This document shows positions 1-64,000 of a DNA stretch of 64,000 bases, piece after piece. Position 1 is the stretch's first letter; every line of letters starts with the position of its first letter. This DNA comes from Phytopythium helicoides (taxonomy: Eukaryota > Oomycota > Peronosporomycetes > Pythiales > Pythiaceae). The stretch covers positions 434,001 through 498,000 of the forward strand of contig JANFNE010000033.1 of NCBI GenBank assembly GCA_024867545.1, read 5' to 3'. Below the pieces are notes generated by a model. That model did no database searches, had not been told where the DNA came from, and saw only the letters and a program-made list of their open reading frames with translations. Position numbers and translations under genes: made by a program.

Positions 1-3000
1 ATGGACCATCTTGCTGAATCGGTCCACAAACACCAGGATCCCATTCCTGCGGTGCTTGTCTCGTGGAAGTCCGAATATAAAATCCATGCTCATGGACCTC
101 CAACTGTCCTGGGGGACAGGCAATGAACGAAGTGGGGCCTGCGTGGAGCCTGAAGGCTTCACTCGCTGGCAGATCTCACAGGTCTTCACATACTTGCGAA
201 CCCACTTGTACATATGTGGCCAGTAGTAATCTCGGGAAAGACTGAGAAACGTCTTCTCTCGTCCGAGATGGCCACTCGAAGGGCTGTCATGATACTCATA
301 CAAGAGTCGATGACGCACACCTTCATCGTTGGGAACAACAACTCGTTCTGTATCCCCATCTTCAACCGCGTAGTACAACAACCCATTGTGTACTCGAAAG
401 CGGTGAACGCGCGATCTTGTTCGTGCTGGGAGACCTTGCAGTGCCTTGTCAGAGGGATTCTTGAAATACTTGAGCAAGTCCTGACAGGTCTCGTCAGACT
501 TGTATCCCTCGATGATGTCTTCGCGCACTGAAGTCGAAGCTTGAACTGCGATCGCTTGAACATCTTCGCAGAGTCGACACGCTTCGTCCGGATCCTCGTT
601 CTTGGACTTGGGATCATAGTCCGGACGTCTTGACAAGGCGTCGGCTAGGATGTTCATCTTGCCTGGCTTGTAGTGCACAACAAAGTTGTACTCCGCAAAG
701 AAGGAGAGCCACCTAGCCATCCTTTGGGACAAGTGAGGAGTCTTTACCGCTGTTCGCAGCGACGCATGATCTGTGTAGATCGCAAAGCGCTCCTCGCCAA
801 GCAAGTATACGCGGAACTTGACTAAGGCATACTTCATCGCAAGAAGTTCCTTGTCATGAACTGGGTAGTTCCGTTCTGCGGGTCGGAGTTGTCGTGATTG
901 ATACGACACTACTCGCTCTCGGCCCTCATCATCGTGTTGCATCAAAGCGCAACCGATGGCATAGTCGCTTGCATCACAGACGACGTGGAACGGCTTGTCG
1001 TGGTTCGGAAGAGCCAGCACAGGAGCTTCACGAAGACTCCTCTTGACCTCTTCGAACGCCGCTTGGTGATCTTCAGACCACTTCCACTCAACGTCTTTCT
1101 TCAACAGTTGTGTGAGAGGCTGCACTAACGCTGCATAATTGCGCGTGTACTTGTGCAAGTAGTTGGCCAGACCCAACCACTGTCGTAGCTGTTTGACGTT
1201 CTGAGGCACGGGCCAATCATCAATAGCTTTGACCTTCTCCGGATCGACTCGAACACCGTTCTTTCCCACAAAGCAACCGAGAACAGGAATCTCAGGGGCA
1301 AAGAACACGCACTTCTTTAAGTTTGCGTAGAGCTTGTTCTCCCGCATGGCCTGGAATACTTGACGAAGATGATCGAGATGAACATCAACATCAGATCTTC
1401 CGTCCACGGCCTTACTATGAACGAATATATCGTCAAAGTAACTTGGTGCAAATGTTCGCAAAGGGCGAAGAACATTCGTGACCATGCGATTGAAAGTCGC
1501 AGGTGCATTCTTCAGTCCTTGTGGCATCACTAACCATTCCCACAGCATACCACTCGGGGTACTCACTGCGGTTAGTGGGACATCGCTTTCGCGCATTCGA
1601 AGCTGATAGAACCCATCCTTCAGATCGATCGCACTGAAAACGGTGCTGCCAACCATTCCATCAAGGATCATGTCCTTGCGTGGAACCGGAGTCTGAGCGG
1701 GAATGGTTGCGTCGTTCAGCTTGTTGAAAGCATGAACGATGCGCCATCCGCCAGTCGCCTTCTTCACACAGAAAGTGGGGCTGCAGTGCGGGGACTTGCT
1801 TTCTCGCACATGACCAGCCTTTGCGCGTTGTGCAAAGAACTCGTCGATCGCATCGACTTGCTCCTTTGGCAACGGCCACTGTCTAGTGATACAGTACTTC
1901 GTGCCAGGAAGTACATCAATCTCATGACGAATGCCTCTGTCGAACGGCAGTTCGTCCGGCACCTTGTCGGGGAATATGTCCTCAAACTCCCGGACAAGCT
2001 CATACACGGGGTTCTCCTTGAGGGCATCCCATGACTGCTCCTCGAACCTTTCCTTCCGTGTCTTCTCGTGCAACACATCAGCATCCACACTCGATGCTGT
2101 GTTGACGAGGTCTTCGTCGATTGCCTCAACAATCGCGCAAAGCTGCGAAATTTCGCCTTTCGCCAGGCTACGCATAAGCGCCTTCTTGCTCATCACGGGC
2201 AAGGAAACCAAATCTTCGACTGAACTTGGAGGATTTTCAATCTTCACGTGACGGAACACATCGACGTCACCATCTTCACCGTAGACCACGACGTTCGCAT
2301 AACTGCTTGTGATGCCTCTCTGTGGGTCACCACCTTCATCGCCTTGACTCGCATCTTGATCAGGGATGCTTGACGACGGAAAACTCTCTTCGTCGGGTTT
2401 CTTCATATCTTGGGAAGGATCTTCACACTTCACGCCATGACGAGCTTTCTCGTCACCAATGGCAAAGGAGACAGTCTTTTTCTGGCGCCTGACTGCTCCA
2501 CCTCCAGTAGTCGTCTCGGGCTTGTCTTGTGGGATTGAGGGGCCATCGCACTCCTGAGTCCCATTCGACGCATCTTCCACAGACGCATACGCCCAAATCG
2601 CTTCACCTGCTGCAACGCAGCCCAGGTCTTCGTTGACACTCTTGTCGACGGAAATCTTCATCTTCATCCAGTCAATGCGAGGTTGGTAACGCTTCAACCA
2701 TGGCATGCCCAGGATGATGTCAAACTTGTCATCGAGATCGAGGAGAATGAACTCGTCCTCGCCTCGGAAATCTTCAAACTCGATTGCCAAGCGCACGGTT
2801 CGCTTCGGCATCTTCACAGTCGACCCATTGGCCAACCGAACAACCATATCTTTCGTCGCATCGTGAGGAGTCTTGTCCCTCCCGATCACGACTTTCGCTC
2901 GAACAAAATTATTCGACGCACCAGTGTCAACCAAAGCACGTAGAGGCGTTTCAATACCATCTACATGAACTTTGAGCATGATTAGAGCAGTGCTCTGACT

Positions 3001-3138
3001 GACACTTCCATCACTCCTTGTGGAAACTGCACGTGCCTCATGCACATCGGGGCCAGAGTCCTGTGTCTCCACAACATTCACAGTCCTCTTGTCGGGCCCA
3101 GTAGGGAGCCCCGCCCCTACTGGTCGTTCCCGTTTTTT
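1..3138 (-). CDS. pol: G1 pol polyprotein (protease, RT, RNase H, start of integrase), partial
   Basis: Reading frame entered by -1 frameshift from gag and open without a stop from the slippery site to base 1. Seen in order: aspartic protease (LVDTGASNNF around 2900-2940), reverse transcriptase with PQGLKNAPATFNR and the catalytic YFDD at about 1430-1440, an RNase H segment with FHVVCDASDYAIGCAL near 930-1000, and the integrase zinc-binding region ending with CEICQRVKP near 150-180. The window edge cuts it at the start of the integrase core (MDFIFGLP, FVDRFSKMVH). Domain order PR-RT-RH-IN is that of Ty3/gypsy. No stop or frameshift is visible in this part, so the copy may have been coding-competent. 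The chromodomain and 3' LTR cannot be seen. Confidence 0.88.
3098..3138 (-). promoter_or_regulatory. -1 programmed ribosomal frameshift signal, gag to pol (G1)
   Basis: The heptamer A AAA AAC (3132-3138, gag phase) is followed by an 8-nt spacer and a perfect 9-bp stem (CCAGTAGGG / CCCTACTGG, 3098-3123) with an 8-nt GC-rich loop. The gag stop codon lies inside the stem. Pol sits in the -1 frame relative to gag. The same heptamer, spacer length and stem occur in G2 although the surrounding sequence differs. Confidence 0.85.
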
Positions 3139-4160
3139 GACCCTTGGGAACGGTCGAACCGGCGGCCGAAATTTCGGTTGCTGTTCTGGTTCGAACGCGA
3201 TCCTTGTGTCTCTTGCCGATTTGGCAAGGACACCTTGCAGTTTCGAGCGATGTGACCCGGCTTCCCGCAACGGAAACATTTCCCATCGTTGCGAGGGCGC
3301 TTGTTGTCGGTATGTTGGACATACGACAGATCCATCGGCTCTGGTCCATTGTTCGGCGACGGCGTCACGCGGACTTGACGTGGAACTGGTCCACCGAACT
3401 TGGCTTGCTTGATGCTGAATTCTTCTTGCATCGCTCTCTCGATGGCTTGATCCAGCGTCGTTGGGTACTCGCGGAACAGTTGGTTTCGGATCGGTCCATC
3501 GTCCAGACCGGCCATGAATGTGACAACTTGTGTTGCCATATCGATCGGCTGATCCACAATGCACGACACGAGATATCGTGCGCGTTGTGCATACGAGTGG
3601 AGGTCTTGGCGTCCTTGTCGAAGCTTGAGAAACTCGGCACGAGCACGAAACTCGCTCTGCGGAGGCTCGAACGCGCGCTTCAGCTCTTGCTTGAAGTCGT
3701 CGAGGTTGTAGAAGCATGTTGGCTCCGCCAAACGCTTCCCATACGCCCAACTCTTCGCTCGACCCGCAAGGTTGGACATTGCGAACAACACTTGCTGCGT
3801 CGGGTCCCGGAGCTGTCTTGCAGTCACTGCTGCATCCAACTCAACGAACCATCTCGCCAGAGGTTCGTTCTCTCCGCCGCGATACGGGGAGATGTCGAGC
3901 TTCAGAGGCGTTACTCTCATCGTCGAGACAGGAGTTGCGGGCTGTCGACGAGAGTCCATGACCTCATGGTGCATGAAGCTCACTGCCGCGCTTCGCTGCT
4001 CATCCGGAGAGGCTGATCTCAACAGTGTGATCACAGCTGCCTCACCGATGACTGCGCTCATCCGCTCGAGGGCTGCCCACTCATGACCGGACAAATGAGG
4101 AAACTGCTCATTCGTCAGCGTCACTTGGTCTTCGTGCAGCACACTCGTCGGAGTCTCCAT
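3117..4160 (-). CDS. gag: G1 Gag capsid/nucleocapsid protein, 347 aa
   Basis: Structural protein that would form the virus-like particle and package element RNA. The ATG at 4160 is the first in frame; upstream codons in the frame are open but lack ATG. The central part carries a retrotransposon Gag pattern (ARWFVELD, SWAYGKRL, FEPPQSEFRARAEFLKLRQG) and the C-terminus a CCHC zinc knuckle CFRCGKPGHIARNC at about residues 295-308, followed by an Asn/Arg/Gln-rich tail. G2 Gag has nearly the same length (346 aa) and the same motif order. It ends in the overlap with pol at the frameshift stem-loop. Identification as Gag is firm; activity is unknown. Confidence 0.9.
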   Translation of the reverse strand: METPTSVLHEDQVTLTNEQFPHLSGHEWAALERMSAVIGEAAVITLLRSASPDEQRSAAVSFMHHEVMDSRRQPATPVSTMRVTPLKLDISPYRGGENEPLARWFVELDAAVTARQLRDPTQQVLFAMSNLAGRAKSWAYGKRLAEPTCFYNLDDFKQELKRAFEPPQSEFRARAEFLKLRQGRQDLHSYAQRARYLVSCIVDQPIDMATQVVTFMAGLDDGPIRNQLFREYPTTLDQAIERAMQEEFSIKQAKFGGPVPRQVRVTPSPNNGPEPMDLSYVQHTDNKRPRNDGKCFRCGKPGHIARNCKVSLPNRQETQGSRSNQNSNRNFGRRFDRSQGSKNGNDQ

Positions 4161-4310
4161 CCCTTCTGCTGTCTGCGCAATAGACAGGGAGAGTCTTGAA
4201 AGGAAGTGCACAAAGGGCGAAAGCCTCTTTGTCAATCCTCTTCTAGAGCAGGGTTCACGAAGTGCTCAGCGCAACTTCGGCAATCCCTTCTAGGAAGGTC
4301 GCAGGAAGGA

Positions 4311-4328
4311 CCTCTCGAAGTGCTACCA
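4311..4328 (-). other. G1 primer binding site
   Basis: Two bases inside the 5' LTR the minus strand reads TGGTAGCACTTCGAGAGG, which would pair with a tRNA 3' end finishing in ...GTGCTACCA. G2 has the same first 11 bases at the same place. An acceptor stem beginning GGTAGC would suit a tRNA-Leu-like primer, but that is a guess. Confidence 0.65.
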
Positions 4329-4330
4329 GG

Positions 4331-4922
4331 TGTAATGGGGCGCTGTCCACGACAGTCCCCAAAACACGGCACACACGCTTGCGCTTGAGGAAGACTTGGC
4401 CTCTCCCGACTTGGAGGGAGGAGGAAGGAGACTTGAGGTAAAGGCGGCAAATTTGCAACTGAATTGAAAAGCTTATGGTTCCTGAATCCTACGAGCATAA
4501 AACCACTAGGGTCCTATGGGGTTAAATGCAATCAACCTACAAATGCAATATAAAACCTTGGGTTGAATCAGGTTGAACTTGAAGCTTGGACCAGGAGAAT
4601 GTTCTCCAACTTGAACTTGAACTTGAGCTTCGGGTTCTTCAACAAAGAACCTCTCTCCCGCCACGTGGCACGTTGTGATTGGTTGAAACCACTAACATGT
4701 ACCCACAATGACACGTCGGCTTCGTCACTAGATAGAAATCCAGCAGGAACCATCTTCATGCACAGAGACACGTGTGCAGAGAGCACTCGAGAATGCTTCG
4801 AGAACATTCCGTGCGGTCGCAATCATTGATTGCTCCCGTGAGTGTGTCTCACACCAGTCTGCTGCCACAGACACCAATCTGTGACCAGATTGTGTCATGT
4901 AATGGACATGGGGCCCATTACA
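4331..4922 (-). repeat. G1 5' long terminal repeat, 592 bp
   Basis: Bounded by TGTAATGGG and CCCATTACA, with the primer binding site immediately inside. The second LTR lies outside the window, so the boundaries rest on the terminal inverted ends, the adjacent primer site, and G3 pol coding sequence resuming at 4923. Confidence 0.85.
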
Positions 4923-6701
4923 GAAGCCCGTGAAGACTTGATGGTGCTGAACCGCCTCGATGAAATCATCATGCCCAAAAGTCGGAGTCATACCCCGAGG
5001 GTCGACGCCGTCGTAACGCGTGCTCGAGCTAGACAAAGGCGCACGGACATCGTGCTGGACGAAGATCTTGTCCAGAGGATCCGAATAGAGAGGATTGTGC
5101 GCGCACAGAACGAAGAGGTGTGGATCGACAACCTCAAAAAGTTTCTGCGAGGTGATCTGGGGGCGATGGCACAAGCGGATGTGAAGACCTGCGCAAGTAT
5201 CGCTAGTCAATTCGAGGTCGACGAGAGCGGGTTACTCTTCTACATCGTACCGACAGATGCTGCGGGCGAGGACCGAGACTCTGTCGCACGCTTAGTGTTG
5301 CCGGAAACACTACACGACGACGTCCTCCACCACTACCACGCGAGCCTCGAAGGAGATCATCAGGGGATTGGCCGAACATACCAGAGGGTGCGGCGTCACT
5401 TCTACTGGAGAGGCCTATACCGCAGCGTGCAACGTTACGTGGGCGAGTGCGTCGACTGTGAGACTGGCAAAGGCCGACCAACCATCCGAGGAGAGTCGCC
5501 AGGGAACATCGAGGCCACTTACCCTTTTCAGGTCGTCGCGATGGACCACATCCCGTCGCTACCCAAGTCGTTCAAAGGCAACACTGAACTCTTGTTGTGG
5601 GTCGACCTCTTCTCCGGATTTGTAATCGCAAAGGCCAGTGCATCACGCACGGCGCAGACGATTGCCGAGTCATACGAAGAGTGTGTCTTTCGTCGGTTTG
5701 GGGCCAGTGAGGCGATCCGACACGACCGAGAACCTGGGTTCATGTCCGACTTTTTCAGAGCTTTCAACAAAATCGTCGGGCAGAGGCAACGAGCCACGTT
5801 AGCATATCGACCGCAAGCAAATGGAACGGCCGAACGCATGGTGCAGACACTCACCCGAGCAATCAAGATGTACGTCAGCGATGAAGCTCAGCGCGACTGG
5901 GATGAGTATGCCGAACGGCTGACGTTCGCGATTAACACCGCGCACGACCGCGTGAGGCAAGAGACTCCGTTCTATCTGGTTCACGGCTGGGACCCTCGCT
6001 CAACTTTGGAAGCATCGCTGCCTATTGGAAGCACAAGACGTCAGGACCGAGACGCAAGGCGATGGCGCTTCCATATGCAGCAACACTACCAGCGAGCGAG
6101 AGCACACGTTAATGACTTGCTTGTCGAGGCACGAGGAAGCCGAGCTGAGAGACAGAACGAATCAGTCAGACCACATCACATCGAACAAGGCTCACGTGTT
6201 TGGCTGTACCTCGATCGCGTCCGAGAGGGCTACGCAAAGAAGTTGGCACACCTCTGGCACGGCCCGTTCCGGGTGGCTGACAAGGTGTCAGAATTTGCAG
6301 TCCGTCTGGAAGTGGCCGGTAGCGATTACAGGGTGTTCCCGATTGTGCATGTCTCCAAGCTGAAGCTAGTGCGGCAATATCCGGAGCGACCAACAACAGC
6401 GCTTACTGTCGACGAAGACAGCCGACTTGACTTCGACGTGGAACTCTTGCCTGGAGATAGTTGGACACAAACGTTGGAAGACGACGAGTACGAGGTTGAG
6501 AGGATATCTGACGTACGTACGGGGCGTCGCACTCGATACGGGCGCGTCTACCGTGAGTTCTTGGTGCACTGGAAGGGGTATGACGAACCCACATGGGAGG
6601 ATGAGGCCGATCTCAACTGTGGAGCCCTCCTCCACGAATTTCTGCGAGACAGAGCTCGACGCGGGCGGTTCGGGGTCATGCAGTCGCTTGACGCCGAATA
6701 G
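4923..6701 (+). CDS. pol: G3 gypsy pol, 3' part: integrase and chromodomain
   Basis: C-terminal fragment of a Ty3/gypsy polyprotein, separated from its 5' part by the G1 insertion at 4922. From the junction: end of RNase H/linker; integrase H2C2 zinc-binding region (HYHASLEGDHQG ... CVDCETGKG, about 5330-5475); core with first Asp in VVAMDHIP (near 5540), second in RHDREPGFMSD (near 5720) and Glu in NGTAERMVQT (near 5830); then an SH3-like C-terminal region (HGPFRVADKV) and a chromodomain (YEVERISDV ... FLVHWKGYDEPTWEDE, about 6485-6605). The stop is at 6699-6701. The frame is open leftward into the G1 LTR, but that part is not G3. The sequence is only distantly like G1/G2 integrase, so it is a separate gypsy lineage. 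The first half lies beyond the left edge. Confidence 0.9.
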   Translation, partial: EAREDLMVLNRLDEIIMPKSRSHTPRVDAVVTRARARQRRTDIVLDEDLVQRIRIERIVRAQNEEVWIDNLKKFLRGDLGAMAQADVKTCASIASQFEVDESGLLFYIVPTDAAGEDRDSVARLVLPETLHDDVLHHYHASLEGDHQGIGRTYQRVRRHFYWRGLYRSVQRYVGECVDCETGKGRPTIRGESPGNIEATYPFQVVAMDHIPSLPKSFKGNTELLLWVDLFSGFVIAKASASRTAQTIAESYEECVFRRFGASEAIRHDREPGFMSDFFRAFNKIVGQRQRATLAYRPQANGTAERMVQTLTRAIKMYVSDEAQRDWDEYAERLTFAINTAHDRVRQETPFYLVHGWDPRSTLEASLPIGSTRRQDRDARRWRFHMQQHYQRARAHVNDLLVEARGSRAERQNESVRPHHIEQGSRVWLYLDRVREGYAKKLAHLWHGPFRVADKVSEFAVRLEVAGSDYRVFPIVHVSKLKLVRQYPERPTTALTVDEDSRLDFDVELLPGDSWTQTLEDDEYEVERISDVRTGRRTRYGRVYREFLVHWKGYDEPTWEDEADLNCGALLHEFLRDRARRGRFGVMQSLDAE

Positions 6702-7784
6702 CATCCAAAATATCGCAGGTGGGCTGGCCACTCTGCGTGAATGGGCGAAGCGTCAATGGGGTGGCCACGGATCGAGGAAGGAAGGGAGGGGAAAGGAGAT
6801 ACGTACCGAAGAAGTTCACTCAAGCGAGCGCAGTTGTCCAAACGGCAGCTGCTTGCCAGATGTATGTCTCGAATAGGCACAACGGTCGATGGCGGTGAAG
6901 TTCAAGCCCGACGACCGACTTCCGATGAGGACGCCCCGCTGTCACCGATCAACCGTAGACGTGTGAAACATTCAGCGAACAGTCGATGGTCGCCAAATGG
7001 TGACGACTACCGACGATCGACGATGGTCGGGAGCCGATGGATGCCGACAACGATGGCCAGAAATCGACCGACGACGGCCGAGGTTCGATAGCTGACAGTC
7101 GACGACTGACTATGGCCAATGATCAAAAGCTGACAGTCGACAACGACGATGATGTTCCGTGACCATTGGCCGAGGACCAAAGATCGGTGGTTGGCCAGTC
7201 TCGACCGTACTTGATGATGGACGGCCGATGAGCCCCGACAACGAGCGATGACCAGTGAAAAGTAACGGCGACGGTCGTCTTGAACGTCGGCTGAGGCGAA
7301 GGCTGACGGTTGTAAACCAGCGATATTAACGCCGACGACCAGTGGACGACTTTCACGGATAGCAGATGCCTATGGCAGTCGATGATCAGTGGTACCGACG
7401 GCCAACCACTAGCAACTCCAGCCAGCAAACCATTCAACACCGACAGTCGTTTGAGTGTCGACCAAGATGTGTGCCGATCGTCGATGGCAGTCGAAAGAGA
7501 CTAGATTGCTAATTGTCAGCCGACAGTCGATGCCGGCGACAATTACGACCAACACTGACGAAAGTCGGCAGGCGACGGCCGACCTTCGATGCTCGGTAGT
7601 AGCCGCGGTCGACAACCGGAGTCAAGAAGCAAGAGATAAACAAGCTGACGGGCGAAAGTCACGTGGTGGAAGTCGAAAGATGAAGTCGATTGAACTCAGG
7701 CGCGGAAAAAAGGGGAAACTACCGTCGATGAGAAGAATGCCGTTGAAGCGCAATTTCGGCTACAGGAGATCGCGCGCCAGCTGC
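6702..7784. repeat. Non-coding interval with degenerate GTCGA/CGACGATGG short repeats
   Basis: A purine-rich run at about 6773-6800 may be a polypurine tract of G3, but no clear LTR start follows it. From about 6870 to 7690 the sequence is built of irregular copies of short words (GACAGTCGA, CGACGATGG, GGCCGACAG) without a constant period. No convincing gene is visible. Confidence 0.5.
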
Positions 7785-10648
7785 TCACGAGTCGGCGACC
7801 GTGGCCACAGAGACGAAGAACTTGCGTGAAAGGCGCTGGATACGGAGTGCAGGATGGTCGCGAGGCGAGTTCACGAACTGGAGGCGCCATGGTTCTTCGC
7901 TGTCGAGAGTCACCAACGCCTCGGATAATGACTTTGGGGCGATAGGCTGACCCAGGCCAGGGTACCAGTGTCGCTCCTGACGACGCGACGGCAGGCGAAG
8001 GAAGAAGGGGTCTAGTAGCACGTCAAGGTCGCAGACACCACGACGGATGAGGAGCAGGAGTTTGGCCATCACCTTGGAGACTTGGGCGCCAGCACGAGAG
8101 CGATGAGCGTGACGCTTGCGCTTGTAAACCTCGTATGCTTCCCACTGCTCTTTATCCACCGGCTTGGGTAGTACATGTGTGGCTTCCCAGAACGCAATCG
8201 CGTGGCTCTCGACCGCCGCCTTGTAAGCTGCCACGATAGGTGCAAACGAAATGTCTTCAGGGTCGAAAGTCACTGGCGAGGGGCGCTCTCGTAACACTTC
8301 CCATGGCTTGGAAGCATAGAGAGTTGTGATCTCAGCTTCGGTGATCAGTGCGGGGTGGTACGCCGACAACGGAGCCGCCTTGGTCGACTGCGGGAATAGC
8401 CAGTCGTCTGGAAGGAGGTGAGCGTCGACCAAGTGGTGGACTGTCAACTCCCCAGCCGTCAGCCCACTAACCTCGGCGGCCACCCAAGGCCGCACGTCGG
8501 ACGCAACAAACTCTTGAGGCGCCAGAAAACCAGGGATACACGGCCTAAATGTTGGTGTAGTTTGGTCAGACGCGTCGTCGCCCGTTGAGGTGTTGGGAAG
8601 GTCACCATCGACTGCCCTGCCACCTGTCATCTCGCCGTCGTCGTCGGACGAGAAGCCACTGTCCTCGCTGCCGAACAACTCGTCATTCCGAGCGACTCGC
8701 AGCGTCGAAGACGAACCTATCACGGATGACTCGCTGGTACCAACGGAAGAGGTGCGCCGTGCAGCACTGCGGGACTTGGCCAGCACCGCCTTGACGATCT
8801 CGTCGTCGCTGCTGATGTCCACTCCCTCGTCGTCAGATGCCTCAACGCGCCGACTTGCCGCCTTCATGCGGGAAGAGCGATTGCCAGAAGACTGCACAGA
8901 ATGCGTCTGTGGGTTGCCCACACCTTCGGTCAGCTCCACCACGTCCACCGTGTCTATCCAATGGCCAACACAGACGGGTTAACAACGGGCTGTATTGAGA
9001 GCATTAAGAACGGCGGCGAGACGCACCTGCACCGGTAGATGAGTCGGAAGCTGGCGGAGAAATGGTAAGGTCGACGTCGACCCCGTCGCCCGATGTGGCA
9101 GCACGACCAGCCGCTCGGTCAACAGTCCGCGCCGACTTCTTGTGCGGCGGGGAGGATTCCGAAGTGCCGCTGGATCGCCGACGCTTCGGTCTGTCGGGAG
9201 CCGTGCCCACCTTCTTCTTCTTTGAGCTAGCACCCACACGACCAGTCGCCGGAGGAGGCGAAACCGCTGATGAAGCCGCTGGAATGGATGAGACCGAAGG
9301 AGGAGTGCCACTTAGAGGTGAGTTCTCGGAGGCGGCCGTTGAAGGTAACGGCGGAGCGCCTCCAGAGTCAGTGGGAGCTTGGGGGGATGGAGCACCTGCG
9401 GGCTGGGAGAGAGATACCGAAGCCAGCAGCGGAGTGCTGGCCCAGTCCATCACTCGCGCGATCGACCGAAATCGATCCGCGAGAGCATCACGCTCACTTT
9501 CGACTGTGCGGAGGCGCTCGGTAACAGTGGCCGCTTCCGCCAATGCCTTCTCTCGGGCCGCTGCCGCAGCTAGCTGTGCAGCCTCCGCGGCTGCCCGCGC
9601 ACGCTGCAGCCCGTCACGCTCGCGCGCCAAGCCGCGCACTTCTCCTTCCAGGCGTGTCACGTCGGTCTGACAGTCTGCGAGAAGGAGTCCTACCACACAG
9701 CAAGGTGTTAGACACCGTGGAGCAAAGGACAAAGAGTCACAAGCACGTACGGAGCTCTTTCAGTTCGCTTGCAGCAGCGGTTGCCGCCTTCTCGCTGGCC
9801 TCTTGCGATGTCACTGCCGCTTGTAGCTCACCGCGGATGTGGTCGAGCTCCGCCTCGATCGAGTTCTTACGGCCTGCGACGTCCTCCAGCAATCGCTCGA
9901 GCTCGTGCTTCTCGTAGCTCGAAGCTACACGGTCGCGGGAACGCGCCTCCAAGGCGTCTGACAGCTGACGTTTTGCGCGAGCGAGCTCTTGGCGGAGCCG
10001 ATCTACTTCGTCGACGGCACGCGCACGCTCCGCCTCAGCTGCTTGACGCCGGTCGGCTGCAGCTTGTGCGGCTCGTAGCGCCCGATCACGCGATGCCGCA
10101 GCTTCACGAGCAGTATTAGAGGGTGTCACCGAAGCTCCTGTGGTTAGAGGCGATAGTCTCGGTGACGTAGAAGCTGAAGCAAACGCACTCGCTTCATCAG
10201 TTGACTCAACAGATGCACTTGGAATGACGCTGGCACCGCTGTGAGCTGCCGTCGAGAGGTTGAGCACCTCGGCGTGCAGATCCGAGACATGGCGGCGCAG
10301 GCCGAGATACGATTCAGCCAGCGCAGTGCGCTGGCGGCCGAGCTCGGAAGCCACGTCGCTCAGCGTAGACACAGCTTGAATCACGCCGAGCACCGAGCGG
10401 AAGGAGGTTTGTGCGGAAAGCAGTGCAGCAGGGTTCGGAGATGATGCCAGGGCAACCGCTCGAAGGTCTTCACACGCGTCACACGCCCTGAGGGCGACCG
10501 GCGTCGGCGGTAGAACGGGTGGCCGAGCCGCAGTCAACGCAGGCGCTACGGCTGGCACGGTAGATGATCCTTCTGGCTCCGTCGCAGCAGGAGCGCCGCC
10601 ACTGGATGCATCAACCGCTGAGCCATCGGCGGGGTCGACTGTTGTCAT
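7785..10648 (-). CDS. Three-exon gene for a 909-aa coiled-coil protein, antisense to and downstream of G3 pol
   Basis: Product not recognised. Exons on the minus strand are 10648-9751, 9689-9027 and 8953-7785. Both introns (61 and 73 nt) are GT-AG (donors GTACGT and GTGCGT, acceptors GGTAG and GATAG), and removing them keeps one frame of 2730 nt. The N-terminus is Ala/Pro/Ser-rich with a CDACEDLRA segment. A long coiled coil spans about residues 190-390 and runs across the first exon junction. Then comes a low-complexity Ser/Pro region with basic clusters that look like nuclear localisation signals (SSKKKKVG, RPKRRRSSG), an acidic stretch, and a more globular C-terminus with Trp-rich segments (VRPWVAAEVSG, LLPDDWLFP). 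It may be a passenger of G3 or a host gene between insertions. The coiled coil and basic tracts suggest a nuclear or nucleic-acid-binding role; that is inference only. Confidence 0.72.
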
Positions 10649-10856
10649 CTTGTGCGCGCGCTGGAGAAGTCCAAGAATGAGTATACTCTCACCCCAGCAC
10701 GGCTGTACCACACTGGGGCGACAGGGGGGCGGCTGTGGTGAAGTGGACCAGGAATTACTGAGGCTCGCAACGTCAGTGTCGATTATCAACTGAGTGGTGG
10801 CGGATATCAAAATTGTGATGTCCGATACCAAATATGGGGTGGTGTATACCAATACC

Positions 10857-11180
10857 GACCGTCAACACTCAGTGACCGTCGACACTCAGTGACCGTCGAC
10901 GCTCAGTGACCGTCGACGCTCAGTGCTCATCGACAATCAGTCCATCAACACTCAGTGACCGCCGACACTTAGCGACCGTCAACACTCAGTGACCGTCGAC
11001 GCTCAGTGCCCATCGATAAGTGCCCATCGACATTCAGTGACCGTCGACACCCAGTGCTCATCGACAATCAGTCCATCGACACTCGGTGATCGTCGACACT
11101 CAGCGACCGTCGACTCAGCGACCGTCGACGCGCGGCTACCATCGATGTCCGATAACAGTCGACAATCAACGACCATCGGC
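10857..11180. repeat. 17-bp minisatellite
   Basis: Tandem copies of CAGTGACCGTCGACACT with point variants (GCT, AAT ends; some CATCGA for CGTCGA) and a few short units. It lies just upstream of the 909-aa minus-strand gene. Confidence 0.85.
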
Positions 11181-11464
11181 ATCAAGCAGCCGTCGGTCCA
11201 GCGGTCCCGCGGAGGCAAGAGAGCCAACGACAAGGATGGGCATGAAGGGAATTCACAAGCGGTAGGACATCAAGGTTAGCGCAAGATGAGTGGCTAGGAT
11301 CAGTCTCGAATTTACTTCGGAGGGCGCAAGTCCTCACCTCTCTTTGGTTCTCCGTTTCGATTCTCATTCAAGTCTAACACTCAAGGGGAGTGGAAAGGTG
11401 ATACAAAAGGTTTTGGTCTGCTATTTGGCGCGTGCGGGAGAGCACCCCGCCACATACTACACAC

Positions 11465-11600
11465 CCGAGGAGTGAGGATTTCCACGCCGCGGCACACACT
11501 CCAAACCCCAACTCTACCTCAACCAGCGTGGGCACTACCCATCGAGATCGTGACCGAACGTCGCCCCAGGCCGACGGGTACACAACGTGACTATTACCAC
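11465..11600. repeat. Diverged dispersed repeat, copy A
   Basis: Shares blocks with 30143-30270: AGTGAGGATT-CCACGCCG and, about 45 bp on, GTGGGCACT-C-CATCGAGATCGTG. Gaps and substitutions between blocks indicate an old repeat. Its class is unknown. Confidence 0.55.
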
Positions 11601-12355
11601 ACCGGGGTAACCCCTCCGTAAGTCGGCATACACGGGCACGCGTGAGATAGGCGACGAGTCTGGTGATTCCAGACACGCGCTTCTCCACAAAGTCCTTGGT
11701 GCTTTAGCCTCTTGAGTGACATCTCCCTCTCAGCCTCTACTTCTTGGATGTTCTCGGGCTCCTTGCAGCTTTTTTATCATAATTTAGATTGCTCTACAGT
11801 TGGTATTTCATCGTCGACACTTGATTCACCGCATTCAGCAGCATGTTCGTCCACCAGTAGATATGATATATTTATGGTGAATATTCGTATCGTCAAATAT
11901 ATCATGGTAAACGAGGTTGTAAAGGTATAGTTTGCTCACTTCTTGAGCAACCGCAGTGGGATCGCTGGTAGTGGTGCTAGATTGGGTTCGAGCTCCTACT
12001 CAGCACAGTCAATCTGCGAGGATTCTTCAACTGGTCGCATTACGCTTGGCCATACCCGATTCGGTCTCATGATAAGACTGGATTGTAAGCAGCTGTCCAT
12101 GTGGAGGTCAACTATCGATAATGAATTGACGACCATCGACCAACGACCACCAACTGAGGAGAGCCTGAGCGATGGGCGTCTAACACTGAAGGATGAGCTA
12201 GATTAATCCACGGCACGGACATGAAATGAGTTGACGGTGCTTAAGTACGTGAGCACTCAGTTGATAATATGCGGTCAAGCAAGACTAAAGGGGAGCGCAT
12301 AGCGGTAAACGAAAGGGATAATATGTTATTGATACTATTCATAAAATTAGGTAGA
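11600..12355. other. Intergenic, no gene recognised
   Basis: AT content rises relative to neighbours. Short open frames here show no domain or codon pattern that supports a gene. Left flank of the G2 insertion. Confidence 0.6.
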
Positions 12356-12360
12356 GTACG

Positions 12361-12897
12361 TGTAACTGGGCTGCCCAGCTACGCGACTTACACGTGCGCG
12401 TGTAAGGAGGAAGCGTTGACTTGGTTAATGTATGCACACTGTACTGTGTACAGTGTGAGACGAAAGACACTTGACTGGTAGAAATGAGAACTGTATTGAT
12501 TGTTAGCAGCCCGCTAGACGGGTGCAATGGCTCCTGACCTCCTAGAAACTATATGCATTATTGCAGGCGCTCATGAGTGGCCATGAGCGCCGCACCAAAA
12601 ATGAACGACGCTGATTGGCTATTAGTGCCCGCTAACAGCCAATGAGAAGCGAGGACAGCCATGAATGGCTGTCCGGACGTACGCAGTGGAATAGTGACTC
12701 GGCACTATTCCGTCAGGAGCTTGACTAGCAGTGGTGTACCCCACACCACTGTCGACGCTTGGAACGGAGCCATGGTGACGCACCATTGCTCCGCAGATTT
12801 GTGCGTTTCGCACAATCTGCAACACACTAATTTGTGCCCAGCACAAAGTGTGACTCGTTTGTTCAGCCCACTGCACAAACTGTGTAACCCTGTTACA
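12361..12897 (-). repeat. G2 3' LTR (left copy), 537 bp, hairpin-rich
   Basis: Begins TGTAACTGGG and ends CCCTGTTACA; matches 29568-30104 except at one base. It is almost entirely made of consecutive inverted repeats: 12435-12457 (10-bp arms), 12566-12591 (10), 12653-12674 (9-10), 12688-12711 (9), 12729-12751 (9) and 12793-12820 (12 with one bulge). Confidence 0.95.
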
Positions 12898-12912
12898 CCC
12901 TCCCCCGTTAAG
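12898..12912 (-). other. G2 polypurine tract
   Basis: On the minus strand CTTAACGGGGGAGGG directly precedes the 3' LTR, the expected position of the plus-strand primer. Confidence 0.8.
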
Positions 12913-13038
12913 GTTGCAGCCCCGCTGTAAACCTGTCGGGTGGCACTTGTTGGTCGGATTCACTCTGCTAGCGCAGCAGAGCGACGGGGAGAAGAGAGCA
13001 GCGCGTGCGCGTGCTCCTTGGCGAGCTCATACAGCAAC

Positions 13039-16000
13039 ATGAGCTCGGGCAACGGCGACCTCGAGGAGAAAGCTCCCGCGCCGGCGCGCACCGCGCCGGC
13101 GGCTTCCACAACTTCAAGCGCGCCCGAGCGACAGCGTCTGTCGCTCGCTGACTATCAAGACCGTCTGCACCGCGCCCCGGTGCAGCGTGAAGAGGCCGCC
13201 GCTCTCGCAAGCGCGGCCAGTGCGCAACCGTCGTCGTCGTCAGCCCCGCTGACGACGTTGGAGATCTTCTTCGAGCCGCCCGAGGGCTCCGCGCCGGCGG
13301 CGGTGCTGCCACAAGCTTCCGGCTCGAGTGCGACTCGAGCCGCGCGTTCTATAGTCGACAAGCTGGCTGCGCCAGCGATGGACATGCGGTTCTTCACCGA
13401 GCCGCTGTCCGGCGCGTCGTCCTCGGACGACGCGGCCGAGGAAGAGAAGCCTGCGCGGCCGTCGTTGACCGCGCGGCGGACGCGCGAGGAAGGCGAGCTC
13501 TCGGACGAGGGCTCGGTGGTGAAGAAACTGAAGGGTGAGCCCTGCTCACCCGACGCTGTTGGAGGTAGTGAGGTCTTGGACACGAAGCTTGGACGGAGCG
13601 GAGGGAGTTCTTCACTTGGACAGAAGACCGGAGCGAAGACCACTTGAGGGGTAGAAGGAAGATTCGAAAGTGATTCGATTGAGGTCCTTAGTTCGCAACT
13701 ACTTGCTACCTCTAAGCCTGCCTGTCCTTTACTGGGTTCACTTCTACTTGATCTTTTCCTGGATACTGATTCACGGCAGCCAATCAGAGGGCGCCACGTG
13801 GATCCCATCTTGTACCCACAATCTCGTACCCACGAGTTGACGTAATCGATGAGCGTAATCAACGTGGGATCGCATTGGACTGCCTCGGGCTAGTCGGTCC
13901 AGGTCAAACCGGCTGCCCTCAACACGCCCCCTCAATGCGAAGTCCCATGGATGCCGAGAGCCGCCGTGAGTTCCGTGTGGCGAGGTCCCGGGAGCGCCTT
14001 GGTCATGATGTCGGCCAGCATCGTCGCAGTCTCGCAGTACTCGAGCTTGACTTCACCACGCTTGACTTCATCGCGGATGTGATGGTACTTGATGTCGATG
14101 TGCTTGGCGCGACCGTGGTTGACTGGGTTCTTGGTCATCTTGATGCACGACTGGTTGTCTTCGCGGATCATGAGCTCTGGTCCCGACTTGTTCGCCGCCG
14201 CAAGGATCTCGCAAACCACGCGATGAATCCACTTGCCTTCTTGGATGGCCAGGCTGAGCGCGATATACTCCGCTTCGCTTGTCGACAGAGACACACTTGA
14301 CTGCTTCTTGCTTCCCCAACTGACCGGCGCGCCCATCAACATGAAGGTGTAGCCGGATGTCGACTTGCGATCAGCGAGGTCACCAGCCCAGTCAGCGTCG
14401 GAGTAGCCGCGGAAGTCGATGACGTTGCCGGGCTTGAAGCAGATTCCGTGGTCCTTGGTGCCTTGCAAGTAGCGAAAGATACGCTTGACCGCAACCCAGT
14501 GCTCCTCTTGCGGGTTCTCCATGAAGCGCGATACGTAGCCCACAGCAAACGCGATGTCCGGTCGAGTCGCTGTCATCAGATGCATCAAGGCGCCGACCGC
14601 TTCCCGAAACGGAGCGTTCACCTTGGTAGATGCGTCGCTTGAAACCAGACGCGAACTCATGTCGACCGGACTCACCACAGCCTTGCACTGGAGCATGTTG
14701 AAGCGTGTGAGGATGTCGTTGATGTAGCGTCGCTGGCACAGTGTGATGCTTCCATCGGGTCCATAGACCAACTCGATGCCGAGCACGAACGCACACTTGC
14801 CGCTGTCGGTCATCTCGAAGCGCATCTTCAGGTCATACTTGGTGCGTGCAATCAGCTCGATCGAGCTTCCCGTCACCAGAACATCGTCGACGTAGACCAA
14901 GATAAGCACGCAGTGGTCGTTAACGATCTTGATGTAGAGACACGGGTCGAACGCTGACACTTGGAAGCCGATGGAGCACACGAACTCGTCGAAGGTCTCG
15001 TTCCACACACGCGAAGCTTGCTTGAGGCCGTAGATCGCCTTCACCAGCTCAAGGCAGTCAAAGCCGCCGTCCAACTCGACGCCTTCTGGAACCACACAGT
15101 ACACGACCTCCTTCATCACGCCGTATAAGAATGCCGTCACCACGTCCAGTTGATCGAGCTGCCAACCGAAGAAGACGATGAGCGCGATCACGATGCGCAG
15201 CGTCGCGTACTTGACCACGGGCGAGAACGTCTCCGTGTAGTCGATGCCATACTTCTGCTTGAATCCCTTGGCCACGAGGCGTGCCTTGTACTTCTCGATG
15301 GATCCGTCGGCCTTTCGCTTGATCTTGAATACCCACTTGGTGCCAATGGCGCGTTGTCCCGTTGGAAGCTTGGCCGCACGAAACACTCCTCGAAGTCGCA
15401 TCGATTCCAGTTCCGCGCGAATCGCTTTGCGCCAGTGAGCTTGGTCTGGACCGTTCACCGCTTCCTCGAATGTTGTTGGCTCGGAGAGGTCGGAGGCTTC
15501 AACAGTGTTGGCGCTTGCTCGCCAAAACACAGGAGGAGTCGAAGGGTCCGAGCCGTCGTGTTGGCCGCCAGATTTTTCTTCTTCATCTTCTTGGCGCGAG
15601 GGAGAACTGCGCGGCGCACTTGCTTCTTCCAATCCAACTCGGTGTCGAACAGCCCGCGATCTTCCAGTAGTGTCATCTTCAGTCGCCGATCGACTCTTGC
15701 GCTTCCCCGCCTGCGTGTAGTCCGTTTGTCCTGGTCCATCTTCAGCAATTTCGAGAGAGTCGAAGGCGAGATCTTCCACGTCTTCATCGGAGGCCGCTGG
15801 CGAGAACCCGAAAGTCGATTCGTCGAAGGTGACATCGCGAGTGATAACCACCTGCCCCGCCTCGATGTCATAAACCCGATAGGCCTTTGACGCTTCCTCA
15901 TATCCGACGAACAACCCAGCACGAGACTTCGGGTCCCACTTGAGCCGCTTCTCTTTCGGAGTCAGCACGTAAGCGCGACAACCGAACACACGCATGTGCT

Positions 16001-19000
16001 TCACACTTGGCTTGGACTTGTACAGAATCTCGAACGGAGTCTTGTGCTGGAACTTGGGAGACGGTAGACGATTCTTGACGTAGATGGCTGTCATCGCTGC
16101 CTCAGCCCAGAAGATCTTGTCCATCTTGGCGTGGTGAAGCATGCTGCGGCCGATCGTGACGATTGTCCGGATGGCTCGTTCTGCTGTGCCGTTGGTCTGG
16201 TGCGCGTAGGGAACCGTCGTTTGCTGCTCGATGCCTTTGTCTTCGTAGAACACCTTGAGCGAGTTGGTGGCAAACTCACGCGCTCCATCATGACGCACGA
16301 ACTTGACCTTCTTGCCGAACTGGTTCTGGACCTTGGTGATGTACGTCTTGATGCAGTCCTCGCTTTCCGACTTGGCACGCAGACAGAATCCCTTCATGCA
16401 TCCGCTGGCTTCGTCGACGATCAGCAGCAGATACTTGCTTCCACCCAAAGAGTCTTCTTCCATGGGTCCGCAGATGTCGAAGTGGAGCAACTCGAACGTG
16501 TCGTAGTGGCGCTTGTCACGGTTGCTTGGAAATGGCCTTTGGACCATCTTTCCTTGTTGACAGCCGCGGCACACGCTTGGTCCACTCGAGCTGGAGGGTA
16601 GCTTCGCGTCCTTGATCATTCCGTTGTCGACCATCTTGCGAAGCACCTCGACTGGAGCGTGACCCATACGCGCGTGCAGATCAACAGCTCTTCCACTGGT
16701 TGCCGCGTTAGCCGATCGTTGAGGCGTGCGAAGCCAGTAGAGTCCGTCAACGAGGTCTGCCGTCGCCACCACTTGCTTCGAAGCCTTGCGCGCAACGTGC
16801 ATCTTGGTGCCGTCAAAGATCACTTGGAACTGGCCACTCTTGTTGATTTGCGGCACCGATAGAAGATTCTTGCTCATGTCGGGGACATACAGCGCGTCCT
16901 TGATCTCGATCTCGCGCTCTTCACCGTTGGGCAGAAGCACTCGCTCGACGATGCTTCCCACACCCTTGATAGCCGCCTTGTTGCCGTTGGCCACCGATAG
17001 TTCGCCGTCGTCTCGCTCAATCAGGCTGGCGAACTTGGTCTTGTCGTTGCAGATGTGGTGCGTTGCGCCGCTGTCGACCGCCCACATTCCGGGCATCTTC
17101 ACGCCCGTCGAAACTCCACACTCGAGGGAAACCACAAACGCAACTCGCTGGTTGTCGTAGTCGTAGTCGTCGTTCCTCCACTGAGCGCTGTTGGCCCCGC
17201 GTCCACGGCCATTGCCGCCGCGTCTCGGACCTCCTCGGTTCTCGTCCTTCTGCTTGGTCCAGCACTTGTCAACCAAATGCCCCATCTTGCCGCAGTAAGT
17301 GCACTGGCGAGGCTCTCGGTCGACACTGAATGCCTTGGTCGCGTCTTCAGTCTTCATCGCCGGAGCCTTCTCGCCTTGCCGCTTGATATGCTCATTCGTG
17401 AGCACCTTCACAACGTCTCGCGTCCGCAGCTCTGCGTTGCTCATCTCCAAGTTGAGCACGACGTTCTCGTAGCTCTTGGGGAGACTGCGCAACAAGCAGA
17501 TCGCCACATCTTCGTCCTCCATCTTGGCGCCGATGCTGCTGAGCTTGGAGCTGATGTTGAGGACTTCATTGCAATGATGCAACACATTGCCGCCTTCCGC
17601 CATCTCCATGCTGAAGAGCTGTCGCTTCAAGTAGATGCGACCAGCCTTCTGCGATCCACCGTAGAGGGTCTTCAAGCGCTCCCACGCCACCCAGGCTTCC
17701 TCACAGTCGTCGACCACGTGATGGTAGTCCGCGTCCATGTGGAGCAGCATCAAGCCGAACGCGATGCTGCTTGCCTTGACGTAGTCGTCCTTGGCCCGCG
17801 GATCCGTGAAGCTCGGAGTCGTCTCGCGGTTCACGACATGCCACGTCGACTTGGTCAGGAACACGCCACGCATGTAGCGGCTCCAAGTCGCGTAGTTGTC
17901 TCCGTTGAACTTGTCGATGGAGACCTTGGTCGAGGCGTCTTGCGCAGAGGACATGGTGCTTGGGCTCATAACCTGTTGGAGGTAGTGAGGTCTTGGACAC
18001 GAAGCTTGGACGGAGCGGAGGGAGTTCTTCACTTGGACAGAAGACCGGAGCGAAGACCACTTGAGGGGTAGAAGGAAGATTCGAAAGTGATTCGATTGAG
18101 GTCCTTAGTTCGCAACTACTTGCTACCTCTAAGCCTGCCTGTCCTTTACTGGGTTCACTTCTACTTGATCTTTTCCTGGATACTGATTCACGGCAGCCAA
18201 TCAGAGGGCGCCACGTGGATCCCATCTTGTACCCACAATCTCGTACCCACGAGTTGACGTAATCGATGAGCGTAATCAACGTGGGATCGCATTGGACTGC
18301 CTCGGGCTAGTCGGTCCAGGTCAAACCGGCTGCCCTCAACAGACGCTGCAGCGCGCGACCGCGCGCGGGTTCCAGATCGTGACGCGCGCGCTGCGAGCGC
18401 GCGCGGTGAAGACACTGCATCCAGATCGACTGCACCACGCGGTGCAGTCGTGCGAGCTGAGCGACCGTCGTGGATGCCCGACGCCGAGACCATTCGGCGT
18501 CGCTATGGGTTTTCACACCCAGATCACAGCGAAATGCTGTACGTCTGCACGCGCATTGCAGACGACGAGGTTGCGCGCGCGCTCAACCTGCCTCCAGCAA
18601 GCGAGCGCCGGCGCGATTATTACATCGCGCTGTTCCATGAGTTGCGTTTCCTTCGCGGGAAGGGAACGAGCGATCGAAGCAAGATCTCCGTCGAGAAGGC
18701 GCTCCAACAAGCTTGGAGCGATTTCGTCACCAATTTCAACAGAGATCCAGCCGCTTACCGTAAGCGGCTGCAAGACGCGCGTGAACGTTACAATACGTTC
18801 TCGCGTACGCTTCAGATCGATCGCCTGCACGACCAGTGCGTGCAGGCGGGTGTGGCTTGCGCAGTACCCAGCACTGAGTACTGCCGCAGATGTTGGCCGG
18901 GCGACCCACGTCTTACAGACTGGGATTGCCGCGGGTATGGCGGCGCCATACCCGACTCGATCGTCTCGGAGCGCCGTCGGCTGTGGCCGGACCGGCCGCT

Positions 19001-19592
19001 CGACGAGTTTGACTACGCGTCGTCGTCGCGGTCGTACGAGGCAAGTGCTGCGCCTCGTACGCGATCACCAGATCCGGGACGTCGTGCATCAGGACGTCCC
19101 GCGGCTCCCACGTGTCCTGTTGGGGAGGAAATCCTCTCCAACGAATTCGAAAATGCGTCGGACTTGGGGAGTCCGGTGCCGTACAGTGAGATACGACCCG
19201 CTCAACAATCCAGCGGGTCGCGCCAGCCGCATCGCGCAGCGGCGGCGGCGGCGGAGGGTGCGCCGCGCGCGTTGACTGCGGAGTCAACGCGTCCTGATGG
19301 TGAGCGTCTTCTTCAACTCCAGCTGCAGATCTCGCAGCTGGAGACCGAGATCGAGCGGCGCTTCCGCGAGCGCGCCGAGGACGCTGCGGTGATTTCACGC
19401 CTCCAGACGCAGCTGGAGGCGGAGGTGAACGCTCGTCGCCGCTTGGCGGCGAGCCATCGCGAGTTCCAGGCGAGCTACCGCCGGTTCCGCCGTCGCGGGG
19501 ATCCGATTCTTCGCGACGCGGCTCACGTGGAGACGCGTTCTCCGAGCCCTCTTCCAGAGCGCTCGAGCGACTTTGAGGCGTGTTACTCGTGA
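13039..19592 (+). CDS. G2 antisense ORF (aORF), about 587 aa, split by copia C1
   Basis: Plus-strand frame opposite to gag-pol. Segments are 13039-13556 and 18347-19592. Ignoring C1 and one copy of its target duplication, they join in the same frame (518 + 1246 nt = 588 codons with stop). ATG at 13039 is the first in frame; the frame is open further up to a GTG at 12940. The N-terminus is Ala/Ser/Pro-rich with an acidic patch and a basic VVKKLKGE motif. The middle (from about 18470) is globular-looking, with helical segments ([25 protein letters not shown]) and a Cys-containing [11 protein letters not shown] stretch. The C-terminus is a predicted coiled coil ([16 protein letters not shown] onward). 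The last 680 nt overlap the pol chromodomain region on the other strand. Function unknown. A chance frame in GC-rich DNA is possible, but the first approximately 1.1 kb has no competing gene on the other strand. Confidence 0.6.
13557..13924 (-). repeat. C1 3' LTR, 368 bp
   Basis: Ends TGTTG / CAACA. Next to it inside is the purine run GAGGGGGCG that primes plus-strand synthesis. Confidence 0.95.
13932..17969 (-). CDS. C1 Gag-Pol polyprotein, 1345 aa
   Basis: Single uninterrupted frame. ATG at 17969 lies within the primer binding site; a second ATG follows 15 nt later. Domains in order: Gag with [15 protein letters not shown] near the N-terminus; zinc knuckle [14 protein letters not shown] at about 222-236; protease VDSGATHH near 297; integrase with HARMGHAP ... 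CRGCQQGK, Asp in HFDICGP (about 495), Asp in RHDGAREF (about 558) and Glu in NGTAERAIR (about 594); reverse transcriptase with LVYVDDVLV at about 1024; RNase H with [14 protein letters not shown] at about 1190 and EDNQSC. Integrase before RT is the copia order. No stop or frameshift, so the protein should be functional if expressed. Confidence 0.96.
17974..18341 (-). repeat. C1 5' LTR, 368 bp
   Basis: Same sequence as 13557-13924. The primer site (complementary to the anticodon arm of initiator tRNA-Met) abuts it at 17955-17973. Confidence 0.95.
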
Positions 19593-20012
19593 GGGCACCG
19601 TCTTCGCCCTCACGGTCGCGCCACTGGCGGTATGGCTTCAAGCGCCCGACGTAAAACGTCGGGTGCAGCTGCATGCTGGACGGGATGTCCAGTGTGTACG
19701 CTGTACCACGGCGCGCGAGCACCGTGAACGGGCCGATGTAGCGCGGAGCGAGCTTGTTCGCTCCGTAGTCCGGCACTGCATGTGTAGGAAGGTTGCTTGT
19801 GCTAAGCAACACTAATGAATTTGGTTCAAACTCATTGACGTTCCCTCGTCCATGCTTGTCTGCGTTCAGCTTCTGTCGATCGACAGAGGCCGCCAGTACG
19901 TCTTGGACGTACCGGATCACTGCTTGACGACGGTCCAAGAACGGCTTGGACTGGTCGGAACTTGCCTTTGCCGCAGACAGCGTTACGTGCTGTCCGCGTT
20001 TCTTCGTGTTTG
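18913..20012 (-). CDS. pol: G2 pol, 3' segment: integrase C-terminus and chromodomain
   Basis: Continuation of the pol frame from 24796 after the C2 insertion. The codon phase matches exactly across the junction. It begins just after the integrase catalytic Glu region and contains the integrase C-terminal fold (APRYIGPFTVLARRG ... HPTFYVGRLKPYRQ), a long low-complexity Ser/Pro/Arg linker, and a chromodomain ([10 protein letters not shown] ... [17 protein letters not shown]) near the end. Chromodomains steer gypsy integration to chromatin marks in related elements (family knowledge). It overlaps the antisense ORF on the other strand over 18913-19592. Confidence 0.92.
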
Positions 20013-20379
20013 TGTTGAGGGCAGCCGGTTTGACCTGGACCGACTAGCCCGAGGCAGTCCAATGCGATCCCACGTTGATTACGCTCATCGATTACGTCAA
20101 CTCGTGGGTACGAGATTGTGGGTACAAGATGGGATCCACGTGGCGCCCTCTGATTGGCTGCCGTGAATCAGTATCCAGGAAAAGATCAAGTAGAGTGAAC
20201 CCAGTAAAGGACAGGCAGGCTTAGAGGTAGCAAGTAGTTGCGAACTAAGGACCTCAATCGAATCACTTTCGAATCTTCCTTCTACCCCTCAAGTGGTCTT
20301 CGCTCCGGTCTTCTGTCCAAGTGAAGAACTCCCTCCGCTCCGCCCAAGCTTCGTGTCCAAGACCTCACTACCTCCAACA
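20013..20379 (+). repeat. C2 5' LTR, 367 bp
   Basis: TGTTGAGGG ... CCTCCAACA. Contains an imperfect direct repeat GTGGGTACGAGATT / GTGGGTACAAGAT and a TGACGTAA-like box on the opposite strand, possible promoter elements. Confidence 0.95.
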
Positions 20380-20398
20380 GGTTATGAGCCCAAGCACC
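20380..20398 (+). other. Copia primer binding site, half-tRNA type (C2)
   Basis: GGTTATGAGCCCAAGCACC directly abuts the LTR. Its complement contains GGGCTCATAACC, the anticodon loop with CAU and the G-rich stem typical of initiator tRNA-Met, not a tRNA 3' CCA end. Drosophila copia and yeast Ty5 prime from such a cleaved half-tRNA. All four copies carry the same site. Confidence 0.8.
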
Positions 20399-23300
20399 AT
20401 GTCCTCTGCGCAAGACGCCTCGACCAAGGTCTCCATCGACAAGTTCAACGGAGACAACTACGCGACTTGGAGCCGCTACATGCGTGGCGTGTTCCTGACC
20501 AAGTCGACGTGGCATGTCGTGAACCGCGAGACGACTCCGAGCTTCACGGATCCGCGGGCCAAGGACGACTACGTCAAGGCAAGCAGCATCGCGTTCGGCT
20601 TGATGCTGCTCCACATGGACGCGGACTACCACCACGTGGTCGACGACTGTGAGGAAGCCTGGGTGGCGTGGGAGCGCTTGAAGACCCTCTACGGTGGATC
20701 GCAGAAGGCTGGTCGCATCTACTTGAAGCGACAGCTCTTCAGCATGGAGATGGCGGAAGGCGGCAATGTGTTGCATCATTGCAATGAGGTCCTCAACATC
20801 AGCTCCAAGCTCAGCAGCATCGGCGCCAAGATGGAGGACGAAGATGTGGCGATCTGCTTGTTGCGCAGTCTCCCCAAGAGCTTCGAGAACGTCGTGCTCA
20901 ACTTGGAGATGAGCAACGCAGAGCTGCGGACGCGAGACGTTGTGAAGGTGCTCACGAATGAGCATATCAAGCGGCAAGGCGAGAAGACTCCGGCGATGAA
21001 GACTGAAGACGCGACCAAGGCGTTCAGTGTCGACCGAGAGCCTCGCCAGTGCACTTACTGCGGCAAGATGGGGCATTTGGTTGACAAGTGCTGGACCAAG
21101 CAGAAGGACGAGAACCGAGGAGGTCCGAGACGCGGCGGCAATGGCCGTGGACGCGGGGCCAACAGCGCTCAGTGGAGGAACGACGACTACGACTACGACA
21201 ACCAGCGAGTTGCGTTTGCGGTTTCCCTCGAGTGTGGAGTTTCGACGGGCGAGAAGATGCCCGGGATGTGGGCGGTCGACAGCGGCGCAACGCACCACAT
21301 CTGCAACGACAAGACCAAGTTCGCCAGCCTGATTGAGCGAGACGACGGCGAACTATCGGTGGCCAACGGCAACAAGGCGGCTATCAAGGGTGTGGGAAGC
21401 ATCTTCGAGCGAGTGCTTCTGCCCAACGGTGAAGAGCGCGAGATCGAGATCAAGGACGCGCTGTATGTTCCCGACATGAGCAAGAATCTTCTATCGGTGC
21501 CGCAAATCAACAAGAGTGGCCAGTTCCAAGTGATCTTCGACGGCACCAAGATGCATGTTGCGCGCAAGGCTTCGAAGCAAGTGGTGGCGACGGCAGACCT
21601 CGTTGACGGACTCTACTGGCTTCGCACGCCTCAGCGATCGGCTAACGCGGCAACCAGCGGAAGAACGATTGACCTGCACGCGCGCATGGGTCACGCTCCA
21701 GTCGAGGTGCTTCGCAAGATGGTCGACAACGACATGATCAAGGACGCGAAGCTACCCTCCAGCTCGAGTGGACCAAGCGTGTGCCGCGGCTGTCAACAAG
21801 GAAAGATGGTCCAGAGGCCGTTTCCAAGCAACCGTGACAAGCGCCACTACGACACGTTCGAGTTGCTCCACTTCGACATCTGCGGACCCATGGAAGAAGA
21901 CTCTCTGGGTGGAAGCAAGTATCTGCTGCTGATCGTCGACGAAGCCAGCGGATGCATGAAGGGATTCTGTCTGCGTGCCAAGTCGGAAAGCGAAGACTGC
22001 ATCAAGACGTACATCACCAAGGTCCAGAACCAATTCGGCAAGAAGGTCAAGTTCGTGCGTCATGATGGAGCGCGTGAGTTTGCCACCAACTCGCTCAAGG
22101 TGTTCTACGAAGACGAAGGCATCGAGCAGCAAACGACGGTTCCCTACGCGCACCAGACCAACGGCACGGCAGAACGAGCCATCCGGACAATCGTCACGAT
22201 CGGCCGCAGCATGCTTCACCACGCCAAGATGGACAAGATCTTCTGGGCTGAGGCAGCGATGACAGCCATCTACGTCAAGAATCGTCTACCGTCTCCCAAG
22301 TTCCAGCACAAGACTCCGTTCGAGATTCTGTACAAGTCCAAGCCAAGTGTGAAGCACATGCGTGTGTTCGGTTGTCGTGCTTATGTGCTGACTCCGAAAG
22401 AGAAGCGGCTCAAGTGGGACCCGAAGTCTCGTGCTGGGTTGTTCGTCGGATACGAGGAAGCGTCAAAGGCCTATCGGGTTTATGACATCGAGGCGGGGCA
22501 GGTGGTTATCACTCGCGATGTCACCTTCGACGAATCGACTTTCGGCTTCTCGTCAGCGGCCTCCGATGAAGACGTGGAAGATCTCGCCTTCGACTCTCTC
22601 GAAATCGCTGAAGATGGACCAGGACAAACGGACTACACGCAGGCGGGGAAGCGCAAGAGTCGATCGGCGACTGAAGATGACACTACTGGAAGATCGCGGG
22701 CTGTTCGACACCGAGTTGGATTGGAAGAAGCAAGTGCGCCGCGCAGTTCTCCCTCGCGCCAAGAAGACGAAGAAGAAAAATCTGGCGGCCAACACGACGG
22801 CTCGGACCCTTCGACTCCTCCTGTGTTTTGGCGAGCAAGCGCCAACGCTGTTGAAGCCTCCGACCTCTCCGAGCCAACTACATTCGAAGAAGCAGTGAAC
22901 GGTCCGGATCAAGCTCACTGGCGCAAAGCGATTCGCGCGGAGCTGGAATCGATGCGACTTCGAGGCGTGTTTCGTGCGGCCAAGCTTCCAACGGGACAAC
23001 GCGCCATCGGCACCAAGTGGGTTTTCAAGATCAAGCGAAAGGCCGATGGGTCCATCGAGAAGTACAAGGCACGCCTCGTGGCCAAGGGATTCAAGCAGAA
23101 GTACGGCATCGACTACACGGAGACATTCTCGCCCGTGGTCAAGTACGCAACGCTGCGCATCGTGATCGCGCTCATCGTCTTCTTCGGTTGGCAACTCGAT
23201 CAACTGGACGTGGTGACGGCATTCTTATACGGCGTGATGAAGGAGGTCGTGTACTGTGTGGTTCCTGAAGGCGTCGAGTTGGACGGCGGCTTTGACTGCC

Positions 23301-24421
23301 TTGAGCTCGTGAAGGCGATCTACGGCCTCAAGCAAGCTTCGCGTGTGTGGAACGAGACCTTCGATGAGTTCGTGTGCTCCATCGGCTTCCAAGTGTCAGC
23401 GTTCGACCCGTGCCTCTACATCAAGATCGTCAACAATCACTGCGTGCTCATCTTGGTCTATGTCGACGATGTTCTGGTGACGGGAAGCTCGATCGAGCTG
23501 ATTGCGCGCACCAAGTATGACCTGAAGATGCGCTTCGAGATGACCGACAGCGGCAAGTGTGCGTTCGTGCTCGGGATCGAGTTGATCTATGGACCCGATG
23601 GAAGCGTCACACTGTGCCAGCGACGCTACATCAACGACATCCTCACACGGTTCAACATGCTCCAGTGCAAGGCTGTGGTGAGTCCGGTCGACATGAGTTC
23701 GCGTCTGGTTTCAAGCGACGCATCTACCAAGGTGAACGCTCCGTTTCGGGAAGCGGTCGGCGCCTTGATGCATCTGATGACAGCGACTCGACCGGACATC
23801 GCGTATGCCGTGGGCTACGTATCGCGCTTCATGGAGAACCCGCAAGAGGAGCACTGGGTTGCGGTCAAGCGTATCTTTCGCTACTTGCAAGGCACCAAGG
23901 ACCACGGAATCTGCTTCAAGCCCGGCAACGTCATCGACTTCCGCGGCTACTCCGACGCCGACTGGGCTGGTGACCTCGCTGATCGCAAGTCGACATCCGG
24001 CTACACCTTCATATTGATGGGCGCACCGGTCAGTTGGGGAAGCAAGAAGCAGTCAAGTGTGTCTCTGTCGACAAGCGAAGCAGAGTATATCGCGCTCAGC
24101 CTGGCCATCCAAGAAGGCAAGTGGATTCATCGCGTGGTTTGCGAGATCCTTGCGGCTGCGAACAAGTCGGGACCAGAGCTCATGATCCGCGAAGACAACC
24201 AGTCGTGCATCAAGATGACCAAGAACCCAGTCAACCACGGTCGCGCCAAGCACATCGACATCAAGTACCATCACATCCGCGATGAAGTCAAGCGTGGTGA
24301 AGTCAAGCTCGAGTACTGCGAGACTGCAACGATGCTGGCCGACATCATGACCAAGGCGCTCCCGGGACCTCGCCACACGGAACTCACGGCGGCTCTCGGC
24401 ATCCATGGGACTTCGCATTGA
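20384..24421 (+). CDS. C2 Gag-Pol polyprotein, 1345 aa
   Basis: Uninterrupted, same domain order as the C1 protein (Gag, zinc knuckle, protease, integrase, RT, RNase H) with scattered substitutions. Two consecutive start codons, at 20384 and 20399, the first overlapping the primer binding site. The RT active-site YVDD is encoded near 23457 and the protease DSGA near 21278. The stop at 24419-24421 is followed at once by the polypurine tract GAGGGGGCG and the 3' LTR. Gag and Pol are one frame without a visible recoding signal, so Gag excess would need splicing or processing. Confidence 0.96.
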
Positions 24422-24428
24422 GGGGGCG

Positions 24429-24795
24429 TGTTGAGGGCAGCCGGTTTGACCTGGACCGACTAGCCCGAGGCAGTCCAATGCGATCCCACGTTGATTACGC
24501 TCATCGATTACGTCAACTCGTGGGTACGAGATTGTGGGTACAAGATGGGATCCACGTGGCGCCCTCTGATTGGCTGCCGTGAATCAGTATCCAGGAAAAG
24601 ATCAAGTAGAGTGAACCCAGTAAAGGACAGGCAGGCTTAGAGGTAGCAAGTAGTTGCGAACTAAGGACCTCAATCGAATCACTTTCGAATCTTCCTTCTA
24701 CCCCTCAAGTGGTCTTCGCTCCGGTCTTCTGTCCAAGTGAAGAACTCCCTCCGCTCCGCCCAAGCTTCGTGTCCAAGACCTCACTACCTCCAACA
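24429..24795 (+). repeat. C2 3' LTR, 367 bp
   Basis: I see no difference from the 5' LTR, implying very recent insertion. Confidence 0.95.
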
Positions 24796-27700
24796 GTTTG
24801 CATTCTCACGCAGACTCGGCGTCGAGACTGCGGGTCCTCCCCCACTCAAGGTTGGAGCCAACGTCCCCAGGACGGAAGGCAGACGTGGGTGCCGCATGGC
24901 ATTCACGAAGAACGGTGTATGCCCGTGCGAGGCATGCACCGAGTTGTTGATGGCGAACTCAGCCATCGGCAGACACTCGCTCCAGTCCCGGAACGAGTGC
25001 GCGTAGCTGCGCAGGACGTCACCGAGCACGCGATTGACGCGTTCGGTCTGACCGTCCGTTTCAGGGTGGTCAGTTGTCGACATCGACAACTGTGTGCCAA
25101 GGAGCTTGAACAGCTCCTGCCAGAAGCCACCGCGGAACCGCGGATCGCGGTCCGACACGACCTCACGCGGCATGCCGTGAGATCGGAATACTGTGTCAAA
25201 GAACAGGCGTGCCGTTTGCGCGCCTGTTATAGTCTTGGGAACAGCAGCAAGATGCACCATCTTGCTGAAGCGGTCGACGAAGACGGCGACACCCGTGCGA
25301 CGCTTTGCGTCGGGCGGAAGCCCAAACACGAAGTCCATGGAGACGGACTCCCAACACTCCGATGGGATCGGTAGTGAGTTGAGCGGCGCCTGTGACACAG
25401 GTGCTGGTTTGACACGCTGGCAAATCTCGCAAGCACGAACGTACTTGCGCACCCACTTGTACTGGTGCGGCCAGTAGAAGTCACGCGCGAGGAGGACGTA
25501 CGTCTTCTCGCGTCCAAGATGGCCGGCCACCGGCGCATCATGGTACTCGTAGAGGATCCGCAGCTTGAGATCCTCGCTGTTTGGCACGACGACGCGACGC
25601 GCGTCGCCGTCGGTGTCGCGATAGAGCAGGACACCGTCGTGCACAGCAAAGCGGTGTGCACGAGCTCGGAGGTGTGGAGGAAGCGCCTTCAGAGACACTG
25701 GTGACGGTGTCTCTGCATACTTTAGAAGTCGCTTGATGTCCTCATCAAGCGCGTAGGCGGACTTGACGTCGTCGATCAGCGACGACCTTGGGACGTCAGC
25801 GCTCCAAGCGCCGACGGCGTTAACTTGTTCCTCCGGCCTGACTGCATAGTCGGGTCGCCGCGATAGAGCGTCAGCGACGACGTTGAGCCTTCCAGGTTTG
25901 TACTCAACCTGGAAGTTGTACTCTGCGAAGAAGGATAGCCACCTGGCCATCCTTTGCGAGATGTGTGGCGTCTTCACGGCCGTCCGCAGGGACGCATGGT
26001 CCGTGTAGACGGTGAACGGTCTATCACCCAGCAGATAGACTCGGAACTTCGCAAGCGCGTACTTCATGGCAAGGAGCTCCTTGTCATGAACGGGGTAGTT
26101 CCGCTCAGCTGGCTTGAGCTGTCGCGACTGGTAACTGACGACACGATCACGCCCCTCGTGATCGCGCTGCATCAATGCACATCCGATTGCAAAATCGGAT
26201 GCATCACACACGACGTGGAAATCTCGATCTTGGTCAGCGATGGCCAAGATTGGTGCCTCGGTCAAGCCCTGCTTGATCGCCTCGAAGGCACCTTGACACT
26301 CGGGTGTCCATACCCATGCAGCCTCTTTCTTCAAGAGCTGTGAGAGCGGGCGAATGCGGCCCGCATAGTTGCTCACGTACTTGCACAAGTACGTGGCGAG
26401 GCCAAGGAACTGACGTAGTTCTTTGGGGTTGTTTGGCTGCGGCCACTCGTTGATCACCCGGACTTTCTCGGGGTCCGGGCGAACGCCATCACGTCCGACG
26501 AGACACCCAAGCACGGGTATCTCGTTCGCCCCGAAGATGCACTTCTTCAGATTTGCATAGAGCTTATGCTTTCGCATGAGCTCCAGCAGGCGACGGAGGT
26601 GCTCCTTATGCACCTCAACGTCAGTCTTCTCATCCACAGCCCGGCTGTGGATGTACACGTCGTCGAAGTAGCTCGGTGCGAAATCTCGCACCGGCCGCAA
26701 CAGGTGTGTCACGCATCTGTTGAACGTTGCAGGGGCGTTCTTGAGTCCTTGTGGCATCACTAGCCACTCCCACAGCATCCCGCTTGGGGTGCTGACTGCC
26801 GTGAGCGGGATGTCCTGCTCACGCATGAGGACTTGGTAGAAGCCATCGCGCAGGTCGAGAGTACTGAAGATTGTACTCCCGCTCATCGAATCGATGATGA
26901 CATCCTTCCTCGGTATCGGCGTCTGTGCCGGCACCGTTGCATCGTTCAGCTTATTGTAAGCGTGAACGATGCGCCAGCCACCCTGTGCCTTCTTGACACA
27001 GAATGTCGGGGCACTGTGCGGTGAGGTCGACTCACGCACTTGCCCTGCCTTCTGACGAGCTTCAAAGAACTCGTCGATCGCCTTGACTTGTTCACGCGGC
27101 AGTGGCCACTGCCGCGTCACGCAGTACTTCGTCCCCGGCACGAGATCGATCTCGTGCCGAACTCCCTTGTCCTTTGGGAGTTCTTCCGGAACCTCGTCCG
27201 GGAATACGTCCGCGTATTCACGCAGGACGTCGTAGAACGGACTCGATTCGAGGGCGGCCCAGCCTTGCTCCTCGAATCGCTCACGCTTGGTCTTCGCACT
27301 GAGGGTCATTTCATCCTCAGGATTCTTGCTTACGAGGAGTTGACGCAACTCCTCGACCTTCTTGTTGACGTCGATCGTCATCTCTCGCTCAGAGATGACG
27401 CACACTTGTTCGAGCGCGCCCTCGCGCAGCTCCTTCGAGAATCGCTTCCAGCTCATGACTGGAAGGGCAACCAACTCCGATGCCGTGCTCGGAGGTTGCT
27501 CGACCTCGGTAACTCTGCACTCAACACCAGTGCAGGTTTGTGTCATGGCGTTAATCGCCACGACGCTCCTCTTGTTTACTCTCGTCGGCTTTGGTTGGCC
27601 GACGGCAATGCGAGCCCTGCTCGTTGATCGCTGCTCTGACCCGGTCAAGAGCGCGTCAGTGGTGGCAGTGCTATGCTCACCACTGTTGTCTTCCTTCGCT

Positions 27701-28500
27701 TCCACCTCTCCAAGAGGGAGCGTGCTGCTTGACATCTCCTTCCCCGAAGGAGATGAAGCCGTCTCACTCTGCTCGCGCGTCCGCGACAGAGGAATCTTCT
27801 TGGTCGCTGGTCTCTTCGTTGAGACAGCGTTCGACGCCCGGCGTCTGCCCTCGGCTCCCTGAGCGGAGGGGCGTCCGACTCCCGGAGCCGGACGGTTATC
27901 TTCTTCTCGATCCAGGCTGACAGGGCCATCGCTCGCTGTCGCCTGGGATCGCTGAGAGCCAGCGGTGCCGACAGGGCTCACGCTCACTGTCGCACTCGAC
28001 GCTTCCACGGCCTTGTGGGAGCGTGCTCTGAAGTTGATCGATCGGGTCACCCAATCGATCACAGGCTCATGCCGTCGCAACCATGGCATGCCCAGAATCA
28101 TATCGTACTTGTCGTCGAGATCAAGTACGATGCAGTCTTCCCGGAAGACTCGTCTCTTGAATCGGAAGCACGCGTTCACGACGCGCTTCCGCGTGCTCAG
28201 CTCGGCCCCTGTGGCCAAGCGCACCACCAAATCGCTTCGAGGAGCAGCAGTCTCCTCGAAGCACACCTTCTGCAGGCTCTGACGTCGAATGAAGTTGTTC
28301 GACGCGCCTGAATCCACCAACGCGCGGAGGTTGCTACCCTCCGACGCGACCTCGAGGACGATCAGCCCGGCTGACCCGTCCTCCTCTTCACAGTGCGAGT
28401 CCTTCGCACTGGGGGCAGCGACGGTCACATTGCCAACATCGGCTCGTGACGTCGCTTCACCAGTAGGGCGCCCCGCCCCTACTGGTTGTTGCCGTTTTTT
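24796..28500 (-). CDS. pol: G2 pol, 5' segment: protease, RT, RNase H, integrase core
   Basis: Frame entered by -1 frameshift from gag at 28494-28500. Aspartic protease RALVDSGASNNF near 28310-28340; a variable Ser/Glu-rich spacer; reverse transcriptase with LPREQVKAIDEFFEARQKAG, PQGLKNAPATFNR and YFDDVYIHS (near 26640-26665); RNase H with FHVVCDASDFAIGCAL near 26165-26215 and YTDHASLRTAV; integrase zinc-binding AGHLGREKTY ... CEICQRVK; core Asp in SMDFVFGLP, Asp in SDRDPRFRGGF, Glu in DGQTERVNRVL. It then meets the C2 insertion, where an apparent stop comes from the C2 LTR. The frame resumes at 20012. No other lesion is visible. Confidence 0.94.
28460..28500 (-). promoter_or_regulatory. -1 programmed ribosomal frameshift signal, gag to pol (G2)
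   Basis: A AAA AAC at 28494-28500 in gag phase, 8-nt spacer (28486-28493), perfect 9-bp stem-loop at 28460-28485 containing the gag stop codon. The arrangement is the same as in G1. A GCCCC about 50 nt downstream could pair with the GGGGC loop to form a pseudoknot (speculative). Confidence 0.87.
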
Positions 28501-29519
28501 GGTGGACCGCGCGGACGGAATCCGTCGGCGCGCATCCCACGCCGAGGCGGGCGCTGACCGCCTCGCGTGCACTCGCGAGCATAGTGGCCCCGACGGCCAC
28601 ACAGGAAGCACTCTTGCTCGTGCTTCGGCTTGCGCGGTTGCTGCCGACGTTCGACAGCAGCCGAGGACAGATCCATCGGCTCTGGCTCGTCAACCCGAAG
28701 ACGCGGTCGACGGTGGTGGACGACAGCATACTCTTCAGCTTGATTCAAGCTGAAGTCTTCGGCGAAGGCGATCTCAATCGCCTCCTTCATCGTCGATGGG
28801 TAGACGCGGAACAGATGGGTCTTCACAGGCCCATCGTTCAATCCCTTCATGAAGGTGGCGACCTTCGTGGCTTCGGTGAGCGGTTCGCTCACAACATTCG
28901 AAGCAAAATAGCTTGCTTGCTCCGCGTAAGCTCGGATGTCGAGCTTGCCTTGCTTGAGCTCGAGGAATTGAGCCCTCGAGCGGAATTCGTTCTGCGTCGG
29001 CTCGAATGCCGCACGCAGTTCGGTCTTGAACGCTTCGTACGTGGCGAAGCACGTAGGCTCCGCGAGCCTACGACCATACGCCCAACGCCTAGCGCTGCCG
29101 CCAAGGCACGACATGGCGTACATGACTTGAACCGACGGATCCCCGATCCGTCGTAGCGAGATGGAGTCTTCGAGCTCCACGAACCACCGAAGCAGTGGTT
29201 CGCCCTTCTTCCCATGGTAGGGAGGCACCGTGAGCTTCACGGACGCGCCCCGCGCGCCCGGCTCCCCAGGAGCGGTCTTCTGTTGCTTCTGCTCGAGTTC
29301 ATGCAGCATGAACCCGCGAATCGAAGCGAGGTGCTGGTCCTTGGACTGTGACTGCAGTATCGCAGCCACGGATGCTTCTCCGATCACTCCAGCGAGACGC
29401 TGGAACGCCAACCACTCGGCGTCCGAGAGATGCGGACACATCTCTCGTGTGATGTCGTGGGAACCGGTGAGCGGCGCTCCGCCCATCGGCTGGTCCTCAC
29501 CCGCGACGTGCGCACTCAT
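28479..29519 (-). CDS. gag: G2 Gag, 346 aa
   Basis: ATG at 29519. Retrotransposon Gag region (LRWFVELEDSISL, RRWAYGRRLAEPTCF, FEPTQNEFRSRAQFLELKQG) and a CCHC zinc knuckle CFLCGRRGHYAREC at about residues 304-317, then an Arg/Gly-rich tail that would bind RNA. Very similar in layout to G1 Gag. The stop lies in the frameshift stem-loop. The coding sequence contains many perfect inverted repeats, for example at 29133-29153. Confidence 0.92.
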   Translation of the reverse strand: MSAHVAGEDQPMGGAPLTGSHDITREMCPHLSDAEWLAFQRLAGVIGEASVAAILQSQSKDQHLASIRGFMLHELEQKQQKTAPGEPGARGASVKLTVPPYHGKKGEPLLRWFVELEDSISLRRIGDPSVQVMYAMSCLGGSARRWAYGRRLAEPTCFATYEAFKTELRAAFEPTQNEFRSRAQFLELKQGKLDIRAYAEQASYFASNVVSEPLTEATKVATFMKGLNDGPVKTHLFRVYPSTMKEAIEIAFAEDFSLNQAEEYAVVHHRRPRLRVDEPEPMDLSSAAVERRQQPRKPKHEQECFLCGRRGHYARECTRGGQRPPRRGMRADGFRPRGPPKNGNNQ

Positions 29520-29547
29520 TGCGCTCGGAATAGTCGGTCGTGAGACG

Positions 29548-29565
29548 GACTACAAAGTGCTACCA
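29548..29565 (-). other. G2 primer binding site
   Basis: TGGTAGCACTTTGTAGTC, two bases inside the 5' LTR. It would pair with a conventional tRNA 3' end. The first 11 bases match the G1 site. Confidence 0.65.
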
Positions 29566-29567
29566 GG

Positions 29568-30104
29568 TGTAACTGGGCTGCCCAGCTACGCGACTTACAC
29601 GTGCGCGTGTAAGGAGGAAGCGTTGACTTGGTTAACGTATGCACACTGTACTGTGTACAGTGTGAGACGAAAGACACTTGACTGGTAGAAATGAGAACTG
29701 TATTGATTGTTAGCAGCCCGCTAGACGGGTGCAATGGCTCCTGACCTCCTAGAAACTATATGCATTATTGCAGGCGCTCATGAGTGGCCATGAGCGCCGC
29801 ACCAAAAATGAACGACGCTGATTGGCTATTAGTGCCCGCTAACAGCCAATGAGAAGCGAGGACAGCCATGAATGGCTGTCCGGACGTACGCAGTGGAATA
29901 GTGACTCGGCACTATTCCGTCAGGAGCTTGACTAGCAGTGGTGTACCCCACACCACTGTCGACGCTTGGAACGGAGCCATGGTGACGCACCATTGCTCCG
30001 CAGATTTGTGCGTTTCGCACAATCTGCAACACACTAATTTGTGCCCAGCACAAAGTGTGACTCGTTTGTTCAGCCCACTGCACAAACTGTGTAACCCTGT
30101 TACA
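29568..30104 (-). repeat. G2 5' LTR (right copy), 537 bp
   Basis: Counterpart of 12361-12897; one visible difference (C versus T in GTTAA[C/T]GTATGC). Followed by target copy GTACG at 30105. Confidence 0.95.
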
Positions 30105-30142
30105 GTACGACTGGTACCCGCGCGAGGGAATCTAGTCAATCC

Positions 30143-30270
30143 ACCCGCGAAGTGAGGATTCCCACGCCGTAGTTCCCAATAGCCCGTCTCTCCCATGTCA
30201 GTGTGGGCACTGCTCATCGAGATCGTGGCTCGAATCCGATAGATACATAGCTGTTTGACGTCTGGACTAC
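30143..30270. repeat. Diverged dispersed repeat, copy B
   Basis: Matches copy A at 11465-11600 in two conserved blocks. Lies 40 bp from the right end of G2. Confidence 0.55.
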
Positions 30271-31801
30271 CACTCAGTTAGTTAAGAATATTGCCTTCAG
30301 CAATTCACACACGACAGAATTATGTCAGAGCTGTACTCCTTTCGATGTGGTACCACTTCCAAGAGCCAGATAGAGAACCAAAGCTATGAGTTTCCTTCTT
30401 TCGAGCTCCTCCCTTGCAAGTTTGTTCATCCTTGGAAGCACAATCTTTACAGAGTGGACTTGATATCATCCCCTATCTGAGCCATCGCCACGGTAAAGGA
30501 CGTGTTGCTAGATTGTGCGGTGTCAGTAGTTGGTCACGCGGTGATGGTCAAGGACAAGTGCTACAGTCTATAGAAATCATCCTCACTAACAGCGCAGACC
30601 AACGAATATATGATGAGCAAACACAACGATGCGCTCTCCGTGAGGTGGTTTACACAGAACCTGCGTTGTACACGAGCCCCATTCATCGAGACATGACGCC
30701 GTATGTTGACATTCGAGTCTTTGGTTGGTCATACCAACGTTACCGTTGGTAGCACAACACGCGTCAGCATCGCGTTGTCCAATTTAGCTCACGGAAGCCT
30801 CACGCAATGAGCCATATAGGACTTTTGCATCAGCACGCAAAAAATGCTCATCATGTTGCTGCTGCCTTCAACCGCATTTCTGGAGGGGGACTATCCATCT
30901 TCCCTTCAAATTATCGCGATTGGAGCCACGTTGAGCAATTCTCAAGCAGATTGTGGAAATGCCACGAGTAATTAGGTTAGTTAGTAGGTACCTCATTGTT
31001 GAAATGTTATTCAGAACTCGTCAAGAGACTCATCTCATCAGCCACCTGATAAACGTTCAATGTAATGACGACAAATTCTACTCTGCTGGAGGTGAATCCA
31101 GGCACCGAAAAGAGATTCAAAACATTACTGCACACGTAGTATTGTTGAGCAGGCATTCAGTCGAATCACAATACTGTGATTTAAATGTTGGCGGTAAAGT
31201 TGAGCTCGTTGGAAGTGTGATTCAAATGCACAGACTGAAAGTTGACAAAGCCAACAAATTTTTCTATGATATAGTGAGACTTTGATTACATCCAATCACT
31301 TTACCAAGAGCCAATTACTCTAGCATCTAACAAGAAACTAAGCCAAAGAGGTGTAACCAGTGCGTGTCTACGTGCGTGCGTGTGAGACCGTGTTTTGGCC
31401 AATGATAGCGAAGTATCACTGTGACAAAATGCTTCCAATGTTAAATCAGTTATTAGTACTATGAACCGTATTTTGTGTCTTTAAATAAGTATAAGTAGGC
31501 CAAAAGCTATAGAGCGTAGAGCACATGCAGCTTACTTCAGAACTCTTTGATTTTCACGGGTGTGATAGATGTCATGCGGGGTGCAGAGGCCGTGGGTGTG
31601 GTGGTTTTGGTAAGCCCGACTGTTGGGTCGGTGGTGGGTATATATCGGATGCATAGCGACGACCATGGAGGTGGAGGAGGCATGCTACTGAGCCTAAGCG
31701 ACTTGCAGAGCGCGAGGCATACGGTTTGGACACGTACACGCAGGAGAACGGCTCGCTCTCCTTGCTCGCGGACCGCGATGCTAGCGTGCACTGGAGCATC
31801 C
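30270..31801. other. Intergenic, no gene recognised
   Basis: AT-richer sequence. Open frames of about 110 codons at 30414-30752 and 30953-31285 (+) lack recognisable domains and neighbours. A short GTGCGT-type run lies at about 31360-31385. Confidence 0.6.
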
Positions 31802-32168
31802 TGTTGGAGGTAGTGAGGTCTTGGACACGAAGCTTGGACGGAGCGGAGGGAGTTCTTCACTTGGACAGAAGACCGGAGCGAAGACCACTTGAGGGGTAGA
31901 AGGAAGATTCGAAAGTGATTCGATTGAGGTCCTTAGTTCGCAACTACTTGCTACCTCTAAGCCTGCCTGTCCTTTACTGGGTTCACTCTACTTGATCTTT
32001 TCCTGGATACTGATTCACGGCAGCCAATCAGAGGGCGCCACGTGGATCCCATCTTGTACCCACAATCTCGTACCCACGAGTTGACGTAATCGATGAGCGT
32101 AATCAACGTGGGATCGCATTGGACTGCCTCGGGCTAGTCGGTCCAGGTCAAACCGGCTGCCCTCAACA
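31802..32168 (-). repeat. C3 3' LTR, 367 bp
   Basis: TGTTGGAGG ... CCCTCAACA on the + strand; purine tract immediately inside. Confidence 0.95.
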
Positions 32169-32175
32169 CGCCCCC

Positions 32176-35100
32176 TCAATGCGAAGTCCCATGGATGCCG
32201 AGAGCCGCCGTGAGTTCCGTGTGGCGAGGTCCCGGGAGCGCCTTGGTCATGATGTCGGCCAGCATCGTCGCAGTCTCGCAGTACTCGAGCTTGACTTCAC
32301 CACGCTTGACTTCGTCGCGGATGTGATGGTACTTGATGTCGATGTGCTTGGCGCGACCGTGGTTGACCGGGTTCTTGGTCATCTTGATGCACGACTGGTT
32401 GTCTTCGCGGATCATGAGCTCTGGTCCCGACTTGTTCGCCGCCGCAAGGATCTCGCAAACCACGCGATGAACCCACTTGCCTTCTTGGATGGCTAGGCTG
32501 AGCGCGATGTACTCCGCTTCGCTTGTCGACAGAGAGACACTTGACTGCTTCTTGCTTCCCCAACTGACCGGCGCGCCCATCAACATGAAGGTGTAGCCGG
32601 ATGTCGACTTGCGATCAGCGAGGTCACCAGCCCAGTCGGCGTCGGAGTAGCCGCGAAAGTCGATGACGTTGCCGGGCTTGAAGCAGATTCCGTGGTCCTT
32701 GGTGCCTTGCAAGTAGCGAAAGATACGCTTGACCGCAACCCAGTGCTCTTCTTGCGGGTTCTCCATGAAGCGCGATACGTAGCCCACAGCAAACGCGATG
32801 TCCGGTCGAGTCGCTGTCATCAGATGCATCAAGGCGCCGACCGCTTCCCGAAACGGAGCGTTCACCTTGGTAGATGCGTCACTTGGAACCAGACGCGAAC
32901 TCATGTCAACCGGACTCACCACAGCCTTGCACTGGAGCATGTTGAAGCGTGTGAGGATGTCGTTGATGTAGCGTCGCTGGCACAGTGTGATGCTTCCATC
33001 GGGTCCATAGACCAACTCGATGCCGAGCACGAACGCACACTTGCCGCTGTCGGTCATCTCGAAGCGCATCTTCAGGTCATACTTGGTGCGTGCAACCAGC
33101 TCGATCGAGCTTCCCGTCACCAGAACATCGTCGACGTAGACCAAGATAAGCACGCAGTGGTCGTTGACGATCTTGATGTAGAGACACGGGTCGAACGCAG
33201 AGACTTGGAAGCCGATGGAGCACACGAACTCGTCGAAGGCCTCGTTCCACACACGCGAAGCTTGCTTGAGGCCGTAGATCGCCTTCACCAGTTCAAGGCA
33301 GTCGAAGCCACTGTCCAGCTCGACGCCTTCTGGAACCACACAGTACACGACCTCCTTCATCACGCCGTATAAGAATGCCGTCACCACGTCCAGTTGATCG
33401 AGCTGCCAACCGAAGAAGACGATGAGCGCGATCACGATGCGCAGCGTCGCGTACTTGACCACGGGCGAGAACGTCTCCGTGTAGTCGATGCCGTACTTCT
33501 GTTTGAATCCCTTGGCCACGAGGCGTGCCTTGTACTTCTCGATGGATCCGTCGGCCTTTCGCTTGATCTTGAATACCCACTTGGTGCCAATGGCGCGTTG
33601 TCCCGTTGGAAGCTTGGCCGCACGAAACACTCCTCGAAGTCGCATCGATTCCAGCTCCGCGCGAATCGCTTTGCGCCAGTGAGCTTGATCCGGACCGTTC
33701 ACCGCTTCCTCGAATGTAGTTGGCTCGGAGAGGTCGGAGGCTTCAACAGCGTTGGCGCTTGCTCGCCAAAATACAGGAGGAGTCGAAGGGTCCGAGCCGT
33801 CGTGTTGGCCGCCAGATTTTTCTTCTTCGTCTTCTTGGCGCGAGGGAGAACTGCGCGGCGCACTTGCTTCTTCCAATCCAACTCGGTGTCGAACAGCCCG
33901 CGATCTTCCAGTAGTGTCATCTTCAGTCGCCGATCGACTCTTGCGCTTCCCCGCCTGCGTGTAGTCCGTTTGCCCTGGTCCATCTTCAGCGATTTCGAGA
34001 GAGTCGAAGGCGAGATCTTCCACGTCTTCATCGGAGGCCGCTGGCGAGAACCCGAAAGTCGATTCGTCGAAGGTGACATCGCGAGTGATAACCACCTGCC
34101 CCGCCTCGATGTCATAAACCCGATAGGCCTTTGACGCTTCCTCGTATCCGACGAACAACCCAGCACGAGACTTCGGGTCCCACTTGAGCCGCTTCTCTTT
34201 CGGAGTCAGCACGTAAGCGTGACAACCAAACACACGCATGTGCTTCACACTTGGCTTGGACTTGTACAGAATCTCGAACGGAGTCTTGTGCTGGAACTTG
34301 GGAGACGGTAGACGATTCTTGACGTAGATGGCTGTCATCGCTGCCTCAGCCCAGAAGATCTTGTCCATCTTGGCGTGGTGGAGCATGCTGCGGCCGATCG
34401 TGACGATTGTCCGGATGGCTCGTTCTGCCGTGCCGTTGGTCTGGTGCGCGTAGGGAACCGTCGTTTGCTGCTCGATGCCTTCGTCTTCGTAGAACACCTT
34501 GAGCGAGTTGGTCGCGAACTCACGCGCTCCATCATGACGCACGAACTTGACCTTCTTGCCGAATTGGTTCTGGACCTTGGTGATGTACGTCTTGATGCAG
34601 TCCTCGCTTTCCGACTTGGCACGCAGACAGAATCCCTTCATGCATCCGCTGGCTTCGTCGACGATCAGCAGCAGATACTTGCTTCCACCCAGAGAGTCTT
34701 CTTCCATGGGTCCGCAGATGTCGAAGTGGAGCAACTCGAACGTGTCGTAGTGGCGCTTGTCACGGTTGCTTGGAAATGGCCTCTGGACCATCTTTCCTTG
34801 TTGACAGCCGCAGCACACGCTTGGTCCACTCGAGCTGGAGGGTAGCTTCGCGTCCTTGATCATGTCGTTGTCGACCATCTTGCGAAGCACCTCGACTGGA
34901 GCGTGACCCATGCGCGCGTGCAGGTCAATCGTTCTTCCACTGGTTGCCGCGTTAGCCGATCGTTGAGGCGTGCGAAGCCAGTAGAGTCCGTCAACGAGGT
35001 CTGCCGTCGCCACCACTTGCTTCGAAGCCTTGCGCGCAACGTGCATCTTGGTGCCGTCAAAGATCACTTGGAACTGGCCACTCTTGTTGATTTGCGGCAC

Positions 35101-36213
35101 CGATAGAAGATTCTTGCTCATGTCGGGAACATACAGCGCGTCCTTGATCTCGATCTCGCGCTCTTCACCGTTGGGCAGAAGCACTCGCTCGACGATGCTT
35201 CCCACACCCTTGATAGCCGCCTTGTTGCCGTTGGCCACCGATAGTTCGCCGTCGTCTCGCTCAATCAGGCTGGCGAACTTGGTCTTGTCGTTGCAGATGT
35301 GGTGCGTTGCGCCGCTGTCGACCGCCCACATCCCGGGCATCTTCTCGCCCGTCGAAACTCCGCACTCGAGGGAAACCGCAAACGCAACTCGCTGGTTGTC
35401 GTAGTCGTAGTCGTCGTTCCTCCACTGAGCGCTGTTGGCCCCGCGTCCACGGCCATTGCCGCCGCGTCTCGGACCTCCTCGGTTCTCGTCCTTCTGCTTG
35501 GTCCAGCACTTGTCAACCAAATGCCCCATCTTGCCGCAGTAAGTGCACTGGCGAGGCTCTCGGTCGACACTGAACGCCTTGGTCGCGTCTTCAGTCTTCA
35601 TCGCCGGAGTCTTCTCGCCTTGCCGCTTGATATGCTCATTCGTGAGCACCTTCACAACGTCTCGCGTCCGCAGCTCTGCGTTGCTCATCTCCAAGTTGAG
35701 CACGACATTCTCGTAGCTCTTGGGGAGACTGCGCAACAAGCAGATCGCCACATCTTCGTCCTCCATCTTGGCGCCGATGCTGCTGAGCTTGGCGCTGATG
35801 TTGAGGACCTCATTGCAATGATGCAACACATTGCCGCCTTCCGCCATCTCCATGCTGAAGAGCTGTCGCTTCAAGTAGATGCGACCAGCCTTCTGCGATC
35901 CACCGTAGAGGGTCTTCAAGCGCTCCCACGCCACCCAGGCTTCCTCACAGTCGTCGACCACGTGATGGTAGTCCGCGTCCATGTGGAGCAGCATCAAGCC
36001 GAACGCGATGCTGCTTGCCTTGACGTAGTCGTCCTTGGCCCGCGGATCCGTGAAGCTGGGAGTCGTCTCGCGGTTCACGACATGCCACGTCGACTTGGTC
36101 AGGAACACGCCACGCATGTAGCGGCTCCAAGTCGCGTAGTTGTCTCCGTTGAACTTGTCGATGGAGACCTTGGTCGAGGCGTCTTGCGCAGAGGACATGG
36201 TGCTTGGGCTCAT
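32176..36213 (-). CDS. C3 Gag-Pol polyprotein, 1345 aa
   Basis: Same length and domain order as the other three copia copies, no stop or frameshift. The protein differs from C1, C2 and C4 by scattered single substitutions. One lies in the integrase zinc-binding region, where C3 has CCGCQQGK for CRGCQQGK. Another changes FGCRAYV to FGCHAYV. The key catalytic motifs ([28 protein letters not shown]) are unchanged. ATG at 36213 overlaps the half-tRNA primer site. Confidence 0.96.
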
Positions 36214-36217
36214 AACC

Positions 36218-36584
36218 TGTTGGAGGTAGTGAGGTCTTGGACACGAAGCTTGGACGGAGCGGAGGGAGTTCTTCACTTGGACAGAAGACCGGAGCGAAGA
36301 CCACTTGAGGGGTAGAAGGAAGATTCGAAAGTGATTCGATTGAGGTCCTTAGTTCGCAACTACTTGCTACCTCTAAGCCTGCCTGTCCTTTACTGGGTTC
36401 ACTCTACTTGATCTTTTCCTGGATACTGATTCACGGCAGCCAATCAGAGGGCGCCACGTGGATCCCATCTTGTACCCACAATCTCGTACCCACGAGTTGA
36501 CGTAATCGATGAGCGTAATCAACGTGGGATCGCATTGGACTGCCTCGGGCTGGTCGGTCCAGGTCAAACCGGCTGCCCTCAACA
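36218..36584 (-). repeat. C3 5' LTR, 367 bp
   Basis: Abuts the primer site and ends at the CATCC target duplication. Confidence 0.95.
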
Positions 36585-36589
36585 CATCC

Positions 36590-37520
36590 GTGCGCCAGAA
36601 AGCGACGCGCTGTTGGCGGCACAGGAAACGTTGTACATATAACAGTGGTGTCTGGGCCATGACAGTCGCGGTGCCTCTATCTCACACTGGCAAGAGCTGT
36701 GCGGATAGTAGTGGTGGTTGTAAAGGTGACGAGGGATGGTGGTGCCCAAAGTGGTGATGTTGACAATTATTAGGACTGTGGATGTGGGCATGGCAGAGGA
36801 GTTGACGCGACTGTGATTGATGATGGTGGTTAAGGGAGTATTGGTGGCGCAGTGGGGCAGTACGATGGACTTATCTGCAATATCGTGGCAAGGCAATGGT
36901 GGCATGGTTGAAGGGATGGAAACAGAATCGTGGTTACGGTATTGGCATTGGCCGCAAAAGTAAAGGTGGTGGCGGACGAAGACAATAGTGGTGGGAGGCA
37001 GAAGCGATGACAGCATTATTTTGGCAGCACGGTGGTGGCGTACTGGCAGCAGCGTGTGATTGTGGCTTGGTGAGGTGGCAATTATCAAATGTTGCGGCAA
37101 TGACAAGGTCCCATTGTTGGGGTGGCGCTATGATGGTTTTGGTGGAGGTGGTGATGATGGTGTAGTGGTGGTGGCACATATGAATGTGGTGTTACTTAGC
37201 CGCAAATCGCGGTGAAGGTATATGACGATGGTTGCAGCAGTAACGCGGTTTCACACAGGCGGTGTTGTGGTGTGTCGTTCAGTGGTGGTTGTTGAGGTGA
37301 AGTTGTGTTGACGGATATACCGTCGGTAGTAGCCATGTTGGCAGGGTTAGCGGTGTAGTGGCGCACACATGTTGTTGGAGGTGACGAACGCGAGTTGTGT
37401 GACCTCGACTTAGTGGGTTGGTAGTGATTGATGTGGTGGCGATATGGTAGTAGAAAGATGGCCATGAGAGCAAGATGGTCATGAATATGCTGTCAAAACC
37501 TAATCGAATCGAAAACCTAA
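36590..37520. repeat. TGG/GGT-rich low-complexity tract
   Basis: The + strand is dominated by interspersed GGTGG, GTGGTG and TGGTGGC words, densest at 36700-37180. It reads as a decayed trinucleotide repeat. Long minus-strand frames here (His/Pro/Thr-rich) are a by-product of the composition. Confidence 0.6.
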
Positions 37521-37967
37521 TCAAACCTAATCAAACCGCCCGCGAATGACTTATACACCTGTATATCAAGACAGGACCTATCAGAATCTATTCTACCAAG
37601 AAGTGGTACATCAAGAGACCTTTACCTGTCGTCGTACCGTGACCCATCTCGACGTTTGCTCAGGTGGTGAACAAGCAAGCCGAACGCAAGTAACGACGTT
37701 CAAGAACCACAACTATCAAGCAATAACACAGACTCCACCGAGGCCCTCTCCTCAATTTCGATTCCAATTCCAGGGCTAGAGAAAGATCTCCACGTGACAC
37801 AAACTACAGTACAGCCTCGCAAACATTTAATCTCAAATACGCCACGCGAACCACCAGATCTGGCCTCCGGTCCAACAATCGAATCGTAGCGATTGCGCGC
37901 AATGAGGGAGGGATCATGACTGTCAACCCAGCGCTCGACAGGTAATCTGTGTGGCAGACAACCTAGC
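37521..37967. other. Intergenic, no gene recognised
   Basis: A 77-codon + frame at 37546-37779 has no recognisable feature and no context supporting it. Confidence 0.5.
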
Positions 37968-38141
37968 TCACAGGCGCGAGGTGCGAACGACTAGAACCCC
38001 ACTCTTGATGGACAGGAAGACGATCAAGATCACGACATAAACCGGGACAGCAAGCTCAGCGCCACCTTGTTTGGGACTGACTCGCTTCTCCACGGTAGAT
38101 ATTCGCTGCATGACCATTTCGGCTCTGTCCACTACACTCGG
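37968..38141 (-). pseudogene. Exon-like fragment encoding a coiled coil and a C-terminal membrane segment
   Basis: On the minus strand a frame preceded by a possible acceptor (GGGGTAG) encodes MVMQRISTVEKRV, then a hydrophobic segment VYVVILIVFLSI and a short basic tail before a stop at 37968. The composition resembles the last exon of a tail-anchored or single-pass protein. No matching upstream exon could be assembled, so it is called a fragment with low confidence. Confidence 0.3.
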
Positions 38142-39160
38142 CTACCCCAGGAAGCTGGGTGAGCATTTCCTACTGGTCTGCTAGAGCGCCTGTGCCTGTA
38201 GGTCGTGCTTCTCGATGCCCGGGAGATGCATGGTGATAGTGATAGGAGCAATGTGCATCCAGTGGTGGCGGCTGTCGAGTGGATGTGGGTGCTCGACGTT
38301 GGCGTAACGTCGCTAATGAATCGACCGTTGCCGATAAAGCCTGCTTGGAGACTGAGCATGAAGGTTTCGATGATGGACAAGACGGCCTGACGACAATGCT
38401 GAGAGTGGAGATGAAGGATCCCGCATTAGGTGGTCGCATGAACTAACTGATTCGACCCTCAACATTATCATGAACAACCACCAAGTGGCCAAAGGCATCG
38501 ATACACCGACTTGACCAGTCAATACAGCTGCATGGGAGCTGACTACCGCACTAATGTTCGAGCGAGTGCGTGTTCGGATTGCTCCACCACAGGTAATGCG
38601 ACAAATCGATGGACATATCGTTGGCTTTGGCAATGGCTCACATCTTAATCATCAGATAAGAAGCGCTGTGAACAAGTGATGGAGCCAGCGCAGACCCTGG
38701 ATACTGGATAACCAAGCGACTGGCAATAAGCCAAGACCACACCGCCTACATACTCAACCAATACTTTCAGAGACAACCAGCGCTAGCCAAGCGCTAAGCA
38801 GACAGCGACGCCAGTCTCACTCACTCACCAGTCTCGAGCGTTATGCCGTTGAACCACAGGCACAATTTTAAGCTTGGATAAGACCTATGTAGTTGATTCG
38901 GAGCGGAGAGAGATGTGACCGGGAGTGTTTGCACGTTCCTGGCGCGTGGTAGTTGTTGTCTCTTGACGTTGTTCAGAGATTCAGCGTAGATCCTTGGTTA
39001 TCGATCGCCGATCCTGGATTGCCGAGCGTTGATCCTTAATCACAGGGTCAAACGAGCGGTTGCCACGAACTCTGGTGTCGTGGGCTTGCTCAGCGAGATG
39101 CGGATTGTCGCGATACGCTGGGAGTTCCTTGATATGTTTTACGTCACCTCCTTATGGCGA
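38142..39160. other. Intergenic, no gene recognised
   Basis: No frame with convincing coding character; some frames around 38310-38440 (-) may be decayed exons. Confidence 0.45.
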
Positions 39161-39163
39161 CAG

Positions 39164-39168
39164 AGTGT

Positions 39169-39199
<31 letters not shown>

Positions 39200-39204
39200 G
39201 GGGG
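39164..39204 (+). repeat. (GT)n tract followed by a run of 22 G
   Basis: About ten GT units run directly into G22 (39183-39204). Potential Z-DNA and G-quadruplex forming sequence. The G-run length is likely uncertain in any assembly. Confidence 0.9.
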
Positions 39205-39384
39205 TTGTGCGGCAGTCCAGCTACTTCGAAGGGCTATACTTGTCCTCGACTTGAGGGGTAGAAGAAATATTCCGGACTGATTACCTAAGATATGCACACC
39301 TACTAGCTCTGACGCCCTCCTTTACCTATAATTGGTCGACCGACACTACGACCACTTCGACATCTGTTGTCCATCCTCGAGGAT

Positions 39385-39570
39385 CTGCTCTGAGATCAAG
39401 CATCCAGCTTAGAATCCAGAGATCCGAACCAGGGATCAAAGATCCGGCTTCTTGGATCAGGGATCTGGGATCTAGTGTCAGGGATCTGGAATCTGGTACC
39501 GAGGATCAGGGATCTGGCGTCGAGGAGCAGGGATCCAGTTGTCATAATCAGAGATTTCGCTTCCTTGGTC
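39385..39570 (+). repeat. Degenerate GGATCAGGGATCTGG repeat
   Basis: Irregular tandem copies of GATC-containing words (CAGGGATCTGG, GGATCAGGGATC) over about 185 bp. Confidence 0.75.
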
Positions 39571-40214
39571 AGGGATCTCGCATGTCACTCTTCTCGGCTA
39601 TTTTTAGACCCCTGTCGCCCCGTGGATCTTCGTTGACCTGTAATACCACACTTACTGATGTGTGTAGCAGCAGCAGCAGTACGAACGCATGAAAAAATCG
39701 ATTGCTGAAGAAATAGGCAGCGGGGTTTATGTAATTGCAGAAGCACTTTCTATGAGGCATGGCGGTGTTAGAGCCTACCGATTTGTAAGATTGGAGAGTC
39801 TTCTAGTAGACCAGAGCGAGCAGACGATCTGCTTGCTCAGCATACTGAAGAAGCAGCTACGGATGCAGCATCAGCAAATGGAAGTTCTGCTAGCGATTAT
39901 CCGCAGTTAGGCCCGCACTGATCATATTTAGATGGCGAAGTGCAGTCTATTTGAGTGACCACGCTAGATGGCCGCGTTTAATTGCTCCTAACTCTTGATC
40001 TGCTCTATCGCTATGTCTAAGCCCTAGCTAGTGTCGATCAAAGTCAGGATTAATGTCACAGAAGCGCACATTGTCGCTTGCGTTGATGAAGGTGTTATAA
40101 AATATCATGTACGCCACCACAACATCGACTATAGCTTTATCATCAGTCTGCTTGATGACAAACAAAAATACACCAACATCCATTACAAATATCAAAAGTA
40201 CACTCAACGACATT
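39571..40214. other. Intergenic, no gene recognised
   Basis: A 73-codon + frame (39689-39910) ends with a heptad-like LLSILKKQLRMQHQQMEVLL, but no other support for a gene was found. Confidence 0.45.
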
Positions 40215-40690
40215 TCAACTGCGGGCATACCTCAAAGTTACTAGAGCACTCTGTAAGTACTCGTCTGTGAGTGGAGACTGTACGACAGTAGCAGAAAGGC
40301 AGTGTAGCACGGTGATAACTTCCAGTGCGTAGGCATGCGCTGGTGATCTAGGCAACCCGAAAAAGAGACCATAAATCTCAATGGAACCGCCACGACCTAT
40401 GTAAATGACATAGGGAGCATAGTACGGCTGCATAAAATACATGCTCTCGTTCTTTAGATTGAGAGCTTGTTCGAACGGGGGCATCTTGATACGAACTCGA
40501 GGACCTATCAGTAGATCAAACTGCTGCCAGCGTGCATCGGCAGCGGCTGCCGCAGCACACATCAACGAGAGATCCGTCGCTACGACGGCAATCTACTCGA
40601 CCACATCTTTCTCTTCCATGACGCCTGCCGAACCAGGACTGAGGATTACCGCCACCACTCGCGTGAAGCAGCTTGCCATGAGCTATACTC
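40215..40690 (-). pseudogene. Possible decayed protein-coding fragment
   Basis: A minus-strand frame starting MASCFTRVVAVILSPG near 40680 continues to a stop at 40215 with one internal stop (after VVE). The downstream part looks protein-like (FDLLIGPRVRIKMPPFEQAL, YYAPYVIYIGRGGSIEIYG). The family is not recognised. The single stop and isolation suggest a pseudogene or chance frame. Confidence 0.3.
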
Positions 40691-41134
40691 CGCCAAAGTC
40701 CATCTACATGTTTTACTTTATGTACGCGGAGTGACGCTACTATCTGGCACCGATCCGCATGCCGTGGCAGACTGGTGGTCGAGTGCATAGCAAAGAAGAA
40801 TTCCAGAGACATAACGTGAGGAACAAATATACCAGGGTCCCGGCACTCCACTAGTGGTCGAATACTAAGGAAGCTTTGTCCGTTGATGATAGAGAAAGCG
40901 TGTAGTTCTAATTTAAGTCACCAACCATGCGTACACAAGCTATACCTACCCGATGAATACGTTCTCGTCAACGTGTTACGACATCAGGCAACGAGGACAC
41001 TACTCTATGAACATCATCGAATTAAAACTTAATAAAACCAACCGCAAAACGGGCCGCAAACGACAAGTGCACAGTAAATTGTAACTGAAAACTGTACGTA
41101 GCATAAAAAAACAAAGTCACAAAGATTTTTACCA
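40691..41134. other. Intergenic, AT-rich towards the satellite
   Basis: No gene seen. The sequence becomes A-rich (41030-41130) just before the first satellite copy. Confidence 0.5.
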
Positions 41135-41284
41135 AGCCAATCCAACGGCCGCGCGCGGACGTCTCGCGCGCGCCGATATGGAGCCTAAAAAACGAGGACC
41201 AATACGGACGAGTCCAGCATGACATGGTCGGACGTGGTCAGTTCTTGACCTGTCAACAGGCCAATCCAACGGCCGCGCGCGGAC
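41135..41284 (+). repeat. 124-bp satellite array, left remnant (about 1.2 copies)
   Basis: Same monomer as 46068-51906, cut at 41284 by copia C4. Confidence 0.95.
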
Positions 41285-41651
41285 TGTTGAGGGCAGCCGG
41301 TTTGACCTGGACCGACTAGCCCGAGGCAGTCCAATGCGATCCCACGTTGATTACGCTCATCGATTACGTCAACTCGTGGGTACGAGATTGTGGGTATAAG
41401 ATGGGATCCACGTGGCGCCCTCTGATTGGCTGCCGTGAATCAGTATCCAGGAAAAGATCAAGTAGAGTGAACCCAGTAAAGGACAGGCAGGCTTAGAGGT
41501 AGCAAGTAGTTGCGAACTAAGGACCTCAATCGAATCACTTTCGAATCTTCCTTCTACCCCTCAAGTGGTCTTCGCTCCGGTCTTCTGTCCAAGTGAAGAA
41601 CTCCCTCCGCTCCGTCCAAGCTTCGTGTCCAAGACCTCACTACCTCCAACA
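41285..41651 (+). repeat. C4 5' LTR, 367 bp
   Basis: Carries GGGTATAAG where the 3' copy has GGGTACAAG; primer site follows directly at 41652. Confidence 0.95.
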
Positions 41652-41655
41652 GGTT

Positions 41656-44600
41656 ATGAGCCCAAGCACCATGTCCTCTGCGCAAGACGCCTCGACCAAG
41701 GTCTCCATCGACAAGTTCAACGGAGACAACTACGCGACTTGGAGCCGCTACATGCGTGGCGTGTTCCTGACCAAGTCGACGTGGCATGTCGTGAACCGCG
41801 AGACGACTCCCAGCTTCACGGATCCGCGGGCCAAGGACGACTACGTCAAGGCAAGCAGCATCGCGTTCGGCTTGATGCTGCTCCACATGGACGCGGACTA
41901 CCATCACGTGGTCGACGACTGTGAGGAAGCCTGGGTGGCGTGGGAGCGCTTGAAGACCCTCTACGGTGGATCGCAGAAGGCTGGTCGCATCTACTTGAAG
42001 CGACAGCTCTTCAGCATGGAGATGGCGGAAGGCGGCAATGTGTTGCATCATTGCAATGAAGTCCTCAACATCAGCTCCAAGCTCAGCAGCATCGGCGCCA
42101 AGATGGAGGATGAAGATGTGGCGATCTGCTTGTTGCGCAGTCTCCCCAAGAGCTACGAGAACGTCGTGCTCAACTTGGAGATGAGCAACGCAGAGCTGCG
42201 GACGCGAGACGTTGTGAAGGTGCTCACGAATGAGCATATCAAGCGGCAAGGCGAGAAGACTCCGGCGATGAAGACTGAAGACGCGACCAAGGCGTTCAGT
42301 GTCGACCGGGAGCCTCGCCAGTGCACTTACTGCGGCAAGATGGGGCATTTGGTTGACAAGTGCTGGACCAAGCAGAAGGACGAGAACCGAGGAGGTCCGA
42401 GACGCGGCGGCAACGGCCGTGGACGCGGGGCCAACAGCGCTCAGTGGAGGAACGACTACTACGACTACGACAACCAGCGAGTTGCGTTTGCGGTTTCCCT
42501 CGAGTGTGGAGTTTCGACGGGCGAGAAGATGCCCGGGATGTGGGCGGTCGACAGCGGCGCAACGCACCACATCTGCAACGACAAGACCAAGTTCGCCAGC
42601 CTGATTGAGCGAGACGACGGCGAACTATCGGTGGCCAACGGCAACAAGGCGGCTATCAAGGGTGTGGGAAGCATCTTCGAGCGAGTGCTTCTGCCCAACG
42701 GTGAAGAGCGCGAGATCGAGATCAAGGACGCGCTGTATGTTCCTGACATGAGCAAGAATCTTCTATCGGTGCCGCAAATCAACAAGAGTGGCCAGTTCCA
42801 AGTGATCTTTGACGGCACCAAGATGCACGTTGCGCGCAAGGCTTCGAAGCAAGTGGTGGCGACGGCAGACCTCGTTGACGGACTCTACTGGCTTCGCACG
42901 CCTCAACGATCGGCTAACGCGGCAACCAGTGGAAGAGCTGTTGATCTGCACGCGCGTATGGGTCACGCTCCAGTCGAGGTGCTTCGCAAGATGGTCGACA
43001 ACGGAATGATCAAGGACGCGAAGCTACCCTCCAGCTCGAGTGGACCAAGCGTGTGCCGCGGCTGTCAACAAGGAAAGATGGTCCAAAGGCCATTTCCAAG
43101 CAACCGTGACAAGCGCCACTACGACACGTTCGAGTTGCTCCACTTCGACATCTGCGGACCCATGGAAGAAGACTCTCTGGGTGGAAGCAAGTATCTGCTG
43201 CTGATCGTCGACGAAGCCAGCGGATGCATGAAGGGATTCTGTCTGCGTGCCAAGTCGGAAAGCGAGGACTGCATCAAGACGTACATCACCAAGGTCCAGA
43301 ACCAGTTCGGCAAGAAGGTCAAGTTCGTGCGTCATGATGGAGCGCGTGAGTTTGCCACCAACTCGCTCAAGGTGTTCTACGAAGACAAAGGCATCGAGCA
43401 GCAAACGACGGTTCCCTACGCGCACCAGACCAACGGCACAGCAGAACGAGCCATCCGGACAATCGTCACGATCGGCCGCAGCATGCTTCACCACGCCAAG
43501 ATGGACAAGATCTTCTGGGCTGAGGCAGCGATGACAGCCATCTACGTCAAGAATCGTCTACCGTCTCCCAAGTTCCAGCACAAGACTCCGTTCGAGATTC
43601 TGTACAAGTCCAAGCCAAGTGTGAAGCACATGCGTGTGTTTGGCTGTCGCGCTTACGTGCTGACTCCGAAAGAGAAGCGGCTCAAGTGGGACCCGAAGTC
43701 TCGTGCTGGGTTGTTCGTCGGATACGAGGAAGCGTCAAAGGCCTATCGGGTTTATGACATCGAGGCGGGGCAGGTGGTTATCACTCGCGATGTCACCTTC
43801 GACGAATCGACTTTCGGCTTCTCGTCAGCGGCCTCCGACGAAGACATGGATGATCTCGCCTTCGACTCTCTCGAAATTGCTGAAGATGGACCAGGACAGA
43901 CGGACTACACGCAGGCGGGGAAGCGCAAGAGTCGATCGGCGACTGAAGATGACACTACTGGAAGATCGCGGGCTGTTCGACACCGAGTTGGATTGGAAGA
44001 AGCAAGTGCGCCGCGCAGCTCTCCCTCGCGCCAAGAAGATGAAGAAGAAAAATCTGGCGGCCAACACGACGGTTCGGACCCCTCGACTCCTCCTGTGTTT
44101 TGGCGAGCGAGCGCCAACGCTGTTGAAGCCTCCGATCTCTCCGAGCCAACTACATTCGAGGAAGCGGTGAACGGTCCGGATCAAGCTCACTGGCGCAAAG
44201 CGATTCGCGCGGAGCTGGAATCGATGCGACTTCGAGGCGTGTTTCGTGCGGCCAAGCTTCCAACGGGACAACGCGCCATCGGCACCAAGTGGGTATTCAA
44301 GATCAAGCGAAAGGCCGATGGGTCCATCGAGAAGTACAAGGCACGCCTCGTGGCCAAGGGTTTCAAGCAGAAGTACGGCATCGACTACACGGAAACGTTC
44401 TCGCCCGTGGTCAAGTACGCGACGCTGCGCATCATGATCGCGCTCATCGTCTTCTTCGGTTGGCAACTCGATCAACTGGACGTGGTGACGGCATTCTTAT
44501 ACGGCGTGATGAAGGAGGTCGTGTACTGTGTGGTTCCAGAAGGCGTCGAGTTGGACGGCGGCTTTGACTGCCTTGAGCTGGTGAAGGCGATCTACGGCCT

Positions 44601-45693
44601 CAAGCAAGCTTCGCGTGTGTGGAACGAGACCTTCGACGAGTTCGTGTGCTCCATCGGCTTCCAAGTCTCTGCGTTCGACCCGTGCCTCTACATCAAGATC
44701 GTCAACGACCACTGCGTGCTCATCTTGGTCTACGTCGACGATGTTCTAGTGACGGGAAGCTCGATCGAGCTGATTGCACGCACCAAGTATGACCTGAAGA
44801 TGCGCTTCGAGATGACCGACAGCGGCAAGTGTGCGTTCGTGCTCGGCATCGAGTTGGTCTATGGACCCGATGGAAGCATCACACTGTGCCAGCGACGCTA
44901 CATCAACGACATCCTCACACGCTTCAACATGCTCCAGTGCAAGGCTGTGGTGAGTCCGGTTGACATGAGTTCGCGTCTGGTTCCAAGTGACGCATCTACC
45001 AAGGTGAACGCTCCGTTTCGGGAAGCGGTCGGCGCCTTGATGCATCTGATGACAGCGACTCGACCGGACATCGCGTTTGCTGTGGGCTACGTATCGCGCT
45101 TCATGGAGAACCCGCAAGAGGAGCACTGGGTTGCGGTCAAGCGTATCTTTCGCTACTTGCAAGGCACCAAGGACCACGGAATCTGCTTCAAGCCAGGCGA
45201 CGTCATCGACTTTCGCGGCTACTCCGACGCCGACTGGGCTGGTGACCTCGCTGATCGCAAGTCGACGTCCGGCTACACCTTCATGCTGATGGGCGCGCCG
45301 GTCAGTTGGGGAAGCAAGAAGCAGTCAAGTGTATCTCTGTCGACAAGCGAAGCGGAGTACATCGCGCTCAGCCTAGCCATTCAAGAAGGCAAGTGGATTC
45401 ATCGCGTGGTTTGCGAGATCCTTGCGGCTGCGAACAAGTCGGGACCAGAGCTCATGATCCGCGAAGACAACCAGTCGTGCATCAAGATGACCAAGAACCC
45501 GGTCAACCATGGTCGCGCCAAGCACATCGACATCAAGTACCATCACATCCGCGACGAAGTCAAGCGTGGTGAAGTCAAGCTCGAGTACTGCGAGACTGCG
45601 ACGATGCTGGCCGACATCATGACCAAGGCGCTCCCGGGACCTCGCCACGCGGAACTCACGGCGGCTCTCGGCATCCATGGGACTTCGCATTGA
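41656..45693 (+). CDS. C4 Gag-Pol polyprotein, 1345 aa
   Basis: Uninterrupted, same start arrangement (ATG at 41656 and 41671) and domain order as C1-C3. Differences are single substitutions (for example WRNDYYDYD for WRNDDYDYD near the zinc knuckle, DEDMDDLAF in the spacer before RT). All catalytic motifs are preserved, including YVDD near 44730. Stop at 45691-45693, followed by the polypurine tract and 3' LTR. Confidence 0.96.
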
Positions 45694-45700
45694 GGGGGCG

Positions 45701-46067
45701 TGTTGAGGGCAGCCGGTTTGACCTGGACCGACTAGCCCGAGGCAGTCCAATGCGATCCCACGTTGATTACGCTCATCGATTACGTCAACTCGTGGGTACG
45801 AGATTGTGGGTACAAGATGGGATCCACGTGGCGCCCTCTGATTGGCTGCCGTGAATCAGTATCCAGGAAAAGATCAAGTAGAGTGAACCCAGTAAAGGAC
45901 AGGCAGGCTTAGAGGTAGCAAGTAGTTGCGAACTAAGGACCTCAATCAAATCACTTTCGAATCTTCCTTCTACCTCTCAAGTGGTCTTCGCTCCGGTCTT
46001 CTGTCCAAGTGAAGAACTCCCTCCGCTCTGCCCAAGCTTCGTGTCCAAGACCTCACTACCTCCAACA
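45701..46067 (+). repeat. C4 3' LTR, 367 bp
   Basis: Differs from the 5' LTR at several transitions (for example ATCAAATC for ATCGAATC, TACCTCTC for TACCCCTC). Confidence 0.95.
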
Positions 46068-49000
46068 CGGACGTCTCGCGCGCGCCGATATGGAGCCTAA
46101 AAAACGAGGACCAATACGGACGAGTCCAGCATGACATGGTCGGACGTGGTCAGTTCTTGACCTGTCAACAGGCCAATCCAACGGCCGCGCGCGGACGTCT
46201 CGCGCGCGCCGATATGGAGCCTAAAAAACGAGGACCAATACGGACGAGTCCAGCATGACATGGTCGGACGTGGTCAGTTCTTGACCTGTCAACAGGCCAA
46301 TCCAACGGCCGCGCGCGGACGTCTCGCGCGCGCCGATATGGAGCCTAAAAAACGAGGACCAATACGGACGAGTCCAGCATGACATGGTCGGACGTGGTCA
46401 GTTCTTGACCTGTCAACAGGCCAATCCAACGGCCGCGCGCGGACGTCTCGCGCGCGCCGATATGGAGCCTAAAAAACGAGGACCAATACGGACGAGTCCA
46501 GCATGACATGGTCGGACGTGGTCAGTTCTTGACCTGTCAACAGGCCAATCCAACGGCCGCGCGCGGACGTCTCGCACGCGCCGATATGGAGCCTAAAAAA
46601 CGAGGACCAATACGGACGAGTCCAGCATGACATGGTCGGACGTGGTCAGTTCTTGACCTGTCAACAGGCCAATCCAACGGCCGCGCGCGGACGTCTCGCA
46701 CGCGCCGATATGGAGCCTAAAAAACGAGGACCAATACGGACGAGTCCAGCATGACATGGTCGGACGTGGTCAGTTCTTGACCTGTCAACAGGCCAATCCA
46801 ACGGCCGCGCGCGGACGTCTCGCACGCGCCGATATGGAGCCTAAAAAACGAGGACCAATACGGACGAGTCCAGCATGACATGGTCGGACGTGGTCAGTTC
46901 TTGACCTGTCAACAGGCCAATCCAACGGCCGCGCGCGGACGTCTCGCGCGCGCCGATATGGAGCCTAAAAAACGAGGACCAATACGGACGAGTCCAGCAT
47001 GACATGGTCGGACGTGGTCAGTTCTTGACCTGTCAACAGGCCAATCCAACGGCCGCGCGCGGACGTCTCGCGCGCGCCGATATGGAGCCTAAAAAACGAG
47101 GACCAATACGGACGAGTCCAGCATGACATGGTCGGACGTGGTCGGTTCTTGACCTGTCAACAGGCCAATCCAACGGCCGCGAGCGACGTCTCGCGCGCGC
47201 CGATATGGAGCCTAAAAAACGAGGACCAATACGGACGAGTCCAGCATGACATGGTCGGACGTGGTCAGTTCTTGACCTGTCAACAGGCCAATCCAACGGC
47301 CGCGAGCGAACGTCTCGCGCGCGCCGATATGGAGCCTAAAAAACGAGGACCAATACGGACGAGTCCAGCATGACATGGTCGGACGTGGTCAGTTCTTGAC
47401 CTGTCAACAGGCCAATCCAACGGCCGCGCGCGGACGTCTCGCACGCGCCGATATGGAGCCTAAAAAACGAGGACCAATACGGACGAGTCCAGCATGACAT
47501 GGTCGGACGTGGTCAGGTTCTTGACCTGTCAACAGGCCAATCCAACGGCCGCGCGCGGACGTCTCGCGCGCGCCGATATGGAGCCTAAAAAACGAGGACC
47601 AATACGGACGAGTCCAGCATGACATGGTCGGACGTGGTCGGTTCTTGACCTGTCAACAGGCCAATCCAACGGGCGCGCGCGGACGTCTCGCGCGCGCCGA
47701 TATGGAGCCTAAAAAACGAGGACCAATACGGACGAGTCCAGCATGACATGGTCGGACGTGGTCAGGTTCTTGACCTGTCAACAGGCCAATCCAACGGCCG
47801 CGCGCGGACGTCTCGCGCGCGCCGATATGGAGCCTAAAAAACGAGGACCAATACGGACGAGTCCAGCATGACATGGTCGGACGTGGTCAGTTCTTGACCT
47901 GTCAACAGGCCAATCCAACGGCCGCGCGCGGACGTCTCGCGCGCGCCGATATGGAGCCTAAAAAACGAGGACCAATACGGACGAGTCCAGCATGACATGG
48001 TCGGACGTGGTCAGTTCTTGACCTGTCAACAGGCCAATCCAACGGGCGCGCGCAGGACGTCTCGCGCGCGCCGATATGGAGCCTAAAAAACGAGGACCAA
48101 TACGGACGAGTCCAGCATGACATGGTCGGACGTGGTCGGTTCTTGACCTGTCAACAGGCCAATCCAACGGCCGCGCGCGGACGTCTCGCGCGCGCCGATA
48201 TGGAGCCTAAAAAACGAGGACCAATACGGACGAGTCCAGCATGACATGGTCGGACGTGGTCAGTTCTTGACCTGTCAACAGGCCAATCCAACGGCCGCGC
48301 GCGGACGTCTCGCGCGCGCCGATATGGAGCCTAAAAAACGAGGACCAATACGGACGAGTCCAGCATGACATGGTCGGACGTGGTCAGTTCTTGACCTGTC
48401 AACAGGCCAATCCAACGGCCGCGCGCGGACGTCTCGCGCGCGCCGATATGGAGCCTAAAAAACGAGGACCAATACGGACGAGTCCAGCATGACATGGTCG
48501 GACGTGGTCAGTTCTTGACCTGTCAACAGGCCAATCCAACGGCGCGCGCGAACGTCTCGCGCGCGCCGATATGGAGCCTAAAAAACGAGGACCAATACGG
48601 ACGAGTCCAACATGACATGGTCGGATGTGGTCGGTTCTTGACCTGTCAACAGGCCAATCCAACGGGCGCGCGCAGACGTCTCGCGCGCGCCGATATGGAG
48701 CCTAAAAAACGAGGACCAATACGGACGAGTCCAACATGACATGGTCGGATGTGGTCAGGTTCTTGACCTGTCAACAGGCCAATCCAACGGGCGCGCGCAG
48801 ACGTCTCGCGCGCGCCGATATGGAGCCTAAAAAACGAGGACCAATACGGACGAGTCCAACATGACATGGTCGGATGTGGTCGGTTCTTGACCTGTCAACA
48901 GGCCAATCCAACGGCGCGCGCAGACGTCTCGCGCGCGCCGATATGGAGCCTAAAAAACGAGGACCAATACGGACGAGTCCAACATGACATGGTCGGATGT

Positions 49001-51906
49001 GGTCGGTTCTTGACCTGTCAACAGGCCAATCCAACGGGCGCGCGCAGACGTCTCGCGCGCGCCGATATGGAGCCTAAAAAACGAGGACCAATACGGACGA
49101 GTCCAGCATGACATGGTCGGACGTGGTCAGTTCTTGACCTGTCAACAGGCCAATCCAACGGCCGCGCGCGGACGTCTCGCGCGCGCCGATATGGAGCCTA
49201 AAAAACGAGGACCAATACGGACGAGTCCAGCATGACATGGTCGGACGTGGTCAGTTCTTGACCTGTCAACAGGCCAATCCAACGGCCGCGCGCGGACGTC
49301 TCGCGCGCGCCGATATGGAGCCTAAAAAACGAGGACCAATACGGACGAGTCCAGCATGACATGGTCGGACGTGGTCAGTTCTTGACCTGTCAACAGGCCA
49401 ATCCAACGGCCGCGCGCGAACGTCTCGCGCGCGCCGATATGGAGCCTAAAAAACGAGGACCAATACGGACGAGTCCAGCATGACATGGTCGGACGTGGTC
49501 AGTTCTTGACCTGTCAACAGGCCAATCCAACGGCCGCGCGCGGACGTCTCGCGCGCGCCGATATGGAGCCTAAAAAACGAGGACCAATACGGACGAGTCC
49601 AGCATGACATGGTCGGACGTGGTCAGTTCTTGACCTGTCAACAGGCCAATCCAACGGCCGCGCGCGGACGTCTCGCGCGCGCCGATATGGAGCCTAAAAA
49701 ACGAGGACCAATACGGACGAGTCCAGCATGACATGGTCGGACGTGGTCAGTTCTTGACCTGTCAACAGGCCAATCCAACGGCCGCGCGCGGACGTCTCGC
49801 GCGCGCCGATATGGAGCCTAAAAAACGAGGACCAATACGGACGAGTCCAGCATGACATGGTCGGACGTGGTCAGTTCTTGACCTGTCAACAGGCCAATCC
49901 AACGGCCGCGCGCGGACGTCTCGCGCGCGCCGATATGGAGCCTAAAAAACGAGGACCAATACGGACGAGTCCAGCATGACATGGTCGGACGTGGTCAGTT
50001 CTTGACCTGTCAACAGGCCAATCCAACGGCCGCGAGCGACGTCTCGCGCGCGCCGATATGGAGCCTAAAAAACGAGGACCAATACGGACGAGTCCAGCAT
50101 GACATGGTCGGACGTGGTCAGTTCTTGACCTGTCAACAGGCCAATCCAACGGCCGCGCGCGGACGTCTCGCGCGCGCCGATATGGAGCCTAAAAAACGAG
50201 GACCAATACGGACGAGTCCAGCATGACATGGTCGGACGTGGTCAGTTCTTGACCTGTCAACAGGCCAATCCAACGGCCGCGAGCGAACGTCTCGCGCGCG
50301 CCGATATGGAGCCTAAAAAACGAGGACCAATACGGACGAGTCCAGCATGACATGGTCGGACGTGGTCAGTTCTTGACCTGTCAACAGGCCAATCCAACGG
50401 CCGCGCGCGGACGTCTCGCGCGCGCCGATATGGAGCCTAAAAAACGAGGACCAATACGGACGAGTCCAGCATGACATGGTCGGACGTGGTCAGTTCTTGA
50501 CCTGTCAACAGGCCAATCCAACGGCCGCGCGCGGACGTCTCGCGCGCGCCGATATGGAGCCTAAAAAACGAGGACCAATACGGACGAGTCCAGCATGACA
50601 TGGTCGGACGTGGTCAGTTCTTGACCTGTCAACAGGCCAATCCAACGGCCGCGCGCGGACGTCTCGCGCGCGCCGATATGGAGCCTAAAAAACGAGGACC
50701 AATACGGACGAGTCCAGCATGACATGGTCGGACGTGGTCAGTTCTTGACCTGTCAACAGGCCAATCCAACGGCCGCGCGCGGACGTCTCGCACGCGCCGA
50801 TATGGAGCCTAAAAAACGAGGACCAATACGGACGAGTCCAGCATGACATGGTCGGACGTGGTCAGTTCTTGACCTGTCAACAGGCCAATCCAACGGCCGC
50901 GCGCGGACGTCTCGCACGCGCCGATATGGAGCCTAAAAAACGAGGACCAATACGGACGAGTCCAGCATGACATGGTCGGACGTGGTCAGTTCTTGACCTG
51001 TCAACAGGCCAATCCAACGGCCGCGCGCGGACGTCTCGCACGCGCCGATATGGAGCCTAAAAAACGAGGACCAATACGGACGAGTCCAGCATGACATGGT
51101 CGGACGTGGTCAGTTCTTGACCTGTCAACAGGCCAATCCAACGGCCGCGCGCGGACGTCTCGCACGCGCCGATATGGAGCCTAAAAAACGAGGACCAATA
51201 CGGACGAGTCCAGCATGACATGGTCGGACGTGGTCAGTTCTTGACCTGTCAACAGGCCAATCCAACGGCCGCGCGCGGACGTCTCGCGCGCGCCGATATG
51301 GAGCCTAAAAAACGAGGACCAATACGGACGAGTCCAGCATGACATGGTCGGACGTGGTCAGTTCTTGACCTGTCAACAGGCCAATCCAACGGCCGCGCGC
51401 GGACGTCTCGCACGCGCCGATATGGAGCCTAAAAAACGAGGACCAATACGGACGAGTCCAGCATGACATGGTCGGACGTGGTCAGTTCTTGACCTGTCAA
51501 CAGGCCAATCCAACGGCCGCGCGCGGACGTCTCGCACGCGCCGATATGGAGCCTAAAAAACGAGGACCAATACGGACGAGTCCAGCATGACATGGTCGGA
51601 TGTGGTCGGTTCTTGACCTGTCAACAGGCCAATCCAACGGCCGCGCGCGGACGTCTCGCGCGCGCCGATATGGAGCCTAAAAAACGAGGACCAATACGGA
51701 CGAGTCCAGCATGACATGGTCGGACGTGGTCAGGTTCTTGACCTGTCAACAGGCCAATCCAACGGGCCGCGCGCGGACGTCTCGCGCGCGCCGATATGGA
51801 GCCTAAAAAACGAGGACCAATACGGACGAGTCCAGCATGACATGGTCGGACGTGGTCAGTTCTTGACCTGTCAACAGGCCAATCCAACGGCCGCGCGCAG
51901 ACATCT
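46068..51906 (+). repeat. 124-bp tandem satellite array, about 47 copies
   Basis: The monomer contains CGCGCGCCGATATGGAGCC, an A6 tract, CGAGGACCAATACGGACGAG, TGACATGGTCGGACGTGG, TTGACCTGTCAACAGG and a GC-rich near-palindrome GGCCGCGCGCGGACGTCTCG. Copies are highly alike, period 124 bp with 1-bp variants. Variants cluster: a block at about 48540-49060 has AACATGAC and GGATGTGG; CTCGCACGCG copies cluster at 46570-46830 and 50790-51180. Open frames of 73-87 codons across monomers are periodic artefacts. The array ends about 250 bp before the GPAT start codon. Confidence 0.97.
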
Positions 51907-52156
51907 CCCTCGAAATCGCGATCAGTTCGTGCTTAGAACCCTGGTTGGCGTATGAGTTGGTTGGTGTTGAAGCCTTCAACTTGAAGATGTCTATTTGTAA
52001 GTGCACTTGCTCACTGGCCAAAACTCGCTATTTTCCCGCCAATCGCCGGCCGTCGATCCCCCTCCGCTCGCCGCTTCTCTGCATCGCCATCATCACCTGC
52101 AACGGACCGCCAGACTGGCCGTGACGCGGCCCCGAGCCAGCCGCCAGCCCGCCGCG
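51907..52156 (+). promoter_or_regulatory. GPAT 5' flank between satellite and start codon
   Basis: The only unique sequence available for the promoter and 5' UTR of the downstream gene. It contains TTTTCCCGCCAATC at about 52030. No core promoter element is assigned with confidence. Confidence 0.4.
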
Positions 52157-54871
52157 ATGCTCAAGCCGATGGGCAAGAAGACGAGCCTGACGCTGCCGGG
52201 GGCGCCCGAGTGGCCGGCGGCGACGGCGGCAGCTCCCTCGGCCAACGCGGCGGCGCTGCGCATCCAGCTGCGCTATCTCAAGTACCAGGCCAAGGTGCGC
52301 GCGCTGCTGAAAAAGTCGGAGCGCCTGGCGGACGCGCAGGACGACGGCGGGTCCGCGGCCGCCTCCAAGGCCGTCACGGGCTCCAGCCTGGCGCTGGCCG
52401 TCGCTTTCCAGGCCAAGGCGCCGCCCAGAGACGCGCGTGACGCCCCCGCCGAGCTGCAGGCGAGGCCCAAGGCACCGCCCGTGGTCTCCGGCGTTTACTC
52501 CCCGCCGGACGCTCGCACGGCGGCACGTACGGACGCGGTGGTCTCGGGCGGCTGGGGGAAGGCGCCCGCTGCATGGCCCTCGGTTCCGGTGGGCAAGCCC
52601 ACGGCCGCTGCGGGGGGATCGAGCGAGGGCGAGGACGGATCGCAGGCAGGCGAGGAGCCCGAAGGGGAGAACAGCGGCTCGGACGACTCTCTGGCGCACA
52701 GCGCCGACTGCAGTGCGATCCAGTGGGTCGGTGGAGCTACAGCCGAGGACCAGGACGCTGGCGATGACGAGAGGAAGCGCCAGCCGAGCGGGTTCGTGAA
52801 CGTAATGGAGTCTTCGTGGCTGCTCTCGTCGATCGAGCAGCGGTGTCGGCAGCAAGGTGGCGTTGACCGCAGTGGCGTGAAGTCGGGGTCCATAGCTGAC
52901 CTTCGCCACCTGATGCTGGATATGCTCTTCATCTTCCGGTCCGGCGTCGACGTGAACCTCCACGGACGTCCACCGTCATCTGTGTCGGTGCATCACCAGA
53001 ACTTGCTCGCGCGTGTCTCAGAGCGAGTCTTGGAGCGCGACGGTCGTGAGCTCTCGTCTGACGACGAACGACGAATCTCTCGCATCTTCCGCGGTCTCCA
53101 GTCGGATATGATCATGCCTGCTGTGCGCTGCCTCGGATGGATCCTGACCAAGACGTGGCGCATACTCTTCCATGGATTGCACGTCGACATCGATTCCCTG
53201 CACCGCGTGCGAGAAATCCTCGAGGCTGCCGAGGGCGACGTCAGCGTTGTGTTCACTCCAACTCACAAGACACATCTCGACTACCTGATCATCAGTTATC
53301 TTTGCTTCGCGTATGGCATCCCTCTTCCTCGCATTGCAGCTGGTAATAACCTGGATCTTCCAGTTATTGGGTCATTCCTGCGAGCGAACGGCAGCTTCTT
53401 CATTCGCCGCTCGTTCCGTGATGACCATTTATACAAGCAGGTGCTGGAGCACTACGTCCATGAGCTGCTGAGCGACGGAAACCCTGTTGAGGTGTTTATT
53501 GAAGGCGGGCGGTCGCGACATGGTCGCGTGTGCAAGCCGCGGCTCGGCTTTTTGACCATGTTCTTGGACTATGTGCGCCAGACTGAACCTGAAGAAGACT
53601 CGAGCACGGACAATGTCGAGGGGTCGAAGAAAACGGTTCTCCTGGTTCCGATCTCGCTTGACTATGACAAAGTATACGAGGTCGAGGAGTATGCCAACCA
53701 GCTCCTCGGCAAACCCAAGGAAAAGGAGAGCCTGAAGGTGTTTTTCAAGTCGGTGTGGGACATTGTTTTTCTCCGTTGTGGGCACACGTACGTGCGCTTT
53801 GGGGAGCCGGTCCCCGTGACCGCAGAATCGTCCTTGAACGACGTGGCCAACACCATCGCAACACGTATGCAGACGGCGGGGACGGTGACGGCCACTGCCA
53901 TTGTGTCGTCACTGCTGATGTGGAAACGCAAGTATATTACTCGTGAGATGCTGGACGCCCGCGCGTCGTGGCTGGTGCACGAGCTAGAAGCACGTGGCGC
54001 GACCGTTGCTCATGATGATGACGATGATCTCGTGGACCACGCGCTGTCGATCCTGAACGTCAAGGTGGCATCGAACGGGGTCGTCTCACCTCAGGCCGAG
54101 TATCCGGTGCGTGCGCTGGAGCTGGGCTTTTACCGCAACCACTTGCTCCATGTCTTCCTGCCAGAGATGGCTGTAGTTGGTGCAGCTGATTGCTTGCTGT
54201 CGCGCGCGGACTCCGATGTGGTGGCGCTCAGGATGTCGGAGATTGTTGCCAAAACTCGTGTTATGTGGGCCTATCTTCGCCACATTTGCCGCCACGAAGA
54301 TATCGACGTTGAAGAGCAAGTGAAATGCACTCTATCTTCCTTCTCTGCGTGCTGTGATGTTGTTGCTGAAGGAGTTGAGGTCAACTTGCAGCAATGGCGC
54401 TCAAGCAAAATGGTGGGACTGCTTTTGTCGCTGCACTGGTCGTTTGCCGACTCGCTGTGGATCTCGACGCTCGGTCTCCACAGCCTTGACAGCTCCGAGA
54501 AGCCGCCAACCGATCGCGATTTTGTTCGGCGCGTGCAGACGCTAGCAAAGGAGCTATTTGTGCGCAATCAGCTGCAGCACGCCGAGGCCTTGTGTGGCGA
54601 ATCCATCAAGCAGGCGCTGGACTTTCTCGTCGAGCGATCGCTCGTCCGCCGCAACCGCACCGAGAACGAGCCAGCGCTTTGCGTTGTGGGCGAGGACCCA
54701 GTCGCGAGCATCGAGCGCTGGTCGCAGGAGGTGAACTCGTGGCGCCAGCCCCGGTCTTTTCTGTGGAAGCGCGAGTCTCCAGCGACAAACGTGGCGCGGG
54801 AGGAAGCTCGTGCGCTCATGGCTGGCGCTGGAGCCAGTATCTACGCGCGCTGGATGGCGCCTCCGGCGTAA
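52157..54871 (+). CDS. Glycerol-3-phosphate / DHAP acyltransferase (PlsB-GNPAT type), 904 aa
   Basis: Would transfer an acyl chain to sn-1 of glycerol-3-phosphate or DHAP, the first step of glycerolipid synthesis. First ATG is 52157; the frame is open upstream without ATG. Residues 1-290 are low-complexity (Ala/Pro/Ser, acidic) with one Leu/Lys-rich helix near 35-60. The acyltransferase domain follows: motif I THKTHLD with His 370 and Asp 375; motif II GIPLPRIAAGNNL; motif III FIEGGRSR at about 447-454; motif IV LVPISLDYD near 497. The remaining 400 residues are helical, as in PlsB/GNPAT. Single exon, no frameshift. GPAT versus peroxisomal DHAPAT cannot be decided; the C-terminus (MAPPA) is not a clear PTS1. 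Confidence 0.88.
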   Translation: MLKPMGKKTSLTLPGAPEWPAATAAAPSANAAALRIQLRYLKYQAKVRALLKKSERLADAQDDGGSAAASKAVTGSSLALAVAFQAKAPPRDARDAPAELQARPKAPPVVSGVYSPPDARTAARTDAVVSGGWGKAPAAWPSVPVGKPTAAAGGSSEGEDGSQAGEEPEGENSGSDDSLAHSADCSAIQWVGGATAEDQDAGDDERKRQPSGFVNVMESSWLLSSIEQRCRQQGGVDRSGVKSGSIADLRHLMLDMLFIFRSGVDVNLHGRPPSSVSVHHQNLLARVSERVLERDGRELSSDDERRISRIFRGLQSDMIMPAVRCLGWILTKTWRILFHGLHVDIDSLHRVREILEAAEGDVSVVFTPTHKTHLDYLIISYLCFAYGIPLPRIAAGNNLDLPVIGSFLRANGSFFIRRSFRDDHLYKQVLEHYVHELLSDGNPVEVFIEGGRSRHGRVCKPRLGFLTMFLDYVRQTEPEEDSSTDNVEGSKKTVLLVPISLDYDKVYEVEEYANQLLGKPKEKESLKVFFKSVWDIVFLRCGHTYVRFGEPVPVTAESSLNDVANTIATRMQTAGTVTATAIVSSLLMWKRKYITREMLDARASWLVHELEARGATVAHDDDDDLVDHALSILNVKVASNGVVSPQAEYPVRALELGFYRNHLLHVFLPEMAVVGAADCLLSRADSDVVALRMSEIVAKTRVMWAYLRHICRHEDIDVEEQVKCTLSSFSACCDVVAEGVEVNLQQWRSSKMVGLLLSLHWSFADSLWISTLGLHSLDSSEKPPTDRDFVRRVQTLAKELFVRNQLQHAEALCGESIKQALDFLVERSLVRRNRTENEPALCVVGEDPVASIERWSQEVNSWRQPRSFLWKRESPATNVAREEARALMAGAGASIYARWMAPPA

Positions 54872-55049
54872 CTAATCAATCATGATACAGTATCGAATGA
54901 GGACCACCCTGCTCATGAATCGTATGTCGATGGCAATTAGGCTCCTTGTGATCATCCGCCACTGAAAACGTTTTTAGTCCGAGAGAGCGTTGTCTGATAG
55001 TCTCGGGCAAAATGAAAATTGAAGCGAGAGCCTTCTATCGCTAGCTACT
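54872..55049. other. Convergent intergenic spacer
   Basis: 178 bp between the GPAT stop and the end of the minus-strand gene; must hold both 3' ends. No clear polyadenylation signal. Confidence 0.5.
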
Positions 55050-57712
55050 TTACTCGTCATCCTTGGTCTTGGGCTGGCTCTTCTCCTGTGTAGGCTTTGA
55101 GGATGAACTCGCGTCTCCTGTTGCTGCTGCTGCTGGGGTCAGCGAGGACATGGACGGCAACGCGAGCGAACTCAGGTAGCTGGTGAAGGTGATGGACCGC
55201 CGCTTACCGCCGACGCGTTCACGGGGGTCGTCGACGTCGCGCGCAGCTGCAGGAAGCCCGATCTCGATGTCATCCACGCTCCGACGAGTGCGGCGTCCGC
55301 TTCCTCGTCCGCTTGCACTGCTGATAACAAGCATATGCATGTGAGCACCAATACTCAGGAGAGGTCGCGCAGATCATCAACGTACGCGATCATGCGCGAA
55401 GATGGTCGACGATAAAGCAAACCGGTGCTCTGAGCTCCTTGGAAGCCCAAGCCACCCAGAAGCTCTGTTAGACACGCTGTAGTCGACATGTCGAGGTAGT
55501 TGTCAATTGCTTGTCGGTTTACAGTACGTCGAGAGCGCCGTGAGCCACTCGACCCATCGTTCACTTCGCCGTTTGCATCGTCGTCATCGCTGTTGGCGCC
55601 GTCGTCAGACTCCTCAGTCGTACTGAGATCTAAAGCATCGTCGTCATCTTCGCTTCGACGTGCCGTCGCGGATTCGTGCCGACGAATAGGATTGTGGTCG
55701 CCACCATCTTCTCCCTCTGTGTCGGTTGCGTCTTCCGCCTGAGATGATACCTCTGTCACAGCTTCTAGCTGTGTTCCACCGGTACCCGGTTTTAATGAAC
55801 CAGACGATGCCAATGCAGCTGAGGTCGGACCGGAGAAGCTGAAGCCGCGCTCAAGCGTTGCCTTGCGCTTCACAACACCGCCGTGCTTGCGTCGAGAGAG
55901 TAATACGACTCCAAAGATGGTCGTTGCAATGCCCAGAACGAACATACACGCTTGCTCAACAGAGAACGCGCGGATCTCTTGAAAGTAGATGACGCCACCG
56001 AGTACTCCGCTGATGATCCAGTACGCTTGGTAGACGGGGACAATTGACAGCGCATCGTAATAGGATAGACCACGGTTGAGAAAGTGGATCTGGCACAATA
56101 GACAACCCACAAGCGCGAGCGTGATGAGGTAACCTTCGACGTGCAAAAAGCAGTCGTTGTCGCCATGAAATGCGCTTTTCAGTAACTCGGCGCAGGACTT
56201 GGCGAACAGCACAGACTGACCGCCCATTGTGCCTGCGAATCTGAATCAAGTACATGGAGTTGAGTAAGCCCTGCTCTTATGAAGAAAGCGCTCGCGTTGC
56301 TGTTTGCTCGTACCCAGAGTAGCCAACAAGCCTGACCGTCGACCATGTGGCTGGACGCCCAACTTGGATCAATCGATGCCGACGACTCATCAGGCTGAGC
56401 TTCTCGACCATCAGAATGAGCGCCAAATGAAGCAAGATGCAAAGGAACACCAGCACGAAGTACACGCCTGAGGTGTACCATCCACTTTTGTCAGCAGTTT
56501 GGTGTGAACCAACTCAGCTACAACATGGCGCGTACATGTGAGAGGGTCGCGGTAGAGCCGAAGAAGCATGTCTAGGTTGTACGATGGCGAGGTGTGCGAC
56601 GCGAACACGACAGCGATTGTAGCACCAGCAAAGATGACGAGCGTTGCGATAATGTCCTTGCGCGTGAGTTTCTCCTTGTTGAAACAAGGTGCCAACATCT
56701 GCGAGGGGAAAACAAGTCAGCCATGTCGGAAAGATCAAACTGCGGAGCCACGCACCATGTTCCAGACAAGAGTGAGCGCTGCAAGCGGAGCCAACAGGCT
56801 TTGTGGCGCGAGCCCGAATGCTACAAAATCAAGCACAGAGCCGACAAGAATCAAAACGAATCCCACGACCCACAGCGGGAGGGTATACGCTGGCGCAGGC
56901 TCCTTGTTGCTCTCAGCTGCTGTCGCTTCGTTTTGCTTGAGTGCTTTCTTCTGCAAATTGATGCCGACGCTTGCTAAGAAGGAAAAGACGACAGCAATAG
57001 TGAAGCCTGCTATCCACCCCGAGTGCTTTGGACCGCTGTAATCCATCGGAAAGCACTTTTCCTCGTCGGACGTGCTGGCTTCAGTAGAGCTGTTGGATGA
57101 ACCGCAAAACGCAGTCGCTAGTGCACTCCCTTGGAGTGTTGTTGAGCAGTTGCTCTCTACAGTCTGGCAACCAACATGCCGATTAATCCAAGTCGCTATC
57201 ATGCTACAAGTCAAACTGAGGCGTACAGATGCACAGCTGTCGAGACAGAGCAACTCGGGTGTCCCCAGTTCGCAAACGCTGAAGGCTCGCATGCACGATA
57301 CGCGCCGCAGCACGCGCATGCACGAGGCAGCAGCCTCCTCGTCGCTGCCGAGCGTGCTGTTGAGCTGCTGGTTGTACTGCTCCTCCGCGTCGTTGTCCTG
57401 ATCAGCACACTCCGTCAGACCCTGACTCGATCTTCCGCCTGCAAGAAAAAAAAACAAAACACCCGGAGTACTCACCAACTGCCTCCAGGTGGTGCCGGGC
57501 GGCAGGCAGGCAGAGTACGCGACCGCGTCGGCACAGAAGGCGAGCTGCGCGGCCTCGGGCACGTCGCACGCGTCGCACTCGAGCGCGCTGGCGCACTCAG
57601 GCAGCAGCAGCGCGCTGCTCGCCAGCGCCAGCGCCAACAGCGGCCGCAGCCGCGCGGCCTTTCTCCTCTCGGCGACGCTCGCGCACCGCAGCGGAGCTGG
57701 ACCCGCGGTCAT
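55050..57712 (-). CDS. NIPA-like magnesium transporter (DUF803) with N-terminal Cys-rich domain, multi-exon
   Basis: Starts at ATG 57712 (an in-frame ATG at 57805 is possible). A signal-peptide-like segment (LRPLLALALASSALLL) is followed by about 180 Cys-rich residues (LECDACDVPEA ... TECADQDND ... SCMRVLRRVSCM), then the NIPA membrane core: GWIAGFTIAVVFSFLASVGI, LPLWVVGFVLILVGSVLDFV, KDIIATLVIFAGATIAVVF, YFVLVFLCILLHLAL, GYLITLALVGCLLCQ, AYWIISGVLGGVIYF, CMFVLGIATTIFGVVLL. A cytosolic acidic/Ser tail follows. Introns supported: 57422-57475 (54 nt) and 56699-56755 (57 nt, phase 0), plus others near 56470-56540 and 56235-56290 whose exact sites do not keep frame, so a sequence error or unusual splice is possible there. 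The last part (55050-55340) is probably a final exon. NIPA proteins move Mg2+ across membranes; the substrate here is inferred. Confidence 0.75.
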
Positions 57713-57977
57713 GGCGTGCGCGACGACCGCGAGGGCGGGCGGCCGAGGTTCTGAGCGCCAGAGAGAGCGCCGCGTCGGCGCCGAGGCCCGCGCGCGCCTC
57801 AGCATGACCTTCCGGGGGCAACGAAACTGATTTCGGGTTCACCAGCTGGCCGGTTTCACTGTATGAAGAGGTTGTGTGACTAGATTGCAAGTTATGTGAT
57901 GGTGACGGGGTCGAGCTCCGGAGCTCCGTGGGAGTAGCAAGCAAACAATAGGATCTATTCGAGCTGGTGCTTAGACT

Positions 57978-59576
57978 CTAGTCGGCGGGCGAGATGAAGG
58001 AGGCGATGGTGCCGATGAAGGAGAAGACGATCGAGAGCGCGGCGAGCGTCACGTTGAGCACGACCTCGAAGCGCGACAGGCGGCGCCAGAAGAGCTTGAG
58101 GTAGAAGACGCACGGGAAGAAGAGCGAGACCATCATGGCGAAGAACGCGCCAAGGAACGACGTCAGGCGCGCGAAGTGCGGCACGAAGAGCCCGCAGAAG
58201 ACGGCGGCGATCGTGATGCTCGTGCGGATGAACGCGCGGTAGAACGCCGTCTTGCGGGACGTCGGCGCCATCATCTCGGCGCGCGAAAGCACGAATTCCT
58301 CGATGGCGAGCGCGATCGGATGGATCGTGATCGCGATCTTGCTCAGCGGGTTCAGCACGATCATCCAGATCACGAGCGTCGTAAGCGCACCTGGGAACGA
58401 TGCGATCAGGTTGAGCGTGATCTCCTTCTTGGTGTCCACGCCGTACATGAGGTAGCCGCCAAGCTCAATGATGCCGTAGACGAAAGCCACAACCACGTAC
58501 GCGACGTCGACCACGCGAGGGTAGCTGGCCTTGTTCTCAAGCGAGCTACAGATCGACGGGAAGACCGAGTGCCCGCCGAACGCGACCATGGTGAGGCCGA
58601 TCGCGAGCGGGATGCGGTCGGTGTCTGCGAGCATCTCGATCGGCTGCGGGTGAAGCAAGCTGCCGCCCGAGTAGCCCGGCGCTGTCACATCGATCGCGAA
58701 GCCAACGTACAGGATCGTGTACAGGCAGAAGAGCGAAGATACAACGCCCAGGATGCTGAAGTAGGAGAGCATGGACATCTGCGTGGTCCACGTGCTCGGC
58801 ATGATGACAAGGAACGCAATGATGGTGAGCTGCGCCTCGGTGAAGCTGGGGATCAGAGCACCCAGTGTGTCGCCGACTGTTGAAAGCACAGGTGTTAGAT
58901 GAGTGATGCGGGTGAGCTCATGCATACTCGAGCGAAAGACGTACTGACGACGAAGAGCATGGCGCAGACGGTGAAGAGCTCGCAAAAGAAGGTGATGCTG
59001 ATGATGACGCGGCCCTTGGTGCCGAAGGCGGCCTCGCCGATGTCAGGGTAGGTGAGCATGCCCTCCTGGTAGTCGAGGCACTTGCCGAGCAGCTTGGCCT
59101 GTGTGGTTGGTCACGAGCGTGAAGAAGAGGAAGAGCGGCGCGCCGAGCAGCCAGCCGCTGGAGCGCAGCGCGAAGGGGCTGGAGAGCACGCCGACGCCGA
59201 GCAGCACGTTGATGGCGTTGAAACACGGCGCCCTTGAAGCTGCTGTGGCCGTGCGGCGCCCCCTCCTCGACGCTCACGACCGCCTGCTGCTTGAGCCGCT
59301 GGCCGGTCCACGAACGGCGATGAGAAGGGCGACTTGGGCGTGCGCACCATAGGCTGCGGGCGACGCCATGCTGCGGGGCACATGGAGCAGGCAGGTGTGA
59401 GTTCTCAGGGTCCAGGTCCAGGGCGGTCGTTGCGGCCATCGTACCGCGCATCGACGCCCTCCTCGAAGGTCGCGGGCCACGCAGGGGGCGGCCGTCATGC
59501 CCTCGCGCCGCAGCCGCGCGACCGACGGCGAGTACGACGGCAGCAGCGGCTGGCGCTCGCTCGGGGACGCGGGCAT
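57978..59576 (-). CDS. Amino acid/auxin permease family (AAAP, AVT1/SLC32-like) transporter, three exons
   Basis: ATG at 59576 (MPASPSERQPLLPSYSP). Introns at 59371-59444 (74 nt) and 58877-58944 (68 nt), both GT-AG; the second joins LFVV to IGDTLGAL in frame. The core begins KGAVF-NAINVLLGVGVLSSP, the first helix typical of AAAP proteins, and continues through about ten hydrophobic segments (FLVIMPSTW, LSYFSILGVVSSLFCLYTI, IGLTMVAFGGHSVFPSI, GALTTLVIWMIVLNPLSK, ITIAAVFCGLFVPHFARL, FLGAFFAMMVSLFFPCVFYL) to a stop at 57978. The last exon is clean; the first 1 kb contains several single-base insertions (near 59100, 59220, 59351 and 59483) that break frame. Likely an H+-coupled amino acid carrier of the vacuole or plasma membrane; substrate unknown. 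Confidence 0.8.
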
Positions 59577-59835
59577 GGTCGCTGGCTGGCGCTGGGGCGG
59601 AAGTTGGCGAGTGGCTGCGTCGGATGGGAAACGAAAGGCGGCTGAACCGCTTCAACTGGTCTCTGGATTGGCGGAAAAGGGGGGATGGCACGCGGGAATG
59701 CGGCGGCTCGATTGGCAGGAAAAGAAGAGCCGCGCCGTCTAATCAGGCGACCGGCGCGCGCTTGGACGGGACGGGAGCTGACTGGCTGACGATTCGTGCC
59801 AACGCAGCGCCTTCCGCCGGTGGACACCGACGGAC
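59577..59835. promoter_or_regulatory. Divergent intergenic region between transporter and AK6
   Basis: 259 bp separate two start codons on opposite strands, so it probably acts as a bidirectional promoter. It contains a CCAATC box on one strand (CGATTGG at about 59708-59716). Confidence 0.45.
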
Positions 59836-60425
59836 ATGGCGCGGCTGCCCAACATCCTCGTGACGGGTACGCCCGGCACGGGCAAGACGTCCATGTGCCA
59901 GATGCTAGCGGTGCGGTGAGCGCGCGGAGGTGGCGGGGAATGGGTCGACGAGGAGGCTGACGCCACGAACGACTGGACAGGAGCGCTCGGAGTTGACGCA
60001 CGTGAACGTCGGGCGACCTGGTCAAGGAGCGCGAGCTGCACAGCGGCCGCGACGAGGAGTTCGACTGCTTCGTGCTGGACGAGGACAAGGTCTGCGATGA
60101 GATGGAGGACATGATGGCCGAGGGCGGCAAGATCGTCGACTTCCACACGTGCGACTTCTTTCCCGAGCGTTGGTTCGACCTCGTCATCGTGCTGCGCGTC
60201 GACAACACGACGCTCTTCGACCGACTCGCCAAGCGCGGCTACTCGGAGAAGAAAGTCGCCGAGAACGTCGAGTGCGAGATCATGCAGGTCGTGTATCAGG
60301 AAGCCATGGAGAGCTACGCTCCCGAGATTGTGCAGGCTCTCGAGTCCCGCACAGTCGAAGACATGGAGAGCAACATCGAGCGCACGCTCGCGTGGGTTGA
60401 GCACTGGAAGGAACAGCACGCGTAG
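59836..60425 (+). CDS. AK6: Adenylate kinase isoenzyme 6 / Fap7-like nuclear NMP kinase
   Basis: ATG at 59836; P-loop GTPGTGKT at residues 11-18. Exon 1 ends at 59910 (LA) with donor GTGCGG; the intron is 59911-59980 (70 nt, ends GACAG); exon 2 continues THVNVG, DLVKEREL, VLDEDKVCDEME, VDFHTCDFFPERWFD, VLRVDN and an AK6-type C-terminus ending WVEHWKEQHA. Alignment by eye to the family (GKELA-SKSGLKYINVGDL) supports that splice. There is one extra G in the GGG at 60011-60013, so the genomic frame is broken between VNVG and DLV; this may be a sequencing error. AK6/Fap7 phosphorylates NMPs and is needed for late 18S rRNA maturation with uS11 (family knowledge). Confidence 0.88.
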
Positions 60426-60509
60426 AGAGTCGCCATCGACAGCGTGAGGGTATCGTTATAGCCGAGAGGCAAGTACATGTGCGGTTAGCTAGCTACTTCT
60501 CGAGAGTGA

Positions 60510-61730
60510 TCATGAAAAGCCTCCACAGCGCACGGGCGAGTCCTGGAGCTGCCCGCGATCGGTGCCATCCGAAACGGAAGCAGCGAAGCTGTGGCGCGGG
60601 CGTGGACGCGTTAGGGGCGACAGCATAGCTGGTGAGGAGGCCATTGTCGCCGCCGCCGCCGCCTTGAGCTGATCAAGCAATGTCCGCTGCGCTAGACCCT
60701 CGGCAAACAGGTTCTCACGGACAGCGCGAGGCCGCTTGGCCGCCTGCAGCCGACAGGACTTGTTAGTCAGGTAACTGGAAATCGGCCCACACACACCACC
60801 GCAGCTCTACCTTGGCATCTTTGATAGGCGACACAGGGAGCGACCAAGCATTCTCACTGGGGCTAGAGCGCAGTGCTCCACCCTGTCCACCCGCTGTTAC
60901 CTCCTTCTAACGACGCTACCCAGCGTCAGAACTCGCCCTGCAAACCATTGAACGATTCTCATCACGACAACGTACCGATTGGCGATCCTGCGCGTAGATG
61001 TCGTCGGCCCGTACGGCCGTCGCAGACGCCAGTCGGTCAAACCCAAGGTACGCCTCTGGCATCGGATGTTGCACTCGCGTCACCTTTGGCGCGACTGGCT
61101 GCTGCTTTCTTCGTGCCCGATCAAGACGCCCAACCCCAGCGTCCGACACCTGGCCGTCCTGGTTGTCCGCTGGGAGCCCACCAACCACCCGACCGCGTCT
61201 TCGCATGAGCTCCAGTCGGGTTGACTCGGCATGGCAGCGCGAGCGGATCCTCCACGTAGCCGTCCCGCGCCTTCCACCACTCGCGCAGCTCATGCGCCTT
61301 GGGCCGATCGGCGAGACGCTCGATTTCTTGCGGCTCGAACGCGAGGCTTGCAATACGCCGCCCCACTTGTCGCTGCTCCAACAGAGCCGACCGAGTCGCC
61401 ACTTTGCTGCAGCTGCTGCTTCCAGCGTCGCTCGCCGTGCTCGAAGGGCGAGACTGATCGAACACGCCCGTGCGACGGAACCAGTCGCGGAAAAGCGTCT
61501 CGGAGCGCGCAAACTTGCGGTCCGGCGTGCCCTGCGCCTGTGTGGGCGAGTACATACTCGCGCTGGTCGGCTCGCCGCGCATCCAGCAGCTGGCTACGCG
61601 TTTCGTGCGCGGGCTGTAGACGACAAGGCACTCAGCGTCAGGAACGCCACAAAGGCGACAATGGATGCAGTAGCGTGAGCCGCACAGTGCGCAGCCAATC
61701 AGGCGGGATCTTGATGTCGCTCGTCGCCAT
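60510..61730 (-). CDS. Cys-rich (CxxC) protein of unknown function, multi-exon
   Basis: Probable ATG at 61730 (MATSDIKIP). Close to the N-terminus is a dense cysteine cluster, GCALCGSRYCIHCRLCGV, likely to bind zinc, then DAECLVVYSPRTKRVASCW. Further on are charged helical stretches (FARSETLFRDWFRRTGVF, EPQEIERLADRPKAHELREWW). Supported 3' structure: exon ending 60976, intron 60883-60975 (93 nt), exon 60882-60811, intron 60744-60810 (67 nt), last exon 60743-60510; all three exon phases agree. Two single-base insertions (A at 61701, T near 61171) must be ignored to keep one frame in the first part. Convergent with AK6, 84 bp apart. No family recognised. Confidence 0.55.
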
Positions 61731-61985
61731 CGCGCGGCCCCGGGAGCCGCAGACGGGGGCGTGCGGGTCTCGTGGCAGGCTGGCCTGTGCAATGGCAGCT
61801 ATAATTGTTCGCGTCGCTCGTATTTCGGGGATCGTCAATGCCACGTCTAGTGGCTTGACTGATGAGACCAGCCCCACTTCAACTCAGAACTGGTCAACTG
61901 TGAACATGTTTTTTTTTTACTGTAGTTTAGAGCACCAATGCGAGGCGTCGGACGCCACGCCCTAACCGACTAGCGCGCTGCGCAA
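61731..61985. other. Intergenic spacer
   Basis: Upstream of the Cys-rich gene and downstream of the dehydratase gene; contains a T10 run near 61909-61918. No gene seen. Confidence 0.5.
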
Positions 61986-64000
61986 TTACCACGACAGGTC
62001 CTTGGACGCGTCGCTGCCACTCGCCTTGTCAGCAGCAGCCTTGGGACCCTCGCAGTCACCACCACCGCTTCCGCAGCTGCTGTCGCCACCGTCCGAGTCG
62101 GCCACAGCCACGCGGAAGAGACGGTTGCCGAACTTCTTGTACAGCGGCATGATGCCACCACCGGCAAGCAGGCGCTCCTCGAACAGCGACATGTTGAAGC
62201 GGAACGTCTCGCCGCCTACCTCAATCGTGCGGCCCTTCATGTTGATCGTGATCTCGGCATTCTCGGTCGCCAGCTCGTAGAAGCGGTCGTCCGTGAGCTG
62301 GATGCCCACCAGGCTGAAGTTCTGGTAGTTGCGCGAGAAGATGTAGCCGTACGAACGGCAAATCATAGCCTGCACACCGGCACCCTTGAGCGCCGTCACA
62401 GCCTGCTCGCGCGACGAGCCACAGCCAAAGCCCGTGCCAGCGACGACGATGTTCTGGCCCTGGGTGACCTTCTCACGGAAGTCCGGGTTCGTGTGCAGGA
62501 ACGCGACCTTGCCCAGCTTCTCCATGTCGTTCTCCGTCAGGTACTCGCCCGGCAGGATGGCGTCCGTGTCGATGTTGTCACCAAACACCTGCGCACGACC
62601 CTTGATCTGGCCAGCAAGCGTGGCGAGCGGCTCGTTTTCGGCAGCTGCAGCGTCGACCAGCAGCGGCGGCAGCCTCGGGCAGCTCCGGAGTGGGCTCCGT
62701 CGTGATCTCGAACGGAACGGACGGCGGCTGCGGCACGGCCGACTTGAACTTCTCCTTGTCGATGAACGCAAGGTACGGCGTCGGGTCCGTGACCTCCATC
62801 GTGAAACTCGAAGCAGCAACCGTGATGGCAGACGCCAGGTTGGCAATCGAGCCGCGACCCATGCGGTTGCGGTAGTTACGGTTCTGGCTACTGAGCCACA
62901 CCTCGTTCTCGCCGGCAACGTCGGCGGCGATACCCAGGCAGTAACTGCAGCCAGGAGCGCCAACCGTGAAGCCCGCACGCTCGTACACCTCAATCAAGCC
63001 GTGGTTCTTGAGGTTCTCAATGATGCGCTGGCTGCCCGGCGTCACACGACGCTGGCCGTGTGCGACCGGCTTCAGGCCCTGCTTCAGCATAGCCTCGAGC
63101 ACAAGGGCGCCGAGCACCAGGTCCTCCTCGGCAGTCGTGCACGCACCAATGAAGCAGCCGTCAAGCTTCATGCCGGCGACCTCCTTGACCGGCTTGACGT
63201 TGTCGGGAGACGGGAACAGCGCGACTTGCGGCTCCAGGTTGTCGAGGTTGATCTCAAACTTGGCGGCGTACTGAGCATCCGGGTCGGCGCGGAAGTAAAT
63301 GCCGTCTTGGTTGTGGGACTCGCGCTTGCCGACGTAGGCGGCCGTGCGCTCGTCAGGCCGGGAACACGCCGGCAATACCGCCGAACTCGACCGACATGTT
63401 ACTGATGGCGAAGCGGGCATCGCACGAGAGCGCCGAGATGTTGCCACCCCACTCGATGCAGCGCTGCGTGGCCACCGTGTTGCACTTGAGCTGTCCGAGC
63501 GTGTAGAGCATGACGTCCTTGCCACCCATGCCCGTGGGCGGGGTTCCGACAAAGTCGATCTTGACCGTCTCGGGCACCTTGATCCAGGTCTCTCCCGTGA
63601 CGAGCGGCATGACGACGTCAGGCGGCGCCGAGGCCAATGGCGAAGGCGCCGAGGCCGCCCGTGGAGCACGAGTGCGAGTCGGCGCCGACGACGATCTGTC
63701 CGGGCTGCGCGCGTTGGCGGTAGAACTCAGGTGTGCAGGATGGTGGTGTTGGGAGGCTGGAAGTTGGTGAGCTGCGCCTCCTTGGCGAAGTCCTCCGAGG
63801 CCTTGATCATCATCTTCTGCGTGGGTAGGTGGTTGACGCGCGGGTCGACGGTGTGGTCGACGGCGAGCCAGAAGCGGTCGTTGCGCCAGATGCGGGGGCG
63901 GCCCATGTCCTGGTACGTCTTGTCCATCGACTTCCACGTGATCTCGCAGGCCAGCGTCCACTGCGCCTTGACGCACAGCATCTGGCCAGGGCTCCACCTC
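61986..64000 (-). CDS. Isopropylmalate dehydratase-type enzyme, fused large and small subunits, 5' end outside window
   Basis: Aconitase-superfamily hydro-lyase, most like 3-isopropylmalate dehydratase (leucine pathway), possibly homoaconitase. Reading from the right edge: [45 protein letters not shown] (substrate-binding GADSH), [23 protein letters not shown] and [10 protein letters not shown] (together the three Cys expected to hold the 4Fe-4S cluster), [15 protein letters not shown]; then a linker and the LeuD-like swivel domain [29 protein letters not shown], and a Gly/Ser-rich tail to the stop at 61986. Bacteria encode the two domains separately. Four single-base insertions (63729, 63620, 63355, about 62662) break an otherwise clear frame; three make in-frame TGA. 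No intron signals lie at these points. Confidence 0.78.

Follow-up and report, generated by a model that had tools for sequence, protein, structure and literature searches.

Why a retrotransposon should be tiled end to end with perfect inverted repeats is the question raised by G2, an element in the 64,000-nucleotide stretch of Phytopythium helicoides DNA analysed here (the window). G2 is a chromodomain Ty3/gypsy LTR retrotransposon, ordinary apart from its hairpins. It shares with other elements of this group, which we take to be the chromoviruses, the domain set (gag with CCHC; pol in the order PR-RT-RH-INT; a chromodomain after integrase), the LTRs (TG..CA, 537 bp, one mismatch between them) and a target-site duplication, here the 5-bp GTACG at 12356-12360 and 30105-30109. 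A purine-rich tract directly before the 3′ LTR is, by position, a putative PPT. The features of the locus are:

12361..12897, minus strand: G2 3′ LTR, 537 bp, TG..CA; 6 stems of at least 8 bp
12898..13555, minus strand: G2 piece from the 3′ LTR to copia C1; 8 stems of at least 8 bp
13556..18341, minus strand: nested copia C1; stem excess absent
18342..20011, minus strand: G2 piece whose open frame 18913-20043 carries a Tf2-like SH3 and a chromodomain
18342..19592, plus strand: long open frame antisense to G2; Pfam, none matched
20012..24800, plus strand: nested copia C2; stem excess absent
24801..28689, minus strand: G2 pol with protease, RT, RNase H and integrase domains; 10-bp hairpins without mismatch, 11
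26180..26201, no strand: 9-bp hairpin within G2 pol
27094..27117, no strand: perfect palindrome, 24 nt, 12-bp arms, loop 0
27136..27159, no strand: perfect palindrome, 24 nt, 12-bp arms, loop 0
28459..28486, minus strand: 10-bp hairpin with 8-nt loop, spanning the gag stop codon
28479..29549, minus strand: G2 gag (capsid domain, one CCHC knuckle)
29568..30104, minus strand: G2 5′ LTR; the same 6 stems of at least 8 bp as the 3′ LTR

The antisense frame was rejected as a gene: besides matching nothing in Pfam, it is open in four of four near-identical G2 copies, which is uninformative because these copies are too alike.

Hairpins in G2 and in control sequences

The G2 pieces (12361-13555, 18342-20011 and 24801-30104; 8,169 nt, both LTRs counted) were scanned separately for stems with loops of 0-15 nt, using dinucleotide shuffles as the null. 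They contain 74, 51 and 34 stems with arms of at least 8, 9 and 10 bp, against 2.7, 0.6 and 0.1 in the shuffles; the claim that stems of at least 8 bp lie far above chance is therefore borne out more strongly than it was made. The piece at 18342..20011 has 19 stems of at least 8 bp (loop at most 15) where 0.8 are expected. All ten stems cited as examples in the original prediction are inverted repeats, found where its coordinates place them, two of them complete palindromes. The six stems described in the LTR recur, at 8 bp or more, in each LTR, and the proposed stem every 40-60 bp agrees with one 8-bp hairpin (at most one mismatch) per ~49 nt. With one LTR counted (7,645 nt, loops 3-10, 10 shuffles), perfect 10-bp arms number 26 against 0, those with one mismatch 62 against 2.0, and those with two 69 against 21.9. 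Against codon-preserving shuffles, G2 pol has 11 perfect 10-bp hairpins (0.10 expected) and 43 with at most one mismatch (2.2 expected). Its stems fall in the three codon registers 20, 14 and 9 times; spacers in G2 measure 3-10 nt, most often 3.

No excess was found in the copia elements C1-C4 (each 1, 1 and 0 stems of at least 8, 9 and 10 bp, against 1.1-1.5, 0.2-0.5 and 0-0.2 in shuffles) or in the host genes at 52000-64000 (2, 0 and 0 against 4.3, 1.1 and 0.5). The corresponding counts are 3, 1 and 0 against 1.9, 0.6 and 0 in G1 (1-8000), 1, 0 and 0 against 0.3, 0 and 0 in the flank 30105-31795, and 2, 1 and 0 against 1.3, 0.4 and 0.1 in the flank 7000-12000. Stem density in G2 is clearly above both dinucleotide- and codon-preserving shuffles; of the elements proposed as a test of equal density, the copia elements show no excess and G1 is enriched in short stems. 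A GC content of ~0.6 might suggest that base composition or codon usage yields stems by chance, but this is ruled out by both nulls, and similarly GC-rich host genes have no excess. The hairpins are written through the LTRs and coding parts by synonymous and non-coding letter choice.

Relatives in the host genome

The DNA around ~43 of the 139 RT matches of the host genome was sampled, giving 28 rows in the tree, where the relatives of G2 form one RT clade (support 100/98). Hairpins are enriched in all 18 clade rows sampled, with stem ratios of 1.74-4.84; L053, outside the clade, has a ratio of 1.97. Arm length varies by family: G2 arms reach 10 bp and those of L012 9 bp, L015 has arms of 8 and 6 bp and G1 of 5-6 bp, and in L049 arms start at 5 bp. 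G1 had been described as encoding the same protein motifs without the hairpins. Its segment 950-971 indeed lacks the stem present at 26180-26201 in G2, and long stems are absent, but hairpins are not: there are 63 5-bp stems where 38.6 are expected and 23 6-bp stems where 9.9 are expected. Because the whole sampled clade bears hairpins of family-specific geometry, the contrast is a matter of degree.

The closing pair is biased to 5′C in G2 and L015 and to 5′G in L012/L013. Arm sequences vary from stem to stem, with weak motifs. Stem positions differ between G2 and L012; in the hairpin across the gag stop codon, the inner nine pairs and the loop are identical in this diverged relative (6027-6052). 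Arms above 10 bp are scarce (38 of 10 bp, three of 11 bp and none longer, pooled over seven sequences), and a single 12-bp stem occurs in each of L010 and L011. A sharp ban on 11-bp stems was rejected: W (1/27) and L009 (2/27) fit it, whereas L010 (6/29) and L011 (5/27) hardly do, so that avoidance is a tendency only. A minimal 3-nt loop, considered as proof of hairpins, is clear in G2 and in the 4-bp stems of L029 but not in L012, L013 and L049, whose stems of at least 6 bp show no clear shortage of 0-2 nt spacers. Purine-rich loops on the sense strand are a weak lean, significant in one of ten sets (L029, p 0.03), and were dropped as an explanation.

Folding energy, strand symmetry and change between copies

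MFED was calculated for the sense strand in 300-nt windows with dinucleotide shuffles. In the clade it is 21.9% for G2c, 28.5% for L049, 13.5% for L029, 9.2% for G1, 6.5% for L013, 6.0% for L012 and 4.2% for L015, against -1.8% for C1, -1.2% for genes, -2.3% for L019 and -0.8% for L054. Among four RT loci tested from outside the clade, L023 (6.6%) and L051 (7.8%) are as high as L012 and L015. The G2 pieces (16.7-21.9%) exceed the 3% threshold for GORS (PMC3950689). The native HCV and MNV regions reach 10.9% and 9.0% with another folding program (PMC3950689); G2 and L049 reach two to three times these values, and L012 and L015 lie below them. Under the codon-preserving null with RNA parameters, folding z is below zero on both strands in eight of eight clade ORFs (six families), weakly so in L015 (-0.31/-0.12), and is 0.04 to 0.67 in the copia and GPAT controls. 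Folding z is stronger with DNA parameters in all eight ORFs, a weak advantage since the GPAT control also shifts, by ~0.4, at least as much as L012, L013 and L015. With RNA parameters, G2 pol folds better on the antisense strand (by +2.68 kcal/mol, sense minus antisense, with an s.e. of 1.00), and in the other seven ORFs the excess on that strand does not go beyond about one standard error (1.2 at most).

Pairing in the stems is Watson-Crick only and folding is about strand-symmetric. G.U and A.C number 26 and 25 in 9-bp stems of G2, 19 and 13 in its 10-bp stems, and 21 and 27 at sites common to all G2 copies; in relatives they number 3 and 8 (L012), 5 and 9 (L013), 19 and 22 (L015), 6 and 9 (L029), 22 and 28 (L016) and 11 and 20 (G1). 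Recent G2 polymorphisms favour sense G.U over A.C, 17 to 5; this surplus, with that in 10-bp stems, hints at sense-RNA tolerance, and L012/L013 lean the opposite way. Simple sense-RNA selection was set aside, G.U and A.C being about equal overall. Of the suggested genome-wide RNA folding as in RNA viruses, the fold was found, but the RNA-virus type fits poorly because sense G.U is generally no commoner than A.C and both strands fold alike.

One diverged pair, L012 and L013, is available; it is 25% apart and its counts are small. For stems of at least 9 bp, the arms are wholly identical in 5/8 and 5/12 (largely the same stems, from both sides), against 0.9% expected from control positions and 9.7% after ascertainment correction (P = 4e-4 and 4e-3); for stems of at least 8 bp the figures are 6/13 and 6/17 (P = 0.003 and 0.014). 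Loops and flanks drift while many arms stay letter-identical: in the eight stems common to the pair, loops differ at 10 of 34 sites. None of these eight loops is inverted, two of them being unchanged. Compensated pairs make up 1/147 and 1/188 pair cells in L012/L013 58-5146 (22 and 30 changed), and 4/48 changed cells in L057/L058. Whether stems are conserved by compensatory changes in other copies had been proposed as a check; in this pair many arms are kept, and such changes are few. Identical arms, drifting loops and few compensatory changes favour selection over arm-to-arm copying, the two causes originally offered.

Across the four copies of G2, arm columns (55/1,427) vary almost as much as the rest (283/6,148) when stems from any copy are counted; with stems from one copy, arm divergence is 1.0% against 2.8%, partly through ascertainment. 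As picking stems for their perfection in a single copy by itself cuts the expected divergence in half, low arm divergence among 95-99% identical copies is a hint only, and with little difference under stems from any copy it was set aside as evidence. Where G2 stems are perfect, the relatives are partly complementary, by estimate about as identity alone predicts. Single-arm templating between G2 and its relatives was also set aside: the asymmetry is absent, in a comparison of low power because third codon positions differ by 53%. Changes show no overall excess of one-arm clustering (one 4-0 and one 1-4 case), with p 0.34, 0.50 and 0.65 for arm asymmetry, again at low power. A comparison of L029 copies (24-36 compensated cells) was discarded because poorly aligned ends were mixed in.

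Explanations and meaning

We tentatively prefer, at a little less than an even chance, a GORS-like whole-length fold maintained by selection on the folded strands, a reading drawn from sequence comparison. The clade elements are written as local Watson-Crick hairpins in a row, with arms of 5-10 bp and loops that mostly measure 3-9, so that each strand, sense or antisense, would fold on itself with stems mostly of at most 10 bp; sense-antisense duplexes would then fail to nucleate, leaving little substrate for Dicer. The host genome has three Piwi and six RNase III matches, the latter including two tandem pairs. In P. infestans, Gypsy elements are matched along their sequence by small RNAs of either orientation (PMC3522703), and local structure lowers duplex formation in Qbeta-replicated RNA (PMC6913131). 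Avoidance of such duplexes would be the likeliest purpose of the fold, in a host with Dicer-like and Argonaute genes, though taken alone this step is rather unlikely. Selection offers no obvious account of the closing-pair bias or the family-specific arm length. The near-equal arm variation in G2 copies, the unshared G2/L012 stem positions, the recent lean of G2 to sense G.U, the 12-bp stems of L010 and L011 and the values of L023, L051 and L053 also count against the selected fold.

Somewhat unlikely is a mutational origin, in which RT or cDNA repair switches template in quasi-palindromes and copies arm from arm with no selection; arm length and end base would then reflect each family's enzyme. 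It would suit the Watson-Crick-only, strand-symmetric pairing, the family-specific arms and closing pairs, the confinement to one RT clade with copia, other RT loci and genes spared, and the variability of G2 arms; template switching is known to perfect and create hairpins (PMC8794818, PMC8604942). Homogenising, however, predicts mostly compensated pairs, and these are rare in both pairs of copies; no common loop is inverted, changes lie on both arms (at low power), and identical arms in L012/L013 exceed the neutral expectation. We think it rather improbable that both operate, each family writing hairpins with a ruler (arms 10, 9, 8 or 5 bp, closing base set by enzymes or Gag) and selection retaining folding of both strands, which would deny RNAi its double-stranded trigger.

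Dispersed stem-loops that bind Gag/nucleocapsid for packaging, with Gag reading the family's stem length and closing pair, would explain family-specific geometry, hairpins in LTR, gag and pol, freely evolving loops and the recent lean to G.U; the predicted preponderance of G.U over A.C is not general (26 vs 25 in G2, 11 vs 20 in G1) and the antisense strand folds about equally well, making this a doubtful account. Selection on single-stranded minus cDNA, where hairpins would shield the cDNA or help shed RNA fragments in reverse transcription, is just as doubtful: Watson-Crick-only pairing suits DNA, and the DNA-parameter advantage and the antisense excess in G2 pol point the same way, but that excess is slight in seven of eight ORFs and other LTR elements of the genome manage without hairpins. 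Double-stranded palindromes acting as protein sites or cruciforms are very improbable; strand symmetry and the short spacers of L012, L013 and L049 would fit, whereas the stems are unlike one another and the G2 spacers peak at 3 nt.

Like GORS viruses, the elements are locally paired along their whole length, coding sequence included, to a degree above that of dinucleotide shuffles, and in those viruses too the fold is proposed to hide nucleic acid from host sensing; unlike them, this is an LTR retrotransposon clade with discrete, perfect, strand-symmetric Watson-Crick hairpins and family-specific arms. Nematomorph mitochondrial palindromes (PMC6649704) are likewise many perfect repeats in coding sequence, fewer in stricter registers, but reach 284 bp and may, per the authors, burden mtDNA maintenance; here arms are mostly 5-10 bp, clade-specific and in mobile elements. 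Template-switch products (PMC8794818, PMC8604942) also give coding DNA perfect Watson-Crick inverted repeats whose spacers are short, yet the marks expected of them, namely multi-base changes on one arm, inverted spacers and pairs that are mostly compensated, are not seen beyond chance here. Qbeta-replicase RNAs (PMC6913131) share local self-folding that discourages plus-minus duplexes, but are an RNA replicon in vitro and not a retroelement. Targeted literature searches found no description of hairpin tiling in chromodomain Ty3/gypsy or other LTR elements, in line with the original prediction.

In the usual view, transposons counter silencing through concealment, mutation or suppressors that they encode. 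The present findings suggest an element clade shaped to keep its own strands folded; if true, genome-wide folding would be a strategy open to retroelements. Two families are folded more strongly than the quoted RNA viruses, and hairpin geometry differs per family. The series of arm lengths from 5 to 10 bp would be natural material for testing the benefit of folding, and raises the question of what fixes hairpin length, which is testable in any genome with such elements.

Identity and hairpin content of G2

The Ty3/gypsy element G2 is a young chromodomain element interrupted by two later copia insertions, as its gag and pol domain set, LTRs and target-site duplication indicate. Gag contains a capsid domain and one zinc knuckle and is followed by protease, RT, RNase H, integrase, SH3 and chromodomain; the 537-bp LTRs differ at one site and the 5-bp duplication is GTACG. 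Following the 5′ LTR is CCTGGTAGCAC, which may resemble an initiator-Met primer site. The closest named relatives of the pol product are from Phytophthora cinnamomi and Globisporangium splendens, the closest overall being metagenome proteins. Across 90% or more of its sequence, GPAT, the host gene used as a control, is 48–56% identical to proteins of Nothophytophthora and Phytophthora; its identity to environmental proteins reaches 82%. These matches place the host, an oomycete, close to the named genera.

12361-13555, 18342-20011 and 24801-30104: the three pieces of G2
18342-19592: reading frame of 416 codons on the strand opposite the G2 chromodomain region; it is uninterrupted in each of the four near-identical copies and has no Pfam match
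28459-28486: hairpin across the gag stop codon, with 26 letters identical in the related locus L012 (local 6027-6052) despite about 30% divergence; perhaps a gag-pol recoding signal
46068-51900: 124-bp satellite array with 66 stems of at least 7 bp (3.8 expected; figure inflated by repetition); the unit at 46186 has 8-bp CG arms and a 7-nt spacer

A 125-bp array adjoining L012 (about 7435-8960) carries a 9-bp version of the satellite stem with a 7-nt loop.

All ten inverted repeats cited in the original prediction are present in G2 at the positions given there. A scan of the three pieces for perfect inverted repeats (stems) with loops of 0–15 nt found 74, 51 and 34 at minimum arm lengths of 8, 9 and 10 bp, respectively, against 2.7, 0.6 and 0.1 expected from shuffles; the same scan gave counts near expectation in the copia elements C1–C4 and the G2 flanks, and below it in host genes. 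With loops of 3–10 nt, 7,645 nt of G2 contain 26 perfect 10-bp hairpins (none in 10 shuffles) and 62 with one mismatch (2.0 expected). The excess persists against codon-preserving shuffles, pol having 11 perfect 10-bp hairpins compared to a mean of 0.10 after synonymous codon permutation. Non-overlapping 8-bp hairpins with at most one mismatch number 156 per 7,645 nt (about 1 per 49 nt), and such hairpins cover 42–45% of the G2 pieces. Loops are mostly 3–9 nt; those under 3 nt are rarer than 3-nt loops in G2, a depletion not clear in the related loci L012, L013 and L049.

Hairpin tiling in the RT clade

The genome has at least 139 RT matches. All four G2 copies at ≥97% identity, including G2 itself, are tiled, as are other families of its clade, with stem dimensions that differ by family. 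L012 and L013 (pol 70% identical to G2) have 9-bp arms with a G..C outer pair in 37/42 and 27/36 stems of at least 8 bp, respectively (24/29 in L012 without 13 stems in the adjoining satellite array). In L015 the arms are 8 and 6 bp long and the outer pair is C..G (17/21 stems of at least 8 bp; 31/41 of exactly 6 bp), the pair also found in 50 of 65 G2 stems. Arms are from 5 bp upward in L049, L050, L052 and L056 (in L049, stems of exactly 5 bp number 62 against an expected 16.9, and those of 4 bp 78 against 69.6) and 4–7 bp in L029, L030, L032 and L055. The predicted contrast between G2 and its relative G1 is one of degree: arms in G1 and its kin are 5–6 bp long.

In a 28-row RT tree the tiled families form a single clade (support 100/98). 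Hairpin tiling marks this clade, whose lowest values overlap with those outside it: the ratio of stems of at least 5 bp over shuffles is 1.74–4.84 in the 18 clade rows and 0.68–1.97 in the 10 outside, where L053 (1.97), L027 (1.56) and L028 (1.52) are highest. L027, whose RT is placed outside the LTR rows of the tree, also has a perfect inverted repeat close to that RT, its 57-bp arms separated by no more than 15 nt.

No described LTR element with hairpin tiling was found in the literature searched, most subscription papers being outside its reach. The nearest kinds are the genome-scale ordered RNA structure (GORS) of viruses and the coding palindromes of nematomorphs.

Turnover of stems and symmetry of pairing

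G2 and L012, which differ at 53% of third codon positions, carry their stems in different places, and their arms are as divergent as the surroundings. L012 and L013 are 25% divergent outside stems (3,684 columns), and arms of stems of at least 9 bp are wholly identical in 5/8 and 5/12 cases (largely the same stems; P = 4e-4 and 4e-3), compared to 0.9% at control positions, or ~10% after allowing for picking perfect stems in one copy. The loops of eight shared stems differ at 10/34 sites, with no spacer inversion among them. The remaining stems are present in one copy only, with changes on one arm or both. Conservation by compensatory change was not borne out (1/147 and 1/188 cells compensated; for L057/L058, a comparison that overlaps this one, 4/48 of the changed cells). 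Identical arms, few compensated pairs and private stems together suggest that stems are gained and lost, yet many are frozen letter by letter while present. Among the four G2 copies arm columns vary at 3.9% vs 4.6% elsewhere, as expected if most variation arose post-insertion, which gives selection no support. At about columns 3700-3900 of the L012/L013 alignment, divergence drops from 15–20% or more to 0–6%, likely a recombination junction between element lineages.

Sense G.U pairs were in general not enriched among single mismatches inside stems.

Single mismatches inside stems (G.U, A.C, other where counted)
G2, 9-bp stems: 26, 25, 26
G2, 10-bp stems: 19, 13, 19
L012: 3, 8
L013: 5, 9
L015: 19, 22
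L029: 6, 9
L016: 22, 28
G1: 11, 20
Common to all four G2 copies: 21, 27, 34
Polymorphic with a Watson-Crick (WC) pair in some G2 copy: 17, 5, 1

The polymorphic mismatches run in the opposite direction from the shared ones.

Folding and possible function

All eight clade ORFs fold better than codon-preserving shuffles on both strands (sense/antisense z of -1.90/-2.23 in G2 pol, -2.86/-2.44 in L049 and merely -0.31/-0.12 in L015), an excess seen in neither copia nor GPAT. DNA parameters give larger z in all eight, although the GPAT control also moves, from 0.05 to -0.38. The GORS measure (MFED, the percentage folding-energy excess over dinucleotide shuffles) is 21.9% sense and 24.4% antisense in G2c, 28.5% and 30.0% in L049, 9.2% in G1, 6.0% in L012 and 4.2% in L015, and below zero in copia and gene controls; two native viral regions gave 9.0% and 10.9% with another folding program (PMC3950689). 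Among four RT loci tested outside the clade, L023 and L051 reach 6.6% and 7.8% and the other two are below zero. The excess in L023 and L051 is moderate and somewhat sense-biased (antisense 3.6% and 4.1%), with no clear long-stem excess.

Symmetric pairing means that both strands count or that the underlying process does not distinguish them. Selection on folded strands is the most likely mechanism of tiling, at a little under an even chance. Templated copying of one arm from the other is less favoured and rather unlikely, since free copying would leave compensated pairs in place of frozen arms; it is kept alive by the family-specific arm-length ruler and closing pair, which duplex avoidance, the function favoured under selection, leaves without explanation. 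The same ruler and closing pair keep alive an improbable third reading, in which the hairpins are Gag-binding sites.

Under selection on folding, strands folded on themselves would avoid pairing into sense-antisense duplexes; the host genome carries Argonaute (three Piwi matches) and Dicer-like genes (six RNase III matches, including two tandem pairs). One study reports small RNAs on both strands of P. infestans Gypsy elements (PMC3522703). Duplex avoidance, as judged from sequence, may be the function of hairpin tiling, and would account for its WC-only symmetry, its reach along the whole element and stems that seldom exceed 10 bp.
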